This document shows positions 1-64,000 of a DNA stretch of 64,000 bases, piece by piece. Source of the stretch: Mytilus galloprovincialis. Its lineage: Eukaryota > Mollusca > Bivalvia > Mytilida > Mytilidae. The notes under the pieces were generated by a model. That model did not search any database. It saw nothing but the letters and a program-made list of their open reading frames with translations, and had not been told where the DNA came from. The stretch is taken from assembly GCF_965363235.1 (NCBI RefSeq), contig NC_134844.1, positions 22,736,646 through 22,800,645 on the forward strand, given 5' to 3'. The number at the start of each line of letters is the position of its first letter. Position 1 is the first letter of the stretch. The translations under genes and the position numbers were made by a program.

Positions 1-321
1 AAAACATGTGTATGATACTAAAGTCAACAGGAATCAAAACAGCAAAAAAAAAAACCTACAACACTTTTAATCTTTGTTCCCCAATGCTCTTTAACGCCGT
101 TCTCTTAATTTGACATTTACACTTACTACCTCACTTTAAATCCTAATGGATAACTTCATTGCCAATTAATAGTAATTCACACAACATCTTCTCACTTTTA
201 TAGTAACTGTCAGAGGCATGTTATTATTTAAAATGTTGCTGTTATTTGTTTGTGTAGGTTTTATGTAGATATTTCTAAGATTACAGTTACGAATTTAAGA
301 CTTTTTGGTTTTTTTTTAAAG

Positions 322-655
322 AAGTAGACGATGCCTGGGGTACTTTCAAACTAATAAATATAAGAGAATCTGATAACACCGCAAAAAAGAAAGACAACAA
401 AATAACAAGAAGACAAAAAATATGGGATTGAAAAAAAAACTGAAAAACTGAGACATCCCGAAATACTGTATGGGGGAGGAGTTATTAGATGCACCTGAAA
501 GGTATGCAGATTCAAGAAATATTGCTAAAATGAAACTAAAGAAATCATTTGTGTCACATTATCTCCGCGCTTTTCTCGATCAACTTTTGGAGATGCTTGT
601 GAAAAAAAAGATGGTCATTGGACCCACCAAAAACTATAAGCCATTTGATTTTTAA
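322..655 (+). pseudogene. Frame-broken terminal coding exon of an unrecognised gene
   Basis: After a pyrimidine-rich tract and an AAG acceptor near 321, a coding-like stretch begins (VDDAWGTFKLINIRES in one frame) and runs to a TGA near 430. A second frame carries IEKKTEKLRHPEILYG. A third, entered at a run of five G near 472-476, carries EELLDAPERYADSRNIAKMK and ends in KPFDF and a TAA at 653-655. The three pieces read as one lysine-rich protein interrupted by two single-base shifts. I do not recognise the family. It could be a decayed last exon of a gene to the left of the window, or a working exon with errors in homopolymer runs. The open piece at 470-655 alone would encode 61 residues. 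Confidence 0.3.
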
Positions 656-769
656 GTTTTTTATTCCCTTGTTTAATGATTTATGAGGCATCATGATCAT
701 TAGCACCATATATCTTTAATATATTAGTATTGGAGGGGTCAAAGATAAAGAGAAAGGTGTATTCAAACT

Positions 770-1236
770 AGCAAACAAACTGACAATGCCACGACAAAAA
801 TGAATAATTACCAAACGAAAAACAATTGTACATAAAATGCAACATAGAAACTTAAGCTGTTACAAAATGTTCGAAATTATTATCAATTAAGGAATGTATT
901 TCCCTCATGCAAAGCTCTCATTCCTTTCACGGATTTGGCTATATTTCTTTGACCTTTTGGATTATAGCTCTTCATCTTTTATATAAGCTTTGGATTTCAA
1001 ATATTTTGGCCACGAACATCACTGAAGAGACATGTACTGTCGAAATGCGCATCTGGTGCAGGAAAATTGGTACCGTTAATATTATTAAGACCGAGCAACA
1101 CAAATGCTACCAAAATACTGGATTTATCGCAGCTAGATACTCTGGAAAGGTAAGCAGATCCTTGTCCATATTTGGCACGCGTTGTGTTGGTTATGTAGCA
1201 CTTCAAAGTTGTGACATATGAATAAAATTGACCCAC
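770..1236 (-). repeat. Two fragments of dispersed repeats
   Basis: Positions 770-850 resemble, on the minus strand, the 3' tail of the reverse-transcriptase element at 12.6-13.1 kb and 15.4-15.8 kb (the motif rich in CAAACAA...GTACA...CAACATAGAAA). Positions 960-1236 read on the minus strand as a repeat containing GCACCAGATGCGCATTTCGA, which I recognise as common in mussel genomes. Open frames across this stretch on both strands have no coding character. Confidence 0.45.
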
Positions 1237-2214
1237 AAAATGTTTATTCTATTCTTGTTTTTTAATACCCAAAAGCTAGCTGTTTGTGTGCATATGTATG
1301 TATAAATTTTTTTCTCAGTTAAAATGGTGAAATATAATTCCTTTTTATTGTAATCATGGACACGTTCTGCATTTATTTATCATGATATATTGCAATATAT
1401 GTATTACCTAAACATTTGGTTCAAACTAGAATTGCAATCCCTTTAGTAATACCTTATCTGAAACTATTGACAATAATCTATCAAATGATCGAATCAAAAT
1501 GAGATATCTTTCGGCTCATTCTTTTTTGTATTGAAAATGAACCACAAGGTTTGTGTGACAAGTAGGTGAAACAAATACAGTACTACATTTATTTCTAGAC
1601 TTAAATTATCTCTGGTATGGACTTACACACAGTCCATAATACATACAATACAGAATCTTGATGTTCATTTAAACTAACTTTAAAGGGTATATTGATCTTC
1701 AGCTATTTAACAAATGTATTTTATTGCACATAAGCTATAACATTTGAAAAACTCAAAGAAGCCAAAATGCTAAACTACACACGGTGACACACCCAACAAT
1801 GGAGTGCAACCTCAATTAAATACTAAAAAACAATTGAATATAACGGTTGTTATCCATTGGTTTAATGAGTTTGAGCTTTTGGTTTTGCCATTTGATCAGC
1901 GATTATCTATTTTTAATTTCCCTCTGAGTTCGGTATTTTTGTGATTTACTTTTTGCTCCTATTTGAAGGCCGATTTATTGTCAAAGAATACGTCCTTAGA
2001 GAAGGTGGTTTCACGATAATTTTCTAGCCCTGCTTTAGATGTTTCGTTCAGCACTTGGAAGATCAAGCCATATAACGGTGTTTGTAAAACACGTAAAGGA
2101 AATTAGGTATTAACTACGATAAAGAAAGATACAGCTCTTCATCTTTGGTTGAAAAGGGTGGCAATGATTCTACAGGATTTCCTCCTTGGTAAATAGCTAT
2201 AAAAGGTACCAGGC
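1237..2214. other. Non-coding stretch, no gene seen
   Basis: AT-rich sequence with no convincing exon. Positions 1845-1965 match a dispersed repeat (the 'ccattGGTTTAATGAGTTTGAGCTTTTGGTTTTGCC' type, cited here only in part) that recurs at 4.7, 6.6, 11.0 and 13.9 kb. Confidence 0.35.
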
Positions 2215-2785
2215 TTATAATGTGTAGTGGACATTATTTCATGGGGGACATTATTAAATACTAAAAGGTCATCGACAAAATGAAAGTTATAAAAACGAAT
2301 GGGTCTATTAAAACACTAGTTACACCAATCTGTAAATGTAGGATTTGATAATGTCCCCATGAAAAAACGTCCACCGGACATTATTTCATAGTAAATACTG
2401 TCCATGGACAACATTTACTTATTTAAGTCCAGGACACAATTTCCTATGAAAAAGTGTCCATAAACATGGACATTACTCAATACTATAATTCAGTTTACGT
2501 TTGTATATGAATCAATTTTTAATAAAGCGTTTAGATTTTATTAAAACTCAAATATAATAAAACATTTTGATGACCTTTGTATTACTTCCGTTAGAGAACA
2601 ATATTTAATAGCAACTACTAAGAAAACTTTTCCTGAGGGTGAACACTATTTCATTACTTTTGCAGTAAAAATATGTCTACTTGACGGACAACATTTCATG
2701 GCAATGGACATTATCCAATACCAAAATTCTATGAACAACTGTCCAGGTGGACACTTTTTCACAGGACACTATTATGTCTTACACC
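2215..2785. repeat. Cluster of GGACATTATTTCAT-type motifs
   Basis: The motif GGACATTATTTCAT and variants recur many times in both orientations (near 2229, 2377, 2400, 2475, 2640, 2685, 2705 and 2750), often paired with its complement ATGAAAAAGTGTCC. Facing copies could fold back on each other. This looks like the remains of a foldback or multi-inverted-repeat element rather than a simple tandem array. I saw no open reading frame. Confidence 0.5.
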
Positions 2786-2809
2786 TTAACCTGTTCGGAA
2801 ACAGTAGTT

Positions 2810-3160
2810 CCTAAAATTGATAAGGAATTAATAGAGACAACACCCTACCAAAGAGCAGATAAAAACCGAAGGCCACCAATGGGTCTCATCCTCAGCTGGC
2901 CCCTAAATAAAAATATGTTCTAGTTCAGTGAAGAAACATACAAGACTTACAAAGGACAGAGTCACCGTACTTGAAACAGGCGCAATAATGAGGTGTGGTT
3001 TAACATGTTTTGTGATATTAAGTCTTAATCATATAAAAATTAAGCACAACCCCTCCCGTTGGAGGTTTAACATCATACTTTTTATGAAATATATGAGAAG
3101 AACATATATCACCGACATCATGCCAACAACGGGTCTTGAACAACTTTAAATTAAAAATCG
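2810..3160 (+). repeat. Dispersed repeat, second copy at 39.0-39.6 kb
   Basis: A degraded copy of the repeat at about 39000-39600 in the same orientation. Shared blocks include CAGCTGGCCCCTAAA, CTAGTTCAGTGA, ACAGGCGCAA, CCCGTTGGAGGTTTA and CATGCCAACAACGGG. The 39-kb copy lies directly 3' of a minus-strand reverse-transcriptase gene, so the repeat may be the tail of that element or an independent short element. Short open frames on both strands here are not convincing genes. Confidence 0.55.
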
Positions 3161-3304
3161 CATTCCTTTTGTTTAGGGAGAGGTGTTGCAAAATGAATAC
3201 TGTTAACCCTGTGCTATATTTTTCGATGATGCAAACGAGCATAGAAAGGGTCGAACAGTTTGATTAATATGTTGCTTCACAATGTCCTTTACATTGTTAT
3301 ATAT

Positions 3305-3465
3305 ATAAACTCATCATAGATACCAGGACTAAATTTAGTATATACGCCAGACGCGCGTTTCGTCTACAAAAGACTCATCAGTGACGCTCGAATTCAAAAA
3401 AGTTAAAAAGGCCAAATAAAGTACGAAGTTGAAGAGCATAGAGAACCAAAATTCCTAAAAGTTTG
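3305..3465 (-). mobile_element. Hammerhead-bearing short repeat, most intact copy
   Basis: The same unit recurs at 13.70-13.82 kb (minus) and 41.14-41.29 kb (plus), with a 3' half alone at 11.19-11.25 kb. Read on the minus strand it runs from an AATTTTGG...CTCT block through GAGCGTCACTGATGAGTC to a conserved tail ending near CCTGGTATCTATGATGAG. It has no coding capacity. It is short, multi-copy and carries a ribozyme core, so it is probably a non-autonomous retroelement, either retrozyme-like or a Penelope-type terminal repeat. That classification is inference. Confidence 0.6.
3344..3387 (-). ncRNA. Hammerhead ribozyme, minimal type I
   Basis: On the minus strand every element of the hammerhead core is present in order. 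Stem I 5' strand GCGTCA (3387-3382) is followed by CTGATGA (3381-3375). Stem II is GTC, loop TTTTGTA, GAC (3374-3362). GAA follows, then a very short stem III (ACGCGCGT, 3358-3351) and C17 at 3350. Stem I closes with TGGCGT (3349-3344), giving six pairs including two G-U. Predicted cleavage is between 3350 and 3349. Compact hammerheads of this kind are known from Penelope-like elements and animal retrozymes. Cleavage activity is inferred from the intact core and not shown. Confidence 0.75.
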
Positions 3466-3785
3466 TCTGATATATGAACGCACATACCGGTGCGTTCCTT
3501 ACGCTTTCTTTTTGTTTCACCGACTTATAAATAATTTATACATTACGGTCACATTACTTGTCAAAAAGTATGTGATTGAATAGTTCCTTTTCTAGCTGTA
3601 AATATCATATTGACGAGAAGGTTCAAGAGGGTTCTTGACTAAGAATCAACTTCTGAAATTTATAGTTGAATAAATAAAAAATAAAACTGAGAGCTGCTGC
3701 TAACAATGTAAATTTAAAATTGAAAAATCCACGTTTTTAAAGTGCCACTTTTAATTTTGAAAAATCATATATGTTTGTTGTCATA

Positions 3786-3906
3786 CTCTTTTTTACCTTA
3801 TGATACCCTTTTACCTTTACTTGGGTAACGTTTGTGGGATTAATTTGAGTGATATATATATACTTCAACCATTAAAACATCATTTATTTTGCCATCTGTG
3901 CATAAG
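3786..3906 (+). promoter_or_regulatory. Promoter and non-coding first exon of secreted gene A
   Basis: A TATATATATA block at about 3852-3861 precedes a strong donor, CATAAG|GTAAGT, with the exon ending at 3906. The segment TTACCTTATGATACCC at about 3793 matches TTACCTAATGATACC at about 12210, upstream of gene B. Blocks around 3570-3640 (GAATAGTTCCTT, CATATTGACG, AAGGGTTCTTG-like) likewise match 12010-12080. Both genes then have an AG acceptor immediately before the ATG. I infer that transcription starts near 3880 and that a 4.3-kb intron separates this UTR exon from the first coding exon. The exact start site is not visible. Confidence 0.5.
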
Positions 3907-4610
3907 GTAAGTTAATTATGATATCAATGCAATAACGACTAGGATGAAGGTTGGTTCTGTCTTTATTCAAGAGAATTGTTAATTACACATACGAACATTT
4001 GAACATAAGTAAAACGTTCTTAAAATCTACGAATTGATCTGAGTATCAACATTTATATAGTATAAACCTAAAACCGAATTATGATAATACAGCACAAAAT
4101 GTCATCGGGTTCAACAAGTTTAACCTACAAACAAACATCCATCTTTATCTATCTCATCCGTATGTTAGAAAATTTTCACTGTCATAACTTAATTTGACGA
4201 TGTGAGAAGTGCTTGCTATTTTATTTGGCTACTAGCTAAATTTCTCTGCTGAATGCTACCGCTGAAGAAATGATAATCACTCCAAACAGGTTTGTGAAAT
4301 CTCCTCACATATCGATTTGAAATTTGCAATATTTGTAAGAGACCAGTTATGGTATAATTGTTTGAATATTGTATGTATACCAAACTTCTTTTAGATAGAA
4401 AGGAATTAAAAATAAGGAGATGGGGTATATAGGTTGAAAGATACGCCTCATCTTTGCGCCTGTCCCTAGGAAGGAGCCTCTGGCCTTTGTTAGTCCTGTT
4501 TAAAAAAACTTCAGTTCATTTATATGTTATATGTATGACGTCCATTTTCACAGAACAAATTTACAAAATTTTTTATTAGGGCCCATTTAGACCCAATTCC
4601 GGGATCGGGA
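3907..4610. other. First intron of gene A, no gene seen
   Basis: AT-rich sequence downstream of the 5' UTR donor. I see no exon, RNA gene or clear repeat boundary here. Confidence 0.35.
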
Positions 4611-4619
4611 TTTTCTCGC

Positions 4620-4905
4620 TGCGTAGACCAATTGGCAGCCTTCTGCTCTTTGGTCGGGTTGTTGTCTCTTTGACATATTCTACATTTGCATTTTCAATTT
4701 TTATTATATATCGGTAACCGAACATACAAGTGAGGTGTTTAGCAGCTAGCTTTAACATCATGTTTAGCCACTATTTTTTACATAAGGAAATGCCTGTATC
4801 AAGTAAGGAACATAACAGTTGTCGTCCAGTTGTTTGTTGTGTTTGAGCTTTTAAAACTTTCCATTTTCAACTTGATTTCAGTATTTTTGTGGTTTTACCT
4901 GTTTT
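4620..4905 (+). repeat. Dispersed repeat R1 copy
   Basis: Shares, with insertions, the block order of the copies at 6520-6725 and 13865-14035: ACAAGTGAGG, GCTAGCTTTA, ATAAGGAAATGCCTGTA, AACAGTTGTC, GTTTGAGCTTTT, TTTCAGTATTTTTGTG. No coding capacity. It recurs throughout the window in both orientations. Confidence 0.55.
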
Positions 4906-5079
4906 TTATCAATGGACAAGGATATGAACACGTATTTGTAGCAACCGTTTGACACCAATCAATAACGCATCCTACTGAATTTAAGTTTTTGTCTTATGTT
5001 GTGCTGTTATATCTCTGTTAAGGATAATAATCAAGGTTGATTGCTCACAATCATGTTGACCTCAATTCATCTTTTATAT

Positions 5080-5365
5080 CAAATTATAAGCCTGGTATTT
5101 CTGATAACTATTATTATTTTGTACTTAATCTGTAGCCTTTTTTCAATGGTTTTTGGTGAGTTGTTGGCTGTCTGTATATTCCGTTTTCGTTTATTGTTTT
5201 GTCAGGGCAGCACTCAGGCTGTTGGTTTTCTCATTTTGAATTGTTTCACGTTTTGTCATATCGAGGCCTGTTATATCTCAAATTGGCTATTGTTGAATGC
5301 TCAAACTGTGGTTTGCATTATGATCGGAGTAAATAATGACCTGACATATGCATTCAGTTTATAGT
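5080..5365 (+). repeat. Dispersed repeat R2 fragment plus duplicated intron block
   Basis: Positions 5130-5290 belong to the repeat family whose opposite end (GTCTCATTGGCAATCATACC type) is seen at 18.0, 36.5 and 43.5 kb. At 5308-5350 the block CAAACTGTGGTTTGCATTAT matches ACAAACTGTAGTTTGCATTA at about 14376 in the equivalent intron of gene B, an intron-level trace of the gene duplication. The open frame spanning 5041-5364 is not supported as a gene. Confidence 0.45.
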
Positions 5366-5369
5366 TTGA

Positions 5370-6515
5370 GGTATACTTTGTTTTGGCCACAGAAATAATA
5401 GAAATAACTCTACGTACATATATATAATTTTGATTTTCATCATCAACATAATCAATGCGAGCCAAAATTGCATTTCAAATTGGTGTTGTATAAATTAACA
5501 AATTAGAGGTAATTAGGCATTCAAAACTGATAAAATAAAAGATAAACTGGACAAGTATGATTTAAATTGGTCGAGTAAAAATCAGACATTTAAAAAGTAG
5601 AAGCAAAAATTACCAAACTGGAACTTTGCAAGTTTACTTTGAAAAGGTGGAATTCATAAAAACTGAAAAAGTTGGTCGCCTATATCAAGCAACGGAAAAA
5701 CGGAAATCAACTGTATTATTTTGAACTTAGTAAAGGCATTTTCCGGGAAAAATTATAAGTTCAACCTGCTGTAATAGCTATGTAAAAATACCACTTGAAT
5801 GACATTTGATGTAGATAAAATTGCATGAGCAACCCTTAAAGACATATTTGGTTAACATGACAATATGTTTGATCCAGTGGTCAAAACTGTGTTATACATC
5901 ACTGATATATAATACAAAAGAGTAAAACAACTAACAAACATACAAATAAATAAATCTGAAGTAGACGCCAAATCAAACAGCTTTTGTAATTTATAGTGTA
6001 CACAGTATAAAAAACATTATGACTAACATATTTTCGAGAAAAAGGACAAGGCGTTATTTGACAAAACCCTGGCTAATTTCTTTCCCCAGACAACAATTAC
6101 GTTTTACCAAATCTGGAATATGGTATGAGTTGAGAAATGTATACTCTGTGCATATATGCTAGGGAAGTTGAAATATATATAATTTCGAAATTTACATCGT
6201 CTCGTTTGTCATAGACTCTGTCACTGAGGTGGGCGCTGTAGTCAAATTCGAGGTATAAACATTTTTTTTTTTACACCAGTAATGAAAACCTTCTTTCATT
6301 TATGGATAGACTTTACATAGATAAATTTAGCCGTATAGGAAAAGCAAAATGAGAATGTTGAATTTGATGTATGCCTTTTTGTGCTATTATGTTACATTTG
6401 TTGTTTATGTAGTGATATTAAGATGAAAACACAATATTGACTGTTGTACCCCTATTTTTGACATTTTTACTCTTTGAGTATGTTTGTATTGTTCATGCAT
6501 CGTTGACAATGTAAT
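5370..6515. other. First intron of gene A continued, no gene seen
   Basis: AT-rich non-coding sequence with short A/T runs. I see no exon or identifiable element. Confidence 0.35.
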
Positions 6516-6519
6516 GGAA

Positions 6520-6725
6520 TTTGATGCGACTGTCATACAAGTGAGAGGTTTAGCTAGCTATAAAACCAGGTTCAATCCACCATTTTCTACATTAGAAAAT
6601 GCTTGTACCAAGTCAGGAATATGACAGTTGTTATCCATTCGTTTGATGTGCTTGGACTTTTGATTTTTGATTTTCCTTTTTGAATTTTCCTCGGAGTTCA
6701 GTATTTTTGTGTTTTTACTTTATAT
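6520..6725 (+). repeat. Dispersed repeat R1, well-preserved copy
   Basis: Contains the R1 blocks CATACAAGTGAGAGGTTTAG, CCAGGTTCAATCCACCATTT, CCAAGTCAGGAATATGACAG and GAGTTCAGTATTTTTGTG. This copy is close in sequence to those at 10935-11130 and 13865-14035, and inverted copies lie at 7850-7960 and 15785-15915. The GGTTCAATCC block resembles a tRNA B box, but I could not find a convincing A box at the right distance, so a tRNA origin is not claimed. Confidence 0.6.
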
Positions 6726-6729
6726 TATG

Positions 6730-8230
6730 CGGAGAAAGATGTATTTTTGGCTTGTTTTTTCTTTAATTCAGAATGATATGTTTTTAATGGGGATCAATAA
6801 GAAAAGTTTGGTTCTTTAACTGAAAAAAATCATCTATTTACCTGCATGTGAAATAAATATAAAAGATCCAGCTTGTTTTACCTTTTTGATATTTTAAAGT
6901 GTCATAAGGATATCCGACTCATCTGGAAATAGATATATGTCGCCGAGGAAAGGAACGCATTTGGTTCCCATAGGAATGCTCACAACCATCTGTAGTAATT
7001 ATGCCTTCAAATTCAACAAATATGTTGATACCAAGAACCTACAGCATACTGATCACTTGCTCTTTTATGTATTATGAATGAACAGGCTTGGTACAGTTGA
7101 AATTTAGGTACAGTTCAAGTCGGGATTGGATTTAGATTGTGTCAACCTTGTCGACTAGTTCATATTCAGTAGGGTCTAGATAAGGGAGAAAACTGTAGAA
7201 TTGAATTTTCTTATTATAGACTTTTACTGATTCGTAGTGCCACTATCTTTTGTTAACTGCCAAAATTCTTTCAGTGCTGAATTGTCAATACATTATTTCT
7301 GGAATGTCTGTTGTTTTCATTTTGCCATAGTTAAGGACCTTTCCGTTTTTGAATTTTCTTGGAGTCGGTCTTTTGTTATCTTACTTTTTACCGATAAATT
7401 ATAGAGATGTTTGGCACCTCTGTTATTTCTATCATTTATTTGGACAACACACATTTTTATTGAAATATATACCTTAAATCATATACTAAAACCTGGTTGA
7501 AACCTTTTGTTTCATTGAGAGCTATTGATCACTTTATTGATTTTCGGCGTTATCATGAAAAGAAAGATTAGAACAAAGACAATATGCGAATTGCAGGAGG
7601 CGTACATAAAATTCAATCGTGGATTCTACATTTCCCTATGTTGTTGTTCCTATATACCAGTAGATAGCGGCTAAAATGTTAAACTTGAAGACTTTATATT
7701 TTGAAATACTTATTACAGAAATAATTGAGAACTTTTTTTACTGTGTTATACCACTTTTTTTATGTTCACTTTAAATGGAGCAAAGTATGCACATCATATT
7801 GAGTGACTGAATATTATCAACGTATCTGAAAGACGTAAAATTACAAAAAAGTGAACTTCGAGTAAAAATTCAAAACGGAAAGTCCCTGATCGAATTGTAA
7901 AATCAAAAGCTCAAACTCATTTAACGAATGGACAACTGACATACTCCGGACTTGTGCAATTAGAGATGAAATTGAAGAACGTTTCAATATGCTCTTCTGT
8001 TTGTCTTTGAGAAGGTTCTGTACAACATTTGCTTCGCATGAGTACCAAAATAGAAGGCCACTGGTTGTGCACTGCATATAAGTACCCTTTTATATACCGA
8101 CTGTCTGCTGAAATATCAATCACCAACTCTATAAATGTGTTTTTGAACAAATAGTTCCGTATTTTTATGATATCATCTTCGGTTTAATTGTTATGAAATC
8201 AGCGTGCTTAAATGAAAGATACATTTTTCT
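6730..8230. other. First intron of gene A, last part
   Basis: Non-coding sequence containing a short R1-like piece at about 7320-7400 and an inverted R1 copy at about 7850-7960 (CAAAACGGAAAGTCCCTGAT on the plus strand). Overlapping minus-strand open frames at 7841-8150 read through that repeat and are not genes. Confidence 0.4.
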
Positions 8231-8237
8231 ATTACAG

Positions 8238-8355
8238 ATGAAGACTCGATACCATTATGTGTTGTTCTTTTTATTCACAATCATAACAGAATGTACGAGT
8301 TCTACATTCTGCCAAGAACAAGAAATACCGGTACTACCATTTCTTTTTATTTTTG
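8238..8355 (+). CDS. Gene A coding exon 1 (signal peptide)
   Basis: Encodes residues 1-39 and the first base of codon 40. It is preceded at once by CTATTACAG, so the ATG is the first codon of its exon. It ends at G|GTAAGC. The 40-residue counterpart in gene B shares the pattern M[KR]T....VL.F...TIITE. Confidence 0.68.
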
Positions 8356-10228
8356 GTAAGCAAGTTCTGTACACGATTAATTGTGACATCTACAATTTTC
8401 TGCATTTTCTTATTATATAAGTAGCCACACTTCCATATGTAGCTTACAATATCCAAAGTTGCTGGAATATTACAGTTAATGTCATAGATATAACAATTAT
8501 CACAGTAATTTTTTCAACAATGAAAGATTGTTCCTTCTCAGCATCATTTTGTTAGTGTGACACAAATTGTATCTTTTTGTTTTTAGTTTATATAACAAAA
8601 ATATTGGTGATATTTTTTCACACTGAGTATGTCAGGTACAGTTGTAATGTGAGTATGTTTTACTTAATGGAGAGTAATGATCTGTAACAGTTATATTGTC
8701 AGATCTCAAATAAATATGCTGTGCATACATTAAGGAAATATGACAGTCTGTCATCCTTTTCATTGGAAAGTTTGTAAACTTCTGTTTTGCTCTATATACA
8801 TATGTATCTCCACATGAATAGATATTTCGATACTGCCCATATTACAGTTTGTATTAAAAGTCAGCAGTTGATGTTTTCAGATCACTGTTTCAAAGATAAT
8901 ACAATTATATCTTAATCCGCATGTTGTGAATTCATACTTAAACAAAGGATACAGCCACACACTTCGTAATTCAACTAAGCTGTGTTTGTGTACTTTCCTA
9001 ATAATTTTAGTTTTTCGTTGTTTTTCTGTGGGTAAAATGTCGAAATGTACTATTATATTATTTATTTCTGTATGTATCTGTCTTTAGAGTTTAAGCATGT
9101 ATTTGTATTCCTGTCATTTGTCATGTTGTCATTTCAGCGATATATTTAACATTGCCATAAAGCGCGGAGGTTTTGCTAGCCACAAAAACTAGGTTCAACC
9201 CACCATTTTTCCTCAAACTCTCCTATACCAAATCGGCCATATGGCAGTTGTTAACCAATAGTTCGTTTCAATGTATGTTGCATTGTTGTTTGCTTTTTGT
9301 TGCACTTTTGTGTTCTGTTATTTCGTTGTTTTTCTCTTATAGGATTTTTTTTTGTCTCATTCGATTTGTGACTTTTTAACAGCGGTATTGTTGCCTTTAT
9401 TTATAAACCAACTTTCGTGGATTCCTTGTTCATATTTAAACCACGAATTTAAATGCTCAACGAAGTATACATTTTCTAAAGGCTTCTCAACAAGCTTTAG
9501 TGAAATACAGAACAGATGGAGTCCTCGACATAGAAATTCAGAAAACCAAAAGCAAAACTGGCTGTGATCGCTGCTTCATTGCCTGCAGCGAAAACTTATC
9601 GTTTGTGTTCTACTTGCTTTATAGTAGTGCATTCTTTTTTAAATGTCGTTTAGTTTTTGATGTAAACCCATCCACTGATTGTAGTATACTTTATTTTATT
9701 CTTTGCATAAGAAATGTTGCAGTATATTTTTTAAGTGCATTATCTTATGTAGATTTTTATACCAAACATCCAATAAAGATATAACGCTGTCTAATTTTAA
9801 AAATACTATAATGCGTGTTTATATTCTAGTTTGTATAACAATTAATGTTTTTTGGCGTTGATTTCTGTGTGTTTTAGACGGTAGTATATACTATAGTATT
9901 TTTTCAGTACATAATGATATTAACATTCCTGCTGTTCGTTTTTCTGATTTCAGGAACAGGAATGACCATGGGAAGTATGATGTGTCCAACATGTCCAGTT
10001 ATCAATTGTCCAACGAATCAATCAACTTGTCCCCCAACAGTATCAACATCGACAAGTACCATACAGCCTACGACAACTGGCCAATCTTGTGATGTAAACG
10101 AATTACAAGCACTGAGAGACGAAATTGTAGAGTGGAATTTTTGTCAAACTATAGCTAATTCGGAAGACTGCAATAATAACGCTAGATGTACTTTGAATGT
10201 AAATTGTGGGCCAATACAAAATAAATGA
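8238..10228 (+). CDS. Secreted cysteine-rich protein, gene A (two coding exons)
   Basis: Coding exons are 8238-8355 and 9954-10228. Donor G|GTAAGC and acceptor TTTCAG|GA join in phase 1, giving 130 residues. Residues 1-20 (MKTRYHYVLFFLFTIITECT) look like a signal peptide. A cysteine-proline tract follows near residues 47-60 (MMCPTCP, INCP, TCPP), then a Ser/Thr-rich linker. The C-terminal domain has cysteine spacing C-x17-C-x8-C-x5-C-x5-C with NELQALRDEIVEWN inside the first gap and GPIQNK at the end. The start is the ATG directly after an AG acceptor (CTATTACAG|ATG), as in gene B. Gene B is a clear paralog: by my count 34 of the last 46 residues are identical. The family is unrecognised; a mucus, matrix, byssal or defence role would be a guess. 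Conservation of both exons between paralogs is the main support that this is a real gene. Confidence 0.72.
9173..9260 (+). repeat. R1 fragment in gene A intron
   Basis: Contains GGTTTTGCTAGCCACAAAAA and AGGTTCAACCCACCATTTTT, the central R1 blocks, inside the 1.6-kb intron between the coding exons of gene A. The remainder of that intron (8356-9172, 9261-9953) shows no exon; an open frame at 9500-9784 is not supported by splice sites or family resemblance. Confidence 0.45.
9954..10228 (+). CDS. Gene A coding exon 2 (mature domain)
   Basis: Begins after TTTCTGATTTCAG and completes glycine codon 40. It encodes the CP-rich tract and the five-cysteine domain, and stops at TGA 10226-10228. The sequence around the stop, AAAATAAATGACACC, is the same in gene B, so the AATAAA there overlaps the coding end and need not be the poly(A) signal. 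Confidence 0.75.
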
Positions 10229-10930
10229 CACCCATTATCATCAATATACTTCTTTTGTTTTACTAAAACGCCTCATTGTGAATATAAAATCAGAATGATG
10301 TTTGCGATGAAGATGCCAAACCTTGAGTTATTCCATTCACCTGCAGTTACTTTCAAAGCTAGTTTTGTGTGATTTAACAATGGATAAACTGATAATTAGT
10401 AAAGTCGATAAATGTCAAACAGATAAATGTATCTGAAGTAAACAAATTATAATATATCAAAAAGATAAGTGCATCTGAAGTAAACAATTATAGCATATCT
10501 AATTATTCTTAATTGAGAATAGCATATGACATTATTTTAGTATTGTATATGTGATTTAAATCACTATATATTAATGCCAGTCTTTGTTAACACTTCTAGA
10601 CTCGAGAATGATTAGAAATAGCTTATCAGCCATATAGAATTATCATGATAATGCTCAGGGCAATTACCATGGATAAAGCAAGTAAAAATGTTCATTTTAT
10701 ACGAGTGACGTTTCAATTGTCGTTAAAATGGAACAGGTACTGTGTTTACCATTCCGGAAATGATAAGTTCATACCTGTGTTGTTCAATCGTTAGTTTTCT
10801 ATGTAATATTATTTTTAATTGTTGTTAGTCCTTTTGTCGTCTTTATTATTAATATTTGCCATGGTGTTGTCTGTTTTTATTAAACTTATGATTTTTGAAT
10901 GCCCCTTTCCCTTATATAGTTATCAATATC
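10229..10930. other. 3' flank of gene A
   Basis: Presumed 3' UTR followed by intergenic sequence. A degenerate direct repeat (GATAAATG..TCTGAAGTAAACAA..ATA) appears twice at about 10420-10500. No further gene seen. Confidence 0.35.
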
Positions 10931-10934
10931 ATTG

Positions 10935-11130
10935 AACTATATGCGACTGTCATACAAGTAAGAGGTTTATCTAGATATAAATCCCAGTTTCAACCACCAT
11001 TTTCTGCATAAAGAAATCCTGCACCAGGTAAGACATATGACAGTTCTTTTCCCTTCGTTTAGTGTGTTTCAGCTTTTTATTATTTGCAATCTGATAAAGA
11101 ACTTTCTGATTTGAAATTTTCTTCATTTTA
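10935..11130 (+). repeat. Dispersed repeat R1 copy
   Basis: Carries GCGACTGTCATACAAGTAAG, TAAATCCCAGTTTCAACCAC and CACCAGGTAAGACATATGAC, aligning block for block with 6530-6650 and 13875-13960. Confidence 0.55.
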
Positions 11131-11194
11131 CGACACTCGTTGAATCTGACAACATCAAGCGACATCAAAATAGTCAGTAATACAAATTCACTGT

Positions 11195-11250
11195 GTATAC
11201 GCGTCTGGCGTATTTAATTATAATCCTGGTACCTTTGATAACTATTTATA
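11195..11250 (+). repeat. 3' half of the hammerhead-bearing repeat
   Basis: ACGCGTCTGGCGTATTTAAT and TCCTGGTACCTTTGATAA match the part of the hammerhead repeat from stem III to the tail. The 5' half with CTGATGA is absent, so no ribozyme can form. Confidence 0.55.
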
Positions 11251-11484
11251 TATTTTTTCGGATAATATAAATCACTCAAAATAATAGACAGTACAAGAGA
11301 CCACTCATAAAAAACCCATATCAAAATAGGCAAACAAAAACTAAAACCGAACGGCCTAGATAGCTGACTTAATAAAGGCACACGATGTAGTCATCAGATT
11401 CCATTTTTCGTACACACGAACTTCCTCAGTAACGATCTAAATGAAATTTGAAAATTAAAACCCCCAAAACACTCCTAGCAGATT

Positions 11485-11690
11485 TACTGAAGTTTCAGCA
11501 CCAACACTCTAACAAGTATAATGAAGTAACATCATCGTTGAATGAGGTGTCGTCATCAACACTCAAACAAGTATAATACAGTTTTATTCTCAGCGCTCCT
11601 AACAAGTATAATGAGGTTTTATCACCAACACTCCAACAGGTATAATGAAGTGTCATCATCAACACTCCTAGCAGTTAAATGAAGGTTCGT
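11485..11690 (+). repeat. Degenerate minisatellite, about 35-45 bp unit
   Basis: The phrase CAACACTC..AACAAGTATAATGA and variants repeat four to five times (near 11500, 11558, 11600, 11628, 11660), separated by GGT.T.TCATCA. It lies between genes A and B and has no coding frame. Confidence 0.55.
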
Positions 11691-12199
11691 CTAATTGATC
11701 GATTTCAAAAACTAACAAGTGTACTGGAAAAGCATTTCAAACTATACAGACAGCAAAAGCTGGTATTGAAATTTGATTTATTTCATATCAACACACGTTT
11801 TTGTCGAACATTGTCTGGAGGTGGTTGAGAACTAAAGATGTTTGGATCAATGGAAAACTCAGAGCCGTTTTAATGTGTTCTAGAATATGGTTTTCCAGGT
11901 ATAACGAGTACCAGAGATATTGATATATCAATAAATAACGCTTAACATGATGACATTTTCAATACATCCTTTAAAGTACTACAACTTAATTTGTCATGAT
12001 ATACATGATCGAATAGTTCCTTCTATTTAACCCAACACCATATTAACACGTAGGTCCGCAAGGGTTCTTGCGTTCAAATCAAATTATAAAATTTAGGTGT
12101 AAAATGAAAAATTCTGAGTTCTGCTGGCTTTGTACATCGAAAACTTCGAAAAGTTTATTTTGAAAATTTAAACTTGAACTATTTATAATCGTAAATATT

Positions 12200-12314
12200 T
12201 TTAATCTGTTTTACCTAATGATACCTTTATAACTTTTTCTTTGGTATCATGGTGGTACAATGATTTAAACAGTGCAGTCATTTCAAAATGTTTAGTATTA
12301 CATCTATTTCAAAG
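12200..12314 (+). promoter_or_regulatory. Promoter and non-coding first exon of secreted gene B
   Basis: TTACCTAATGATACCTTTAT at about 12210 matches the gene A promoter block at about 3793. The exon ends at TTTCAAAG|GTAAGT (12314), the counterpart of the gene A donor at 3906. No clear TATA box: only TTTAAA near 12265. The upstream stretch 12010-12080 also matches 3570-3640. The distance from donor to ATG (4.27 kb) is almost the same as in gene A (4.33 kb). The transcription start is inferred. Confidence 0.45.
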
Positions 12315-12450
12315 GTAAGTGTATTATCATAAGCAGAAAAATAGTACAGAGCATGATCTACGGCTCAATTTATTTCATATCTATAATTTCAATAATATTC
12401 AGATATTTTCATACTTTGAAAACAGAGACGGTCAGGTTTCTTTCTTACAT

Positions 12451-13172
12451 TAAAAGGCGGTGCATTACACTACAAGGAGATAACTCTGTAAAATTCAACT
12501 GAACGTTTAATCACATTCTGTTGTTAAGGAAATATTCAACTTCTCATTGATCAAAACTAGTGTTTGTCAATTTGCTATGCATGAAACGAACTTTTTCTGA
12601 TAAAGTTTTTTGAAATTTTATATTTCTATCAAAGAAGGACGAAAGATACCAAATGGACAGTCAAACTCATAAATCGAAGAAAAAAACTGACAACGCCATT
12701 GCTAAAAATGAACAGCACAAACAGACAAACAATGGTACACATGACACAACATAGAAAACTAAAGAATAAACAACAAGAACCCAACCAAAAACTAGGGGTA
12801 ATCTCAGGTGCTCCGAAAGTGTAAGCAGATCCTGCTCCACATGTGGCACCCGTCGTGTTGCTTATGAGATAAGAAATCCGGTAAATAGTCTAATTCGGTA
12901 GGTCACATTTATGAAAGGGAAGGGATTTTAGTTACGACGTAAGGAACATATCCGATATCATTTGTGAAACGGTTAGTCCATTATGGTCAACCAACTCGTG
13001 ATGGCGTCCGTAAAATTTACGAAGAGATGATTTCAACTTCTCCATTTGGAACTCTTGATTTAAAAGCTTCCTTGTGAGCAACTAAGGATCAGGGTAAACA
13101 TTTTGTTAAAATTTTATTAAAATTATACGAGACAAATTAATTTTATTCGAGGAGTTTGGTATCACCTTTTAA
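12451..13172. mobile_element. TTAA-flanked MITE, split by a later insertion
   Basis: The left half (12451-12633: GCGGTGCATTACACTACAAG, GGAGATAACTCTGTAAA) and right half (13095-13172: AAATTAATTTTATTCGAGGA, ending TTTGGTATCACCTTTTAA) align with the two halves of the intact element at 62637-62899. Terminal inverted repeats of the GGTGGTACC type and TTAA at the ends suggest a piggyBac-related MITE. A reverse-transcriptase fragment occupies the middle. Confidence 0.6.
12634..13094 (-). pseudogene. 5'-truncated reverse-transcriptase element (3' end only)
   Basis: On the minus strand from about 13090, an open frame encodes the last 50 or so residues of a reverse transcriptase (LTRKLLNQEF, KLKSSLRKFYGRHHELVD, SQMISDMFLTS), ending in TAA near 12950. 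A 3' untranslated tail follows that matches 15470-15760. The element is cut at its 5' end, as expected of target-primed insertion, and sits inside the MITE at 12451-13172. The same family is seen at 15104-15442, 39611-40640 and perhaps 46590. Confidence 0.7.
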
Positions 13173-13699
13173 ATGAAATGCTTGAGAGATTATATATTCA
13201 AGACAAATAAGTACGACAGAGAGAAGCTTTAATTTTTCGTATTGAAAACATGAAAACAACACGTTAAAAATTGCATGCATCCGAACTGTTTTTCTTGATT
13301 TACATCATCAGTAACGCTTAATGCCGAATATATTGTATTTGAAAGCCGAGGATGTATAAGAAAAACAAAAGACGTGTATGACCAAAACATACCTAAACAA
13401 AAGCCAAATTCATCTAAGGGCAACATTGCCTGAGGGAGTTGAAACCTTAATTTCTATAAAATGTATAAATTTATAAACGAACAATTTCAGACTGACTACT
13501 GAGTGATAATATTCTCGGGGACCGGTGGTCCACCAGCAGCAAAGGCATCGATGAAAAATAATTATTCGGGCTAATGATTTGTACATCAACGAATGTATCA
13601 TTATCCACAGGCTATCAATATTACGGGCAAAATGTACGTTCACATCGTGTGATATTAGCGAATATAGAAAGATATGCAACAGGTGGTTTATGCCGCCGA

Positions 13700-13815
13700 A
13701 ACTTGATACGCCAGGCGTGCGCTTTGTCTACATAAGACTCATCAGTGACGCTCAGATCAAAAAAGTTATAAAGCCAATCAAGTAAAGAGTATTGAGGACC
13801 CAAAATTCCAAAAAA
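13700..13815 (-). repeat. Hammerhead-bearing repeat, core-mutated copy
   Basis: On the minus strand stem I (GCGTCA 13751-13746 with TGGCGT 13713-13708), CTGATGA and stem II are intact. The base after GAC is A instead of the invariant G12, and A15.1 is G. I predict no cleavage. The flank CTCAATACTC...TTATAACTTTTTTGATC matches the other copies. Confidence 0.6.
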
Positions 13816-13864
13816 GTTGGTCAAATATGCCTGGGATATGAAAATCCTTAGTTTTTTCGAACAA

Positions 13865-14215
13865 ATTCAAAACCAGGTTCAATCCACCATTTTCTACATA
13901 AGTAGATGCCTGTACCAAGTCAGGAATATGACAGCTGTTATCCATTCGTTTGATGTGTTTAAGCTTTTGATTTTGCCATTCGATTACGGACTTTTCGTTT
14001 TGAATTTTCCTCCGAGTTCAGTATTTTTTTTTATGTTTCTTCTCTTTTTGTTATACATATTCTGTTGAAAGATTTTCGTTAATGGATTTCAAGGATAAAG
14101 ATATTTTCTGGTATGTGTTTTATTCACTGTTGAAGGCCGTATGGTGACCTATCGTTGTTAATGTTTGTGTCATTTTGTCTCTTGAAGAGAATTGTCTCAT
14201 TGGCAAACGTAATCA
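13865..14215 (+). repeat. R1 copy followed by R2 fragment
   Basis: 13865-14035 has the R1 blocks (CAGGTTCAATCCACCATTTT, CCAAGTCAGGAATATGACAG). 14120-14215 has the R2 blocks (GAAGGCCGTATGGTGACCTA, ATTGTCTCATTGGCAAACGT). The two families often lie side by side in this window, so they may be parts of one larger element. The open frame at 13817-14068 is a repeat reading frame, not a gene. Confidence 0.5.
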
Positions 14216-15100
14216 AACCTAATGCCATTTTAATGCCTTTTTCTTTTAAAGAAAATAATCGGTATAGAATACAGTATTATTTTATCGCACATAGTTGTCT
14301 ATTTAAGATATAGACTGGTATAGAAAACGCCCAATTTACAACAACACATGATTACTATAAAATGATGTTTTAACAAACTGTAGTTTGCATTATAATCGGT
14401 ATAAACTATGATCTGATCCAGGTCACTATATTATGCACCAGCTACGAGATAGAAAATATAAAATAAGATTTATTTTGTTCAATCATTAATGAAAGTAATG
14501 AAAGTAAAAGGTGAAATAATATATCGCGTTAGCAGCCAGTATGGTCCAATTTTGTCAAAATAAGCTCAGAATCATCGATGATGAATTATTCACTTGCAAG
14601 TTAATAATTCGACATCATTGAATCCGTATTCATGGGAACTCAATTTATACTCATGGCTAGAGATGGATACCTCATGCATTGTTTTAAAGGAAGTAAATGA
14701 CAACATTAAAAATGTAACAATGGTAACTAATTTCATTGACTGATTCGATCCACATACAAATCATGTTTATACAGGTAAATAAAGGCAACAGTAGTACACC
14801 GCTTTTCGAAATTCATAAATCGATTGAGAAAATAACAAATCCGGGTTACAAACAAAAACTGAGGGAAACGTATCAAATATAAGAGGAGAACTAGAATTAG
14901 ATGGCGTCTAGACTAAAATACACACAAAACGAAACTTCATATTATCAAGCTCATGCACGGTTTTTTGTATATTTTAGACTTTTTATGATTTGGATAAATG
15001 TGAATTTGAGTCAAATCGGAGAACATGAATTTGACAGCTAGTGCACTTTTCATTGAAACTTGGCTTCACGAGGATTGTGTCTTCAAAATAATGACACATC
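14216..15100. other. Gene B first intron, no gene seen
   Basis: AT-rich. Positions 14376-14415 (ACAAACTGTAGTTTGCATTA, TATGATCTGA) match gene A intron at about 5308-5345. Nothing else assignable. Confidence 0.4.
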
Positions 15101-15103
15101 GTT

Positions 15104-15780
15104 GTGAAAGGGAATAACTGCAATATAAAAATAAACCCTCAGAACATCAAACTACAGCCACTAGTTAAGTCTGGCTCATATCTTGACTTACATCTAAAAA
15201 TTGACAATGAGGGTTGGATGAAAACAAAACTTTACAACAAAAGAGATGATTTCAGCTTCCCAATAGTGAACTTTCCCTTTCTATGTAGCAACATTCCAGC
15301 AGTGCCTGCATACGCAGTATATATCTCCCAATTGATACGATATTACAGGGCTTGTATTTCCTATCGTGATTTCCTTGATAGAGTGTTGCTGCTCACAAGG
15401 AAGATATTAAACCAAGAGTTCCAAATGGTGAGGTTGAGATAATCACTTCGTAATTGTTACGGACGCCATCACTAGTTGGTTGACCGTTTCGGAAAAACGG
15501 TTTCACAGATGATATCAGATATGTTCCTTGTGTCGTAATTACAATACCCATCCCTTTTCACAAATGTGACGTACCGAATTTGACTATTTACCGGATTGTG
15601 TAATAACATAAGTAACACGACGGATGCCACATGTGGAGCAGGATCTGCCTACACTTTCAGAGCACCTGCGCGATCACCCTTGGTTCTTGGTGGGACACGT
15701 GTTGCTTAGTCTTTAGTTTTCTATGTTGTGTCATGTGTACTATTGTTTGTCTGTTTGTCTTTATTTTTTTAGCTAAAAAC
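15104..15780 (+). pseudogene. Degraded reverse-transcriptase 3' fragment with its tail
   Basis: 15104-15442 keeps an open frame with the motifs SYLDLHLKIDNEG, KLYNKRDDFSFPIVNFPFL and AYAVYISQLIRY, characteristic of an invertebrate reverse-transcriptase family. The catalytic palm motifs lie upstream and are missing. Past 15442 the homologous reading has in-frame stops (a TGA-like change at LRLR and a TAG after YGRHH), so the frame is dead. The tail 15470-15760 is non-coding and matches 12634-12950 inverted. Related proteins are multi-copy in molluscs and cnidarians. Assignment to Penelope-like elements is likely but not certain. Confidence 0.65.
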
Positions 15781-15784
15781 CTCC

Positions 15785-15915
15785 AACACACCAAACGAAT
15801 GGATAAACAACCATTATATTCCTGACTTGGTACAGGCATTTTCCAAAGTAGAAAATGGTTGAAAAACCTGGTTTTATAGCTATCTAAACCTCTCACTTGT
15901 ATGACAGTCCATTTA
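15785..15915 (-). repeat. R1 copy, inverted
   Basis: On the plus strand CCAAACGAATGGATAAACAA, TCCTGACTTGGTACAGGCAT and AACCTGGTTTTATAGCTATC are the reverse complement of R1 blocks. Open frames on both strands here are repeat artefacts. Confidence 0.55.
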
Positions 15916-15919
15916 ATTG

Positions 15920-16580
15920 ACAAACCAAACAGACATAACAGGTAAAAATGACCAAAAATAGGGATACAACAGTCAACATAATATTATTATCTTAATCATT
16001 ATGAAAAAAAGAAGCACAAAAAGGCAAATAGACAAAGAACATTGGATACTTTATTTACTTTAGTTTCCTTACAAGCAACGTTATTTTGTTGTGTCTTCCA
16101 AAAGTTCCACGAAACCTCTTCAGTTTATTACTATCTGTGTTATTAGCAATCAAAGCAGGACTTTGGTTATTGTGAAACTTCATTTTGTTCAGGCGGCGTA
16201 AATTAGATGTTGATACTAAAACAATCAAATAGTCAAATACCAGCTAATATTAAGTCTTATATGTATATGCATCATTTGTCTTATAAGTTATGACATATAT
16301 AATTATGTGATTCCTGCATTAAATTTCAACTTATAGATCTCAGTAAAGTAGTATTGCAAAAAATATACAAATTAACATGTTCTAGTCCTGGTGTGTAATA
16401 AAAGTAAAAGCTGGATATCAAACATTCGTCAATCAATCAATCAATCATTCATTCTTTCCATCAATCCATTTATTACTCGAATCAGAGTCAATTCAAATGG
16501 ATTGTTTAATACAGTCTAAGCATTTGTAATTCAAAGGAGACTGCCATTTCACTGCATGGTACACGATGCACTTGTATTTT
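15920..16580. other. Gene B first intron, last part, with (TCAA)n
   Basis: Mostly unstructured AT-rich sequence. A short (TCAA)n-type microsatellite is at about 16429-16455. Confidence 0.4.
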
Positions 16581-16584
16581 ATAG

Positions 16585-16705
16585 ATGAGAACTGGCTGCT
16601 GTCATGTGTTATTGTTCTATTTATCTACAATTATAACAGAGAAATTGAGTTATGCACAATGCCAACAACAAGATTCATCACCATTACTGTTTCTTTATGG
16701 TCTTG
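16585..16705 (+). CDS. Gene B coding exon 1 (signal peptide)
   Basis: Encodes residues 1-40 plus the first base of glycine codon 41. It ends at CTTG|GTAAGT and follows ATTTTATAG directly. Same phase and near-identical length to the gene A exon. Confidence 0.7.
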
Positions 16706-17851
16706 GTAAGTAAATCTCAGATCGTATGACAAAATAAATTAATCAATTATAACCGAGTTACGAATTGAAAAATCCACTCACAGCTGCAGACAATAAATAC
16801 GTAGCCGTTATCGCTGACATTTGACAGTCGGAAGCCATGGGCTCTCTGACTGCTAAATTTGTTTTTGTGACCACTGTTTCTCTGGAGAGAAATACATAGA
16901 TGTGTTTTAATCTGTGTAAGATACTGCTAATGTGCAAACTATAAAGCAGACATATTATACAAGATATTGGCACCCTCATTCTATGGTCATATAACTTCGT
17001 GAAATACAAGACTTTTTCGTTATTTCTCTAACTACTAGATCACCTGCCGTTTCTTCTCTTTAATTGTTTTCCCTTATTGTATAGATATGATGCTCTTAAA
17101 CATTGACAACAGAGAGATTCCTTGATAGAGGAAAGTAGCTAACTTTTTTTAGAAAATAAGTACTTGCAACGTAATTTAAAATTTGAAATCATAACATTTG
17201 TGTAATATTACAATACTTCACCTAGTTGCCAATCATTTGTTATATACCCAACTATATAGGGATGACCAATTCATATTTGTGGGAGAGAATGTTTTTGCAG
17301 ATGGAATAGTTTCACCTAATTGTTAGAAGGGCTTATTTATTTAGCGCTTGTTTTAATTTGTAAAACAATGATTAATTCCAGTTATAAGCAGGGCAGACTA
17401 TTCATTTCCAAAATTCTTCCCTTCTACCGGATATCAAATGGTCATCCCCTTAAGCTATATGTTTAGTAAAACAATGCATATTAAGACTTCTGTTGGTTTT
17501 TTTTTTCTTATTTCAGGTTCAGGAATCACAATAGGAAGTTCCATATGTCCTACATGTCCTACATGTCCTACATGTCCTACATGTCCTACATGTCCGATTG
17601 TCAGATGTCCTTTGATACCTCAATCAACAGTGACATGTCCTCCTGCTGTATCCATATTGCCAAATACTATTGAACCATGTCAATGTCCTACAACCACCAC
17701 AAGTCAACCGTGTAATCCAAACGAATTGCAATCATTGAGAGATGAGATTGTGGAATGGAATTACTGTCAAACTATAGCTAATACAGCGGACTGTGAGAAT
17801 GACCCAAGATGTTTTCATAATGTTAACTGTGGGCCCAAACAAAATAAATGA
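16585..17851 (+). CDS. Secreted cysteine-rich protein, gene B (two coding exons)
   Basis: Coding exons 16585-16705 and 17517-17851 join G|GTAAGT to TTTCAG|GT in phase 1 and give 151 residues. Residues 1-25 form a signal peptide-like segment (MRTGCCHVLLFYLSTIITEK). The mature part has an expanded CPT tract (five CPT units then CPI), a second CP region (VTCPPAV, CQCP), a short Thr run and the five-cysteine domain C-x17-C-x8-C-x5-C-x5-C with NELQSLRDEIVEWNYC and GPKQNK. The ATG directly follows ATTTTATAG, a likely 5' UTR acceptor. It is the paralog of gene A, about 8.3 kb away in the same orientation with a matching promoter. The extra 21 residues come largely from the CPT expansion. Function unknown; the signal peptide and paired cysteines suggest an extracellular, disulfide-bonded protein. 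Confidence 0.74.
16706..17516. other. Intron of gene B
   Basis: An 811-bp intron, half the length of the gene A counterpart. The minus-strand open frame at 16758-17009 has no supporting features. Confidence 0.5.
17517..17851 (+). CDS. Gene B coding exon 2 (CPT tract and five-Cys domain)
   Basis: Starts after TTATTTCAG, completes glycine 41, and carries a 9-bp tandem repeat (ACATGTCCT) at about 17543-17595 encoding the CPT units. TGA at 17849-17851. Confidence 0.76.
17543..17595 (+). repeat. In-frame 9-bp tandem repeat encoding CPT
   Basis: About five near-perfect ACATGTCCT units, each adding Cys-Pro-Thr. Gene A has only one and a half units at the same place, so copy number has changed since duplication. 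Confidence 0.8.
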
Positions 17852-17994
17852 CACCTTTTGATTTTATTCTACTTTGAGAATTTATATTTTCCAATTGTTT
17901 TCATAGAACTGATCAGATTTTACATTGAATGGTTTTACCTAATGTTTTAATTCTTTTTTGATCATACAACTCCTAGTTTTCATCCTAGATATAT

Positions 17995-18180
17995 ATGTAA
18001 AATTAAGGTGTGGTATGATTGCCAATGAGACCAATATCAAAAAGTATTAAAATGAAGTGGATAGCTTGGTGTAAGGTGTGAGCCAAGGCTCCATACCTTA
18101 TATATTGGTTTACTTTCATTAATTGTTACTTGGATGGACAGTTGTCTCATTGGCACTCATACCACATCTTCCTATATATA
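17995..18180. repeat. Short R2-related foldback
   Basis: GTGTGGTATGATTGCCAATGAGAC (in part) at about 18010 faces GTCTCATTGGCACTCATACC at about 18145. The arms are inverted, with about 110 bp between. This looks like a MITE made of the ends of R2. Confidence 0.55.
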
Positions 18181-18339
18181 TGGATGTACGTAATATTAGG
18201 CCCTTGCATTACCTCCAACAATGAAAAGAAAACTCACAAAAGTAGGCTACAAAAGGCCACAACATGAAAAATATGAAGTAATTCATAAGAAAAAAACATG
18301 CAAAGGTTATTCTAAAGTGTAATTGGTGTGTAGACTTGC

Positions 18340-18460
18340 CCTCCACCTAAAACCTAGAAGGACTGCATGTTCACTGACAAACTGGAAGAACTGTATGTTA
18401 ATGATCACTCACAAACTGGAAGGACTTTATGTTCGCTCACAAACTTGAGGGACGTTCTGT
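18340..18460 (+). repeat. Short tandem repeat, about 35-55 bp unit
   Basis: The phrase CACAAACTGGAAGGACTTTATGTT and variants (ACTGACAAACTGGAAGAACT, CTCACAAACTTGAGGGACGT) repeats three to four times. Non-coding, between gene B and NOSIP. Confidence 0.45.
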
Positions 18461-19343
18461 TAAGTTTTCAAGTGAAAGGCTGAGTTTATTATAAACTTTG
18501 TACAAATAACCTTTAAAACTGCAATAAAATGCACTGGAAATTTTGCCTTGATCAAATATTTTATGAACACTATTCTACCTATGTAGGAATTTGATATATA
18601 TTTATTTACAGCAATATGTGACAACAGCCTTCCTTACTGTATGATTCATTAGATAACAATCAACCAGCTACTTCTAGTTACGAGTTCATAATTTGTTAGA
18701 ACCGAGTTTGTTGTTTATTTTCTTTATTTGTTGGTAATGATTTTATAATACAAGTTTTTAATATACATTTAATACACATTAAGTAGTGGACATAAAAAAA
18801 CGATGAAAAATACACACATATCCACCCTTGATTGCACAAAATATCCATTCTTTATAAAAAAAATTCATACACAATGTAATAGTTAATAAATATTTGAAAA
18901 TAGATCTATTTCTTCAAACTACCAAAAAAATATGGAACACTACAACAGTACACAATATTTTTATAATTTAAAAATAACAATAAGTATGATGCATCATCTC
19001 TGAAAGGACTATTAGTTTCTGAGCCACTGAATATGCACACTGGTGCACAGCATAGACATTTAACTTAAATAGAGGATACAACACCAGTGCTTATACAACT
19101 GTTTTAAAAACAATACTTATTAAATAAATAAACAATAAAATTCATAAAAGTGAACTTCAAATTTTGTTTGCACCATGCTGACTTGAAGCTCAGAATGTTA
19201 AACAAAATAGAAATTGGCTGTACACAGATCAGCTTTCCCTGGAACAGTTCAACTTGATGTACATTATTTATTTTCATTGTATGCTGATTTTTTATTTACA
19301 TCACTTCCAAAGTCCCAGACATGTTATAAAAAATCTTCACAGT
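18461..19343. other. Intergenic sequence and probable NOSIP 3' UTR
   Basis: Lies between gene B and the NOSIP stop codon at 19344. Several TTTATT (AATAAA on the minus strand) occur, for example near 18714-18730 and 19268. Which one is used cannot be told. Confidence 0.4.
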
Positions 19344-19415
19344 TTAAGCCATGACAGAAGGACCATATTTTTTGCCCTCTAATGTATGTCCTGAAGCTGA
19401 ATATCCAGATGATCC
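19344..19415 (-). CDS. NOSIP: NOSIP coding exon 9 and stop
   Basis: Residues 265-287, GSSGYSASGHTLEGKKYGPS to VMA, then TAA at 19346-19344. The family also ends in a short Gly/Ser and Lys-containing tail closing with an Ala. Confidence 0.92.
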   Translation of the reverse strand, partial: GSSGYSASGHTLEGKKYGPSVMA

Positions 19416-22400
19416 CTGAAAGTACAGAATACATCGTTAATACAATTGTAATTTAAAAGCTATTCAGATTAAGTTGTTGTTGAGGGTATACCAAGTATTT
19501 CCATACAAAACAATACTGTGACTTTAAGATGAAGCAAAGTTCCTAAAATTTGGAATTTAAATTTAATCATGTAAGTGCATGAGGCATAATATATCATTAT
19601 ACTTTCTTTCCATTCCATAATGTTCCCTACAGTATGTAAGCATACCAACCTAGAGTATTGTAACTTTATTTTTAAACAAGAATGTTTCACAAGTACACAG
19701 ATGCCCCATCTGCACTATCATTTTCTATGTTCAATGGACCATGTAAATGGGGGAAAATTTTTAATTTGGTATTAAAATTAGAAAGATCATATCATAGGGA
19801 ACATGTTTACTAAGTTTCAAGTTGATTGGACTTCAACTTCACCAAAAACTACTTCGACCAAAAACTTTAACCTGAAGCGGGACAGACGGAAGGACGAACG
19901 GACGGACCAACAAATGGACAGATGCACAGACCAGAAAACATAATGCCCATAAATGGGGCATAATAAATGGGGCATAAAAATGAAAACAGAAACATGCATT
20001 ACTTTATTGGAATACAAGACCAAGGTTCAAAATTTTAAGATAAGATTTTAATAATTTCAAAAGTAAACAAACCTCAAGAAATCTTTGGATTGCAGGTTTG
20101 CAGATTTGTCATAGTTTACAATCATGACAATAAACATATCAGTATATTATAAACTTTACTTTTCAAATCCAAATCTTTTCTACTTACTCTTTGTAATGGT
20201 AGGATGTCTTTGTCTGTCATTTTCTTGCCATTAATTGGATCCAACATGTCTTTCTTTATCAACTTTTCTACACATTCCATTGTTACAACACTGCCTCTGG
20301 AAGATAAAATCAATTTTAAATGTCAAATTAAATCAATTTTTTCATTTATAACTTAAGAATTATCCAATGTTTCATGTTTTAAAGAATTTATAAACTGAAT
20401 TTTTTAAACAAGCAAAACATTCACATGCAACCATCCTTGAGGAAAATCAATTATCAAAAATATACACCAGTTTCAATTTTTGAATAAGATGAATAAGATG
20501 TTTTGTTCTCACTTTTATTTTTGCCCATTACCACTGTTGCTACTGTCTTTGAGATATTACAAAACAACTTTTCTATCAAGATTTAAGTAATAAATTTAGA
20601 TATATACAGAAACAAGAAACTTTCGTAATATGTAATATGTAATAATATTATCATATCTTAAGAAGAACGTAGGGAACAATATGTTTGTTTTTTTTACAGA
20701 AAAAAAGATTTGTAATGTTATAGAAATTTGAATTATGTCTGTGCATATAAATATGTATATTAGTAAATTACACATATTTGATTATCAGATTTCTTAATAC
20801 ATTTTTAGTACTCACCACAACCGACCTTGCAACGGCTGTATAGCCAGTCAATGTCGTTAAAAACTTCCATTTGTTGTTACTCACCACATGTGCTTTATAC
20901 TTTTATAATCCATACATAAGGCACAGAATCATTTCAATTTTTGTTCATTCACATTTATTCAATAATTTCCAATTCTAACTATAACTATTTTTTTCTCAAT
21001 CAAATATATAGTTCTCATGTTTTAATCAACAGATGTATAATGTAAGTCAGTGAACCGGATATGCGATAATTATTATGTATTATAGTGTCAGTGATGTGTA
21101 TCAGGTAAAATCAATTGTTTTGGTTATTTTTAGAAATGTAGTTATGTAAAACTATGGGAAGTTTAAACTCATTTGATATTTTCCCTGTCAAGTGAGGCTG
21201 TTAAAATACAGGGGCCCCTAAGTATGCAAGCTGGGCTTCTTAGGTATTTATATATCAGGAAATAATAGAATAAAAATATTTGTTATCATGAAAAAAAAAA
21301 TTAAAAATTAAAAAATAGAAACTTACGAGGTTTTAAGAACTGCACATGGGACAGAATTTCCAAGGACATCATTTGTAACAGCACATACATATCTAGCCTG
21401 TAATAATAATATGTTATAAAGCCAGGAAATATATTTAGAATTTTGAAGATATTGTAGAAAGTAAAATGCTACAATGACGTATTATTAGTTACATAGTGTG
21501 CTAGTGACCTAATATGGTATATATGGGGTCAGTAAATTCCATATGGGGTGAGAGTGAAGCTCAAATCCCCATATGGAATTTATTGACCCCATATATACCG
21601 TATTACGTCACTAGCACACTATGTAACGAATTTATCTTACCAACTATCTTAACATGTGAAATTAAGACTAGTGATTCTCAAAATGAGCAAGTCTTCAATA
21701 CTGTTAGCATTAAGAAAATACTTCCATTGATCCTACAAAAACAGATGCCAACAATAACGACTTGTAAGGTTTAAATGTGTTTTATGAATTTATTTCAATC
21801 TTAATCATCAATTTCGTAGTCTGTTGGAACTTTTAAGTTTTTTCTCAGTACCGTTTTGTTTTTATAAAGGGACATAACACCATTACTAACTGTGTATGAA
21901 ATAAGCCCCGCCCCCTTCTTACCTAATATGGAATATAAAGGAACGTAACTCCACTACTAACCGTGTATGAGATAAGCCCCGCCTCCCTACTAACCTAATA
22001 TCAAATATACACGGTTTGCACGCGGACACTTTTAACCAATCCTATTCCTGGAAATGTATAGGAGGTAAGATAAAATATGTTCCCTTTTTAAGTTTTTTAA
22101 TAATAATAATCTTTTATTCGTATTAAAGCAATACAGCTTACAGAATATAAATATTACAAATATTCAATTACATCAGTGAAATATATTAACATTTAAACAA
22201 TTAGTCAAATAATCATATAAGTAAGTATACCCATATAACAGTACAGCAGAGTATGATAAAACATAACACATATTAAGCATTTATAATGATTAAATTAATT
22301 ACGTGCCTTCTCGGCCAGAAATAAAAACCTTTTTTTTAAACTTTTAAACATGAATAAAATTAATCAAATTTGTAATATTCTAAGGCAATCATGTGTTCCT

Positions 22401-25400
22401 CAGCTGATTTTAATGTTATTCAGAATTTATGGCTCATGTTTTAACCTGTATTTAGCTTCATAAAATTCTACATCATACATTGTATGTATTGTACTTAGAT
22501 ATCTTAGACACATTAGGTTTATTGTCCCTCTGTCTTGCTGCAGTAACTTTTTGATTTACACTTTGATAAAATCTTAACTTTTCTGATTTTTTATTTTTAT
22601 GAAGTAGTAATTACAATCAATAGTCCATTGGTTTTTGGTATGCTCTTGCATTACAATACCTTCATATCTGTTTTAATCAGTATATAGGCTATGCCTTTGA
22701 AATTGCTTTAATGGTATCTTGTGTTAACTCTTAAAGATATCGTGAGGTTTAAACAAAGTTTTATATTGCTTCTGTTCCAAGTGCAGTGATGCACAACCAT
22801 TTTAATATTTTGTAACTATTGTTTTGTCAACAGAGGAGACATACAAAACTGGGAAGTGAAAAAGAGGACAGAAACTGCCTTTGCACTTTCTTTTAACTAA
22901 TAACAATATACGTGGGTATTTTTTCTCATTGTACGGATGAAAAATATTCTATCGCTCAAAACTGACAGAAAGATGTCCAGTTGACCTTGTTATTGCCTGG
23001 ATAAAACATTTTACCCGTCCTTATAATAGACATTAGAAGCTTACTCAATATCAAAGTATTAGCTGGAGACAAAAAAAGTACATATGTTATTCAGATATTG
23101 AAATTTCAACAACAGTTTTAACCACTGTGTAAGCATTGCATTTTTGTCTTACCTCTTTTGAAATAAGAGCTGTTTTAGAATCTCTGTCATTTATTGGTGT
23201 AAACTTGACATCAATAAAATCTTTTAACTTGATTGGTCTACCACTCATTGGACATCTTACTTTTTCATCCTATAAAATGTTAACAATTAATTTTAAAATA
23301 TTATTAAAGGAAAGTGTATTAAATGCCTTCTTGTAGCATAACAATTCCTCTTCAGCCTCTTATATTGTAAGAGCAATAGGGAAAAAAGCAATCATGTTGA
23401 ATGCAGATAAAAGCAGTCATTTTGACTTCATACAGTAAAAGAGGGTAATTGTTTATAGAAAATCTGAATTCTTGTGAAATTGCATGCAGTAAAGTCTGTC
23501 ATAAAAATTGATGACAACAATAATATGAACCATTTAAGGACAACAAATATTTCAGACTGTTTTAAAAAAGCACACACTTACAGGTTTTTCGACTTTAGTA
23601 GGAGCAGCAGCTGGCGTTAAGGCAGGAACCCAGAAACTGGGTAATTCTTTACCTTTACCATTGTTCATGTTGCAAATACTTTTATCATCTTTACCACTAG
23701 CTGTAAAAGTATAAACAAAATATTGGCATGGATTATCATCCCTGTATATATTAAAATATTTAAGTCAAAATTTAAATGGTTATTCTTTAACATGTTGTTA
23801 TTATGATAATTCAAGTCAATGGCCCATGAATGAAGGAAAATGATTAGAGGGGCATATTTACCACGCTCCTCATTTTGTATATGCCTGTTTCAAGTCAGGA
23901 GTCTGTAATTCAGTGGATATCACTTGTTGCTGTATATCATATTTGGGTTTTTGTTTTGTTTTGTTTATAAATCTGGCTATTGGTTTCCTCTTTTGAATTG
24001 TTGTAAATTGGAAATTTTCAAGCCTTTTGAAGTGTTTTTTTTCTGATTGCTGAAGACTGTACGGTGACCTTTAGTTGCTAGCTTTCAAATAATTTTAGTC
24101 TCTTGTGGGAAGTTGGCAATTCTACCACATCTTCATATTTTTAAATAAATAGAAAGAAACCCTACTTATAAAATGGATATACACTTAAATTTTGAAACAT
24201 TCCTGACATATATAAAAATTAATGAAAATTACAGGTCAACAACATCCTCATATCAGCAATAAATATAACGGATAACTTAGGCCACACCAATTTAACTTAT
24301 AGTTCTTTGGACAAAAGCTCCAAAAAATATGGGGCGAGCGAGCGAAATTTTTTTGATTGTAAAAAATTCTTGAAAATGAGTTTTGTTGAGGCGGGTGCTC
24401 TAAAAGTGGAGCGAGTGGAAATTTTTTTTTTAAATTGTGCAATTTAGAAATTTATGTACATGTTAAAACTGGATAACTTCAAAGAAAAATTAGGAGAAAC
24501 ATGCTCTTATGCATATAATTTGATGTATTTGTGCCTGTAGTACAGTCTATACCACACCCAACTTTCTGGTTCGCTTTTAAATTTGGTTTAGTATAATTTT
24601 TCGTCAAATATGCTCTAACTGTGAGAATTTTTATTTACATTCACACATGTGTATACAATAAGAAGGCAAATAAGATAAAGTTTAACAAGAGAAATTATGT
24701 AAGTTAGGTAAATATATTGTATGGAATACAATTAAAATATGTGCATATATTCCAAAAAATGCCCTAGAAAAATATTAAATATCTTTGATACAGTTGTTTT
24801 CATATATAGAAGTGATTTTTTTACTGGCAGCTTGGCATCTAGTTGGAACTAGTTATCTATGAAAGGAACAACATAATGAGTGAGGTGAATATTTCAACAA
24901 TATCTTGAGTAAAATAGTTATATTGCTATGCATGTTGATCTCAGTGTAATGAAACATTCCCTTAAACATGTTAAAACACATTATGTCCTTATTAGGCTTA
25001 AACCAAATTCACATGCGTTATTCTGATTTGGCAAAATACATTTTCCTTTTGCCTCTGAAACCTAAATGTATCTCAAACTGGAAGTGATTGCACCAATAAT
25101 ACATGCGTTATTATTATTAGCAGGCCACCACCACTTTGGTCTCGAATATTGGAACTCTTAAATTGTCCATTACAAAAGAGTTCAGTGAGTGCATGTCAAT
25201 AGACTAACAAGGGGATGTGGGTTTTCATCAATATGAAAAGATTAATATTTCATTTTTTTTTTAAATCATGTTAATTTAATATTAATTTCATCCAAGACAG
25301 ATAGCTCTATCTATGTTTATTGTAGTCCAAGATTACTTTGACGAACAACAGCTGTTTTGCCTGACAAACTGGGCCGTTGGACTACAACACCATATCTTGT

Positions 25401-28400
25401 CTGGCTAAAAAGCTGTTGTACGTCGAACAAATCTCGGACTATGTCTGTTGAAAGGTATGATCCGGAATGACAATGGTTCTAACAAGTACTGTTCTGTTGT
25501 GATCGTGGTGGTCTAACGAAAGATTTCATATTTTGTCTTCTAGAACAAGACTTAATAGATTAAAACGAAATCCATTTCAAATAACTGTGTGTTTAATAAC
25601 TACTTGTCCTATCTCCTATGCAATGATCTGACACAACTTCATGTTGGCATCCAGATTTTTGACCTTTTATTAACAAATCAATTTATCACACGTGCGTTTG
25701 AATCGATTGGTGCAATATATGCACAAGAAAAACGTCTACAAGAAAAAAAAATGTCAAGGATAAACTGATTTTGGAGCGGCATGCGGCCCAAAAATTTGCA
25801 GAAGCGGTAATTATTTTTTTTTATTGAAAAGTCAATTTCTCCAAAACAGGAGCGGGAAAATCCAAAGAACTATTAATCAAATTGGTGTGGCCTTACCATT
25901 TTTGTCAGATGGAGCTTCCACATGACTAATAAGTTTCTGTTTCTTTGTTTCTAATTCTGCTTTCGCTAATTCATGTAGCTCTTCCTGAATCATATAACAA
26001 AGTCAAATGATGTATAAGTACAAGCCTGTAAGCAATGTTTTTTATTAACTTCTACATGAATTATGTAACAATTTCTATGATCAGAAGAATAACATGGCCA
26101 CCAATTTGGCGACATTTATACTTATACAGACATTTATTGTCGGTTTGAACATTGTGAGCAGAAAAATTGGTAGTTACGTTAATGTTGTTCAAATCTATTT
26201 TAATTATTTATTTTTGTTTATACATTTCAAAACACACTAATACATCTAGGCATTATTCATCTTTTAATTTCAAACCATCCTAAGCTCCTAGCTATTGAAG
26301 GTATATCTAGAAATGTGCATTTAACAAAGAAATGTAATAAATAAAGATAGTAAAGTGTCAAAACTTGTTTATATCTAGTGTTATCTGATAATCCTCTCAG
26401 TAAACCCCATAAATAGATATCGAACATATAACATCAAATAGAACATATCTTCTGCTTGCAAACTTCATTTGTATATTCCTAAGCAGCAGAGTTTTAGTAA
26501 ATTATACATCAATTATGATAACATGTGTCAAATCGACCCTGAAACATGAATTTAACAGCTAATGTCCTATCAAACACACTCTGTAAGTAACATTTCTATT
26601 GCTTTAGTGAGAGAAAAAAATTAATGAAATAAAAAAAAATACATAAATTATTATCAATGCTCACATTAGCTTTATTTATTTGTTTTCCATATTCTTTCAG
26701 CTTTCTTGCAATCTGTTTCTTTTGTTGTATGATGAATTCTAGTATAGCTTCTTTGTCATACAGAAAACCTTCTGGTCTATATAAACATATAAATAAATTG
26801 TCAAAATCATTTATTCCAGTATACTGAGTATAAAGATATAGGAAGATGTGGTGTTAACACCTTTTTGTTATTGCATAAATGTAATAATGTATATCCTCAT
26901 GTAAAACACACTGTTTATATCTTACATAGTTAGATCTAAACACCATTATATGGAGAACGCTCTGATTGGCTTATTTATTTTTCATTTTTGTTATCTATCA
27001 TACGATTGGTTGTATTTATGCATGTTTCAAACCGGAAATTATATCTATGACTAAAAGTCAGTCTGATGACGGAATCACATCCGGACTCCTTTTTTGTCGT
27101 TTTTCTGTAACACAACACATGGTTATTTGGAATAGTTGTTTATTAAAGCCGGTCTGGACCAGTGTCCATAACGGACAGTCTCCTCTATACAGTAAAATAC
27201 ACAAGTATATATACAGAATATAAACAGTGTCAAGGTTTCTATTAATTTGACCATTATAGTCTTAAATCAAAAGATACAGGGATGAATATCTATTAAGTTG
27301 TCTCTAATTGACATGTTTTGACCAACCTGGAGATTGATGGTCAAAGAATGCATGTATTTCCAATGTTATAACTAACTGCTACATGTCACCACCTGGTCTG
27401 CATGTAAATATGCAACGTAGCGGTCAATTGAACAACCTTTTACAAGGTCATGTTTTTCTTAATAGATATTCCCCTGTATTTATTTTATTCAATTTAATAA
27501 ACATTTTGAGAATATATAATCATAAATATAAATATAAATATATATATATATATAATATATATTTATATATATATTTTAAGCCCATCATATTGTCACATTT
27601 CTCCCAAAATAACGCAATCTGAATAATCATAAGAAGATGACAAATGCGACTAAGCATGTTACCTATAGGACACAGAGGCATGATGATTGCATGGATTGGT
27701 TTATTGTGGAAGGAAGAGAAGCGACACACAAAATGAGGTCTTACCGTTTAATAGTATAGATTTGCAGCTATGTTTGGTGAAAATCTATGACTAAAAGGGA
27801 GTCCTGGACAATGTTGTTACTGCTGTAAGGTATGAAAAATGTAATGCAAGCTGTGTTGAGGTAAACATCAAGCTATGTATATAATTGATTCCCTTATTCT
27901 AAATTCTAAAACAGCTGGTGTGGTTTTATGGTAGCATGTTTTCCTCAAATGAGGGAAGTCATTACACTGTCAGGTCTAGGTTTAATCAAAGACTTTAAAA
28001 CTGGTACTTGCTGCTTCTCAGCTAGCCTAAGCATGCAGCATTTATGAGTAAGAGGCTAGTCAGCAATTAAAGAAAGATATTATGGGGTGAAAAGTGTTTA
28101 AACAGCTTGTTTTTTTCTGAGCTATATGGAGCATTTACAGAATCCCACTTTGTGTGTCAGCTGCTATTACAAAATAATTGTAAATTCTAATAAAAGTACT
28201 TGCAAGTAAATGCTAGTTCAAAAACTAATAAATAAATCACTTTTTCAGAGACTAATCAAGGCTATTTATATTCCATAATATCATTCAGATAGCTGTAGGT
28301 AAAAGATATTTATCAGTAAAAGTCATATGCTTTATTTCCCGGTATCTTTTCAATGTATACCATGCATTTCCCCAAATATGGGCACATCCCATAGTAGTTA

Positions 28401-31157
28401 TACAAGTCAAAATGATTGGCAAAATGTGTTGATGCTAACATCAAATGAAAATATATTTGTTATCAATTGGTTAATAATAAAATTCAAAATCAAAATCAAT
28501 ACAAGGCAGTAGATACTTACGTTACAATAGGATTCCTGCATGGTTGTAGTGTCAAACAACAACAGTCAAAATTCTATAACAAACAAACAAATAAACAGTA
28601 GTGGTGTGAACATCAAGCATGTCATATGTGAAAGGAAAAATCAAAATAATTCTAATGTGAATATAATGAATATCAAGTAAAGCATGAAAATCTTTTTCAA
28701 TAGTTGTATGAACATGATAAATATTGGATCCTTTTTTTATATATACAAATCAAAACAATTCCTAGACAGGTTCCAAATTACAACCAAGACTTAAAATGAT
28801 CATGTTAATATAAGCCAACTTTGGATGTCAGCAACACATAGTGTGACATATTTTTAGTGTGATCTAGGAAATAAGTATGTTAATATATATGAATATGCAA
28901 TATCTAAATTAAAAATTTCTAAGGGTTCTGTGGAACCCAGTGTCTCACCTTCTTTTGCTGTTTATCACAGACTCAATAAAAATGAGGAAAAAAATCAATA
29001 AAAATATTGATTCCTCTTGATACTATCTTTTGATTGTAAGAAGCTTCTTTCCAAATTTGGTAAAAATCCAGGATAGTTTATGAATTTAATAAATGTTTTA
29101 AAAACTTTAACTGCAGGTGTATGTAATGTTAACTAGCAGAAAAAGTAAAATACGGGAAAAAAAGGGGTTTTTTTTACAAAATTTACTTCTGGATACTATC
29201 TTATGATCATAAACAAGCTGTTGTCCAAGTTTGGTACAAATCCAGGATAATTTAAGAAAGTTATTAAAATTTTAAAACTTTAACCACAGAGTAAATGTTA
29301 TGTTTCCTGGCAGAAAAACTAAGTTCATTAGACATGTTAGATAAATGATTATTGTTGACAATTGAGAGTCGAGAGTCTATAATTGAGACATCTAAATTAG
29401 GGCCCATCTCAAAAGAGTAGAATTATTGATATAATCGGTAAAATCATAATTTTTTAACATTGCTACACAGGTGCAGATCCAGCCATTTTGAAAGATAGGG
29501 GAGGAGTTCAATACCCAGAATACCTAATAACATTCACATACCCGGTAATAAAAAATTCCAAAGACAAGGCCGAGAGTTCCAACCCTCGGAACATGCCCCT
29601 GGATCGCCAATACTATATCACTCGATGATAATGTTTAGTTCAGTGGACAGAGGCAAACTAGGTTTGATTGAAAATGAGACAACTATCTATCAAAGTTCAA
29701 ATACAGGGAATGTAACCAATTTTATCCTGCAATTAGCCAACTATTGTAAAAATAACAGGTATACAAATAATTTTTTGCTTTATTTGTACATGTACAAACT
29801 CGCTACGAAACAGGAGAAAAGGTTGGCAGAGCCTCGCTTTTCTTCCTGTTTCTAAAGCTCATACAAATAAATTTATATTTCCAACAACACACATAAATTG
29901 TATATATAGGCAACCGTACGGTCTTCATCCGTGAGAAAACCCATACCGTATATTCATCTATAAAAAGCCACGACATGATAAATATGAAACAATTAAATTG
30001 AAAACCTTACGGCCTAATTTTTAACAAAACATTAAAAGAAAAACAAATATGACATATATGAACTAACGACAACCACCGAACTACAGGTTCTGACTTAAGA
30101 CAGGCACAAAAAGAATGTGACAGGGTTATACATGTTTGTGAGCCCTAAATTTTTCCCTAACTTTGGACAGTGATGTTACAACACAAGTTAGGAACGAACT
30201 ATAAAAAACGTTGAAAATGACTTAACTCATCTAATCGATACACAACAGGTTTTGATTGACAGCCACAACCACATACGAATTGTACGCAGCGGTTTCCTAG
30301 GACACCAAATTAATGCACAACATTTCAACTCGGTACCAGAAATAGGACACAGACTTCAACCTGATTTCATTGAGAACCTTTTATAATAGCGGATACAATA
30401 TAATAGTTTAACTGTTATCCAATAATGACGAGCTAATGTAGAAGTTAAGAACATGATATTCACAGACTTAAATGTTCAATAAATCAAAGTGTTATACTTT
30501 ATGCTCGTTAAATTAGTAGAAAGAGGACCAAATGGCAAATTTAATTTACCAAAAGAATTAAGCCTTTACTTTATCAAACTGCATTTGACTTTACAACATG
30601 CATTATGTTATCGATAGAAACAATCAAAATGGTTTTTGAGAAGACCCCTTAAAAATGATTATTTTCTCTCAATTCTAGTTTGTAGTTTGTCAAAAGTAGT
30701 CGTTAATCTAACACGTCTAATTATAAGTAAAATACGGAAAAAATAGAATTCTTATTTTAACAAAATTTACTTCTTGATACTATCTTATGAACACAAACAA
30801 GCTTCTGTCAAAGTTTCGTAGAAATCCAGGATAGTTTAAGAAAGTTATTAAAATTTCAAAAACTTTAACCACAGGGTGAATATTTGTGGACACCGCTGAC
30901 ACTGACGGAATGTAGGATTGCTATGTCTCACTTTTTCGACTAAAGTCATAGGCTAGACAAAAGTGATTGTACATTGAATTTAAATCTAACACATATTATA
31001 ATTTAACTGTTGAGCCCTGTAACAACTGACCAACCTTGATAGAATCTTTTCCAAATCTGGCACTTTTACTTCCATAGCCTGATGATTTGGTATCTCTCTG
31101 TCTTTCATGGTATGTATACACTGTTCCTGCTGTGCAGTTCTTTGAATGTCTTGTCAT
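19344..31157 (-). CDS. NOSIP: NOSIP, nitric oxide synthase-interacting protein (nine coding exons)
   Basis: Exons in transcript order: 31157-31035, 28573-28521, 26776-26665, 25984-25897, 23700-23582, 23269-23153, 21397-21327, 20296-20188, 19415-19344. All have GT/AG borders and consistent phase, giving 864 nt and 287 residues (human about 301). Recognisable landmarks: MTRHSKNCTAGTVYTYHERQ at the start; the NOSIP-type zinc-finger/U-box half with CCCLTLQPC (residues 45-53) and PEGFLYDKEAILEFI; a lysine-rich helix; a linker ending FWVPALTP; and the second U-box half VRCPMSGRPIK ... VCAVTNDVL ... MECVEKLIKKDMLDPINGK. In vertebrates NOSIP binds endothelial and neuronal NO synthase, acts as an E3 ubiquitin ligase and associates with spliceosomes. 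The role in this animal is by homology. A TAG acceptor at 31175 suggests a non-coding exon further upstream. Introns are unusually rich in mobile elements. Confidence 0.93.
19695..19985 (+). repeat. Dispersed repeat with GGAC-rich core
   Basis: In the NOSIP intron between exons 8 and 9. The run GACGGAAGGACGAACGGACG and the end ATGCCCATAAATGGGGCATA are marks of a repeat I recognise from mussel sequence; a related GGACAGAC core lies at 32970-33000. Open frames here are incidental. Confidence 0.55.
20188..20296 (-). CDS. NOSIP: NOSIP coding exon 8
   Basis: Residues 228-264, GSVVTMECVEKLIKKDMLDP and ITDKD-like end TDKDILPLQR, one of the best-conserved NOSIP segments. Donor AGA|GTAAGT. Confidence 0.93.
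21327..21397 (-). CDS. NOSIP: NOSIP coding exon 7
   Basis: Residues 205-227 and two bases; ARYVCAVTNDVLGNSVPCAV carries further conserved cysteines. The donor GTAAGT lies 180 bp from the palindrome at 21488-21627. Confidence 0.93.
21488..21627. repeat. 140-bp near-perfect palindrome (foldback MITE)
   Basis: Arms of about 60 bp, GTTACATAGTGTGCTAGTGA at the left and its complement ending CACTAGCACACTATGTAAC at the right, differ at only a few positions and enclose a loop of about 18 bp. It lies in the NOSIP intron between exons 6 and 7. A short related sequence follows at 21900-22020. No coding capacity beyond a chance frame. Confidence 0.8.
22090..22330 (-). repeat. Probable 3' end of a LINE or SINE with (AAT)n tail
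   Basis: A (TAA)n run at 22100-22110 is followed by CTTTTATTCGTATTAAAGCA, resembling the A-rich 3' end of a minus-strand retroelement. Boundaries and family uncertain. Confidence 0.3.
23153..23269 (-). CDS. NOSIP: NOSIP coding exon 6
   Basis: Residues 166-204; VRCPMSGRPIKLKDFIDVKF starts the C-terminal U-box half. Phase 0 at both ends, donor GAG|GTAAGA. Confidence 0.93.
23582..23700 (-). CDS. NOSIP: NOSIP coding exon 5
   Basis: Linker exon, residues 126-165, containing SICNMNNGKGKELPSFWVPA. Donor CCT|GTAAGT. Confidence 0.92.
23850..24145 (+). repeat. R2 copy in NOSIP intron
   Basis: Blocks CTGAAGACTGTACGGTGACC, TTTTAGTCTCTTGTGGGAAG and CAATTCTACCACATCTTCAT match R2 copies at 14.1, 56.6 and 63.6 kb. 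Confidence 0.5.
24280..25892. mobile_element. Non-autonomous Harbinger-like transposon in NOSIP intron 4
   Basis: Terminal inverted repeats of about 30 bp (GGCCACACCAATTT...TAGTTCTTTGGA at the left; complement ending AATTGGTGTGGCC at the right) are flanked by TTA on both sides (24277-24279, 25893-25895). A 3-bp TTA/TAA target duplication with GGCC-type ends is usual for PIF/Harbinger. No transposase frame is visible in its 1.6 kb. Subterminal GAGCGAGCG-type and GGAGCGG-type tracts lie at both ends. Its right end lies four bases inside the intron that follows NOSIP exon 4. Confidence 0.75.
25328..25447. repeat. Foldback inside the Harbinger-like element
   Basis: TAGTCCAAGATTACTTTGAC and AACAACAGCTGTTT are mirrored by AAAGCTGTTGTACGTCGAAC and ATCTCGGACTA about 100 bp on. 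It may be a nested MITE or part of the host element's structure. Confidence 0.5.
25897..25984 (-). CDS. NOSIP: NOSIP coding exon 4
   Basis: Residues 97-125 plus one base; EELHELAKAELETKKQKLIS continues the coiled helix. The donor is AATG|GTAAGG: intron bases +5 onward belong to the inserted element at 24280-25892. Confidence 0.92.
26665..26776 (-). CDS. NOSIP: NOSIP coding exon 3
   Basis: Completes Thr59 and encodes PEGFLYDKEAILEFIIQQKK and a basic helix to residue 96. Donor AAT|GTGAGC. Confidence 0.93.
26906..27232. mobile_element. Small TIR element in NOSIP intron 2
   Basis: ACACTGTTTATAT at the left (about 26907) and ATATAAACAGTGT at the right (about 27219) form 13-bp inverted ends around 330 bp. 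The internal open frame of 85 codons has no family resemblance that I can see. Confidence 0.45.
27262..27485. repeat. Foldback element
   Basis: GATACAGGGATGAATATCTA at about 27270 faces TAGATATTCCCCTGTATTTA at about 27463, with 150 bp between. Inverted arms of about 25 bp with few mismatches. Confidence 0.5.
27522..27585. repeat. AT-rich microsatellite
   Basis: Alternating (AATAT)n and (TA)n tract within NOSIP intron 2. Open frames on both strands across it are artefacts of the repeat. Confidence 0.8.
28521..28573 (-). CDS. NOSIP: NOSIP coding exon 2
   Basis: A 53-nt exon encoding NFDCCCLTLQPCRNPIV, the first zinc-binding part of the U-box-like domain. Ends in phase 2 at AAC|GTAAGT. Confidence 0.93.
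28905..29326 (+). repeat. R3 tandem-monomer element, left part
   Basis: Begins at a CTAAGGGTTCTGTGGAACCC end block and holds about two units of a roughly 190-bp monomer (GATACTATCTT, AAGCTT.TTTCCAA, GGTAAAAATCCAGGATAGTTT, AACTTTAACTGCAGG). Its continuation is at 30722-30965 after an insertion. Confidence 0.65.
29327..30721. mobile_element. Non-autonomous TIR transposon nested in R3
   Basis: ATTAGACATGTTAGAT at the left and ATCTAACACGTCTAAT at the right are inverted ends of a 1.4-kb insertion that separates AAGTTCATT from ATAAGTAAAATACGG, which adjoin in uninterrupted R3 monomers. Inside are an R2 fragment (29920-30160: CAACCGTACGGTCTTC, AACGACAACCACCGAACTAC) and no transposase frame. The target duplication is unclear. 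Confidence 0.55.
30722..30965 (+). repeat. R3 element, right part
   Basis: One monomer, then the end block GCTATGTCTCACTTTTTCGA and CTAAAGTCATAGGCTAGAC, matching inverted the end at 45265-45305. It lies about 70 bp from NOSIP exon 1. Confidence 0.6.
31035..31157 (-). CDS. NOSIP: NOSIP coding exon 1
   Basis: Residues 1-41, MTRHSKNC to KDSIK, phase 0, donor AAG|GTTGGT. The ATG is 17 nt after a TTTTTAG acceptor, so the 5' UTR is spliced. Confidence 0.93.
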
Positions 31158-31499
31158 TTTGTATTGTGATTAATCTAAAAAGATAAATGTGGTACAAAGA
31201 TCTGTTTATATATGCATTATTACATGTACAATTTGAACATACATGTAAAATTATTCTTAATTCAATATGTCAGATCTTAAAACGAAGACTGCTTTTTCAT
31301 ACATTTTATGTATATCATTCAAAACATTGTCTTTTTTAGAGAACTAAAAATTCTGTTAGTTATCAAGTTCTTTTATTCTTCCATAGTATCGCAGAAATAG
31401 CTAGACTCAAGCTGAAATAAATGCAAATAGAACTGCTAGACTTTCATAAGTCCCCATAACATGAATACAGAATTTTTTGTATGGTTTTATGATTGTTTT

Positions 31500-32250
31500 C
31501 ACAAAAAATTTGTAAGGCTTCCACGGAACCCAGTGTCTCGCGTACTTTTGCTGTCAATCGCAGGCTCAACAAAAATGAGGGAATAAAATCAATAAAAATA
31601 TTCCTCTCAATACTATCTTTTCATTGTAAGAAGCTTCTGTCTAAGTTTGGTAAAAATCCAGGATACTAAATGAATCTAATAATTTTTTAATAAATGTTTA
31701 AAAAACTTTAACTGCAGACTGTATGTAATATTAACTGGAAGAAGTCCATTTATAAGTAAAATATGGATTATGGATAAACACTAAAACAAAACAGGTACAA
31801 AATTTTAACAAAATTTTCTTCTAGATACTAGCTTTTGATCATAAACAAGCATCTGTCCAAGTTTGGTACAAATCCAGAACAGTATATATAATAAAGTTAT
31901 TAAAGTTTTAAAAACTTTAACCACAGAGCAAATGTAATTTATCCTGGCAGAAAAATTAAGTCCATTTATAAGTAAAATATGGAAAAATTAGATATTTTTT
32001 TACAAAATTTACTTCAGGATACTATCTAATGATCATAAACAAGCTTCTGTCCAAGTTTGGTACAAATTCAGGATAGTTTAAGAAAGTTTATAAAATTTCA
32101 AAAACTTTAACCACAGAGTGAATGCATATATATCATGTATATGTAATGTTTCCTGGCAGAAAAACTAAGTTCATTTATAAGTAAAATGCAGAAAAACAGG
32201 AATTTTCTTTTACAAAATTTCCTTCTGGATACTATCTTCTGTCCAAGTTT
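31500..32250 (+). repeat. R3 element, several monomers, 3' end lost
   Basis: Starts at AGGCTTCCACGGAACCCAGT, followed by about four monomers, each with GATACTA.CTT, AAGC.TCTGTCCAAGTTTGG and AACTTTAACCACAGAG. It runs into the SINE-like sequence at 32250. It lies just upstream of NOSIP coding exon 1 and may be inside its 5' UTR intron. Confidence 0.6.
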
Positions 32251-32254
32251 GGTA

Positions 32255-32440
32255 GAAATAAATAATAAGAATAATAAATACAATATTTATAGAGCACATT
32301 ATATAATAACAAAAATTACTCTAAGCGCTTCACATTTAAAAAAAAATATATATAAAATACAAAAATACATAAAACATTGATTACAAAGCACTGTCTTAAA
32401 AGAATCAAACAAGCATATAAAAATTTATAAAGATACTTTA
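32255..32440 (+). repeat. SINE/LINE-tail-like repeat
   Basis: TATTTATAGAGCACATTATA and CTCTAAGCGCTTCACATTT resemble a widespread 'AGCGCTTTACA' 3' module found in many animal retroposons. Assignment is from memory and approximate. Confidence 0.4.
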
Positions 32441-32614
32441 AAAAAGAAAAAAGAAATGAAAAATGCATGTACATTTACCCTAAAATATACAAAACTGTCT
32501 TAAACTAATGCAGTCAATTAAAAGTATATAAAATCTACAAGAAATCCTTAAAAGCAATCTTTAGATTATATAACAAAGACATGTGTAAAGTTTTAAGCAA
32601 TAATCATAAATGGT

Positions 32615-33060
32615 TTTTGAGATATGGCGCGACATGTAAAAACCCCCTACCCATTTTTCACAAAATACTCAATAACTCAAAAATGAAATTTTGAATCATC
32701 ACCAAAAAGTATACAGATATTAAGATTAATATAACTAAGAAGTGTTTAAAGTTTTAAGCCATAATCAAGAATCGTTTTTGAGATACGGTGCGACATGTGA
32801 AAAAAACACACCCCTGTTTTAGTTACAAAGTGCCACAACTCAAAAAGTTTTAATCTTATTTTCACCAAAAAGTATACAGATCATTTGACCATCATAAGAA
32901 ACAACTATATTAAGTTTTAAGAGATTTGGATAAGTCATTCTCAAGTTACAGTGCGACATGTTTACGACGGACAGACAGCCGGACAGATGGACGGACATTT
33001 GTATACCATAATACGTCCCGTCAAAATTTTGACGGGTGTATAAAAAAAATAAGAAAATCA
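32615..33060 (+). repeat. Dispersed repeat with CGACATGT triplication and terminal hairpin
   Basis: The phrase TTTTTGAGATA.GG.GCGACATGT occurs near 32612, 32775 and 32942. The last is followed by GACGGACAGACAGCCGGACA and the perfect hairpin CCCGTCAAAATTTTGACGGG at about 33017-33036. Relative of the GGAC-rich repeat at 19.7 kb. Confidence 0.55.
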
Positions 33061-33089
33061 ATTAATTAATTTTTTTTCAGACTTTTTTA

Positions 33090-33300
33090 ATCCCCGCTTC
33101 AGTGCAGAAATCTACTTCCTTTTCCGGTCTTGTTTGCATGAGACTTTGAATAAAATATATATTTATCCGTTGAGTGAAATATAGGAAGGAACTCATTACT
33201 AATATTCATTTTTTATAATTGTTTGATATGAAAAAACGTTATCTGATGACAGCGTTTCTTTGTTTACATTGAATATGACGTCAGAACTTAAATAAAATTC
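33090..33300 (-). promoter_or_regulatory. Possible NOSIP promoter region
   Basis: On the minus strand this 2 kb upstream of the first coding exon has ACCGGAAAAGGAAGTAG, two ETS-like sites, and TGACGTCA, a CRE-like palindrome, at 33276-33283. Such sites are usual in housekeeping promoters. No non-coding first exon could be fixed, so this is a guess from composition and place. Confidence 0.25.
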
Positions 33301-33859
33301 CCAACAACAAAATCAAAATCGAAAACGTTACGGTATTTCCATTTCTCTTTTTCACATGTTTGAATTAAAGTAAAGATAATTCATACAGACTTCGTCCCCA
33401 TTCACAGGTTATGCCTGCCTCATATTATCAAAACATATACAAGAAAGAAAATATTTTACTACAACAAAAATCAATATTTATGTCAGTACTTTTGAGATTC
33501 CAGGTGCATTTCCCATTAAAATTTTGTGAAGATTAGGAATTGCTCAATTTTGACCATGTTAAAAGACAAGAGTTGTTTACAATATAAATATTGTAAAAAC
33601 TGATTAAATAGGGACAAAATAGCGATAAGGTGTACGAGTAGATTGAGTTGTCACAAATGTGTATTCAGTATATGTGAAGGTTTAACCTACATAGCAAACT
33701 AATGAAATACCTAGAATTATGTTAAAATATGGCGAAATGGCAAAAACTTTCTTCAAGAATTAAGAAAGTATTTCTATTCACCGGAAGTTGTTATTCATTA
33801 GTTGATTATCTCCCCATACAAAATATTAGCTTTTAAAAAAGCTTGTTTCGGAGGTAAGA

Positions 33860-34075
33860 CAATTCGCCCCATTGCCATATCGCACTCTTTGCAACCAATT
33901 CGCCCACTTTTTAAAAATTCGCCCCTCTTCTTTACCAACTCGCCCAACTTTCTTAAAAAAAACGTGAAAAAGGGTTCTAAATTTTATCATGCCAACTCGC
34001 CCCACTAATAAAGAAGGGTGAAATCTCGATGATAAAAGATAAAATTAAAGGTTTGCCAACTAGCCCTACTCATGA
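33860..34075 (+). repeat. Motif cluster: AACTCGCCC repeats
   Basis: TTCGCCC or CTCGCCC preceded by CAA/AAA occurs about six times at irregular 18-70 bp spacing (33862 to 34063). Not a simple tandem array; possibly subterminal repeats of an unidentified transposon. Confidence 0.45.
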
Positions 34076-34756
34076 ACAATATATGTAATCAGAAAAAAAA
34101 ATCATTTGGGATACTGATTGGAATCAAATATTTAATTTACACTGTATGGTTATGACTGAATTTAAATAATGCTTCTTTTGTGAGTATTCAAAATTTGGTT
34201 TCTTTTATATAACTATATGACATGTACGATAAGTTGAAGTTACTCGCATTTTATATAATATTCATTTTTGAGAATACTATTATTAACAAAACGAAGTTGT
34301 ATATGAGCTGAGACTACTATGTGTTATAGTAGTCTCATTTATGAGAAACTAAAATGTTTATTTGATTTCATTTTGATGAATGACGTGTTTTGTTTGTTTT
34401 GATTTTTTTGTTGTTGTTTTTTGTTGTTGTTTTTTTTTTAATTAACTGACTTGTTTCACCTTTATTCACATGAGGTTGCCTGACTTCATACAGGAACTTC
34501 TAATGAAGTGATGAAACGATACTAGTATTATCCTTTAACTTTACTTTCCGCTACAAAGATGATGTCATCTCACTAACTCATGTAATTCTATCAAGGTTTG
34601 AGGACTTTGTTGACCCGTGACAAAATATAAAATTTAAAAAAAAAAATGAACCACACACTTTATCGGAAACATTTCATAGAATATATTTCTTTTGTTAAAC
34701 ACTAATTTTGATCATCTAGAGGATTAATATTTCCTTACGAAACGAGTTTGTTCACC

Positions 34757-35758
34757 GACATGGAATAGTCTGTTTCCTTGATATGTTCCAATTGTCATTA
34801 CCATAATCTCTTCCTTCTTTCCCCCAAATTAGACTTATGACTTATGACCGGGTTTGTACCTGCACCAGCAACACGACATGAAGCAGTATCTGCTAACCTT
34901 TTTTGACTGACACCTGACATCACCCTATTGAGTCATGGATTTATGTGAAGTTCGTGCTGCTCAAACTTTAGTTTTCTGTTTTGTTTTGTATATTATTGTT
35001 TGCCTTTTTAATTTTCTTCTCTCTTTTTGCCATAGTGTTGTCAGTTTATTTAAAGGTTATGAGTTTGAATAACCCTGTGTTAATTCTCGCCTCTCTTTGA
35101 ACGAGTTGAGCACAGGTTAATAGGTTTTCTTCAAAACTGAAAGATGACTTTTGATGGATTTGGCTTCTATTTTTATGTCCGTTCGGTTATAAAGCTTTTC
35201 GGTGTTTTCTTTTTTTTCCCTTGCCTTTCGAATATTCGGCTACAAGCGATACTGATGACACAGTCATGGAATAGTCTGTTTCCTCGATATGTTCCAATTG
35301 TCATAACAATAATCTCTTCCTTCTTTCCCCGAATTAGACTTATGACTTATCACCGGGTTTGTACCTGTACGAGCAACACGACATGAAGCAGTATCGGCTA
35401 ACCTTTTTTGACTGACACCTGACATCACCCTACTGAGTGATTTATGTGAAGTTCGTGCTGCTCAAACTTTAGTTTTCTGTTTTGTTTTGTATATTATTGT
35501 TTGTCTTTTTATTGTTCTTCTCTCTTTTTGCCATAGCGTTGTCAGCTTATTTCAAGATCAGGAGTTTGAATAACCCTGTGTTATCTCTCGCCTCTCTTTG
35601 AACGAGTTGAACACAGGTTAATAGGTTTTCTTCAAAACAAATATGACTTTTGGTGGATTTGGCTACTATTTTTATGTCCGTTCGGTTATAAAGCTTTTCG
35701 GAGCTTTCTCTCCCCCCCCTCCTTGCCTTTCGAATATTCGGCTACAAGCGATACTGAT
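34757..35758 (+). repeat. Two-copy tandem duplication, about 505-bp unit
   Basis: CATGGAATAGTCTGTTTCCT at about 34759 and 35264 starts two copies that share their whole length to TTCGGCTACAAGCGATACTG (about 35241 and 35740). They differ by scattered substitutions and a small deletion. The middle (GTTTTCTGTTTTGTTTTGTA, GCCATAG.GTTGTCAG) is related to the reverse-transcriptase element tails at 12.7 and 15.7 kb. The open frame at 35144-35386 spans the copy junction and is not a gene. Confidence 0.75.
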
Positions 35759-36363
35759 CGATAATTCAAGAAAAACCTTGTTTTCATTTTTTTAGGAAGT
35801 TTCAACTATTTCTCATGTGTTCACGAGCAAATGTGTGTAACGAGTATTCAATCAAATAATGTTTTGAGTCTAAATTTTCCCAACCACAGACACATTTTAT
35901 ATACTTGTTATTGTTTTGCAGTTATGGAACTCAAACAAAAATCAAACAGCGCTACTGAATCTCAATGAGTTCAAAAACAACGAAGTCACTTAGACTGAAC
36001 AACAGAACACATGATTAAAAGGTCATTAAAGATAGTACATTCCTAGCATAGTCTCCTTCTCAGGCGACGCCAAAGAATATTCTACGACCTATGGAAGCAT
36101 AAATTAGAATGTTTACAATAGGAAAACGCATAAATATAAGATCATGGGACATAACCTAATACTTTATCGAATGCCTGAGGCGCTTTGTGGTATTATCTTT
36201 GATCAGAAAAGGCATATTTGGAAGAGCAGACTACCCTGAACAACTCTTGGTAAAAAAAATTACGTAGTATGTCAGTAAAAAGTAAAAGAATTTACAAAAA
36301 CATATACAATGTAATAACTTTATAATGTTATGTTGGTTGCATGTGATATTGGTTCAATGATGG

Positions 36364-36522
<159 letters not shown>

Positions 36523-36720
36523 TGTGGTATGATTACCAATGAGACAACTGTCCACAAGAGACCAAAATGACACAGACATTAACAACTATAGGTCACCGTA
36601 CGGCCTTCGACAATGAGCAAAGCCCAATACCGCATAGTCAGCTATAAAAGGCACCGATAAGCCAATGTAAAACAATTCAAACGAGAAAACTAACGGCCTT
36701 ATTTATATAAAAAATGAAAG
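36523..36720 (-). repeat. R2 copy bounded by GTAA units
   Basis: TTGTGGTATGATTACCAATG, AGACAACTGTCCACAAGAGA, ATAGGTCACCGTACGGCCTT and AACTAACGGCCTTATTTATA are the best-preserved R2 blocks in the window. Plus-oriented copies elsewhere read as their complement. Confidence 0.65.
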
Positions 36721-37264
36721 TAATTAAGTAAGTAAGTAGGTATTATTTTTATTATAGTGACATGTGTAATAACAGTTCAGTAAAGTACAAATATATAACA
36801 TACACAATAAAATACACCCGACCCATTGGGTCTTTAAGTCACTTTCAAATCATAAAACGTAATTCCTTTATCACGGATTTCAAACAAAATAATGAAAAGT
36901 AAGATTAAGCTAAATTCAAAGTAATTAATTAATAATAATAAATTCTAAACTAAATAAAAAATGAAGTTATTAGAAGATCGATTTAGTAAATGTCAAGTTG
37001 AATGCATAATAAATTAATATTTGTAATAAAAGCAACTGGAAATATTCAGATTGACCATGAAGTAACATTTTTACATTTTCAGAATACAGTCAAATACAAT
37101 CAATACTGTTAACTACACGATCATAATTGAAATTGCAATATACTGTTTATCAAACTGTTCATGTATATAACACTACACGTCTATGCCAGAACGCTTTCAC
37201 TGTATAACTTAGCCAGCTTACTAGGATAGTTTGTCATCAAAAAGATAACTTTTTCATCGTTTGT

Positions 37265-38335
37265 CAAGATTCAAGATTTTCAAGATTTTATTCATAACCT
37301 CAGACACATACTTGTGTACAAGAGGACACTATATACAAACATATTAAGAAAATACTTAGCGAGACAGGACAAAAAAATCACAAATACATAGTATATTATA
37401 AAAGAAAATTGGTATAATTAGATTAAGTATTTTATACCTTTCTTTACGAAAATTGATAATTTCCTTTGAACTTGTACGTTACATATAGACAGCAAGCCAG
37501 TACATTTGTTCTTGCTTGGATTCATTACATAGTAATTAGGTATAAACTTTGATCTAAGAGCAGAAACATCAGCATTTTTACAGGGAAACAATATATGAAA
37601 CTCATTCCCTATTCCCTCATTACATAATGTACATATTCTACTTTCGCTCGCGATCCCCGCCCATCTGACCGTCTCAATAGGTAACTTCAAATTCGAGCAT
37701 CGAAGTTTAGATATGTAATATTTGTCCTTCTCTAAAGGTAATAATCTAAGGTTTTTCAAATGACTTTATTCCAATCTCTTTAAATGAGTGAATATTAGAA
37801 ATTATTTTTCCAAGTGCTCTACCAGCCCTTTTGACTTTGCTTAGGTGGTTGTGGTAAAATTTCCCTTAAATGTAAATATATAAAACCCAAGTATTTGTAT
37901 TGGTCAACAACTTCGAGTTGATTTCTTCCGATCATGAAATTGTAATCAGTCCGCTTACATTTTGACTTTCTGGAGTGAACACGTTTTGATTTATTGGTAT
38001 TGATTAAAACTCTTCAGCGTTTACACCAGTCCCCGAGCTTATTTAACATTAATTGTAGATCGTCTTCGCTTTTAGCCAACAAAGCTATATCGTCTGCATA
38101 AAGTAACGCCGATAATTTCCTGTCTGAGATGAAAATTGAAAATAATGTAGGCGATAAATTGTCTCCTTGTTTTACACCAGTTGTACAGGGGAACCAGTCA
38201 GTTAACTTTCCATTCATTTTTACACAAGATTCGGAACTATTGTAAATGCTCTTTATAGAGTTGTAAATTTTACCAACTATATTATTAACTAACAGTTTAT
38301 AAAGCATAATTTCTCTGTCAACAAAATCGAATTAA
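37265..38335 (-). pseudogene. 5'-truncated LINE (non-LTR retrotransposon), decayed
   Basis: On the minus strand from about 38335: DFVDREIMLYKLL, then CTTGVKQGDNLSPTLFSIFI (reverse-transcriptase motif), LLYADDIALLA (catalytic YADD) and DLQLMLNKLGDWCKR. A stop follows, then in the same frame NTNKSKRVHSRKS and VVDQYKYLGF, and after a shift the C-terminal Cys-rich segment ICTLCNEGIGNEFHILFPC (37418-37759). The segment between FISD and LLYADD is shorter than usual. The 3' end at about 37265-37300 carries repeated CTTGAAAATCTTG. No intact gene remains. Confidence 0.75.
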
Positions 38336-38999
38336 TACTAAAACATAACAGAGCTTGCGTTTTACCGTTTCCAGTACTCCTAATCAAAATGATCAAAACA
38401 ATTTGTTCTTATCTTGCATAAGAATTTTTGGTGGGGTTGGTGTTGATCATCTGTATTTTTAATGCAATGTTTTAAGCATTTAAGCATATAACTTCATTGA
38501 TTTAAGGTAGAAATGGGCGTTTTTTCCTTGTGGGCAAGTTGCAAAAATACTTTTTTTTAAATATTTTACCAAGCCTCATTAAATAAACAAGAAAAAATAT
38601 ATATCTTGGAATTCAAAGATTAAATTAGCACAAAAGTAAGTGTCATTAAATGTATATAAAATTTTGATAAAAATCATTTTAAAATCAAGGGCAAGTGATT
38701 ATATTTAATATGAAAGGACAATTTTTGTTTTAGGGATTTTTTCAACAAGATAACACCTTTTATATGAAGTCAGTTACCACCAACCTTCAATGTTTGAAAA
38801 TTGTACAGGCAAAATATTTGTGCTTTGGTAGAATATTGATATCATTGTTTTTTATTGGTTTAAAACTATTAACAATGAAATCTCAATGTTTCTAATGCAA
38901 TTGGCCTATATGTTTTGAGTCGCATAATTCTCCCCACAATGGAATGCCATCAGCAACGAGTAGGACTTCATATTGAGTATAAAATTCAGAATGGAAATG

Positions 39000-39608
39000 G
39001 GAAAAGAGACAACAACCCGACCATAGAAAAAAACCAACAGCAGAAGGTCACCAACCGGTCTTCAATGTAGCGAGAAATTCCCGCACCCGGAGGCGTCCTT
39101 CAGTTGGCCCCTAAACAAATATATACTAGTTCAGTGATAATGAACGCCATACTAATTTCCAAATTGTACACAAGAAACTAAAATTAAAATAATACAAGAC
39201 TAACAAAGGCCAGAGGCTCCTGACTCGGGACAGGCGCAAAAATGCGGCAGGGTTAAACATGTTTGTGAGATCTCAACCCTCCCCCTATACCTCTAGCCAA
39301 TGTAGAAAAGTAAACGCATAACAATACGCACATTAAAATTCAGTCCAAGAGATGTCCGAGTCTGATGTCAGAAGATGTAACCAAAGAAAATAAACAAAAT
39401 GACAATAATACATGAATAACAACAGACTACTAGCAGTTAATTGACATGCCAGCTCCAGACTTCAATTAAACTGACTGAAAGATTATGATTTCATCATATG
39501 AACATCAGGCACAATCCTTCCCGTTAGGGGTTTAGTATCATACCATCATAACATATATGAGAAGAACATGACCCGTGTCATGCCAACAACTGGTTTTTGA
39601 ATAAATGT
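39000..39608. repeat. Dispersed repeat, fuller copy
   Basis: From GAGACAACAACCCGACCATA to ATGCCAACAACTGGTTTTTG, matching 2810-3160 in the same orientation. It abuts the stop codon of the minus-strand reverse transcriptase at 39611 and so may be its 3' UTR. Confidence 0.55.
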
Positions 39609-39610
39609 GT

Positions 39611-40640
39611 TTAGTTCCGATGCAAAGACCCTATAAGTGAATCAATATTAACGCCAAAATATGCAATCTTTAATGACCTGACAACAGTATCGTAACTATA
39701 TCCCTTCTTAATAAGTCTATTTGTTAGTTTTTGAGGTGAATACTGACACCTTTGTGCTTTATAAAAAATATTTTCATAAAAAATTGGATGTGAAATACCT
39801 GAACGTATAAGAAGTTTGCATGTTGAGCTATATTTACGAATGATGTCCTTATACCGATGATAAAATTTAGTAAATGTTTTGACTAGTTTGTGATATCGAA
39901 AACCCTGGTGTAATAATTTTTCAGTAATACATAAATTTCTCTCGTTAAAATCTAAAACATTGTTACATACACGAGCGAATCGTACAAGTTGAGATATATA
40001 AACACCGTAAGATGGTGACAAGGGAACGTCACCATCTAAAAATGGATAATTAACGATAGGAAATGAAAAATCTCTTTTATCATAAATTTTAGTATTCAGC
40101 TTTCCGTTAGTGATATAGATATCAAGATCGAGGAAAGGACAGTGGTCATTGTTAGTATTAGCTTTATTTAAAGTAAGTTCAGCAGGATAAATTTCTTTAA
40201 TATACATACTGAAGTCGTCATTATTGAGAGCCAAAATATCATCCAAATATCTAAAAGTATTATTAAATTTGTTTATCAGATGTTGTTTCGATGGGTCTTT
40301 GCTTATTTTTGTCATAAATTTTAACTCATAGCAATACAAAAACAGGTCCGCAATAAGTGGTGCACAGTTAGTCCCCATTGGAATTCCGATAATCTGACGA
40401 TATACGGAATTCCCAAAGCGAACAAAAATGTTATCTAGTAAAAATTCAAGGGCATATATAGTATCAAAGCTTGTCCAATTGACATAGTTTTTTGTTTATT
40501 GCTACTAAAAAATGACCTAAAAGAGTTTGAACATATATATTCACATTCTGACTTTTTAAATGCCCATTTAATTAGGTGTGTGAATTTTTTCTTAATGAGA
40601 ATGTGAGGCAATGTGGTATACAGGGTAGAATATGGCCGGA
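39611..40640 (-). pseudogene. Reverse transcriptase of an MGTNCAPL-type element, frameshifted
   Basis: An intact frame of 255 residues (40378-39611) has MGTNCAPLIADLFLYCYELK, the catalytic FRYLDDILALNN, PFLDLDIYITNGKLNTKIYD, KRDFSFPIVNYPFLDGD and a long conserved C-terminal region to a natural stop. Upstream, STLYTTLPHILIKKKF (about 40635-40590) and, in another frame, the residues just before MGTN show that the domain started further left and is broken by a shift in an A-run near 40495. The RT family is multi-copy in bivalves. Relation to Penelope-like elements is likely but unproven; I see no GIY-YIG endonuclease. Confidence 0.75.
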
Positions 40641-40904
40641 CATGCAGTCAATTTATGCCAGGAATAACAAATAAATCATTTCTTCTTTGTTCTCTTTGGT
40701 ATCTTGTATGTCTGTATTTCATTCTAATAAGACGTTTTATTTTTATAATTATCTGAGGTTGGGTGAAGTTTGTATTTTTAATCTTTGTTGGTACTCTCTG
40801 ATCAATAATCTTTATGGTGTTTTCTTTGAAATAACACCAAATGTGGCCGATATGTAAATAGGTTTTCTAGTTAAAGGATTCTACAGATTAGTTAACAACA
40901 GCAT

Positions 40905-41292
40905 GAATTTCATCTTTGTTGGCCCCTTTTTCATATTTGTATTTGTTCCATGCATGCATGGTCGTACATGATCAGTGGAAGAGCAAAAGAAAGTTTGATG
41001 TCACTATGCTTGAATTATATCCAGTTTTTATTCCATTTCCATGTACAGCTTATCGGTTATACAGTTATACAGTTTTGAAATACAAAGGCTTTTCTACCTC
41101 AGGAATTGATTACCTTAGCTGCATTTGGCAAAACCTTAAGAATTTTGCTCCTCAATGCTATTCAACTTCTTACTTTATTTTTGCCTTTTTAACGTTTCTT
41201 TTATTCGAGCGTCACTGATGAGTCTTTTGTAGGCCAAACGCGCGTCTGGCGTAAATACAAAATTTAATCCTGGTATCTATGATGAGTTTATT
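40905..41292 (+). repeat. Hammerhead-bearing repeat, plus-strand copy
   Basis: Matches the 3305-3465 copy in the opposite orientation from about 41140. The ribozyme region 41209-41252 has stem I, CTGATGA and stem II, but the bases after stem II read CAAA instead of GAAA, and stem II has a G-U pair (GTC/GGC). I predict it is inactive. An open frame at 40916-41218 runs through the unit and is not a gene. Confidence 0.6.
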
Positions 41293-41413
41293 TATCATCT
41301 AGAATCTCAAATTTACTGTTTGATTCCAATATCATGTAAGGTTGTCCTTGCAGTTTTCACCCAGAGGCTCACATTTACTGTTTAATTCCAATATCATGTA
41401 AGGTTGTATTTAT

Positions 41414-41552
41414 AGATTATTACATGGCATTTTCCATATGGCCCTGGTATCAGCCCTAGACTCCCATATCAAGCCAGAGGGCTTTAGCCCGAGGGCTTGA
41501 TATGGGTCGTGGGCTGATACCATGGACCATATGGAAAATGACATGTTATAAT
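41414..41552. repeat. 139-bp imperfect palindrome (foldback MITE)
   Basis: Left arm AGATTATTACATGGCATTTT ... CCCATATCAAGCC and right arm GGCTTGATATGGG ... ATGACATGTTATAATCT pair over about 60 bp with several mismatches, with a loop of about 17 bp. A derivative with GGGCTTGATATGGATTTCGA and CCGAGGGCTGATAACCAACC lies at 42000-42100. Confidence 0.75.
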
Positions 41553-41999
41553 CTATTTATCACATATTTTTAAGCAGGAGAAAACAAATAGCCTACAGCA
41601 AATTATGTTTGATATTTCATCAAAAATCAAAAGATATTCAACGAAAACAAAAAAATAAATGTATCAATGTGAGTTAAAAAAAAGTTCGTATCACAGTAGG
41701 TTAACAACGTTTTGTGAAAAGTTTCAGAAATAATTAACAATAAACATATTAATTCTAAGAATTGAAAATATTAAACGACTTTAAAGTGTTAAATTACAAA
41801 TGTTAAAAAATGCTTAGGAAGAATCCTATATCGATACTCATTCCAGTGTGGCGTCATTTATTTTCTAAATTCTTCATGAAGTCAAAATTTTACGGGAACT
41901 TTTGTGATTTCTACTTTTTTCTTCTACAGCACATTTGTAACTTTTTAAATTTCTTTTCATTGTGTTCAACTTGTTAACAAATAGCCTTTGATTGACAGA

Positions 42000-42105
42000 T
42001 TACCGGAAGTTAAACTCGGGGGCTTGATATGGATTTCGAGGGCTGATATCGATATCGGCCCCGAGGGCTGATAACCAACCTTGACTTCCGGCTATTATTG
42101 GCCAT
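42000..42105. repeat. Related foldback fragment
   Basis: ACCGGAAGTTAAACTCGGGG and CCCGAGGGCTGATAACCAAC with CTTGACTTCCGGCTAT form short inverted arms around GATATCGATATC. It shares the GGGCTTGATATGG word with 41414-41552. It lies 3' of the B-box gene. Confidence 0.5.
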
Positions 42106-42319
42106 GCAAAAACGTACATATCAGTACAAAATATGTGATAAATTCGGTTATCACCCAGAGGCTCACATTTACTATTGATTCCATTACCATGCCATGTTCT
42201 CCGTTTGGATATGCCAATTAACATATATGTTCAATGTGACTTGAAACACATTCAATCAAAGTTGTAAATACTAAATACCAGTACTAATATCTACACAATC
42301 ATGTTCTTGAAAGAATCGC

Positions 42320-43387
42320 CTATAGATAGTTCTCTGATGTTTTCACCCTGTATATATTTGCAAACGGGTCTTTGCGCTTTTCAAATGTATCACAACCTAT
42401 CAGTAGATATCCTGCTTTATCTATACTTAGACTCTCTGGCATCTCTATCCCATATTCCATGGTATTCTGTAGCGCAATTAATTCTCCATTAGTATTCAGC
42501 ACATGTAAAGCATTGCTAAACATGTCTGCAATTATAATATTGTCATCCGCAGTTACGACGATATCAGTTGGTGCAAATAAATCAGTTTTTATTCTTTCAC
42601 ATCCATCATAACTAAATATTATGTTGCCTTCCATATCAAACGATACCACCCGTCTATTGCCATCTTTATCGGCTTTCTCATCAATTGCATACATTTGATT
42701 TCTGGAATCACAAACGATACGACGAATTTTATTAAAGATTTTACTTTTATTGTCAATTGTTACTTTCTTTTCATGATCTGTACCAAAAACAGCAATGGTC
42801 TGATTGTACGGTTCCGATTGCTCAACCAAAACAAGTATTTGCTCATCTTCTCTGTTTACATGGATACAGAATATGGCCATTGGAGAAACATCCAACAGAG
42901 TTTTAGTTTCACCAGATTTCGCAAATGTTTTTAGCTCAGATGGCGACTGCAAAGATGAAAATAATAAGTCGTCAGTAGATGATAGGGCAATGTCAATAAT
43001 TTCAATGTCAACCTTTTGTAATATTTTCATTGATTTCGATATTTTTGACTTAACGACCCTATTTTCCGACTTTTCTGAATTAAAGTGGCGATAATAAATA
43101 ATGTCATCGTTTGAACAAAGCACCTTCATAATGTTTTTAGATTTTGTTTTGTAGGTGTTCACAACCGACGAGATTACGGCTGAATCATCATCTTCTTTTC
43201 CAATTTCTCTAACGGTATGTGTTTCTGGATGCATCATCTCAGGGTGAATATTCTGCTTACAACTGTCACACATCAATATCCAACACTCTTTGCAGCTCCA
43301 TATACTGGGTTCCGGTTTACTGGCCTTCCTGTCTTCACATAACTTACATGATGGCGAGAATGATACTTTACTTGATGATTTTCCCAT
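42320..43387 (-). CDS. B-box zinc-finger protein with NHL-like propeller (TRIM-like, no RING)
   Basis: One uninterrupted coding exon, 355 residues. Residues 14-57 hold a B-box-type zinc-binding pattern: C14-x2-C17, C32-x2-C35, C40-x2-C43, H48 and H53/H57, with WSCKECWILMCDSC at its centre. There is no N-terminal RING, and only a short possible helix follows. From about residue 85 the chain reads as beta-propeller blades of the NHL/6-bladed type: IRRIVCDSRNQMYAIDE, FAPTDIVVTADDNIIIADMF and PESLSIDKAGYLLIGCD are blade-like repeats. Such B-box/propeller proteins are greatly expanded in bivalves and are usually annotated as TRIM2/3/71-like. Ubiquitin-ligase activity is not expected without a RING. 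A TTTCAG acceptor ends at 43443, so the 5' UTR is probably spliced. Substrate and role unknown. Confidence 0.85.
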   Translation of the reverse strand: MGKSSSKVSFSPSCKLCEDRKASKPEPSIWSCKECWILMCDSCKQNIHPEMMHPETHTVREIGKEDDDSAVISSVVNTYKTKSKNIMKVLCSNDDIIYYRHFNSEKSENRVVKSKISKSMKILQKVDIEIIDIALSSTDDLLFSSLQSPSELKTFAKSGETKTLLDVSPMAIFCIHVNREDEQILVLVEQSEPYNQTIAVFGTDHEKKVTIDNKSKIFNKIRRIVCDSRNQMYAIDEKADKDGNRRVVSFDMEGNIIFSYDGCERIKTDLFAPTDIVVTADDNIIIADMFSNALHVLNTNGELIALQNTMEYGIEMPESLSIDKAGYLLIGCDTFEKRKDPFANIYRVKTSENYL

Positions 43388-43442
43388 ACTGACAGAAATG
43401 AATTACTGTGAGTGGCGTGGTCAATCGGTGTAACAGCCGTCC
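43388..43442 (-). other. 5' UTR part of the B-box gene exon
   Basis: On the minus strand GTCGTTTCAG|GGACGG gives a convincing acceptor (AG at 43444-43443). The 55 nt between it and the ATG have no in-frame upstream ATG that would extend the protein, so 43387 is kept as the start. Confidence 0.5.
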
Positions 43443-43494
43443 CTGAAACGACAAAATACAGAATTTTCAATGATTATCGAAGATGGAGCCAGTT

Positions 43495-43880
43495 TCAAGT
43501 TCCAGATACTAGTATCATGTAGATACAGGAAGATGTGATATGAGTATCAATGAGACAACACTCTCCATCCAAGAAACAAAATATAAACGTAAACCATTAT
43601 AGGTCAAGGTATACGGCCTTCAACATAGAGCTTTGGCTCAAATCGAACAGCAAGCTATAAAGGGTCCAAAATTGCTAGTGTTTAACCACTCAAACGGGAA
43701 AACCATCGGTATAAACTATATTATAAAAGACGAGGAACTAGAAACACTTAAGAACCACAATGACATCAACAAAACATCAGATTTCTGACTTAGGATATAG
43801 GTGCAAAAAATTGCTGCAGCGGGTTTAAACGTTTTAATCATGTTAATGGTACCAAACATAGGAATAATTAAACAACATAA
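43495..43880 (-). repeat. Degraded R2 copy
   Basis: GAAGATGTGATATGAGTATC, AATGAGACAACACTCTCCAT, TATAGGTCAAGGTATACGGC and AAGCTATAAAGGGTCC follow the R2 order seen at 36.5 kb, with more divergence. Confidence 0.55.
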
Positions 43881-44870
43881 GTATTATTATTAACCTAACG
43901 TTTATTTATAGGTTAAATTGCTATATCTGACTTATTCCCTAAGAAGCTATTATTTCTTCCATCTGAATGTAAGTTATGTTAAAGTAACTGCCGATATCAA
44001 TTATATAGATTCATACTGCAATACGATTTTAGAGTTGATCGTTTTACTTTATCTTGCTTTCCGTCCAAAAATCTTTCCAAATTGCAAATCTGGTGGATCG
44101 ATTAATCTTGTGTATTTTATGTGACTCATACATGATAAATATGATTAACCACGAAAACATTTCTTTTTTTCTTTGAATGCATAATTGAATACAGTTTTCA
44201 AGATTATAAACCAAATTTTGTCCATGGAAATTCAAATGCTAAGTTTATAAGAAACAATTCATCCGACGGTTATTAAACTTGTTGATTATAAACTGACTTT
44301 AATCAGCTATCTACACATTGCCTGTGTTATTGTATATATACACATGTACTGTCTTTACATATTCAATTAAGTCCGATTAACACTAAAAACATTGGAAGAT
44401 ATGCCAAAATAACAGTTTAAAAGCATACATGTTTAATATGTCAAAATCAGATTGTGTAAAATTTAATTGCATGAAACTTTCAGTGCAAAAATCACGTACT
44501 TTATTAGGGAAATTATGTCCGACACACTGGATGTCTATCATAGGACGAGTTGTCCTAAATTTAAACGATTAAAGATAAAGTTTAAATGTCTATATTAGTT
44601 GATTACCACCTAGGAAGTTCAAAGGTTAAGTGAATAATAAATATTTAAATACCTGATATCCTTAACTTTGCTGTATATATGAGGGTGTAGCCATAATTTT
44701 TGATAATTTATTCAAACATAAAAGGTTCTTTCGCCCTAGCTCCGCGTTCGTACTATTCTTTAAAAACGTATATTGAATTTAATATAAATACAAAAAAAAT
44801 CTTTTTATCGTAAGATGTATATATCTGTTAAATAAGATTTATATTTATATACTGCTGATCGGAAATTAAA
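43881..44870. other. Non-coding stretch, no gene seen
   Basis: AT-rich. Short frames on both strands (43918-44235) lack family resemblance or splice support. Confidence 0.35.
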
Positions 44871-44887
44871 AAATGAATTGCAATTTC

Positions 44888-44929
44888 CAAGGATTTGTAT
44901 ATAGTAAGAAATTACTATACAAATCCTTG
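44888..44929. repeat. Short perfect-arm hairpin
   Basis: CAAGGATTTGTATATAGTAA faces TTACTATACAAATCCTTG across GAAA; the only difference is an extra TA in the left arm. The four-base loop is too small for a usual animal pre-miRNA. Probably the core of a tiny foldback repeat. Confidence 0.6.
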
Positions 44930-45264
44930 CAACTTCTAAATGGAATAAGTAAATATGTATCTTCTTTCGTGACTTATCTAAAAATTGTGATTTTTTTTCT
45001 TGTGATTTTTTTTTTCATTTTTTTTTTTTTACTTCAAATGATTATTATTAAGAATTAAATGTTCATTATATTTTTAGTTTGCAGTGTTAGTTTCTTCATA
45101 AGAAATTGTTAAACAAATTTACTATATATATCAACCTTTTTTAAAACTGATAGCCAGTAGGAGGATATAATAGTAAATTCACATACAGAAAAGTACTAAA
45201 CAACATAGTGTTTGTGTGTAAAAGTTAATGAAGAAGAAATACTGAAAACTCTAATTTGTCCATT

Positions 45265-46370
45265 TTTGTCGAGCCTTCGACTTAAGTCGAAAAGGCGAGA
45301 CATAGCAATCCTACATTCTGTCGTCGTCGTTGTCGATGTCGTCGCCAACGTCCACAAATATTCACTCTGTGGTTAAAAGTTTTTTCCTAATTTTAATAAC
45401 TTTCTTATACTTTACTACCAAATTTGTACAGAAGCTTGTTTATAATCATAGGATAGTATCCAGAAGTAAATTTTGTGAAAATAAAATAAAATTCCATTTG
45501 TTTCCGTATTTTACTTATAAATGGACTTAGTTTTTCTGTCGGGAAACATTACATTCACTCTGTGGTTAAAGTGTTTAAAATTTTAATAACTTTTAAAAAA
45601 TATCCTGGGTTTGTACAAAACTTGGACAGAAGCTTGTTTATGATTATAAGATAGTATCCAGAAGTAAATTTTATAAAAATAATATTCCACTTTTTCCATA
45701 TTTTACTTATAAATAATTACATTAGATGTATGTTTCATTATGATACTTTATTCTGATTGGCTAACTGCACATTACGTGTTATTCCGTAAGCAATTGCATT
45801 GCTCAATAAAACTTTTCATTCATGATAACACGTGGTCCAACAATAAACTGCTTCCGCGCTTCATACAAAATGTACTTCGGTCAACGCTTTTACACACAAA
45901 TGAAGTTACAAAAAGAAGCATTCAATTCTTAAATGGACTTAAATTTTTGGCCAGGAAGCATAACATTCCCTCTGTGGTTAAAGTTTTTGGAATTTCAATA
46001 ACTTTCCTATACCATTTTGGATTTGTACCAAACTTGAAAAGAAGCTTGTTTATAATCAAAAGCTACTATAGTAGTATCTAGAAGGAAATTTTGTTAAAAT
46101 GTTGTATCTGTGTATCTGTATTTTACTTATAAAGGACTTAGTTTTTCTTCCAGTTAACATTACATACAGTTTGCAATTAAAGTTTTAAAACATTTATAGA
46201 TTCATAAACTATCTTGGATATTTACAAAACTTGGACAGAAGCTTTTTACATTCAAAAGATAGTATCAACAGGAATAATTTTATTGATTTTTTCCTCATTT
46301 TTTTTAGCCTGTGTTTAACAGCAAAAGTAGGCAAAACACTGAGTTCGATGGAACCCTTATAAATTTTGAA
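45265..46370 (-). repeat. R3 tandem-monomer element, nearly complete
   Basis: Read on the plus strand it starts with GTCGAGCCTTCGACTTAAGT and AAAAGGCGAGACATAGCAAT, a (GTC)n-rich segment, then five to six monomers each with CACTCTGTGGTTAAAG, AACTTTCTTATAC-like, TTTGTAC..AACTTGGACAGAAG and ATTTTACTTATAAATGGACT. It ends at CACTGAGTTCGATGGAACCC. This is the inverse of the copies at 28.9, 30.7 and 31.5 kb. No coding frame. Confidence 0.65.
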
Positions 46371-46584
46371 CAGACAGTCGAAATTTTCATCAGAGCCAAC
46401 TAACCCGCCGATTTATAACTTTTAGTATGAACCACATTTTCTATAGGTAATGTGTTTTAGGAAGAGTGGAACAAGCCAGCTTTAACCTTTGAACTCAAGT
46501 TCCACATGCAAGATGATGTTTTCTCACCGGCTGGGTAGTTTAAAATTTGCTGACTATTTTGCATATCAGCTACTTCAATGTACT

Positions 46585-46690
46585 GGAATACTGGATACAT
46601 CAAATACATTTAGCTCTACTTCATATATTGACTTATTTCTAGAAATTGACAGCGGTGGTCGGTTTAGAACTATCAATCGCTCGAAAACCC
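46585..46690 (+). pseudogene. Small reverse-transcriptase fragment
   Basis: SSTSYIDLFLEIDSGGRFRT (about 46611-46670) resembles the SYLDLHLKIDNEG segment of the RT at 15104. Nothing else of the element is visible. Confidence 0.4.
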
Positions 46691-46852
46691 GCGGACTAAT
46701 CTCCGGACTTTATTTAATATAAAAGCATGGTTGTTGCCACTTATGGAGAGGGAATTCCTCCCCCCTCTTATTATTAGCAAAATTTAAATTGTGTTTCTTA
46801 CTATTGATATTTGGTTATCATATTAATATTATTTAGAATATTAGAAAATACC

Positions 46853-47220
46853 AGGAGACAATCATACATTCAAAGTGGAAGAACAATCTTCACTCTGCTT
46901 ATTTGAGACAATAATTCAGGTAGTAACTTCTCTACACCATGATCCTCTGCATAAGATCATGAAAAAAATGTTGAACTAAATGCCCAACAATATGATACCT
47001 TTAAAAACTATACCTGTGAAAAGTAATCTGACAGTAAAAGAAACTGCAAAATTTAGACAAAGTCTTAATCAAATGCTAAACTTTTATAAATGTGTTCCCA
47101 ATAACACATGACACAATCAATTTACGTGAACGTTTTAGAAATGTGGACGATATTCCGCAATCCACGGATCCTAGGAAAGTTTCTTGTAGGTATGATAAAA
47201 AAGGGGAAGAATACGACTTT
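46853..47220 (+). pseudogene. Coding-like sequence in broken frames, family unknown
   Basis: Successive frames carry protein-like runs: IPGDNHTFKVEEQSSLCLFE and VVTSLHHDPLHKIMKKMLN; then ELNAQQYDTFKNYTCEK; then VKETAKFRQSLNQMLNFYKC; then PITHDTINLRERFRNVDDIP and RKVSCRYDKKGEEYDFG, ending at a good donor (TTTG|GTAAGT, exon end about 47220). Three or more frameshifts separate them. This looks like a decayed exon or retro-copy. I do not recognise the protein. Confidence 0.35.
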
Positions 47221-47909
47221 GGTAAGTTTTGAATTAATAACTTTTTTTTTATTTAGACTTATTCTAAAATTTCGATTAAATGGTAGATTATTTTTTATCG
47301 TTTCTGTACATGTTTAATTTATTCATTTTATTTTATTAAATTACTGACGATTAAGACTTTGACAAAATTTATCATAGGGACGGATACAGCCATTTTAAAA
47401 GGGGGTCCCAACCCAGAGTAAAGGGGTTCAAACTATATGCTCCCATTCAAATGCATTGACCGTCCAAAAAAAGCGGGAGGTTCCATTCACCCGTCCCCCC
47501 TTGAATCCACCACTGCAAATTGTGTACCTTCAAATCGATGTCTGATAAAATCATAACTGAAAGGAACGGAAAGGGTTATTGAGTTTGGATTAATTGCGTT
47601 TGAATTTCTTTCCCTCAATGATATGCGTAGAGAAAGATGTATATTACTAAAATTAAAAATGTTTTATTAAATAAACAGAAAATACGTTTCTCTTTCCAAA
47701 ATTTTCTGACGTCAGACACACAAATCAATGAATGTCATGAATGTGTTTGTAGATAGATGTTTTTGTGTTCTGTTAAATTGTTCCTTTTAAAATTGTTATA
47801 CGATGATGACTGATGTACCCATATTTTTGTTATTGTTTTTACCATTCAAAATCACTTGTAATGAAGTTCAGATAATGTTTTATGTGGGCAGGGATTCCGG
47901 CCACCTACG

Positions 47910-48330
47910 GTAGTCAGTGCGGGATCCAGATAGTCCATAAAGGGGATTTTATCTGTCTAAGAGGGGAGGGTCGTGAATGTGGTGGTTAGCAAAAGCACTA
48001 TACAAAGGTTCCTGTTCGATCCCCGTTTCGGGGAGAAAATGTCAGGGACTGAATTTTCGGCTCTCCCTTGACACCATTTAATTTCGAGTATGGGCTTGAG
48101 ATACGTTGATAGTCCGTCGGAAGGGGACGATATATGGCTAATCCGTGTTAAGAAAGAACAATATCTCTTGCAAGTAAAATACACCTTTGTAAATTTCGAA
48201 AAAGAGTAGACAAGCTAATGCCGCTACAAAATCCTACAAGACAGCACTCGCAACAGCATAGTGGAAAGGGATTAATATTAAGTTGAAATAGCTTGTTCCC
48301 AATCAACTTTAGGCTATATTTAAACTGAAG
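47910..48330 (+). repeat. tRNA-related (SINE-like) dispersed repeat
   Basis: GTGGTTAGCAAAAGCACTAT followed by GGTTCCTGTTCGATCCCCGT looks like a tRNA-type promoter pair with a B box. Then come TCAGGGACTGAATTTTCGGC, CGTCGGAAGGGGACGATATA and AATTTCGAAAAAGAGTAGAC, blocks of a repeat I recall as abundant in mussels. It cannot fold as a full tRNA. A SINE origin is inferred. Confidence 0.5.
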
Positions 48331-49188
48331 AGGGGAACCGCGCCAGTCATGATTCAGTGATTTCCTATATAATCAACCATTTTTTCCCCACATAGGTGGT
48401 GGGGATATCGCGGATCATGCCTCCCGGCTAAATCTGCTATATGGATCTACATATATGATAAATGCATTTACTTTTTACAATCATTAGTCCGAACGTTGGC
48501 TACTAAGAGAATTAAACCGTTTTTTCTTAACCCGCTTTTGGGGTTTATATGACTGTAAAAGGGTAGTTGGTGAAGAAAAAACCTATGGTGGTGCACTTTT
48601 TTTTTTGCTATAGCCCTTTGAAAGAACGCATTTTTAATGGTTTTCCAATTTTTCATCAATTTTTACTATTTTTTTGGCTATTATCGTGATATATCACAGT
48701 TCCACAACATTTTTCATGCTTTCAATAAAGATGAAGTGGACCAATATGAATAAACCAAAATTGAAAAAAAAACTATAGGAAGGTGTGTAATATAAGAAAG
48801 TTTAATCACATTTTGATGGTTTTTTTTTTGTCAACTGATTTTGTAAATTTTGATTAGGGCGAAGAGAAAATAGGTCGAACAATGTTTTAGGCCGAACGGG
48901 TCCGTATTTTTATATATTCGGAAGTCCTCTGGTCATATTCGGAAGGGCTCCTGAGCTTTCTTTGCTTTGAATGCGCGCGAATTTTCATTTTGTTGATATT
49001 CGAGAAATAAGGTGAGAATGTATTTAAGATTATTTAACCATGCTTTTTTTTTATTAGAATGTGTAAGTTTTGAACAAATTAGTACCTTGATATGGTATTT
49101 GTACTTACCATGGATATCATATTCATCGAAAGACAGAACCCCTGGACCTTCTCTTGTTTTGCAAAATTATCCTGAGGATATCCCCGAG
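48331..49188. other. Non-coding stretch, no gene seen
   Basis: A duplicated phrase with TATTCGGAAG occurs at 48929-48960. Small open frames on both strands (48468-48659, 49012-49285) have no supporting features. Confidence 0.35.
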
Positions 49189-49385
49189 GAACCAGTAATG
49201 ACGCACCTAACGTTGTGTTTGTCTCTGCATTTAATCTACCATTTAAAAGAAAAAGAAACACGGAATAGAATGAAAGATTGATCACTTGTTAATGTATTTC
49301 AATCATTAAACAGTTGATTTTTGAAACAGTAAAAGCAATAAAAATCATGTTTGCTAACATTACAAACGGACTGTCAACTTATGAT

Positions 49386-50152
49386 GGGTACCAGTAATGA
49401 CGCACTATAAACAAACCAGTAAAAACCACTTGCAGTGTACCTGATGTTCGAAAAATTGCTTCAATCCGGATAATTTAAAGTTAACACTATTCAACAAATT
49501 TAATTTTAATAACAAATTTTGACATTTACAGTCACTTTTATGATCATGTTGATAGCAACACAATTTTTTTCATTAATTTAATTGTAACCTATTTTATTTC
49601 AAATTTTATATAAAATTGTTCAAAATTTATCAAAGTGACATATATATTCCATATACTTGAAAATAAGAAGTAATTGCATTCATAAAACAACATTGACATT
49701 AAAACATTTATCAATGTATACTTCGTACAATGAATGAAAAAAATCGATAAACAATAGAAAATTATATAAGCGACGATCATTTGTTCTACAGTGATTCCCG
49801 CTTAAATGTAAAACCATGTCACATGACAGTCATATGATTTGAAAAACACAAACTGGGGCAGCATGTGCATACATACTTTTGCCGGCCAAAGTGGATTTAG
49901 GACTGATAATCATTCTGGGAAGGGTAGACTGTTTTTGACCTTAATAAAATGGCAGAAATTGCATTATCTTTACTAATTCAAGCAATAATAACATTTCTGG
50001 ACAGAGTTTGAGGCATCTATGTTGTAGTCATATGACCTTCACCATCATGTTATGAATAGTAATTATCGATGACGTCACATCTTTTGTTTAGAAATATAAA
50101 ACCCAAAACTAAATTGGTGCGTCATTTCTGGTCCGCGTCAAAACAGGTACCA
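49386..50152. mobile_element. Possible TIR element with ACCAGTAATGACGCAC ends
   Basis: ACCAGTAATGACGCAC (about 49389) faces GTGCGTCATTTCTGGT (about 50117). GGTACC lies just outside or near both ends. A third ACCAGTAATGACGCAC is at about 49190, so the true left end is uncertain. No coding frame. A CRE-like TGACGTCA is at about 50069. Confidence 0.4.
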
Positions 50153-50171
50153 AGACGATATGATTTTTCAG

Positions 50172-50315
50172 TATAAGAATCGGTGTATGCGTAATACATA
50201 TGACTCTTTGAATGAAGAAGATAACATCAGTAGAAAGACAGACAATATTATATATAGTCAAATTGAAGACAATGGTCCAGAAAACTTTGATTCTTTACCA
50301 AACACTACATGTAGC
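50172..50315 (+). CDS. Receptor-like cytoplasmic-tail exon, interrupted by a LINE
   Basis: After the acceptor TGATTTTTCAG a frame of 48 codons reads YKNRCMRNTYDSLNEEDNIS, then KTDNIIYSQIEDNGPENFDS and LPNTTCS. It is acidic and tyrosine-containing; IIYSQI fits the ITIM pattern and TYDSL is a phosphotyrosine-type site. At 50316 a LINE begins. Across the LINE, after a GTAGC duplication, the frame continues for 12 codons at 51755-51790 and stops. I infer the last exon of a single-pass receptor gene whose other exons are not visible here. The parent family (possibly MEGF-like) is a guess. As it stands the exon would read into the LINE and stop soon (in-frame TGA near 50356). Confidence 0.45.
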
Positions 50316-51749
50316 GAAAAAAAGACTTCTCTACAAACTGAAACATTATGGCATTGATCACAACACTCTAAAATGGATAGAAGATTTTCTCACATCCCGT
50401 ACACAAACGGTCATTATTGATGGTGTTCAGGCAGACAAAATTAAAGTAACATCTGGTGTTCCCCAAGGTACAGTCTTGGGTCCGATTCTGTTCCTTGTAT
50501 ATATTAATGACTTCAATGAATACATGAAACACAGTACCCTCAGATTATTTGCAGATGATAGTATAATTTATAAAACAATTCGAAACAAAGAAGACACACA
50601 AAAACTGCAAGAAGACCTCACATCAGCAGCAAAATGGGAGAAGGACTGGCTCATGTCATTCCATCCAGACAAGTGTTCAGTCCTTCAGATAACAACCAAG
50701 AAAAACCCAATAAAATTTGACTGTACTCTCCACCAACATGTATTACAAAAAGAAACATCCACAAAATATTTGGGAATAACTATACAAACTGACCTAAAAT
50801 GGAACAAACATGTAAACAATATTACAGCTGCAGCCACACAAAAGCAGTGTGCACCAAAAACTTTTTCAACTACTAGTCCGAAGACCAATATTTTGACATT
50901 TTTCTTATTGGTCAAAACAAAGTTTTGCAAAAACTTCCTAGTCCGAATGAAATTTCACTAGTCTGGGGCATCGGACTAGTGGCTAACCGTGCAGACTGCA
51001 AAAGCTGAACTTTATCAAAAGAAATTTAAAAGTTAATTCTAAAACAGTCAAAGAAAAGCATACATTGCACTAGTAAGACCAAAGCTAGAATACAGCAGCT
51101 GCGTCTGGGACCCACATACCAACTCACAAACACATCAACTTGAGATGGTCCAGCGCAGAGCAGCAAGGTACATTTGCAACAGATACCATAACACAAGCTC
51201 AGTCACTGAAATGCTGCAAACATTAAATTGGGCAACACTTGAGAAAAGGCGAATTAGAACCCGCATCATTTTCTTCTACAAAATTATACACCATCTTGTA
51301 GCCATATACCCGACAGACCTACTTACACAATCCGATACAAGAACACGTCAACATTCACATATTTATTCTTTCAGACCAATACAAACCACTAAAGACTCAT
51401 ACAAGTACTCATTCTACCCCAGAACAATCTTACAATGGAACCTTCTCCCAGTAGCTGCTGTTCAATGTACTACTCTTGAAAGCTTCCGAGAACAAATTCC
51501 AATATCTGTTCTCAATAAACATCTAAAAATTTAAATAAATCCTACAATGTATATAGTTTGAACCAAAATGTATAGTACAAAAACAGAAGAAAAAGAAATT
51601 ACGTTGAATTTTTATTTTTTATTTTTTTTGTATATTATTCACTGTAAATAAAAATTAGATCCCACGCAAGCGTGGCATAGTAAAATCAGTGCCCGGCACG
51701 TTATCATCAGTATGTTGATGAAGTGCTGAATTATAAAGAAGAAGAAGAA
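50316..51749 (+). mobile_element. 5'-truncated LINE (CR1/L2/jockey-like) with (GAA)n tail
   Basis: Encodes the RT palm from KRLLYKLKHYGIDHNTLKWI, through VTSGVPQGTVLGPILFLVYI, the catalytic LRLFADDSIIYK, WLMSFHPDKCSVLQI and TKYLGITIQTDLKWNKHV (to about 50838). A 150-bp intruding segment and frameshifts follow. The C-terminal part resumes as LVRPKLEYSSCVWDPHTN, then EMVQRRAARYICNRYHNTSS, and ends at TAA near 51533. The tail has AGATCCCACGCAAGCGTGGC and ends in (GAA)n. It is flanked by GTAGC at 50311-50315 and 51750-51754, a short target duplication. The element is dead. Confidence 0.8.
50845..51000. repeat. Small inverted-repeat insertion within the LINE
   Basis: TGTGCACC...CAACTACTAGTCCGA at the left and TCGGACTAGTGGCTAACCGTGCA at the right (partial quotes) form imperfect inverted ends, with another CTAGTCCGAATG inside. 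It interrupts the LINE coding sequence between ITAAATQ and the RNLKVN-like segment. Confidence 0.45.
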
Positions 51750-51754
51750 GTAGC

Positions 51755-51793
51755 AATGAAGCTTCAAGAATTCCTGCTCCACTAGTCAGCTAG
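51755..51793 (+). CDS. Displaced end of the receptor-tail exon
   Basis: NEASRIPAPLVS then TAG at 51791-51793. It is in phase with the frame at 50172-50315 if the LINE and one copy of its 5-bp target duplication are removed. The stop codon itself lies inside the 8-bp duplication (51788-51795) of the next element. Confidence 0.45.
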   Translation, partial: NEASRIPAPLVS

Positions 51794-51795
51794 TA

Positions 51796-52972
51796 TTAAA
51801 GGGTACAAATCAAATCGGCACCTGGTCAATTCGGAACCCATAGAAAAAGTCAAATCGGCACCTGGTTAAATTGACATCTAGTCAAATCAACACCTATTCA
51901 AAGCTAATTCAACATCCAATTATATTTGATATACATGTAGTAATATTAAAGTATCCAGGAATGTTGATAAGTAGTTCATCTAAGGCTATTTTTTTCTTAT
52001 TTTTCTGTAGACTTAGCTTTGATTTTTTATTACCATGTATTGTCAAGCTTGGTTACCATGGTTACTCATTATTGTGTCTCAGTCACTCAATGTACGATGC
52101 TGTCCCATACTTTTCTTGCTGACCTTTTTGTTTACTTTCAATTCTAATGGGGTCAAAATCATGTGATGTATTAAATTGTTCTACCCAATCAAATTGTTCT
52201 ATTGTCAATTAGGTGATTTTTCAGCAATGGCAAAATAAATGTCAATTGTTTTTTATTAACCTACTCTATATTCCTGCACAAAATTATGGCATGGACATCG
52301 TTCTTTCATATAGTTTTCCTTTCATTTTGGATGGGCTTTTTTCATGGGAAAATCGCAAAAGACATAAAGAACTTGTCATTTTGAAATTCAATTCAAAAAT
52401 ACAATTTACTTGACCTAGCTGTATTGCCTGCCACAAGATTTACGACGCTGAATGGAATGAAAACAAAGCAATGGAGGCTAGAAGTGGGATTTTGTGAAGT
52501 TCTAGAATGTTTTTAGACATTCGGAAGTCTGGATTGAAACGACCATTAGAAAATTTGCATGTTTGAGCAATACATGTACTTCAGAATAACCATGATAACA
52601 ATGAAAACTTACCTTTAGACATGTTTTTTTATTCAAAAGAGTAGAACTAATTTTCTATGCTGGAAGTAGCGTAGTGACGTCAATGCATACATTTACTTTC
52701 CCTGTGTGTCAAGTTCAAACACAAATACATTAAGTTGAAAGAAAAAATTACCTACAGAATGTGACACCCCACCCCCCATCCACAAATGTAAATTAATCAA
52801 TATTTTGGGACAACAACTTCTTTATTTAATCATTTTGCTCAGAATACTGTAAACAAATATATTTTAAACATATTTAACATGGGTGCTGAAATGACTACAT
52901 CAGGTTCCGATTTAACCAGGTGCCAATTTGACTATGTGCCGATTTAAGCAGGTGCCAATTTGACTAGAATTT
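51796..52972. mobile_element. Non-autonomous element with 8-bp duplication and CAAATCGGCACCTGG motifs
   Basis: Flanked by AGCTAGTA on both sides (51788-51795 and 52973-52980). Subterminal repeats TCAAATCGGCACCTGG (two at the left) are mirrored by ACCAGGTGCCAATTTGACTA-type copies (two to three at the right). The 8-bp duplication suggests a hAT-like mechanism, though the outermost bases match poorly. Open frames at 51871-52122 and 52213-52413 lack transposase motifs. Confidence 0.6.
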
Positions 52973-53382
52973 AGCTAGTAACACCTGTCATATTACCCCA
53001 AGGTTATTGATAAGTAAATATCTGACAAAATCATAATAATTCTGTAGATGTTGTTCTTGATACTGATCGCTTATGTACAGTTGAGCTTGGTGTCCGTATG
53101 GCTGTTGATATCAAACATTACCTACTTTTTTTTTGTAATTTGACACATCTGCAATGTAACAAAAATAGAATCCTTCTTGTTTTAGTATTCCGAAGAGACA
53201 GAAAAGATTAAAATTGATAAGTTCAAGATTATCTTTATAACTGCAATTGATGATAAACCATATTTAGACATATTCTATTAAAACAATTACATCACAAAAT
53301 TTATTTCATTAAAGTCAAATTTAGATCAGATTGAAATAAAATTTGAATCTGCATCCTTGGCAGTTTGTTTGGTTCAAATATT

Positions 53383-54272
53383 CAGGGCCGTAACTAGCCT
53401 CTTCTAATAGTGAGGCAAAATATATTCGCCGAGCGGAGCGAGGCGAAAAAAAAATTTGACTAGGGATTTGGGGCCGCTCAAGGAGAAAAAATGCTCTGAG
53501 AATAATTACGAAAAATCGTGCATTCTGAAAGTTTCCCGGACTCTTTCTGACATTAAAACGCAATTAATTGTTTGCTATTTTCCGACAATCTGGTCTCAAA
53601 GCAAAAACATAGATTCATTGTGATTTAAGACTTTTAGGTTTGATGGATATGTAGGATAAAGCAAAAATCGTAATTCTCATAATCATTAATACAGGATCTG
53701 TCTGTTTTTGTCTTAATCGTATTGTGCTTAGACTATGGTTATTTTTTATGACTAGATTTAAATATAGTGACAGATTGTACTTTAAGTACTAGTACTGCTT
53801 CAGTCGACACTACTGAGGGACTATCTTGACCCTGTTTTACGGTATTATTGATTCTTTTATTGTTGAAGACCCTCCAGCAACTTTTTCCAAATTATTTGAA
53901 TCGGGGAAATCAGTGACCTCGGTGGGCATGCAACATTGCAAAACCACACGTTTACAAATGAAAATCATCACTTAGACTATAGTCAACTCATAAAGTAGGA
54001 CAATAAATGAACAAAAGACAAACCGGAACAGTCACACAGTAGTACAATCAATAGACCATCAACTCTGAAAACTAAAAGTAAAATAGAAACATGGATCACG
54101 AAAAACATGCAGGGGCGACACCAGAGAGTGAAGAGAACTTGCTTCTTGCTAGACACTTTCCGTGAAAAAAATTTGATATTAAGACAAACTTTTGTTTAAG
54201 TTTTTTTTTTTTTTTTTGAAATTTCTAACATGAGGCATTTGCCTCATTTGCCTCAATGTAGTAACGGCCCTG
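53383..54272. mobile_element. hAT-like non-autonomous element
   Basis: Ends CAGGGCCGTAACTAGCCTCT (left) and the complement of CAGGGCCGTTACTACATTGA (right) are inverted, with further GAGGCAAA units inside each. CAGGG ends are usual for hAT elements. The flanks (AAATATT / ATATTTT) could be a mutated duplication. Contains TCGCCGAGCGGAGCGAGGCG. No transposase. Confidence 0.6.
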
Positions 54273-55410
54273 ATATTTTTTAATTCAACTATATTTTGAA
54301 CTATAAACATGATAAAATCTTTCCTTTATACAAAATAACCTATTTTTAGAAGGCATGCGTGAAATCATTTTATCAATTACAATCACAATTTGTAACGTAT
54401 CTTTATTGTAGTTTCATGGCAAAATCATAATTTACTGAAAGACAAAAACTGTAATGAGCTGCCAATCAAAAAGTATAAGAATTATTCATATAAAAAAAAT
54501 CAAGGCTTATTATATAATTAGCTCATCATCAGTATACCAAAAGAAAAAAAGCAGATATATGAGATTATTTCAAGAGTAAAAAACAGTGCACATGGAAACG
54601 CAGAAAAAATTGTAACCTTAAAAATCTGGTCGCGCACTAAATACCCCATGGAGATTTTCAATAGTTGGCAGGTCTGGAACTCTTGAAACAAAGAAACCCA
54701 ACTCTTTCAACTGGTTTCTTGAAGTCTCCTCATCAAATTTATTTTAAATTTTACAGTACATTTTGTATAATTTGTGAGAGCTGAGCATGTATTACAATTG
54801 TCCAAGATTGGTAGAAACTAAAACAAGTGAATTATATCTGAAGACCATGCTTAATGCTCACAGCCATGACAAATCTCGGGTTTAATTTTTAAATTTTTTT
54901 TGAATTGTTTAGATCAGTTCATGACATGACAATGAGAGTAGCGTAAAAATACCATCACATGTATGAACCTTTTACAAGAAACATATTATATACCATGTAT
55001 ACATGTATATAATAACACTTATGAGAAACATTATATATTTACAGGTGGCACTAGTACTAGTGTTGCCCATGGATGGCAGGTAGAAAGAATGTGATAAGTT
55101 GCATATTGTGATGTCATAGAAGAGGAAAGGAAAATGGTAATTTAAATTTAAGAATATCAAATGGTAGAGGAAGAATTCATGAAGGTCATTTATAAATTGG
55201 TTAAGCACTATTAAAGTGATTGTTTTTGCAGTTTTATAGTTTTAATACCTTTAAAAAGTATACAAAAAGCCTAGCTGAGAGATTTTCTGCTATTCCTCAC
55301 TTATTTCCACAAGAATCTGATGGGTTGGAGATTTTTTATCTGACCATTCCCATTTTATTTTTTACTTAGGTATGAGGTTCTCTGCTGATTTTTTTTTTTT
55401 TTTATATAGA
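54273..55410. other. CABIN1: Upstream region of CABIN1
   Basis: Mostly AT-rich. ATG at 55134-55136 (GGAAAATG|GTAATT) has a good Kozak-like context and is followed at once by a splice donor. It could be the initiator exon, because the first recognised exon begins with the second codon of the protein. Other ATG|GT candidates exist (for example at 55156), so this is tentative. Confidence 0.3.
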
Positions 55411-55890
55411 TTTTGATTGGATAGAAGATTCTCCTCGATTCTATTCTGACTTTTTTATAAGAGTTTGAATTGACATAATTTCTCTTCTGATTTGTCCCAA
55501 GTGTTTTATTGGATAGAAGATTCTCCTCGATTCTATTCTGACTTTTTAATAAGAGTTTGAATTGACATAATTTCTCTTCTGATTTGTCCCAAGTGTTTGA
55601 TTGGATAGAAGATTCTCCTCGATTCTATTCTGACTTTTTAATAAGAGTTTGAATTGACATAATTTCTCTTCTGATTTGTCCCAAGTGTTTGATTGGATAG
55701 AAGATTCTCCTCGATTCTATTCTGACTTTTTAATAAGAGTTTGAATTGACATAATTTCTCTTCTGATTTGTCCCAAGTGTTTGATTGGATAGAAGATTCT
55801 CCTCGATTCTATTCTGACTTTTTAATAAGAGTTTGAATTGACATAATTTCTCTGTTGATTTGTCCCAAGTGTTTGATTGGATAGAAGATT
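55411..55890 (+). repeat. 92-bp tandem repeat, five copies
   Basis: GGATAGAAGATTCTCCTCGA starts at 55419, 55511, 55603, 55695 and 55787, with a diverged sixth at 55879. The spacing is exactly 92 bp each time and the copies are nearly identical. The flanks at 55300-55410 and 55900-56100 contain looser relatives (GATTTTCTG, TTGATTGGA). It lies 240 bp upstream of the first recognised CABIN1 coding exon. Confidence 0.95.
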
Positions 55891-56130
55891 TAACAAATTC
55901 TCTGATGATTTTCTGTATTTATTTGATTGGAAGGGAGATTTGCTAGAGACTTTTGAATTTTTGGAACATGCATATATGTTGATTTGGCTCTGAGATTTTT
56001 TGCAATTGTTAGTTCACCTGTCCTGTATGAGTGTTGGACTTGATGGAAAATATTTTGAAATTCCCTGTCCGCTTTTTCCTGTATTTTTTATTGAATAGGG
56101 GACTTTTCACAATTCCTGTTTTATTTTCAG

Positions 56131-56214
56131 ATTAGATTTGCTGCATTAAATTACAGTTCTAGTGAAGAAGACAGCCAAGATGCACAAGAAAGAGCAGCCA
56201 CAAAAGAAGCTGAG
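56131..56214 (+). CDS. CABIN1: CABIN1 exon with N-terminus (codon 2 on)
   Basis: 28 codons, phase 0 at both ends, after TTATTTTCAG. Begins ATT AGA, the second codon of the family, so ATG must end an upstream exon. Confidence 0.88.
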
Positions 56215-59200
56215 GTATAATTTTTAGGCTAGAGGTCAAGTAAATAAGCAATTCAGTTCAAGTTTGATTTCCAATATCAAGACATGGGATATAATTAATA
56301 GAACAAGACTTGACCTCGCCCTTGTAATTGATTTTGAATGAATAACATCATGGTGATTATCTATGATGTCAGGGTCTTTGCATGAATTAAACTTGACATT
56401 GGCAAAATAATAATTTTCTTTTACGTGTAAAAAAAATTGTACATAATCATGATAATTGTAGATCAAATATAGTTCCATTAAGTACTCATAATAAATGACA
56501 GCATTACCTAATCATGAATCTTAATTTTGATCAAAAACCATGAAAGTTAGGCCACTGTCAGGTGTCCTGTTTCTGACTGAGATGTACCGGTAAACCATAA
56601 TTTAAATGGGGGTGTTCCTTATCTCTATTTAATTGTTTCACACTCTCTCAAGTCAGGGTCTTTTAAAGCTAACTATACAGCACGGACTTTTCTGAAGGCT
56701 GTATGGTGACCTGAAATTGTTTACATATTCATTCTTTTATAACTGGTATATATAGTAAGCAAAATGCAGTTGTTACTATTAATAGCTGAAAAGAGAACCT
56801 TATAACTTAAATAAAAAATACTATGATTTTATTCAGTCATTGAGCAATTGATATCAGATAAAGAACAGCTAAATTGTACCAGATGTATTCAAAGTGTTTT
56901 TCTTTCTCATTCTCACTAATTTATTAATACAATGCAGTAAATGTTTTTTGTAGGAGTCTGAAGCTTTTATGCTGTACAACAGAGCCTTAAGTTTACAGAG
57001 ACAAGGAAATAATGAACAGACAGAGGAAGCTTTTAGAGAACTATTAGAACATCCATTTATAACTGAGGTAAAATCTTTCAATCTCATTCTCATAATCACT
57101 ACAGGTCATTTAGGTGGAATTAAACTTTTACAAATATATTATCTGTTAAATGTTTTCTGTGCACAGGTACAATGTTTTGAGCTAGCAGTAAGAGATAGAA
57201 ATATATTTTTTTGTCAATAGTTGAAATTTGATAAATATACAGTGGTTGTTAATTTTTCTGATTTCTTGACCAATAATAGCAAAAATTTCTCTGTTAACAG
57301 TATTGATACTATATATGCATATGTTGATAGTGTTAATGAGACATTTAGTCTGTTTATTCATGAATGTATAAATAATATAGGTTTAAGATTCAGGAGTCGG
57401 TTTCACAAAATACCTTACGATCCAAATTGATCGTAAGTCATGAACAATTCAGTATACTTAGGACAATTCTTAGTCGTAAGTTTTTTTGTGAAACCGACTC
57501 TAGATTAACTTGTCATTTATATTTCTAGGCATTAGAACAGGTTCGAGATGATATTGAAGGATCTACCCATCCGGCTTTACAGCTGTTGTATTCCATACAT
57601 AAAAACATTGCTAACATGGCTCTTCATAGAAAAGATTATAAAGCTGCCCTTCTGTCATACATTGAGGTATTGTTAAAATATAAAGCACAAAGCAAGATTA
57701 TCAGAAGGAAATTGTTAACAATATCAGGGAAGAAAAACCCAACCATCTTCTTAAATACAAAATGTTTATATATGTAAATATTAAGCCAATATATGTCTTG
57801 TCTGCTACAAATATTACTGGAGGCAAGACTTTTTTGCCATTCTAGATGTTTACAGAAAATTTTTGCAGTGGAATTTTAGCTCAATGGGAGTCATGAGAAT
57901 AATAAGGGGAAAATTCAGCAATATTTTATATTGATCCTCTCAGACAATATGTTAAAACTTTTCTGATAAAAATATGACCTTAGTCTGCTTTTAGTAATCA
58001 CATGATATTTAAAGAGAGAAGTTATTTGTTTTTTAATTTAAATTTATTTTTGTAGTTTTAAAATTTGAAGGATTTAGATGAATTATTTAAAAAGAAAATG
58101 AAACGGATTTTAATGAACAACATTGATGTATTTCAGGCTGTGAAGATAGATACTACAGAAGTAACAGTTTGGTATAAGATAGGAACTATAGCTAAACAGA
58201 TATACAACTTTCCTTTAGCTAGAATGGGATTTGAAATGGTAATTATATGTCTTGTTTTAATTAATAGTAATGATACTAACGATTAACAATGCATTAGATT
58301 GATCAACCTATTCCTTTCCTTTTTGGGGTAGATAGTTATAAAGATCAGGAATACAACAGACGTCTTTTTCCACAATCACTTACAATCATTGTAGAACACA
58401 AATTATTTATTTTCAAAAACATTTGAGGTAATAATGTTCAGGTTTGAAGCTGTATGTGTCAGTTCCAATGAATACCTGCATAGAATTGATATGCAAAAGT
58501 TTGTAAGAATTCCAACACTGAAACATGATTTCTTATAACAGATAATTGGTAAGAAAGTTATCTAAATGAAAAGGAAGGTTAGCAAACAACTGACCTTGTT
58601 AATCAACGATGCATGTAATCGCTGTAAACTTACAACAAGAATCTGTTTTAATTTGATTATCAATTGTTAGGATGACTTTAATCTCGTTTGTAGAAATACA
58701 CCACATCAATTTGAATCAATATTTAGGTCTTGAAAGATTAACTAAATGTTTTATCCGGTAAAAAGAAAAAAATGATAAAGCAATATTTTTTTTTATTAGT
58801 TTTCTGACATGTCTATATTTGTATTTCAGGGTCTACAGTGTAACCCTAACCACTGGCCTTGTCTAGATAATGTGATCACTTTATTGTATGCTATGAATGA
58901 TTACTGGTGTAAGTTTTTACTATAGAATCTTAAGGATGATCTATGGTGATGCTTAAAAATTTTTTGTAAGATGTCAAACACCTTGGTTTTCCCTACGAAA
59001 CTGGGTAAAATATTTTGACCCAAAACATCCATTTTTCTTTTCATATATTACTTCAATAGCTCATAAAAGGTCTTTTACCAAAATGTAAATAGATTCTAGA
59101 TTCTTTTCTTTAGATTGGATAGATAATTTATACCAATGCAAATATAAGGTAAAAGTCTGAGTCAGCATTTATCAACCATTTTATTTTAATCAAAGATCTA

Positions 59201-62200
59201 GAAAAGGAGCTCCATAACCTATCAATATTTTAAGCTTATTTTGTTCCTTAACTAATGGTTTATTGACTTCTTGTATCAATTTTGATGATTAATTTTTTAA
59301 TTTCACCTAAAAACATCCTTAAACACACTAAAGGTAGGTCATAGGAATATTTTCCTTGAAATAGAATTTTCTTATACTTTTCCAAAATGAATATTTTACT
59401 ATGCTTTTATCAAAAATATGATAAAAGTATGGGTCACCATTGTTATTTTTCAAATTATAGGTCGTTGAAAATTGCCTAAATTTGGTTAGATTGTTCATGA
59501 AAAAACATTTGTTTTTCTTCCTACAAGTAAAAATTTCCACATTAGTCTGGTATATATTTTTTACAAAAAGAGTTATCTCCCCTTAAATGACTTATTTGAA
59601 AAAAATGATTCTAAAAACACAAAATTTGATATTCCTTATAATATTTGGAGTTATACGATAAATCACCAAGTTGTCTTTATATGAATAAATAGTCTAACCA
59701 ATAAATTGCAAATATGTCTCTAAATTTGCAGATGTGGGCAAATAATTATTCTGATTTTGTACTGGAATTGTACAATCCAAGATGGCAGTATACCATGCAT
59801 TTACCTTAAATTTATTAAACAGAAAGGTGTTTATAATGTGTCTAATGATAAAAATCTTCAGTTGGGGAAGATTCAAATGATGCTATAAATCTTTGAAGTA
59901 TTTACTGTTGTTAGATATCGATAAAAGAAAAGGAAGAGTATAAGCTAATTATACAGCAATCCAACAATGAAAACAACCAACTTCTTTGGAATATACGACT
60001 TTTGTGTCAAGCATGCTTTCTAACAGTATAAAAAAACTCACCAAAGTTTAGTATTCATGTATGAATTGTACTCAAAACATCTGATTCATTATGGGTTGAT
60101 TGAATTAACTGCTGTATGGACCTAAGTGCCTTAACACCATTTGATGAATTATCTTTTTTAAATTTTACAGACTGTCTTTATTACATATCAAAGTCCCTTG
60201 TGAAAGACCATGGATATACTAAAGGTCTTGTTCTCAGAAGTCAGATCTTCAAAGAGGATCCATCACTTAGAGAAACTACAATAAACATGTTCAAAGATTG
60301 GTAAGTTCTTATGTATAGCATTTAATGTTAAGTCTTCTTCTCTACATTTAATATGAGGCAGGTGTTCATTGGACGTCCATTAGAGTGTTTCAAAATGTTG
60401 GACGTTGATAAGAGAGTGGAGTAGGAGGGGTCCAGATCCCGAAATCCCGGGCTTAAAAACACGAAATCTTGAGGTTCCGAATTTTAAAAAAATTAAATCC
60501 GGACGTCTGAAATTCGAAATTTCTGATTCCCGAGCTTAAAAACACCCGATCCTGGAGTCCCGATAAAGGTCCTATCACCCCTCATTAGAGAATCTGACAT
60601 CAGATTTGGAAGTCGATTTGAGGAACGGACGTCGATTAGGGACTGGAGTTGATTAGGGAACGGACGACGATCTGAGTCTAACATATACATGTATAAGAAA
60701 AAAACATGTTTACTAGTAATTACCTTTTGGTTCATTATTAATTTTAGGGGATCTGCTTTGGATAGGTTTCTGACATATTGATTATGCCACATTTTGCACT
60801 AAGCTCTATGTATAGGTCTAGTCCAACTCTCTGTAATTGGTGAAAGATATCAGAGAAAAAGTCAAAATCATAGATCGAAAATAACCTGACAACGTCATGG
60901 CTAAAAAATAAAATGACAAACCGACAAATAATAGTACACAAGACACAACATAAAAAACTAAAAACTATGCAACACATAGTGTGAGTTAGTATTAATGAAC
61001 GTCCTATGTTAGAGTATCATTTTATTTTATGATTCTTCAGTGACCCTGCTATAGATAACATAGAGATTGATGCTGAAGATAAGGAAGAGGTAAGTCTATT
61101 ACTCCTGATAATAGGCAGAGGGGCAACCTGTTACATAAAAAGGCTATGGATGACTGGCCCAATTAGCTTGTGCTCATACTGAAAACTACATGTGAACCAA
61201 CTTATCAATAAAACTGTGAATTTGGTGTAATTTAAGTGCTACTTGAAGGTTTTCCTTATGCTCAGTTTAAATATTTTTTCACAAGTATATTACCTACCCA
61301 TGATAAATTGAGCATAGAAAGAATCAGCATTTTGCCGTTTACCACTATCATGAAGTTATTGTGTCAAAATCAAATGAGATAGATATCAGTTGTATATATT
61401 TTTGTCCTTCTTTTTTTCCTTTTTTTTTTTATAATAATATTTCAGTCCTTGTTTAAGATAGTATTTGGCTAAATTTTCGCCTTTGATTTTATTAAAATAA
61501 TATTTTAATGTATGAAATTTTATGACATTTTATGATTCTATTTTTAGTTTATCAATGAGTGTTTAAAGCTGGCTGAGGAAAGAAGACAACTATCAAAGCC
61601 TAAAATCTTACAAATGGTCAAATTACCAGTCCCTATACAGTTATATACGTAAGTTTTAAAACTCATTTTATTAGACAAATAAATTTATTAAAAGTATAAG
61701 CCCTACAGTGTAAAGTTAGAATATGTAGATGCATGATAAAATTTATCTTGATGTCATTGTAAAACTTTGCATTTACTAACTTGGAAAACTAGAAAAAAAA
61801 AAAATTAAAATTTAATTCAGTTTTCCAATAAAGCTTTAAGTTTTCTGTTTGTGCAATTATTACTTATCGTATCTGATATGCGTTATGATTAAAAGTTTTT
61901 TACAATGGTATTGTGGTCAACTTTAACTTTTAACATAAGAACAATGAGATGTGGTTTATATACGACAATCATCTACCAGAGTGGATAAAGATATCGGCAA
62001 TATAAGGTATCGGCAATATAAGATATCGTCAATATAAGGTTCCATTTGAACTTCAGTAGACGACTTTCAAATTTATGCACTAACCTGTAAATATGCTTAT
62101 ACAGTTTACTTATGATTATCTTATTATGTCACAGTAAAAACCGATTGTTTGACGACATGTTTGATTCCAATTAACCCCATGCAACAGGTGTCACTTATTT

Positions 62201-63418
62201 ATAATACAAAATGAGAATGGTGTATAATAAGAAAAATGGCACAGTATAGTCTGCATATTTGTTGTTAGTAAGGCAAGGTGTCCAAAGAACACATATTTTT
62301 GTTTTTTCCTAAGTGAATTTTAATGCTTTTACTATAAGTTAGAAGATGTAATGAGATATAATTTTGATTTTACAGGTGGTGTAGCCTAGGAGAAGCTTTG
62401 TTGGCATTATACAAGATGCTGAAATCTTCTGATCCCCCAGTGGTAAGATTAATTATGGATGTACACAATAAAATATACATGTCACAGTTTGTTAATTGGA
62501 TTGTAATGTTGGCTTGTTACACACACTAATGTCTTTATACTGCAACCTATGATATCAAGTAACTCTGCATCTCCACTACAAAATAACATAATGTATAAGT
62601 TGATTTAACTTAGTCCTGAAAATTATGTATTGCTTTAAGGTGGTACCTAACACTACAGGGAGATAACTCTGTAAAGTCAGCTAAACGTTTTAATTACTTT
62701 GTGTTGTAAAAGGAATATTAAGCTTCTCAATGATCTAAATTGGTGTTTGTCAAACTGCTATAGAACCATTGTAATTTTTCTGACAAAACAGTTGGTTCAA
62801 AATTTTTAAAATTTTTATATTTTTGTAAATACTTTGACAAAATTTTATGAAAATTAAACGAGCCAAATTAATTTTAGCGAAAGTGTTGGGTACCACCTTA
62901 ACAGAAAAATCATTTAGATCAATCATTTTGATTTCAGGAAATGCTGCACACTAAGTAATAACAATTTAAAATGTGAGGTTTTTTTTGTTGCTATATTGGC
63001 AGCATTAAAAACAAAATAAAAGTCTCTTAATATTTTTGTTGACTTCATGTACCTAAAGACTGAAAATGAACAAGTTAATACCTTATTCTACAAAACTTTC
63101 TTATGAAGTTTTCAAATTGGATGTGAATCAGTTAATAAGTAAGGTTATAATTTTGACAGAATATGAACACTTTACAGAGTATGGGATGTCGTGTGGACTT
63201 TTCAGCTTACAATGGAGAGGAGAAAGTTAAAGAGGCAGAACAGCCAATGGAAACAGATGCTGCCATGGCAACCAATGACATGATAGTAGATGATGTAGAT
63301 GAAGCAGCAGATCAGTTTGATTCTAAGACAGTTACCTCCCTTGAACAGTTCCTGTCAAATTTACCAGCTGACCAAATGACAGAGCTACTGCAGAGTACTC
63401 CACCAACACCAGGCTCAG
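56131..63418 (+). CDS. CABIN1: CABIN1, calcineurin-binding protein / HIRA-complex subunit, 5' part
   Basis: Exons: 56131-56214, 56954-57067, 57529-57666, 58137-58238, 58830-58908, 60171-60300, 61041-61089, 61548-61648, 62376-62442, 63160-63418. All have GT/AG borders and phases that join, giving about 374 residues. The gene continues past the window (human about 2,200 residues). The start [14 protein letters not shown] matches the vertebrate CABIN1 N-terminus minus its Met. TPR-type helices follow: [80 protein letters not shown] and [20 protein letters not shown]. Then come a conserved [20 protein letters not shown] and [20 protein letters not shown]. In vertebrates CABIN1 works with HIRA, UBN1 and ASF1a in replication-independent histone H3.3 deposition, and inhibits calcineurin and MEF2. 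The nuclear role here is by homology. Confidence 0.93.
56954..57067 (+). CDS. CABIN1: CABIN1 exon, TPR 1
   Basis: 38 codons, [18 protein letters not shown] to HPFITE, after TTTTTTGTAG; donor GAG|GTAAAA. Confidence 0.92.
57394..57500. mobile_element. 107-bp MITE in CABIN1 intron
   Basis: Perfect ends GAGTCGGTTTCACAAAA and its complement TTTTGTGAAACCGACTC; an inner palindrome CTTACGATCCAAATTGATCGTAAG (quoted as arms CTTACGATC and GATCGTAAG) and a second TCGTAAG. Of the type that folds into one long hairpin. Confidence 0.8.
57529..57666 (+). CDS. CABIN1: CABIN1 exon, TPR 2
   Basis: 46 codons, [20 protein letters not shown] to LLSYIE. A MITE lies 29 bp upstream of it (57394-57500), close to the branch-point region. 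Confidence 0.92.
58137..58238 (+). CDS. CABIN1: CABIN1 exon, TPR 3
   Basis: 34 codons, [20 protein letters not shown] to GFEM; donor ATG|GTAATT. Confidence 0.93.
58830..58908 (+). CDS. CABIN1: CABIN1 exon, TPR 4
   Basis: [20 protein letters not shown] is almost identical to the vertebrate segment. Ends in phase 1 (TGG T|GTAAGT). Confidence 0.93.
58909..60170. other. CABIN1 intron, no gene seen
   Basis: AT-rich intron of 1.26 kb. Small open frames on the minus strand (59328-59540, 59694-59876) are unsupported. Confidence 0.45.
60171..60300 (+). CDS. CABIN1: CABIN1 exon, TPR 5
   Basis: Completes Tyr and encodes [20 protein letters not shown] to NMFKD plus two bases; acceptor AATTTTACAG, donor TTG|GTAAGT. 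Confidence 0.92.
60400..60670 (+). repeat. Degenerate short-period repeats in CABIN1 intron
   Basis: Recurring GATCCCGAAATCCCGGGCTT / CCCGAGCTTAAAAACACCCG and GGACGTCGATTAGGGACTGG / GTTGATTAGGGAACGGACGA phrases. Function none apparent. Confidence 0.45.
60830..60985 (-). repeat. Reverse-transcriptase element tail fragment
   Basis: On the plus strand CTGACAACGTCATGGCTAAA and ATAATAGTACACAAGACACA match the inverted 3' tail at 12.66-12.77 kb. Confidence 0.5.
61041..61089 (+). CDS. CABIN1: CABIN1 exon, acidic linker
   Basis: 49 nt encoding [17 protein letters not shown]; donor GAG|GTAAGT. Confidence 0.88.
61548..61648 (+). CDS. CABIN1: CABIN1 exon, helix after the TPR block
   Basis: [20 protein letters not shown] to QLYT; ends in phase 2 at TATAC|GTAAGT. 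Confidence 0.9.
62376..62442 (+). CDS. CABIN1: CABIN1 exon with [12 protein letters not shown]
   Basis: 22 codons, [20 protein letters not shown] to PV, matching the vertebrate TWKCLGESLLAMY segment in place and phase. Confidence 0.92.
62637..62899. mobile_element. Intact TTAA-flanked MITE (piggyBac-like) in CABIN1 intron
   Basis: TTAA|GGTGGTACCTAACACT ... AGTGTTGGGTACCACC|TTAA. About 260 bp, no coding frame. Same family as the split copy at 12451-13172. Confidence 0.75.
63160..63418 (+). CDS. CABIN1: CABIN1 exon, acidic low-complexity region
   Basis: About 86 codons, [20 protein letters not shown] then an acidic stretch ([20 protein letters not shown]) and [20 protein letters not shown]. 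The open frame reaches a TAA at 63436-63438, but CTCAG|GTACAG at 63418 is a likely donor and the protein should be far longer, so I end the exon there. This part aligns poorly with vertebrates. Confidence 0.7.
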
Positions 63419-63544
63419 GTACAGTGTTGCAGTTATAAAAACAAGATTAATTTATTGGTTAATTTCTATTTTGTATTGTAGCATGAGATGATCTTTGTTA
63501 TTCAGTGGTTGTTGTTTGTCACTGTGTACCATATTTGATTGTTC

Positions 63545-63745
63545 CTTATTTTGTTCATATATAATAGGCCTTTAGTTTCCTTGTTTGAATTGTTTAACAA
63601 TTTTTCTTTTCAGCTTTAATAGCTGACTATGTGGTATGATTTTTGCTCATTGTTTTGAGACCACACAGTGACCTATAGTTGTAAACTGTTATGTTATTTG
63701 GTCACTGGTTGTCTCTTTGGCCGTCATACTACATCATCTTATTTT
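63545..63745 (+). repeat. R2 copy at the right end of the window
   Basis: GCTGACTATGTGGTATGA, CCACACAGTGACCTATAGTT and GGTTGTCTCTTTGGCCGTCA follow R2 order. A CTTTTCAG within it at about 63614 is not a useful exon start: its frame stops within nine codons. Confidence 0.5.
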
Positions 63746-64000
63746 AAGTTGTCTTTATAGAGCTTTTGACAAATCTTATATTTTATGCAAGTTCCTTAAA
63801 TTTCTCCATCCTAATTTAGACATAATTGATTTTAAGTAATTTCACACTAGAATGATAAATAAAAAGGTCTGAAAATTTTTGAAGACCTACCAAATTAAAG
63901 TAATGAAAAATTTGCGAAACAAAGAAAAAAATTAGCACACATAATTTCTTGAAACATATGTCCATATGTGACCTAGATATTTTGTAAATTTGTATATATT

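What the first reader, a model, noticed from the sequence alone, without database searches (positions are those of the whole stretch)
3786..17851. Tandem pair of unrecognised secreted cysteine-rich genes with duplicated promoters
Genes A and B share a signal peptide exon, intron phase, a cysteine-proline tract and a C-terminal domain with identical spacing C-x17-C-x8-C-x5-C-x5-C around NELQ.LRDEIVEWN. They also share promoter blocks (3793 and 12210), a 5' UTR donor about 4.3 kb upstream of the ATG, an AG acceptor directly before the ATG, and an intron marker at 5308 and 14376. I know no named family with this signature. An odd cysteine number in the domain suggests pairing with the CP tract or dimerisation.
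Basis: partly seen in the sequence, partly recalled or inferred. Interest (0 to 1): 0.78.

Follow-up and report, generated by a model that had tools for sequence, protein, structure and literature searches.

The report
Mussel gene pair, cysteine-proline hinge
Two neighbouring mussel genes, ancient copies of each other, appear to encode small secreted proteins with an antibody-hinge-like run of cysteines and prolines and a small helical end domain that matches nothing in the libraries searched.

Summary
The pair is an old tandem duplicate (dS about 1.1) under purifying selection, strongest on the C-terminal domain (dN/dS 0.14). Core patterns of the shared promoter block and intron element match without mismatch only at these two loci in the 1.38-Gb genome. 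A published myticalin A5 peptide matches that genome at 100%, so the host is taken to be Mytilus. Protein searches returned no third gene and no Pfam, NCBIfam, PDB-sequence or PDB-fold relative.

Corrections: the gene layout is not new, since myticalin genes have it (PMC5577615, passages); the 'odd' cysteine number disappears in the inferred mature chains (10 and 16).

My reading: secreted, acidic, disulfide-linked dimers or oligomers joined through the Cys-Pro tract, as in an IgG hinge; B's tract is a 9-bp coding minisatellite. Gene reality about 0.9; mechanism about 0.4. No transcript, mollusc proteome or second species could be checked. Interest is modest.

The parts
3573..3827 (+). Gene A: conserved upstream (promoter) block, core TTTTACCTTATGATACC at 3791
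   Evidence: 66% over 262 columns with 12006-12246, E 2.5e-7, next best match in 264 kb E 0.019 or worse; core without mismatch only at A and B genome-wide
3828..3906 (+). Gene A: stretch holding the 5'UTR exon; start not determined; donor after 3906
   Evidence: AAG|GTAAGT, one of two AAGGTAAGT on the + strand of the window
5302..5344 (+). Gene A: conserved element in intron 1
   Evidence: 84% with 14374-14416, E 1.8e-7; core without mismatch only at A and B
8238..8355 (+). Gene A exon 2: ATG directly after acceptor AG, signal peptide, first mature residues
9954..10228 (+). Gene A exon 3: hydrophobic Gly-rich segment, short Cys-Pro tract, Thr-rich linker, C-terminal domain, stop
10088..10225 (+). 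Gene A C-terminal five-cysteine domain
   Evidence: dN/dS against B 0.14
10220..10225 (+). Gene A AATAAA overlapping the last two codons
12006..12246 (+). Gene B: conserved upstream block, core at 12209
12247..12314 (+). Gene B: stretch holding the 5'UTR exon; start not determined; donor after 12314
14374..14416 (+). Gene B: conserved element in intron 1
16585..16705 (+). Gene B exon 2: ATG, signal peptide, first mature residues
17517..17851 (+). Gene B exon 3: hydrophobic Gly-rich segment, long Cys-Pro tract, Thr/Pro linker, C-terminal domain, stop
17545..17595 (+). Gene B coding minisatellite, 9-bp unit = Cys-Pro-Thr, 5.7 copies, 100% matches
17711..17848 (+). Gene B C-terminal five-cysteine domain, predicted helical
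17843..17848 (+). Gene B AATAAA overlapping the last two codons

Best explanation
Two functional tandem paralogues of a Mytilus mussel make small secreted, acidic, disulfide-rich proteins. Each has a signal peptide, a short hydrophobic Gly-rich segment, a Cys-Pro tract (CPTCP in A; five CPT units plus CP in B), a Thr/Pro-rich spacer (likely O-glycosylated), and a constrained 46-residue helical C-terminal domain with five cysteines. I infer that the Cys-Pro tract works like an IgG hinge. Cysteines every third residue in a proline-rich extended chain fall on one face and pair with the same tract of a second chain, making parallel A-A, B-B or A-B dimers or higher oligomers that present the C-terminal domains in pairs. 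The C-terminal domain is the recognition or assembly unit. B's tract lengthened by DNA slippage, which adds disulfide rungs. Shown: open spliced frames, paralogy, constraint, composition, minisatellite. Inferred: expression, secretion, hinge pairing, oligomer, slippage, role of the domain.
For: Open spliced frames, and splice sites and phase shared by both genes. Purifying selection: C-terminal domain dN 0.16, dS 1.16, Fisher p 6e-6; hydrophobic segment, Cys-Pro tract and linker taken together p 2e-4. Noncoding blocks conserved above the level of silent sites (57% of silent sites differ; the blocks are 66-84% identical, though local alignment picks the best stretches), with core patterns found without mismatch only here genome-wide. 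The C-terminal domain model has mean pLDDT 80.9 with helices 3-21, 26-30 and 32-35. The peptide KCPTCPTCHK occurs in rat IgG2b (PMC10073301, one passage; that this is the hinge is recalled), and the IgG1 CPPC hinge peptide is a parallel dimer with a core stabilised by its prolines (PMC6997481, passages). Mature charge -6 and -4, no dibasic site, Cys 10 and 16 (cleavage site inferred).
Against: No transcript, protein or disulfide evidence. The even mature cysteine count also allows pairing within the chain. The structure model rests on two sequences, and exon 3 of A gave mean pLDDT 46.5, so nothing supports a structure of the tract itself. No PDB sequence matched the 23-residue tract of B at E<=10. 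A has only two closely spaced Cys-Pro cysteines, so a ladder there would be short. Signal cleavage is judged by eye. Exon 2 alone shows no significant constraint (p 0.24). One unrelated open frame elsewhere in the genome also reads CPTCPTCPT, so the bare motif can arise by chance.
Confidence: 0.42

Rival explanations
1. A secreted defence peptide pair (antimicrobial or antiparasite effector) of the mussel's large lineage-specific repertoire.
For: The gene layout equals that of myticalins: 5'UTR-only exon 1, intron at the ATG, phase-1 intron 2 (PMC5577615 passages). CRP-I genes also begin with a 5'UTR-only exon (PMC10138031 passages). Small, secreted, cysteine-rich.
Against: Mature charge -6 and -4, no dibasic processing site, helix not amphipathic against shuffles (0.82 and 0.50 of 5000 shuffles reach the moment). 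CRP-I shows conserved signal and hypervariable, positively selected mature regions (PMC10138031 passages); here the reverse: nonsynonymous change is lower in the C-terminal domain than in exon 2 (p 0.0035). The searches returned only two copies, against about 50 CRP-I genes and pseudogenes (PMC10138031 abstract).
Confidence: 0.2
2. A structural cross-linker of byssus, shell matrix, periostracum or mucus, where the Cys-Pro tract makes disulfide networks (overlaps with the hinge reading; differs in having no recognition role).
For: Acidic, Cys/Pro/Thr-rich composition and low-complexity repeat growth fit extracellular matrix parts; oligomerisation through the tract would serve it.
Against: Tyr 0 in A and 2 in B mature chains, so not a DOPA-type foot protein (criterion recalled). 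A compact conserved C-terminal domain suggests more than bulk cross-linking. No tissue data. My paper searches on foot and shell proteins showed no match in their listings, but listings do not show sequences.
Confidence: 0.22
3. A secreted metal-binding protein: CxxC-like Cys-Pro-Thr-Cys steps hold Zn, Cu or Cd.
For: Cysteines at i, i+3 in B's tract; mussel byssus binds heavy metals (start of abstract of PMC6508894 in a search listing).
Against: Oxidising secretory route, Pro at every step, and a large linker and domain unlike metallothioneins, which are cytosolic (recalled). No Pfam match of any kind.
Confidence: 0.08
4. Untranscribed relics or a mis-read of conserved noncoding DNA.
For: No expression evidence was available.
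Against: Constraint on the coding frame (p 2e-8 overall), conserved splice sites and promoter, open frames in both copies.
Confidence: 0.05

Closest known systems
Myticalin genes (Mytilus gill antimicrobial peptides; PMC5577615 passages, PMC12294457 abstract)
   Same: Mytilus; short 5'UTR-only exon 1, intron right before the ATG, signal peptide in exon 2, phase-1 intron 2, terminal exon 3; myticalin A5 lies on the same contig of this genome, about 43.6 Mb away
   Different: Myticalins lack cysteines and are cationic with a dibasic site; A and B are acidic, cysteine-rich, without dibasic site
CRP-I cysteine-rich peptides of Mytilus (PMC10138031 abstract and passages)
   Same: Secreted, cysteine-rich, multi-exon with 5'UTR-only exon 1
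   Different: CRP-I has a C-C-CC-C-C knottin array, dibasic site, conserved signal and variable mature part; A and B have none of these
IgG hinge (e.g. rat IgG2b peptide KCPTCPTCHK)
   Same: Same Cys-Pro-Thr-Cys-Pro-Thr-Cys run; expected interchain disulfide ladder
   Different: No immunoglobulin domain, no homology; resemblance by convergence only
Mussel foot (byssal) proteins
   Same: Secreted, low-complexity repeats (recalled)
   Different: Almost no Tyr, few Lys

Membership tests
Myticalin | 5'UTR-only exon 1, intron at ATG, phase-1 intron 2, three exons | tested here: met
   from sequence only, exon 1 inferred from its donor
Myticalin | Cationic, cysteine-free mature peptide followed by dibasic site | tested here: not met
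   Cys 10/16, charge -6/-4, no dibasic
CRP-I | C(X3-6)C(X1-7)CC(X3-4)C(X3-5)C array | tested here: not met
   No CC pair in either inferred mature chain (sequences; array)
CRP-I | Dibasic proprotein convertase site | tested here: not met
CRP-I | Signal conserved, mature peptide hypervariable | tested here: not met
   Reverse pattern between the two genes
Immunoglobulin heavy chain (hinge) | Ig domains flanking the hinge | tested here: not met
   No Pfam match in the 3 sequences given
Works like an IgG hinge | Interchain disulfides between parallel Cys-Pro tracts | not testable with these tools
   Inferred from sequence spacing only
Mussel foot proteins (DOPA type) | Tyr-rich, to be made DOPA (recalled) | tested here: not met
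   Tyr 0 and 2 in mature chains
Any family in Pfam-A, NCBIfam or PDB sequences | Profile or sequence match | tested here: not met
   0 families at E<=10; PDB: one weak hit each, E 8.4 and 0.24, and 0 with the profile

The most novel reading that the evidence does not exclude
A lineage-specific mussel secreted family has independently evolved an immunoglobulin-type hinge: a Cys-Pro-Thr disulfide ladder, lengthened by a coding 9-bp minisatellite, that pairs a previously undescribed five-cysteine helical domain. If the repeat number varies among mussels, hinge length and rigidity would be tunable by slippage.
Probability: 0.25. Interest if true: 0.6.

Novelty: new variant of a known kind. Interest (0 to 1): 0.36.

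Why it matters
Mussel genomes carry many small secreted lineage-specific genes, studied largely as antimicrobial or defence peptides. This pair shares the gene layout of one such family but has an acidic, conserved, hinge-plus-domain protein. It suggests that the layout is a general cassette for new secreted proteins and offers a simple test of disulfide-ladder oligomerisation outside antibodies.

Tried and rejected
Searched for further paralogues in 100 kb either side (tblastn and cysteine-pattern scan) and genome-wide with the C-terminal domain of A, exon 3 of B and exon 2 of A: only A and B. The 8 further matches (E 0.025 to 9.2) were rejected. Five I read in the loci: four are copies of one interspersed repeat read in frame (L025, L026, L027, L029), and the fifth (L028, a minus-strand match that my script read on the plus strand) shows the reverse complement of the same repeat DNA. 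The remaining three (L030-L032) are open frames of 178-547 aa that resemble each other and align at 21-24%. Sensitivity limit: with exon 2 of A as query, B itself scored only E 0.11, so diverged signal exons could be missed. The 358-base promoter DNA query found only itself and not B; the pattern search was needed.

Searches of IMG/VR and GTDB contigs gave 49 and 59 pattern stretches and no relative at E<=1e-3. Structure of exon 3 of A: mean pLDDT 46.5, not used for fold search. Fold search of the C-terminal domain: PDB 0 matches, BFVD 1 match at E 7.4, VIA had nothing to align. A genome-wide scan for successive Cys-Pro-Thr codons gave 5 matches: 4 are overlapping positions in B, and 1 on C3 reads CPTCPTCPT in an open frame with no other resemblance. 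No Rfam match at gathering score and no tRNA in the window. Literature: CPTCPTCPTC gave 0 papers. The four-peptide search gave 2, neither on a mollusc; one, PMC10073301, gave the rat IgG2b comparison. One search gave 0. Searches were judged from their listings.

Considered and rejected: a transmembrane reading of the hydrophobic segment (19-residue Kyte-Doolittle maxima 1.35 and 1.39, sampled every second residue, under the usual 1.6, recalled); a cytosolic tract would also fit poorly with so many cysteines.
Full report
WHERE IT IS. The window is C7:22736646-22800645 of a 1.38-Gb genome in 331 contigs. A published myticalin A5 mature peptide matches this genome at 100% in two places on the same contig, C7 near 66.33 and 66.39 Mb; a third match has E 0.9. 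Myticalins are described from Mytilus (PMC5577615, passages and table section seen), so the host is taken to be a Mytilus mussel; the species is not determined.

THE GENES. Joining 8238-8355 to 9954-10228 gives a 130-aa protein, and joining 16585-16705 to 17517-17851 gives a 151-aa protein, each ending in a stop. Both second introns are phase 1. The four donors read GTAAGT or GTAAGC and the four acceptors CAG or TAG, with the acceptor AG directly before each ATG. Upstream, AAGGTAAGT occurs on the + strand of the 64 kb only at 3904 and 12312, the two proposed 5'UTR donors, 4.33 and 4.27 kb before the ATGs. The transcription start, and so the length of exon 1, is not known.

COPY NUMBER. The C-terminal domain of A finds 2 places genome-wide, A and B. 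Exon 3 of B finds 10 places at E<=10: B, A and 8 matches from E 0.025 upward, which I rejected. Five belong to one interspersed repeat: four were read in frame, and one shows its reverse complement in the DNA. Three are open frames that resemble each other and align at 21-24%. Exon 2 of A finds A and B only, B at E 0.11, which shows the limit of that search. The whole exon 3 of A was sent once, not answered and not repeated. No other copy was found in 100 kb either side. The genome tool calls its counts of repeats and large families lower bounds.

CONSTRAINT. Between A and B, Nei-Gojobori gives dS 1.08 and dN 0.29 over 130 codon pairs; B's unpaired extra repeats are left out. By part, dN/dS is about 0.59 in exon 2 (first 38 pairs), 0.24 in the next 46 pairs (hydrophobic segment, Cys-Pro tract, linker) and 0.14 in the 46-residue C-terminal domain. 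Fisher tests on rounded counts: whole p 2e-8, exon 2 p 0.24, middle part p 2e-4, C-terminal domain p 6e-6; nonsynonymous change in the C-terminal domain against exon 2, p 0.0035. So the duplicates are old, and the end domain is what selection keeps best. This is the reverse of CRP-I, where the signal is conserved and the mature part varies under positive selection (PMC10138031, abstract and passages).

NONCODING CONSERVATION. At silent sites 57% differ. The upstream block (3573-3827 with 12006-12246) is 66% identical over 262 columns with gaps, and the intron-1 element (5302-5344 with 14374-14416) is 84% identical over 43 bases; the next best matches in 264 kb have E 0.019 or worse. Local alignment picks the best stretches, so these identities lean high. 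Of the 13 matching segments between the two gene regions several run in opposite directions or match repeats (one checked); I did not examine each. Genome-wide, the core patterns match without mismatch only at A and B. With up to two mismatches the promoter core has 8 matches in all (control 6) and the intron element 3 (control 0). The patterns were written from A and B, so the perfect matches there are by construction; the result is the absence of others. I read these as shared cis-regulatory sequence, probably giving the two genes the same expression; that is inference.

THE PROTEINS. Signal peptide, then a cleavage judged by eye after TSS (A) or SYA (B). The inferred mature chains of 108 and 127 residues have charge -6 and -4, Cys 10 and 16, Thr 15 and 15, Pro 9 and 18, Tyr 0 and 2, and no dibasic site. 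Next comes a hydrophobic, Gly-rich segment (LPFLFIFGTGMTMGSMM; LLFLYGLGSGITIGSSI) split by the intron; its role is unexplained. Then the Cys-Pro tract: CPTCP in A, and in B five CPT units plus CP, coded by a perfect 9-bp minisatellite of 5.7 copies. Then a Thr/Pro-rich spacer and the C-terminal domain. AlphaFold on the domain of B, with A as the only other sequence, gives mean pLDDT 80.9 and helices 3-21, 26-30 and 32-35; on the whole exon 3 of A it gives 46.5. No fold match in PDB.

KNOWN FAMILIES. No Pfam (3 sequences) or NCBIfam match (2 sequences), only one weak PDB-sequence hit each (E 8.4 and 0.24) and none with the profile, and none in IMG/VR or GTDB contigs. The gene layout is that of myticalin genes: a 5'UTR-only first exon, an intron right before the ATG, and a phase-1 second intron (PMC5577615). 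In this genome the myticalin A5 exon fits that description by eye, with a CAG 7 bases before the ATG and a candidate phase-1 GT after TTCAAG. So the layout is a shared mussel theme, but the proteins fail the myticalin and CRP-I definitions.

MECHANISM. Cysteine every third residue with proline beside it is the pattern of an IgG hinge. A rat IgG2b peptide contains KCPTCPTCHK (PMC10073301, one passage; that it is the hinge is recalled). The IgG1 hinge CPPC holds intermolecular disulfides between heavy chains, and prolines stabilise its parallel core (PMC6997481, passages). In an extended polyproline-like chain of three residues per turn (recalled) the cysteines lie on one face, too far apart to pair with each other, so pairing with a second chain is the natural outcome. 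I therefore favour disulfide-linked dimers or oligomers presenting the C-terminal domains, with B having more rungs than A. Gene reality about 0.9, secretion about 0.85, hinge pairing about 0.4. Against it: an even cysteine count allows pairing within the chain, A's tract is short, no model supports the tract, and one unrelated frame elsewhere also reads CPTCPTCPT. Tissue and partner are unknown. A structural matrix role and a defence role are both compatible with the dimer model; the composition argues against a classical cationic antimicrobial peptide.

LIMITS. No transcriptome, mollusc proteome or second mussel genome could be searched. The pair may already sit in databases as 'uncharacterized protein'. 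The paper library holds open-licence PMC papers only, and no-match statements rest.

Noticed in passing
10220-10225 and 17843-17848: AATAAA overlaps the last two codons (Asn-Lys) just before TGA in both genes; if used as the poly(A) signal, the 3'UTR would be only some tens of bases.
   Followed up: partly
17545-17595: Perfect 9-bp coding minisatellite giving five CPT units in B against one in A; likely length-polymorphic, not tested.
   Followed up: partly
38017-38331 (-) and 50212-50958 (+): Reverse transcriptase fragments, Pfam RVT_1 (E 3.8e-12 and 2.2e-17), retroelement remains.
   Followed up: no
39611-40495 (-) and 15095-15442 (+, in intron 1 of B): Two ORFs that share a Y[DN]KRD..FPIVN-type motif, also seen in an ORF about 13.4-13.9 kb left of the window; the first also shares GIPMGTNCAPL.ADLFLY with an ORF at 121840-123420 counted from the window start. 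Retroelement-like by eye, no Pfam match for the two window ORFs.
   Followed up: no
42320-43402 (-): 360-aa ORF with a weak B-box match under the curated cut-off (E 0.0085) and a C-terminal part that looks NHL-like by eye.
   Followed up: no
G000:C7:66326752-66326856 and 66390323-66390427 (L036, L037): Two myticalin A5 exons with identical mature peptides about 64 kb apart on the same contig; their precursors differ slightly.
   Followed up: partly
L025-L029: Interspersed repeat built of CCCAATTGTCCCAC-like units that can be read as Cys-Pro-Thr-like peptides and mimics the tract in translated searches.
   Followed up: yes
8300-8357 with 9954-9982, and 16660-16706 with 17517-17545: Hydrophobic Gly-rich segment (G.G.T.GS) conserved in A and B between signal and Cys-Pro tract; role unexplained.
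   Followed up: partly
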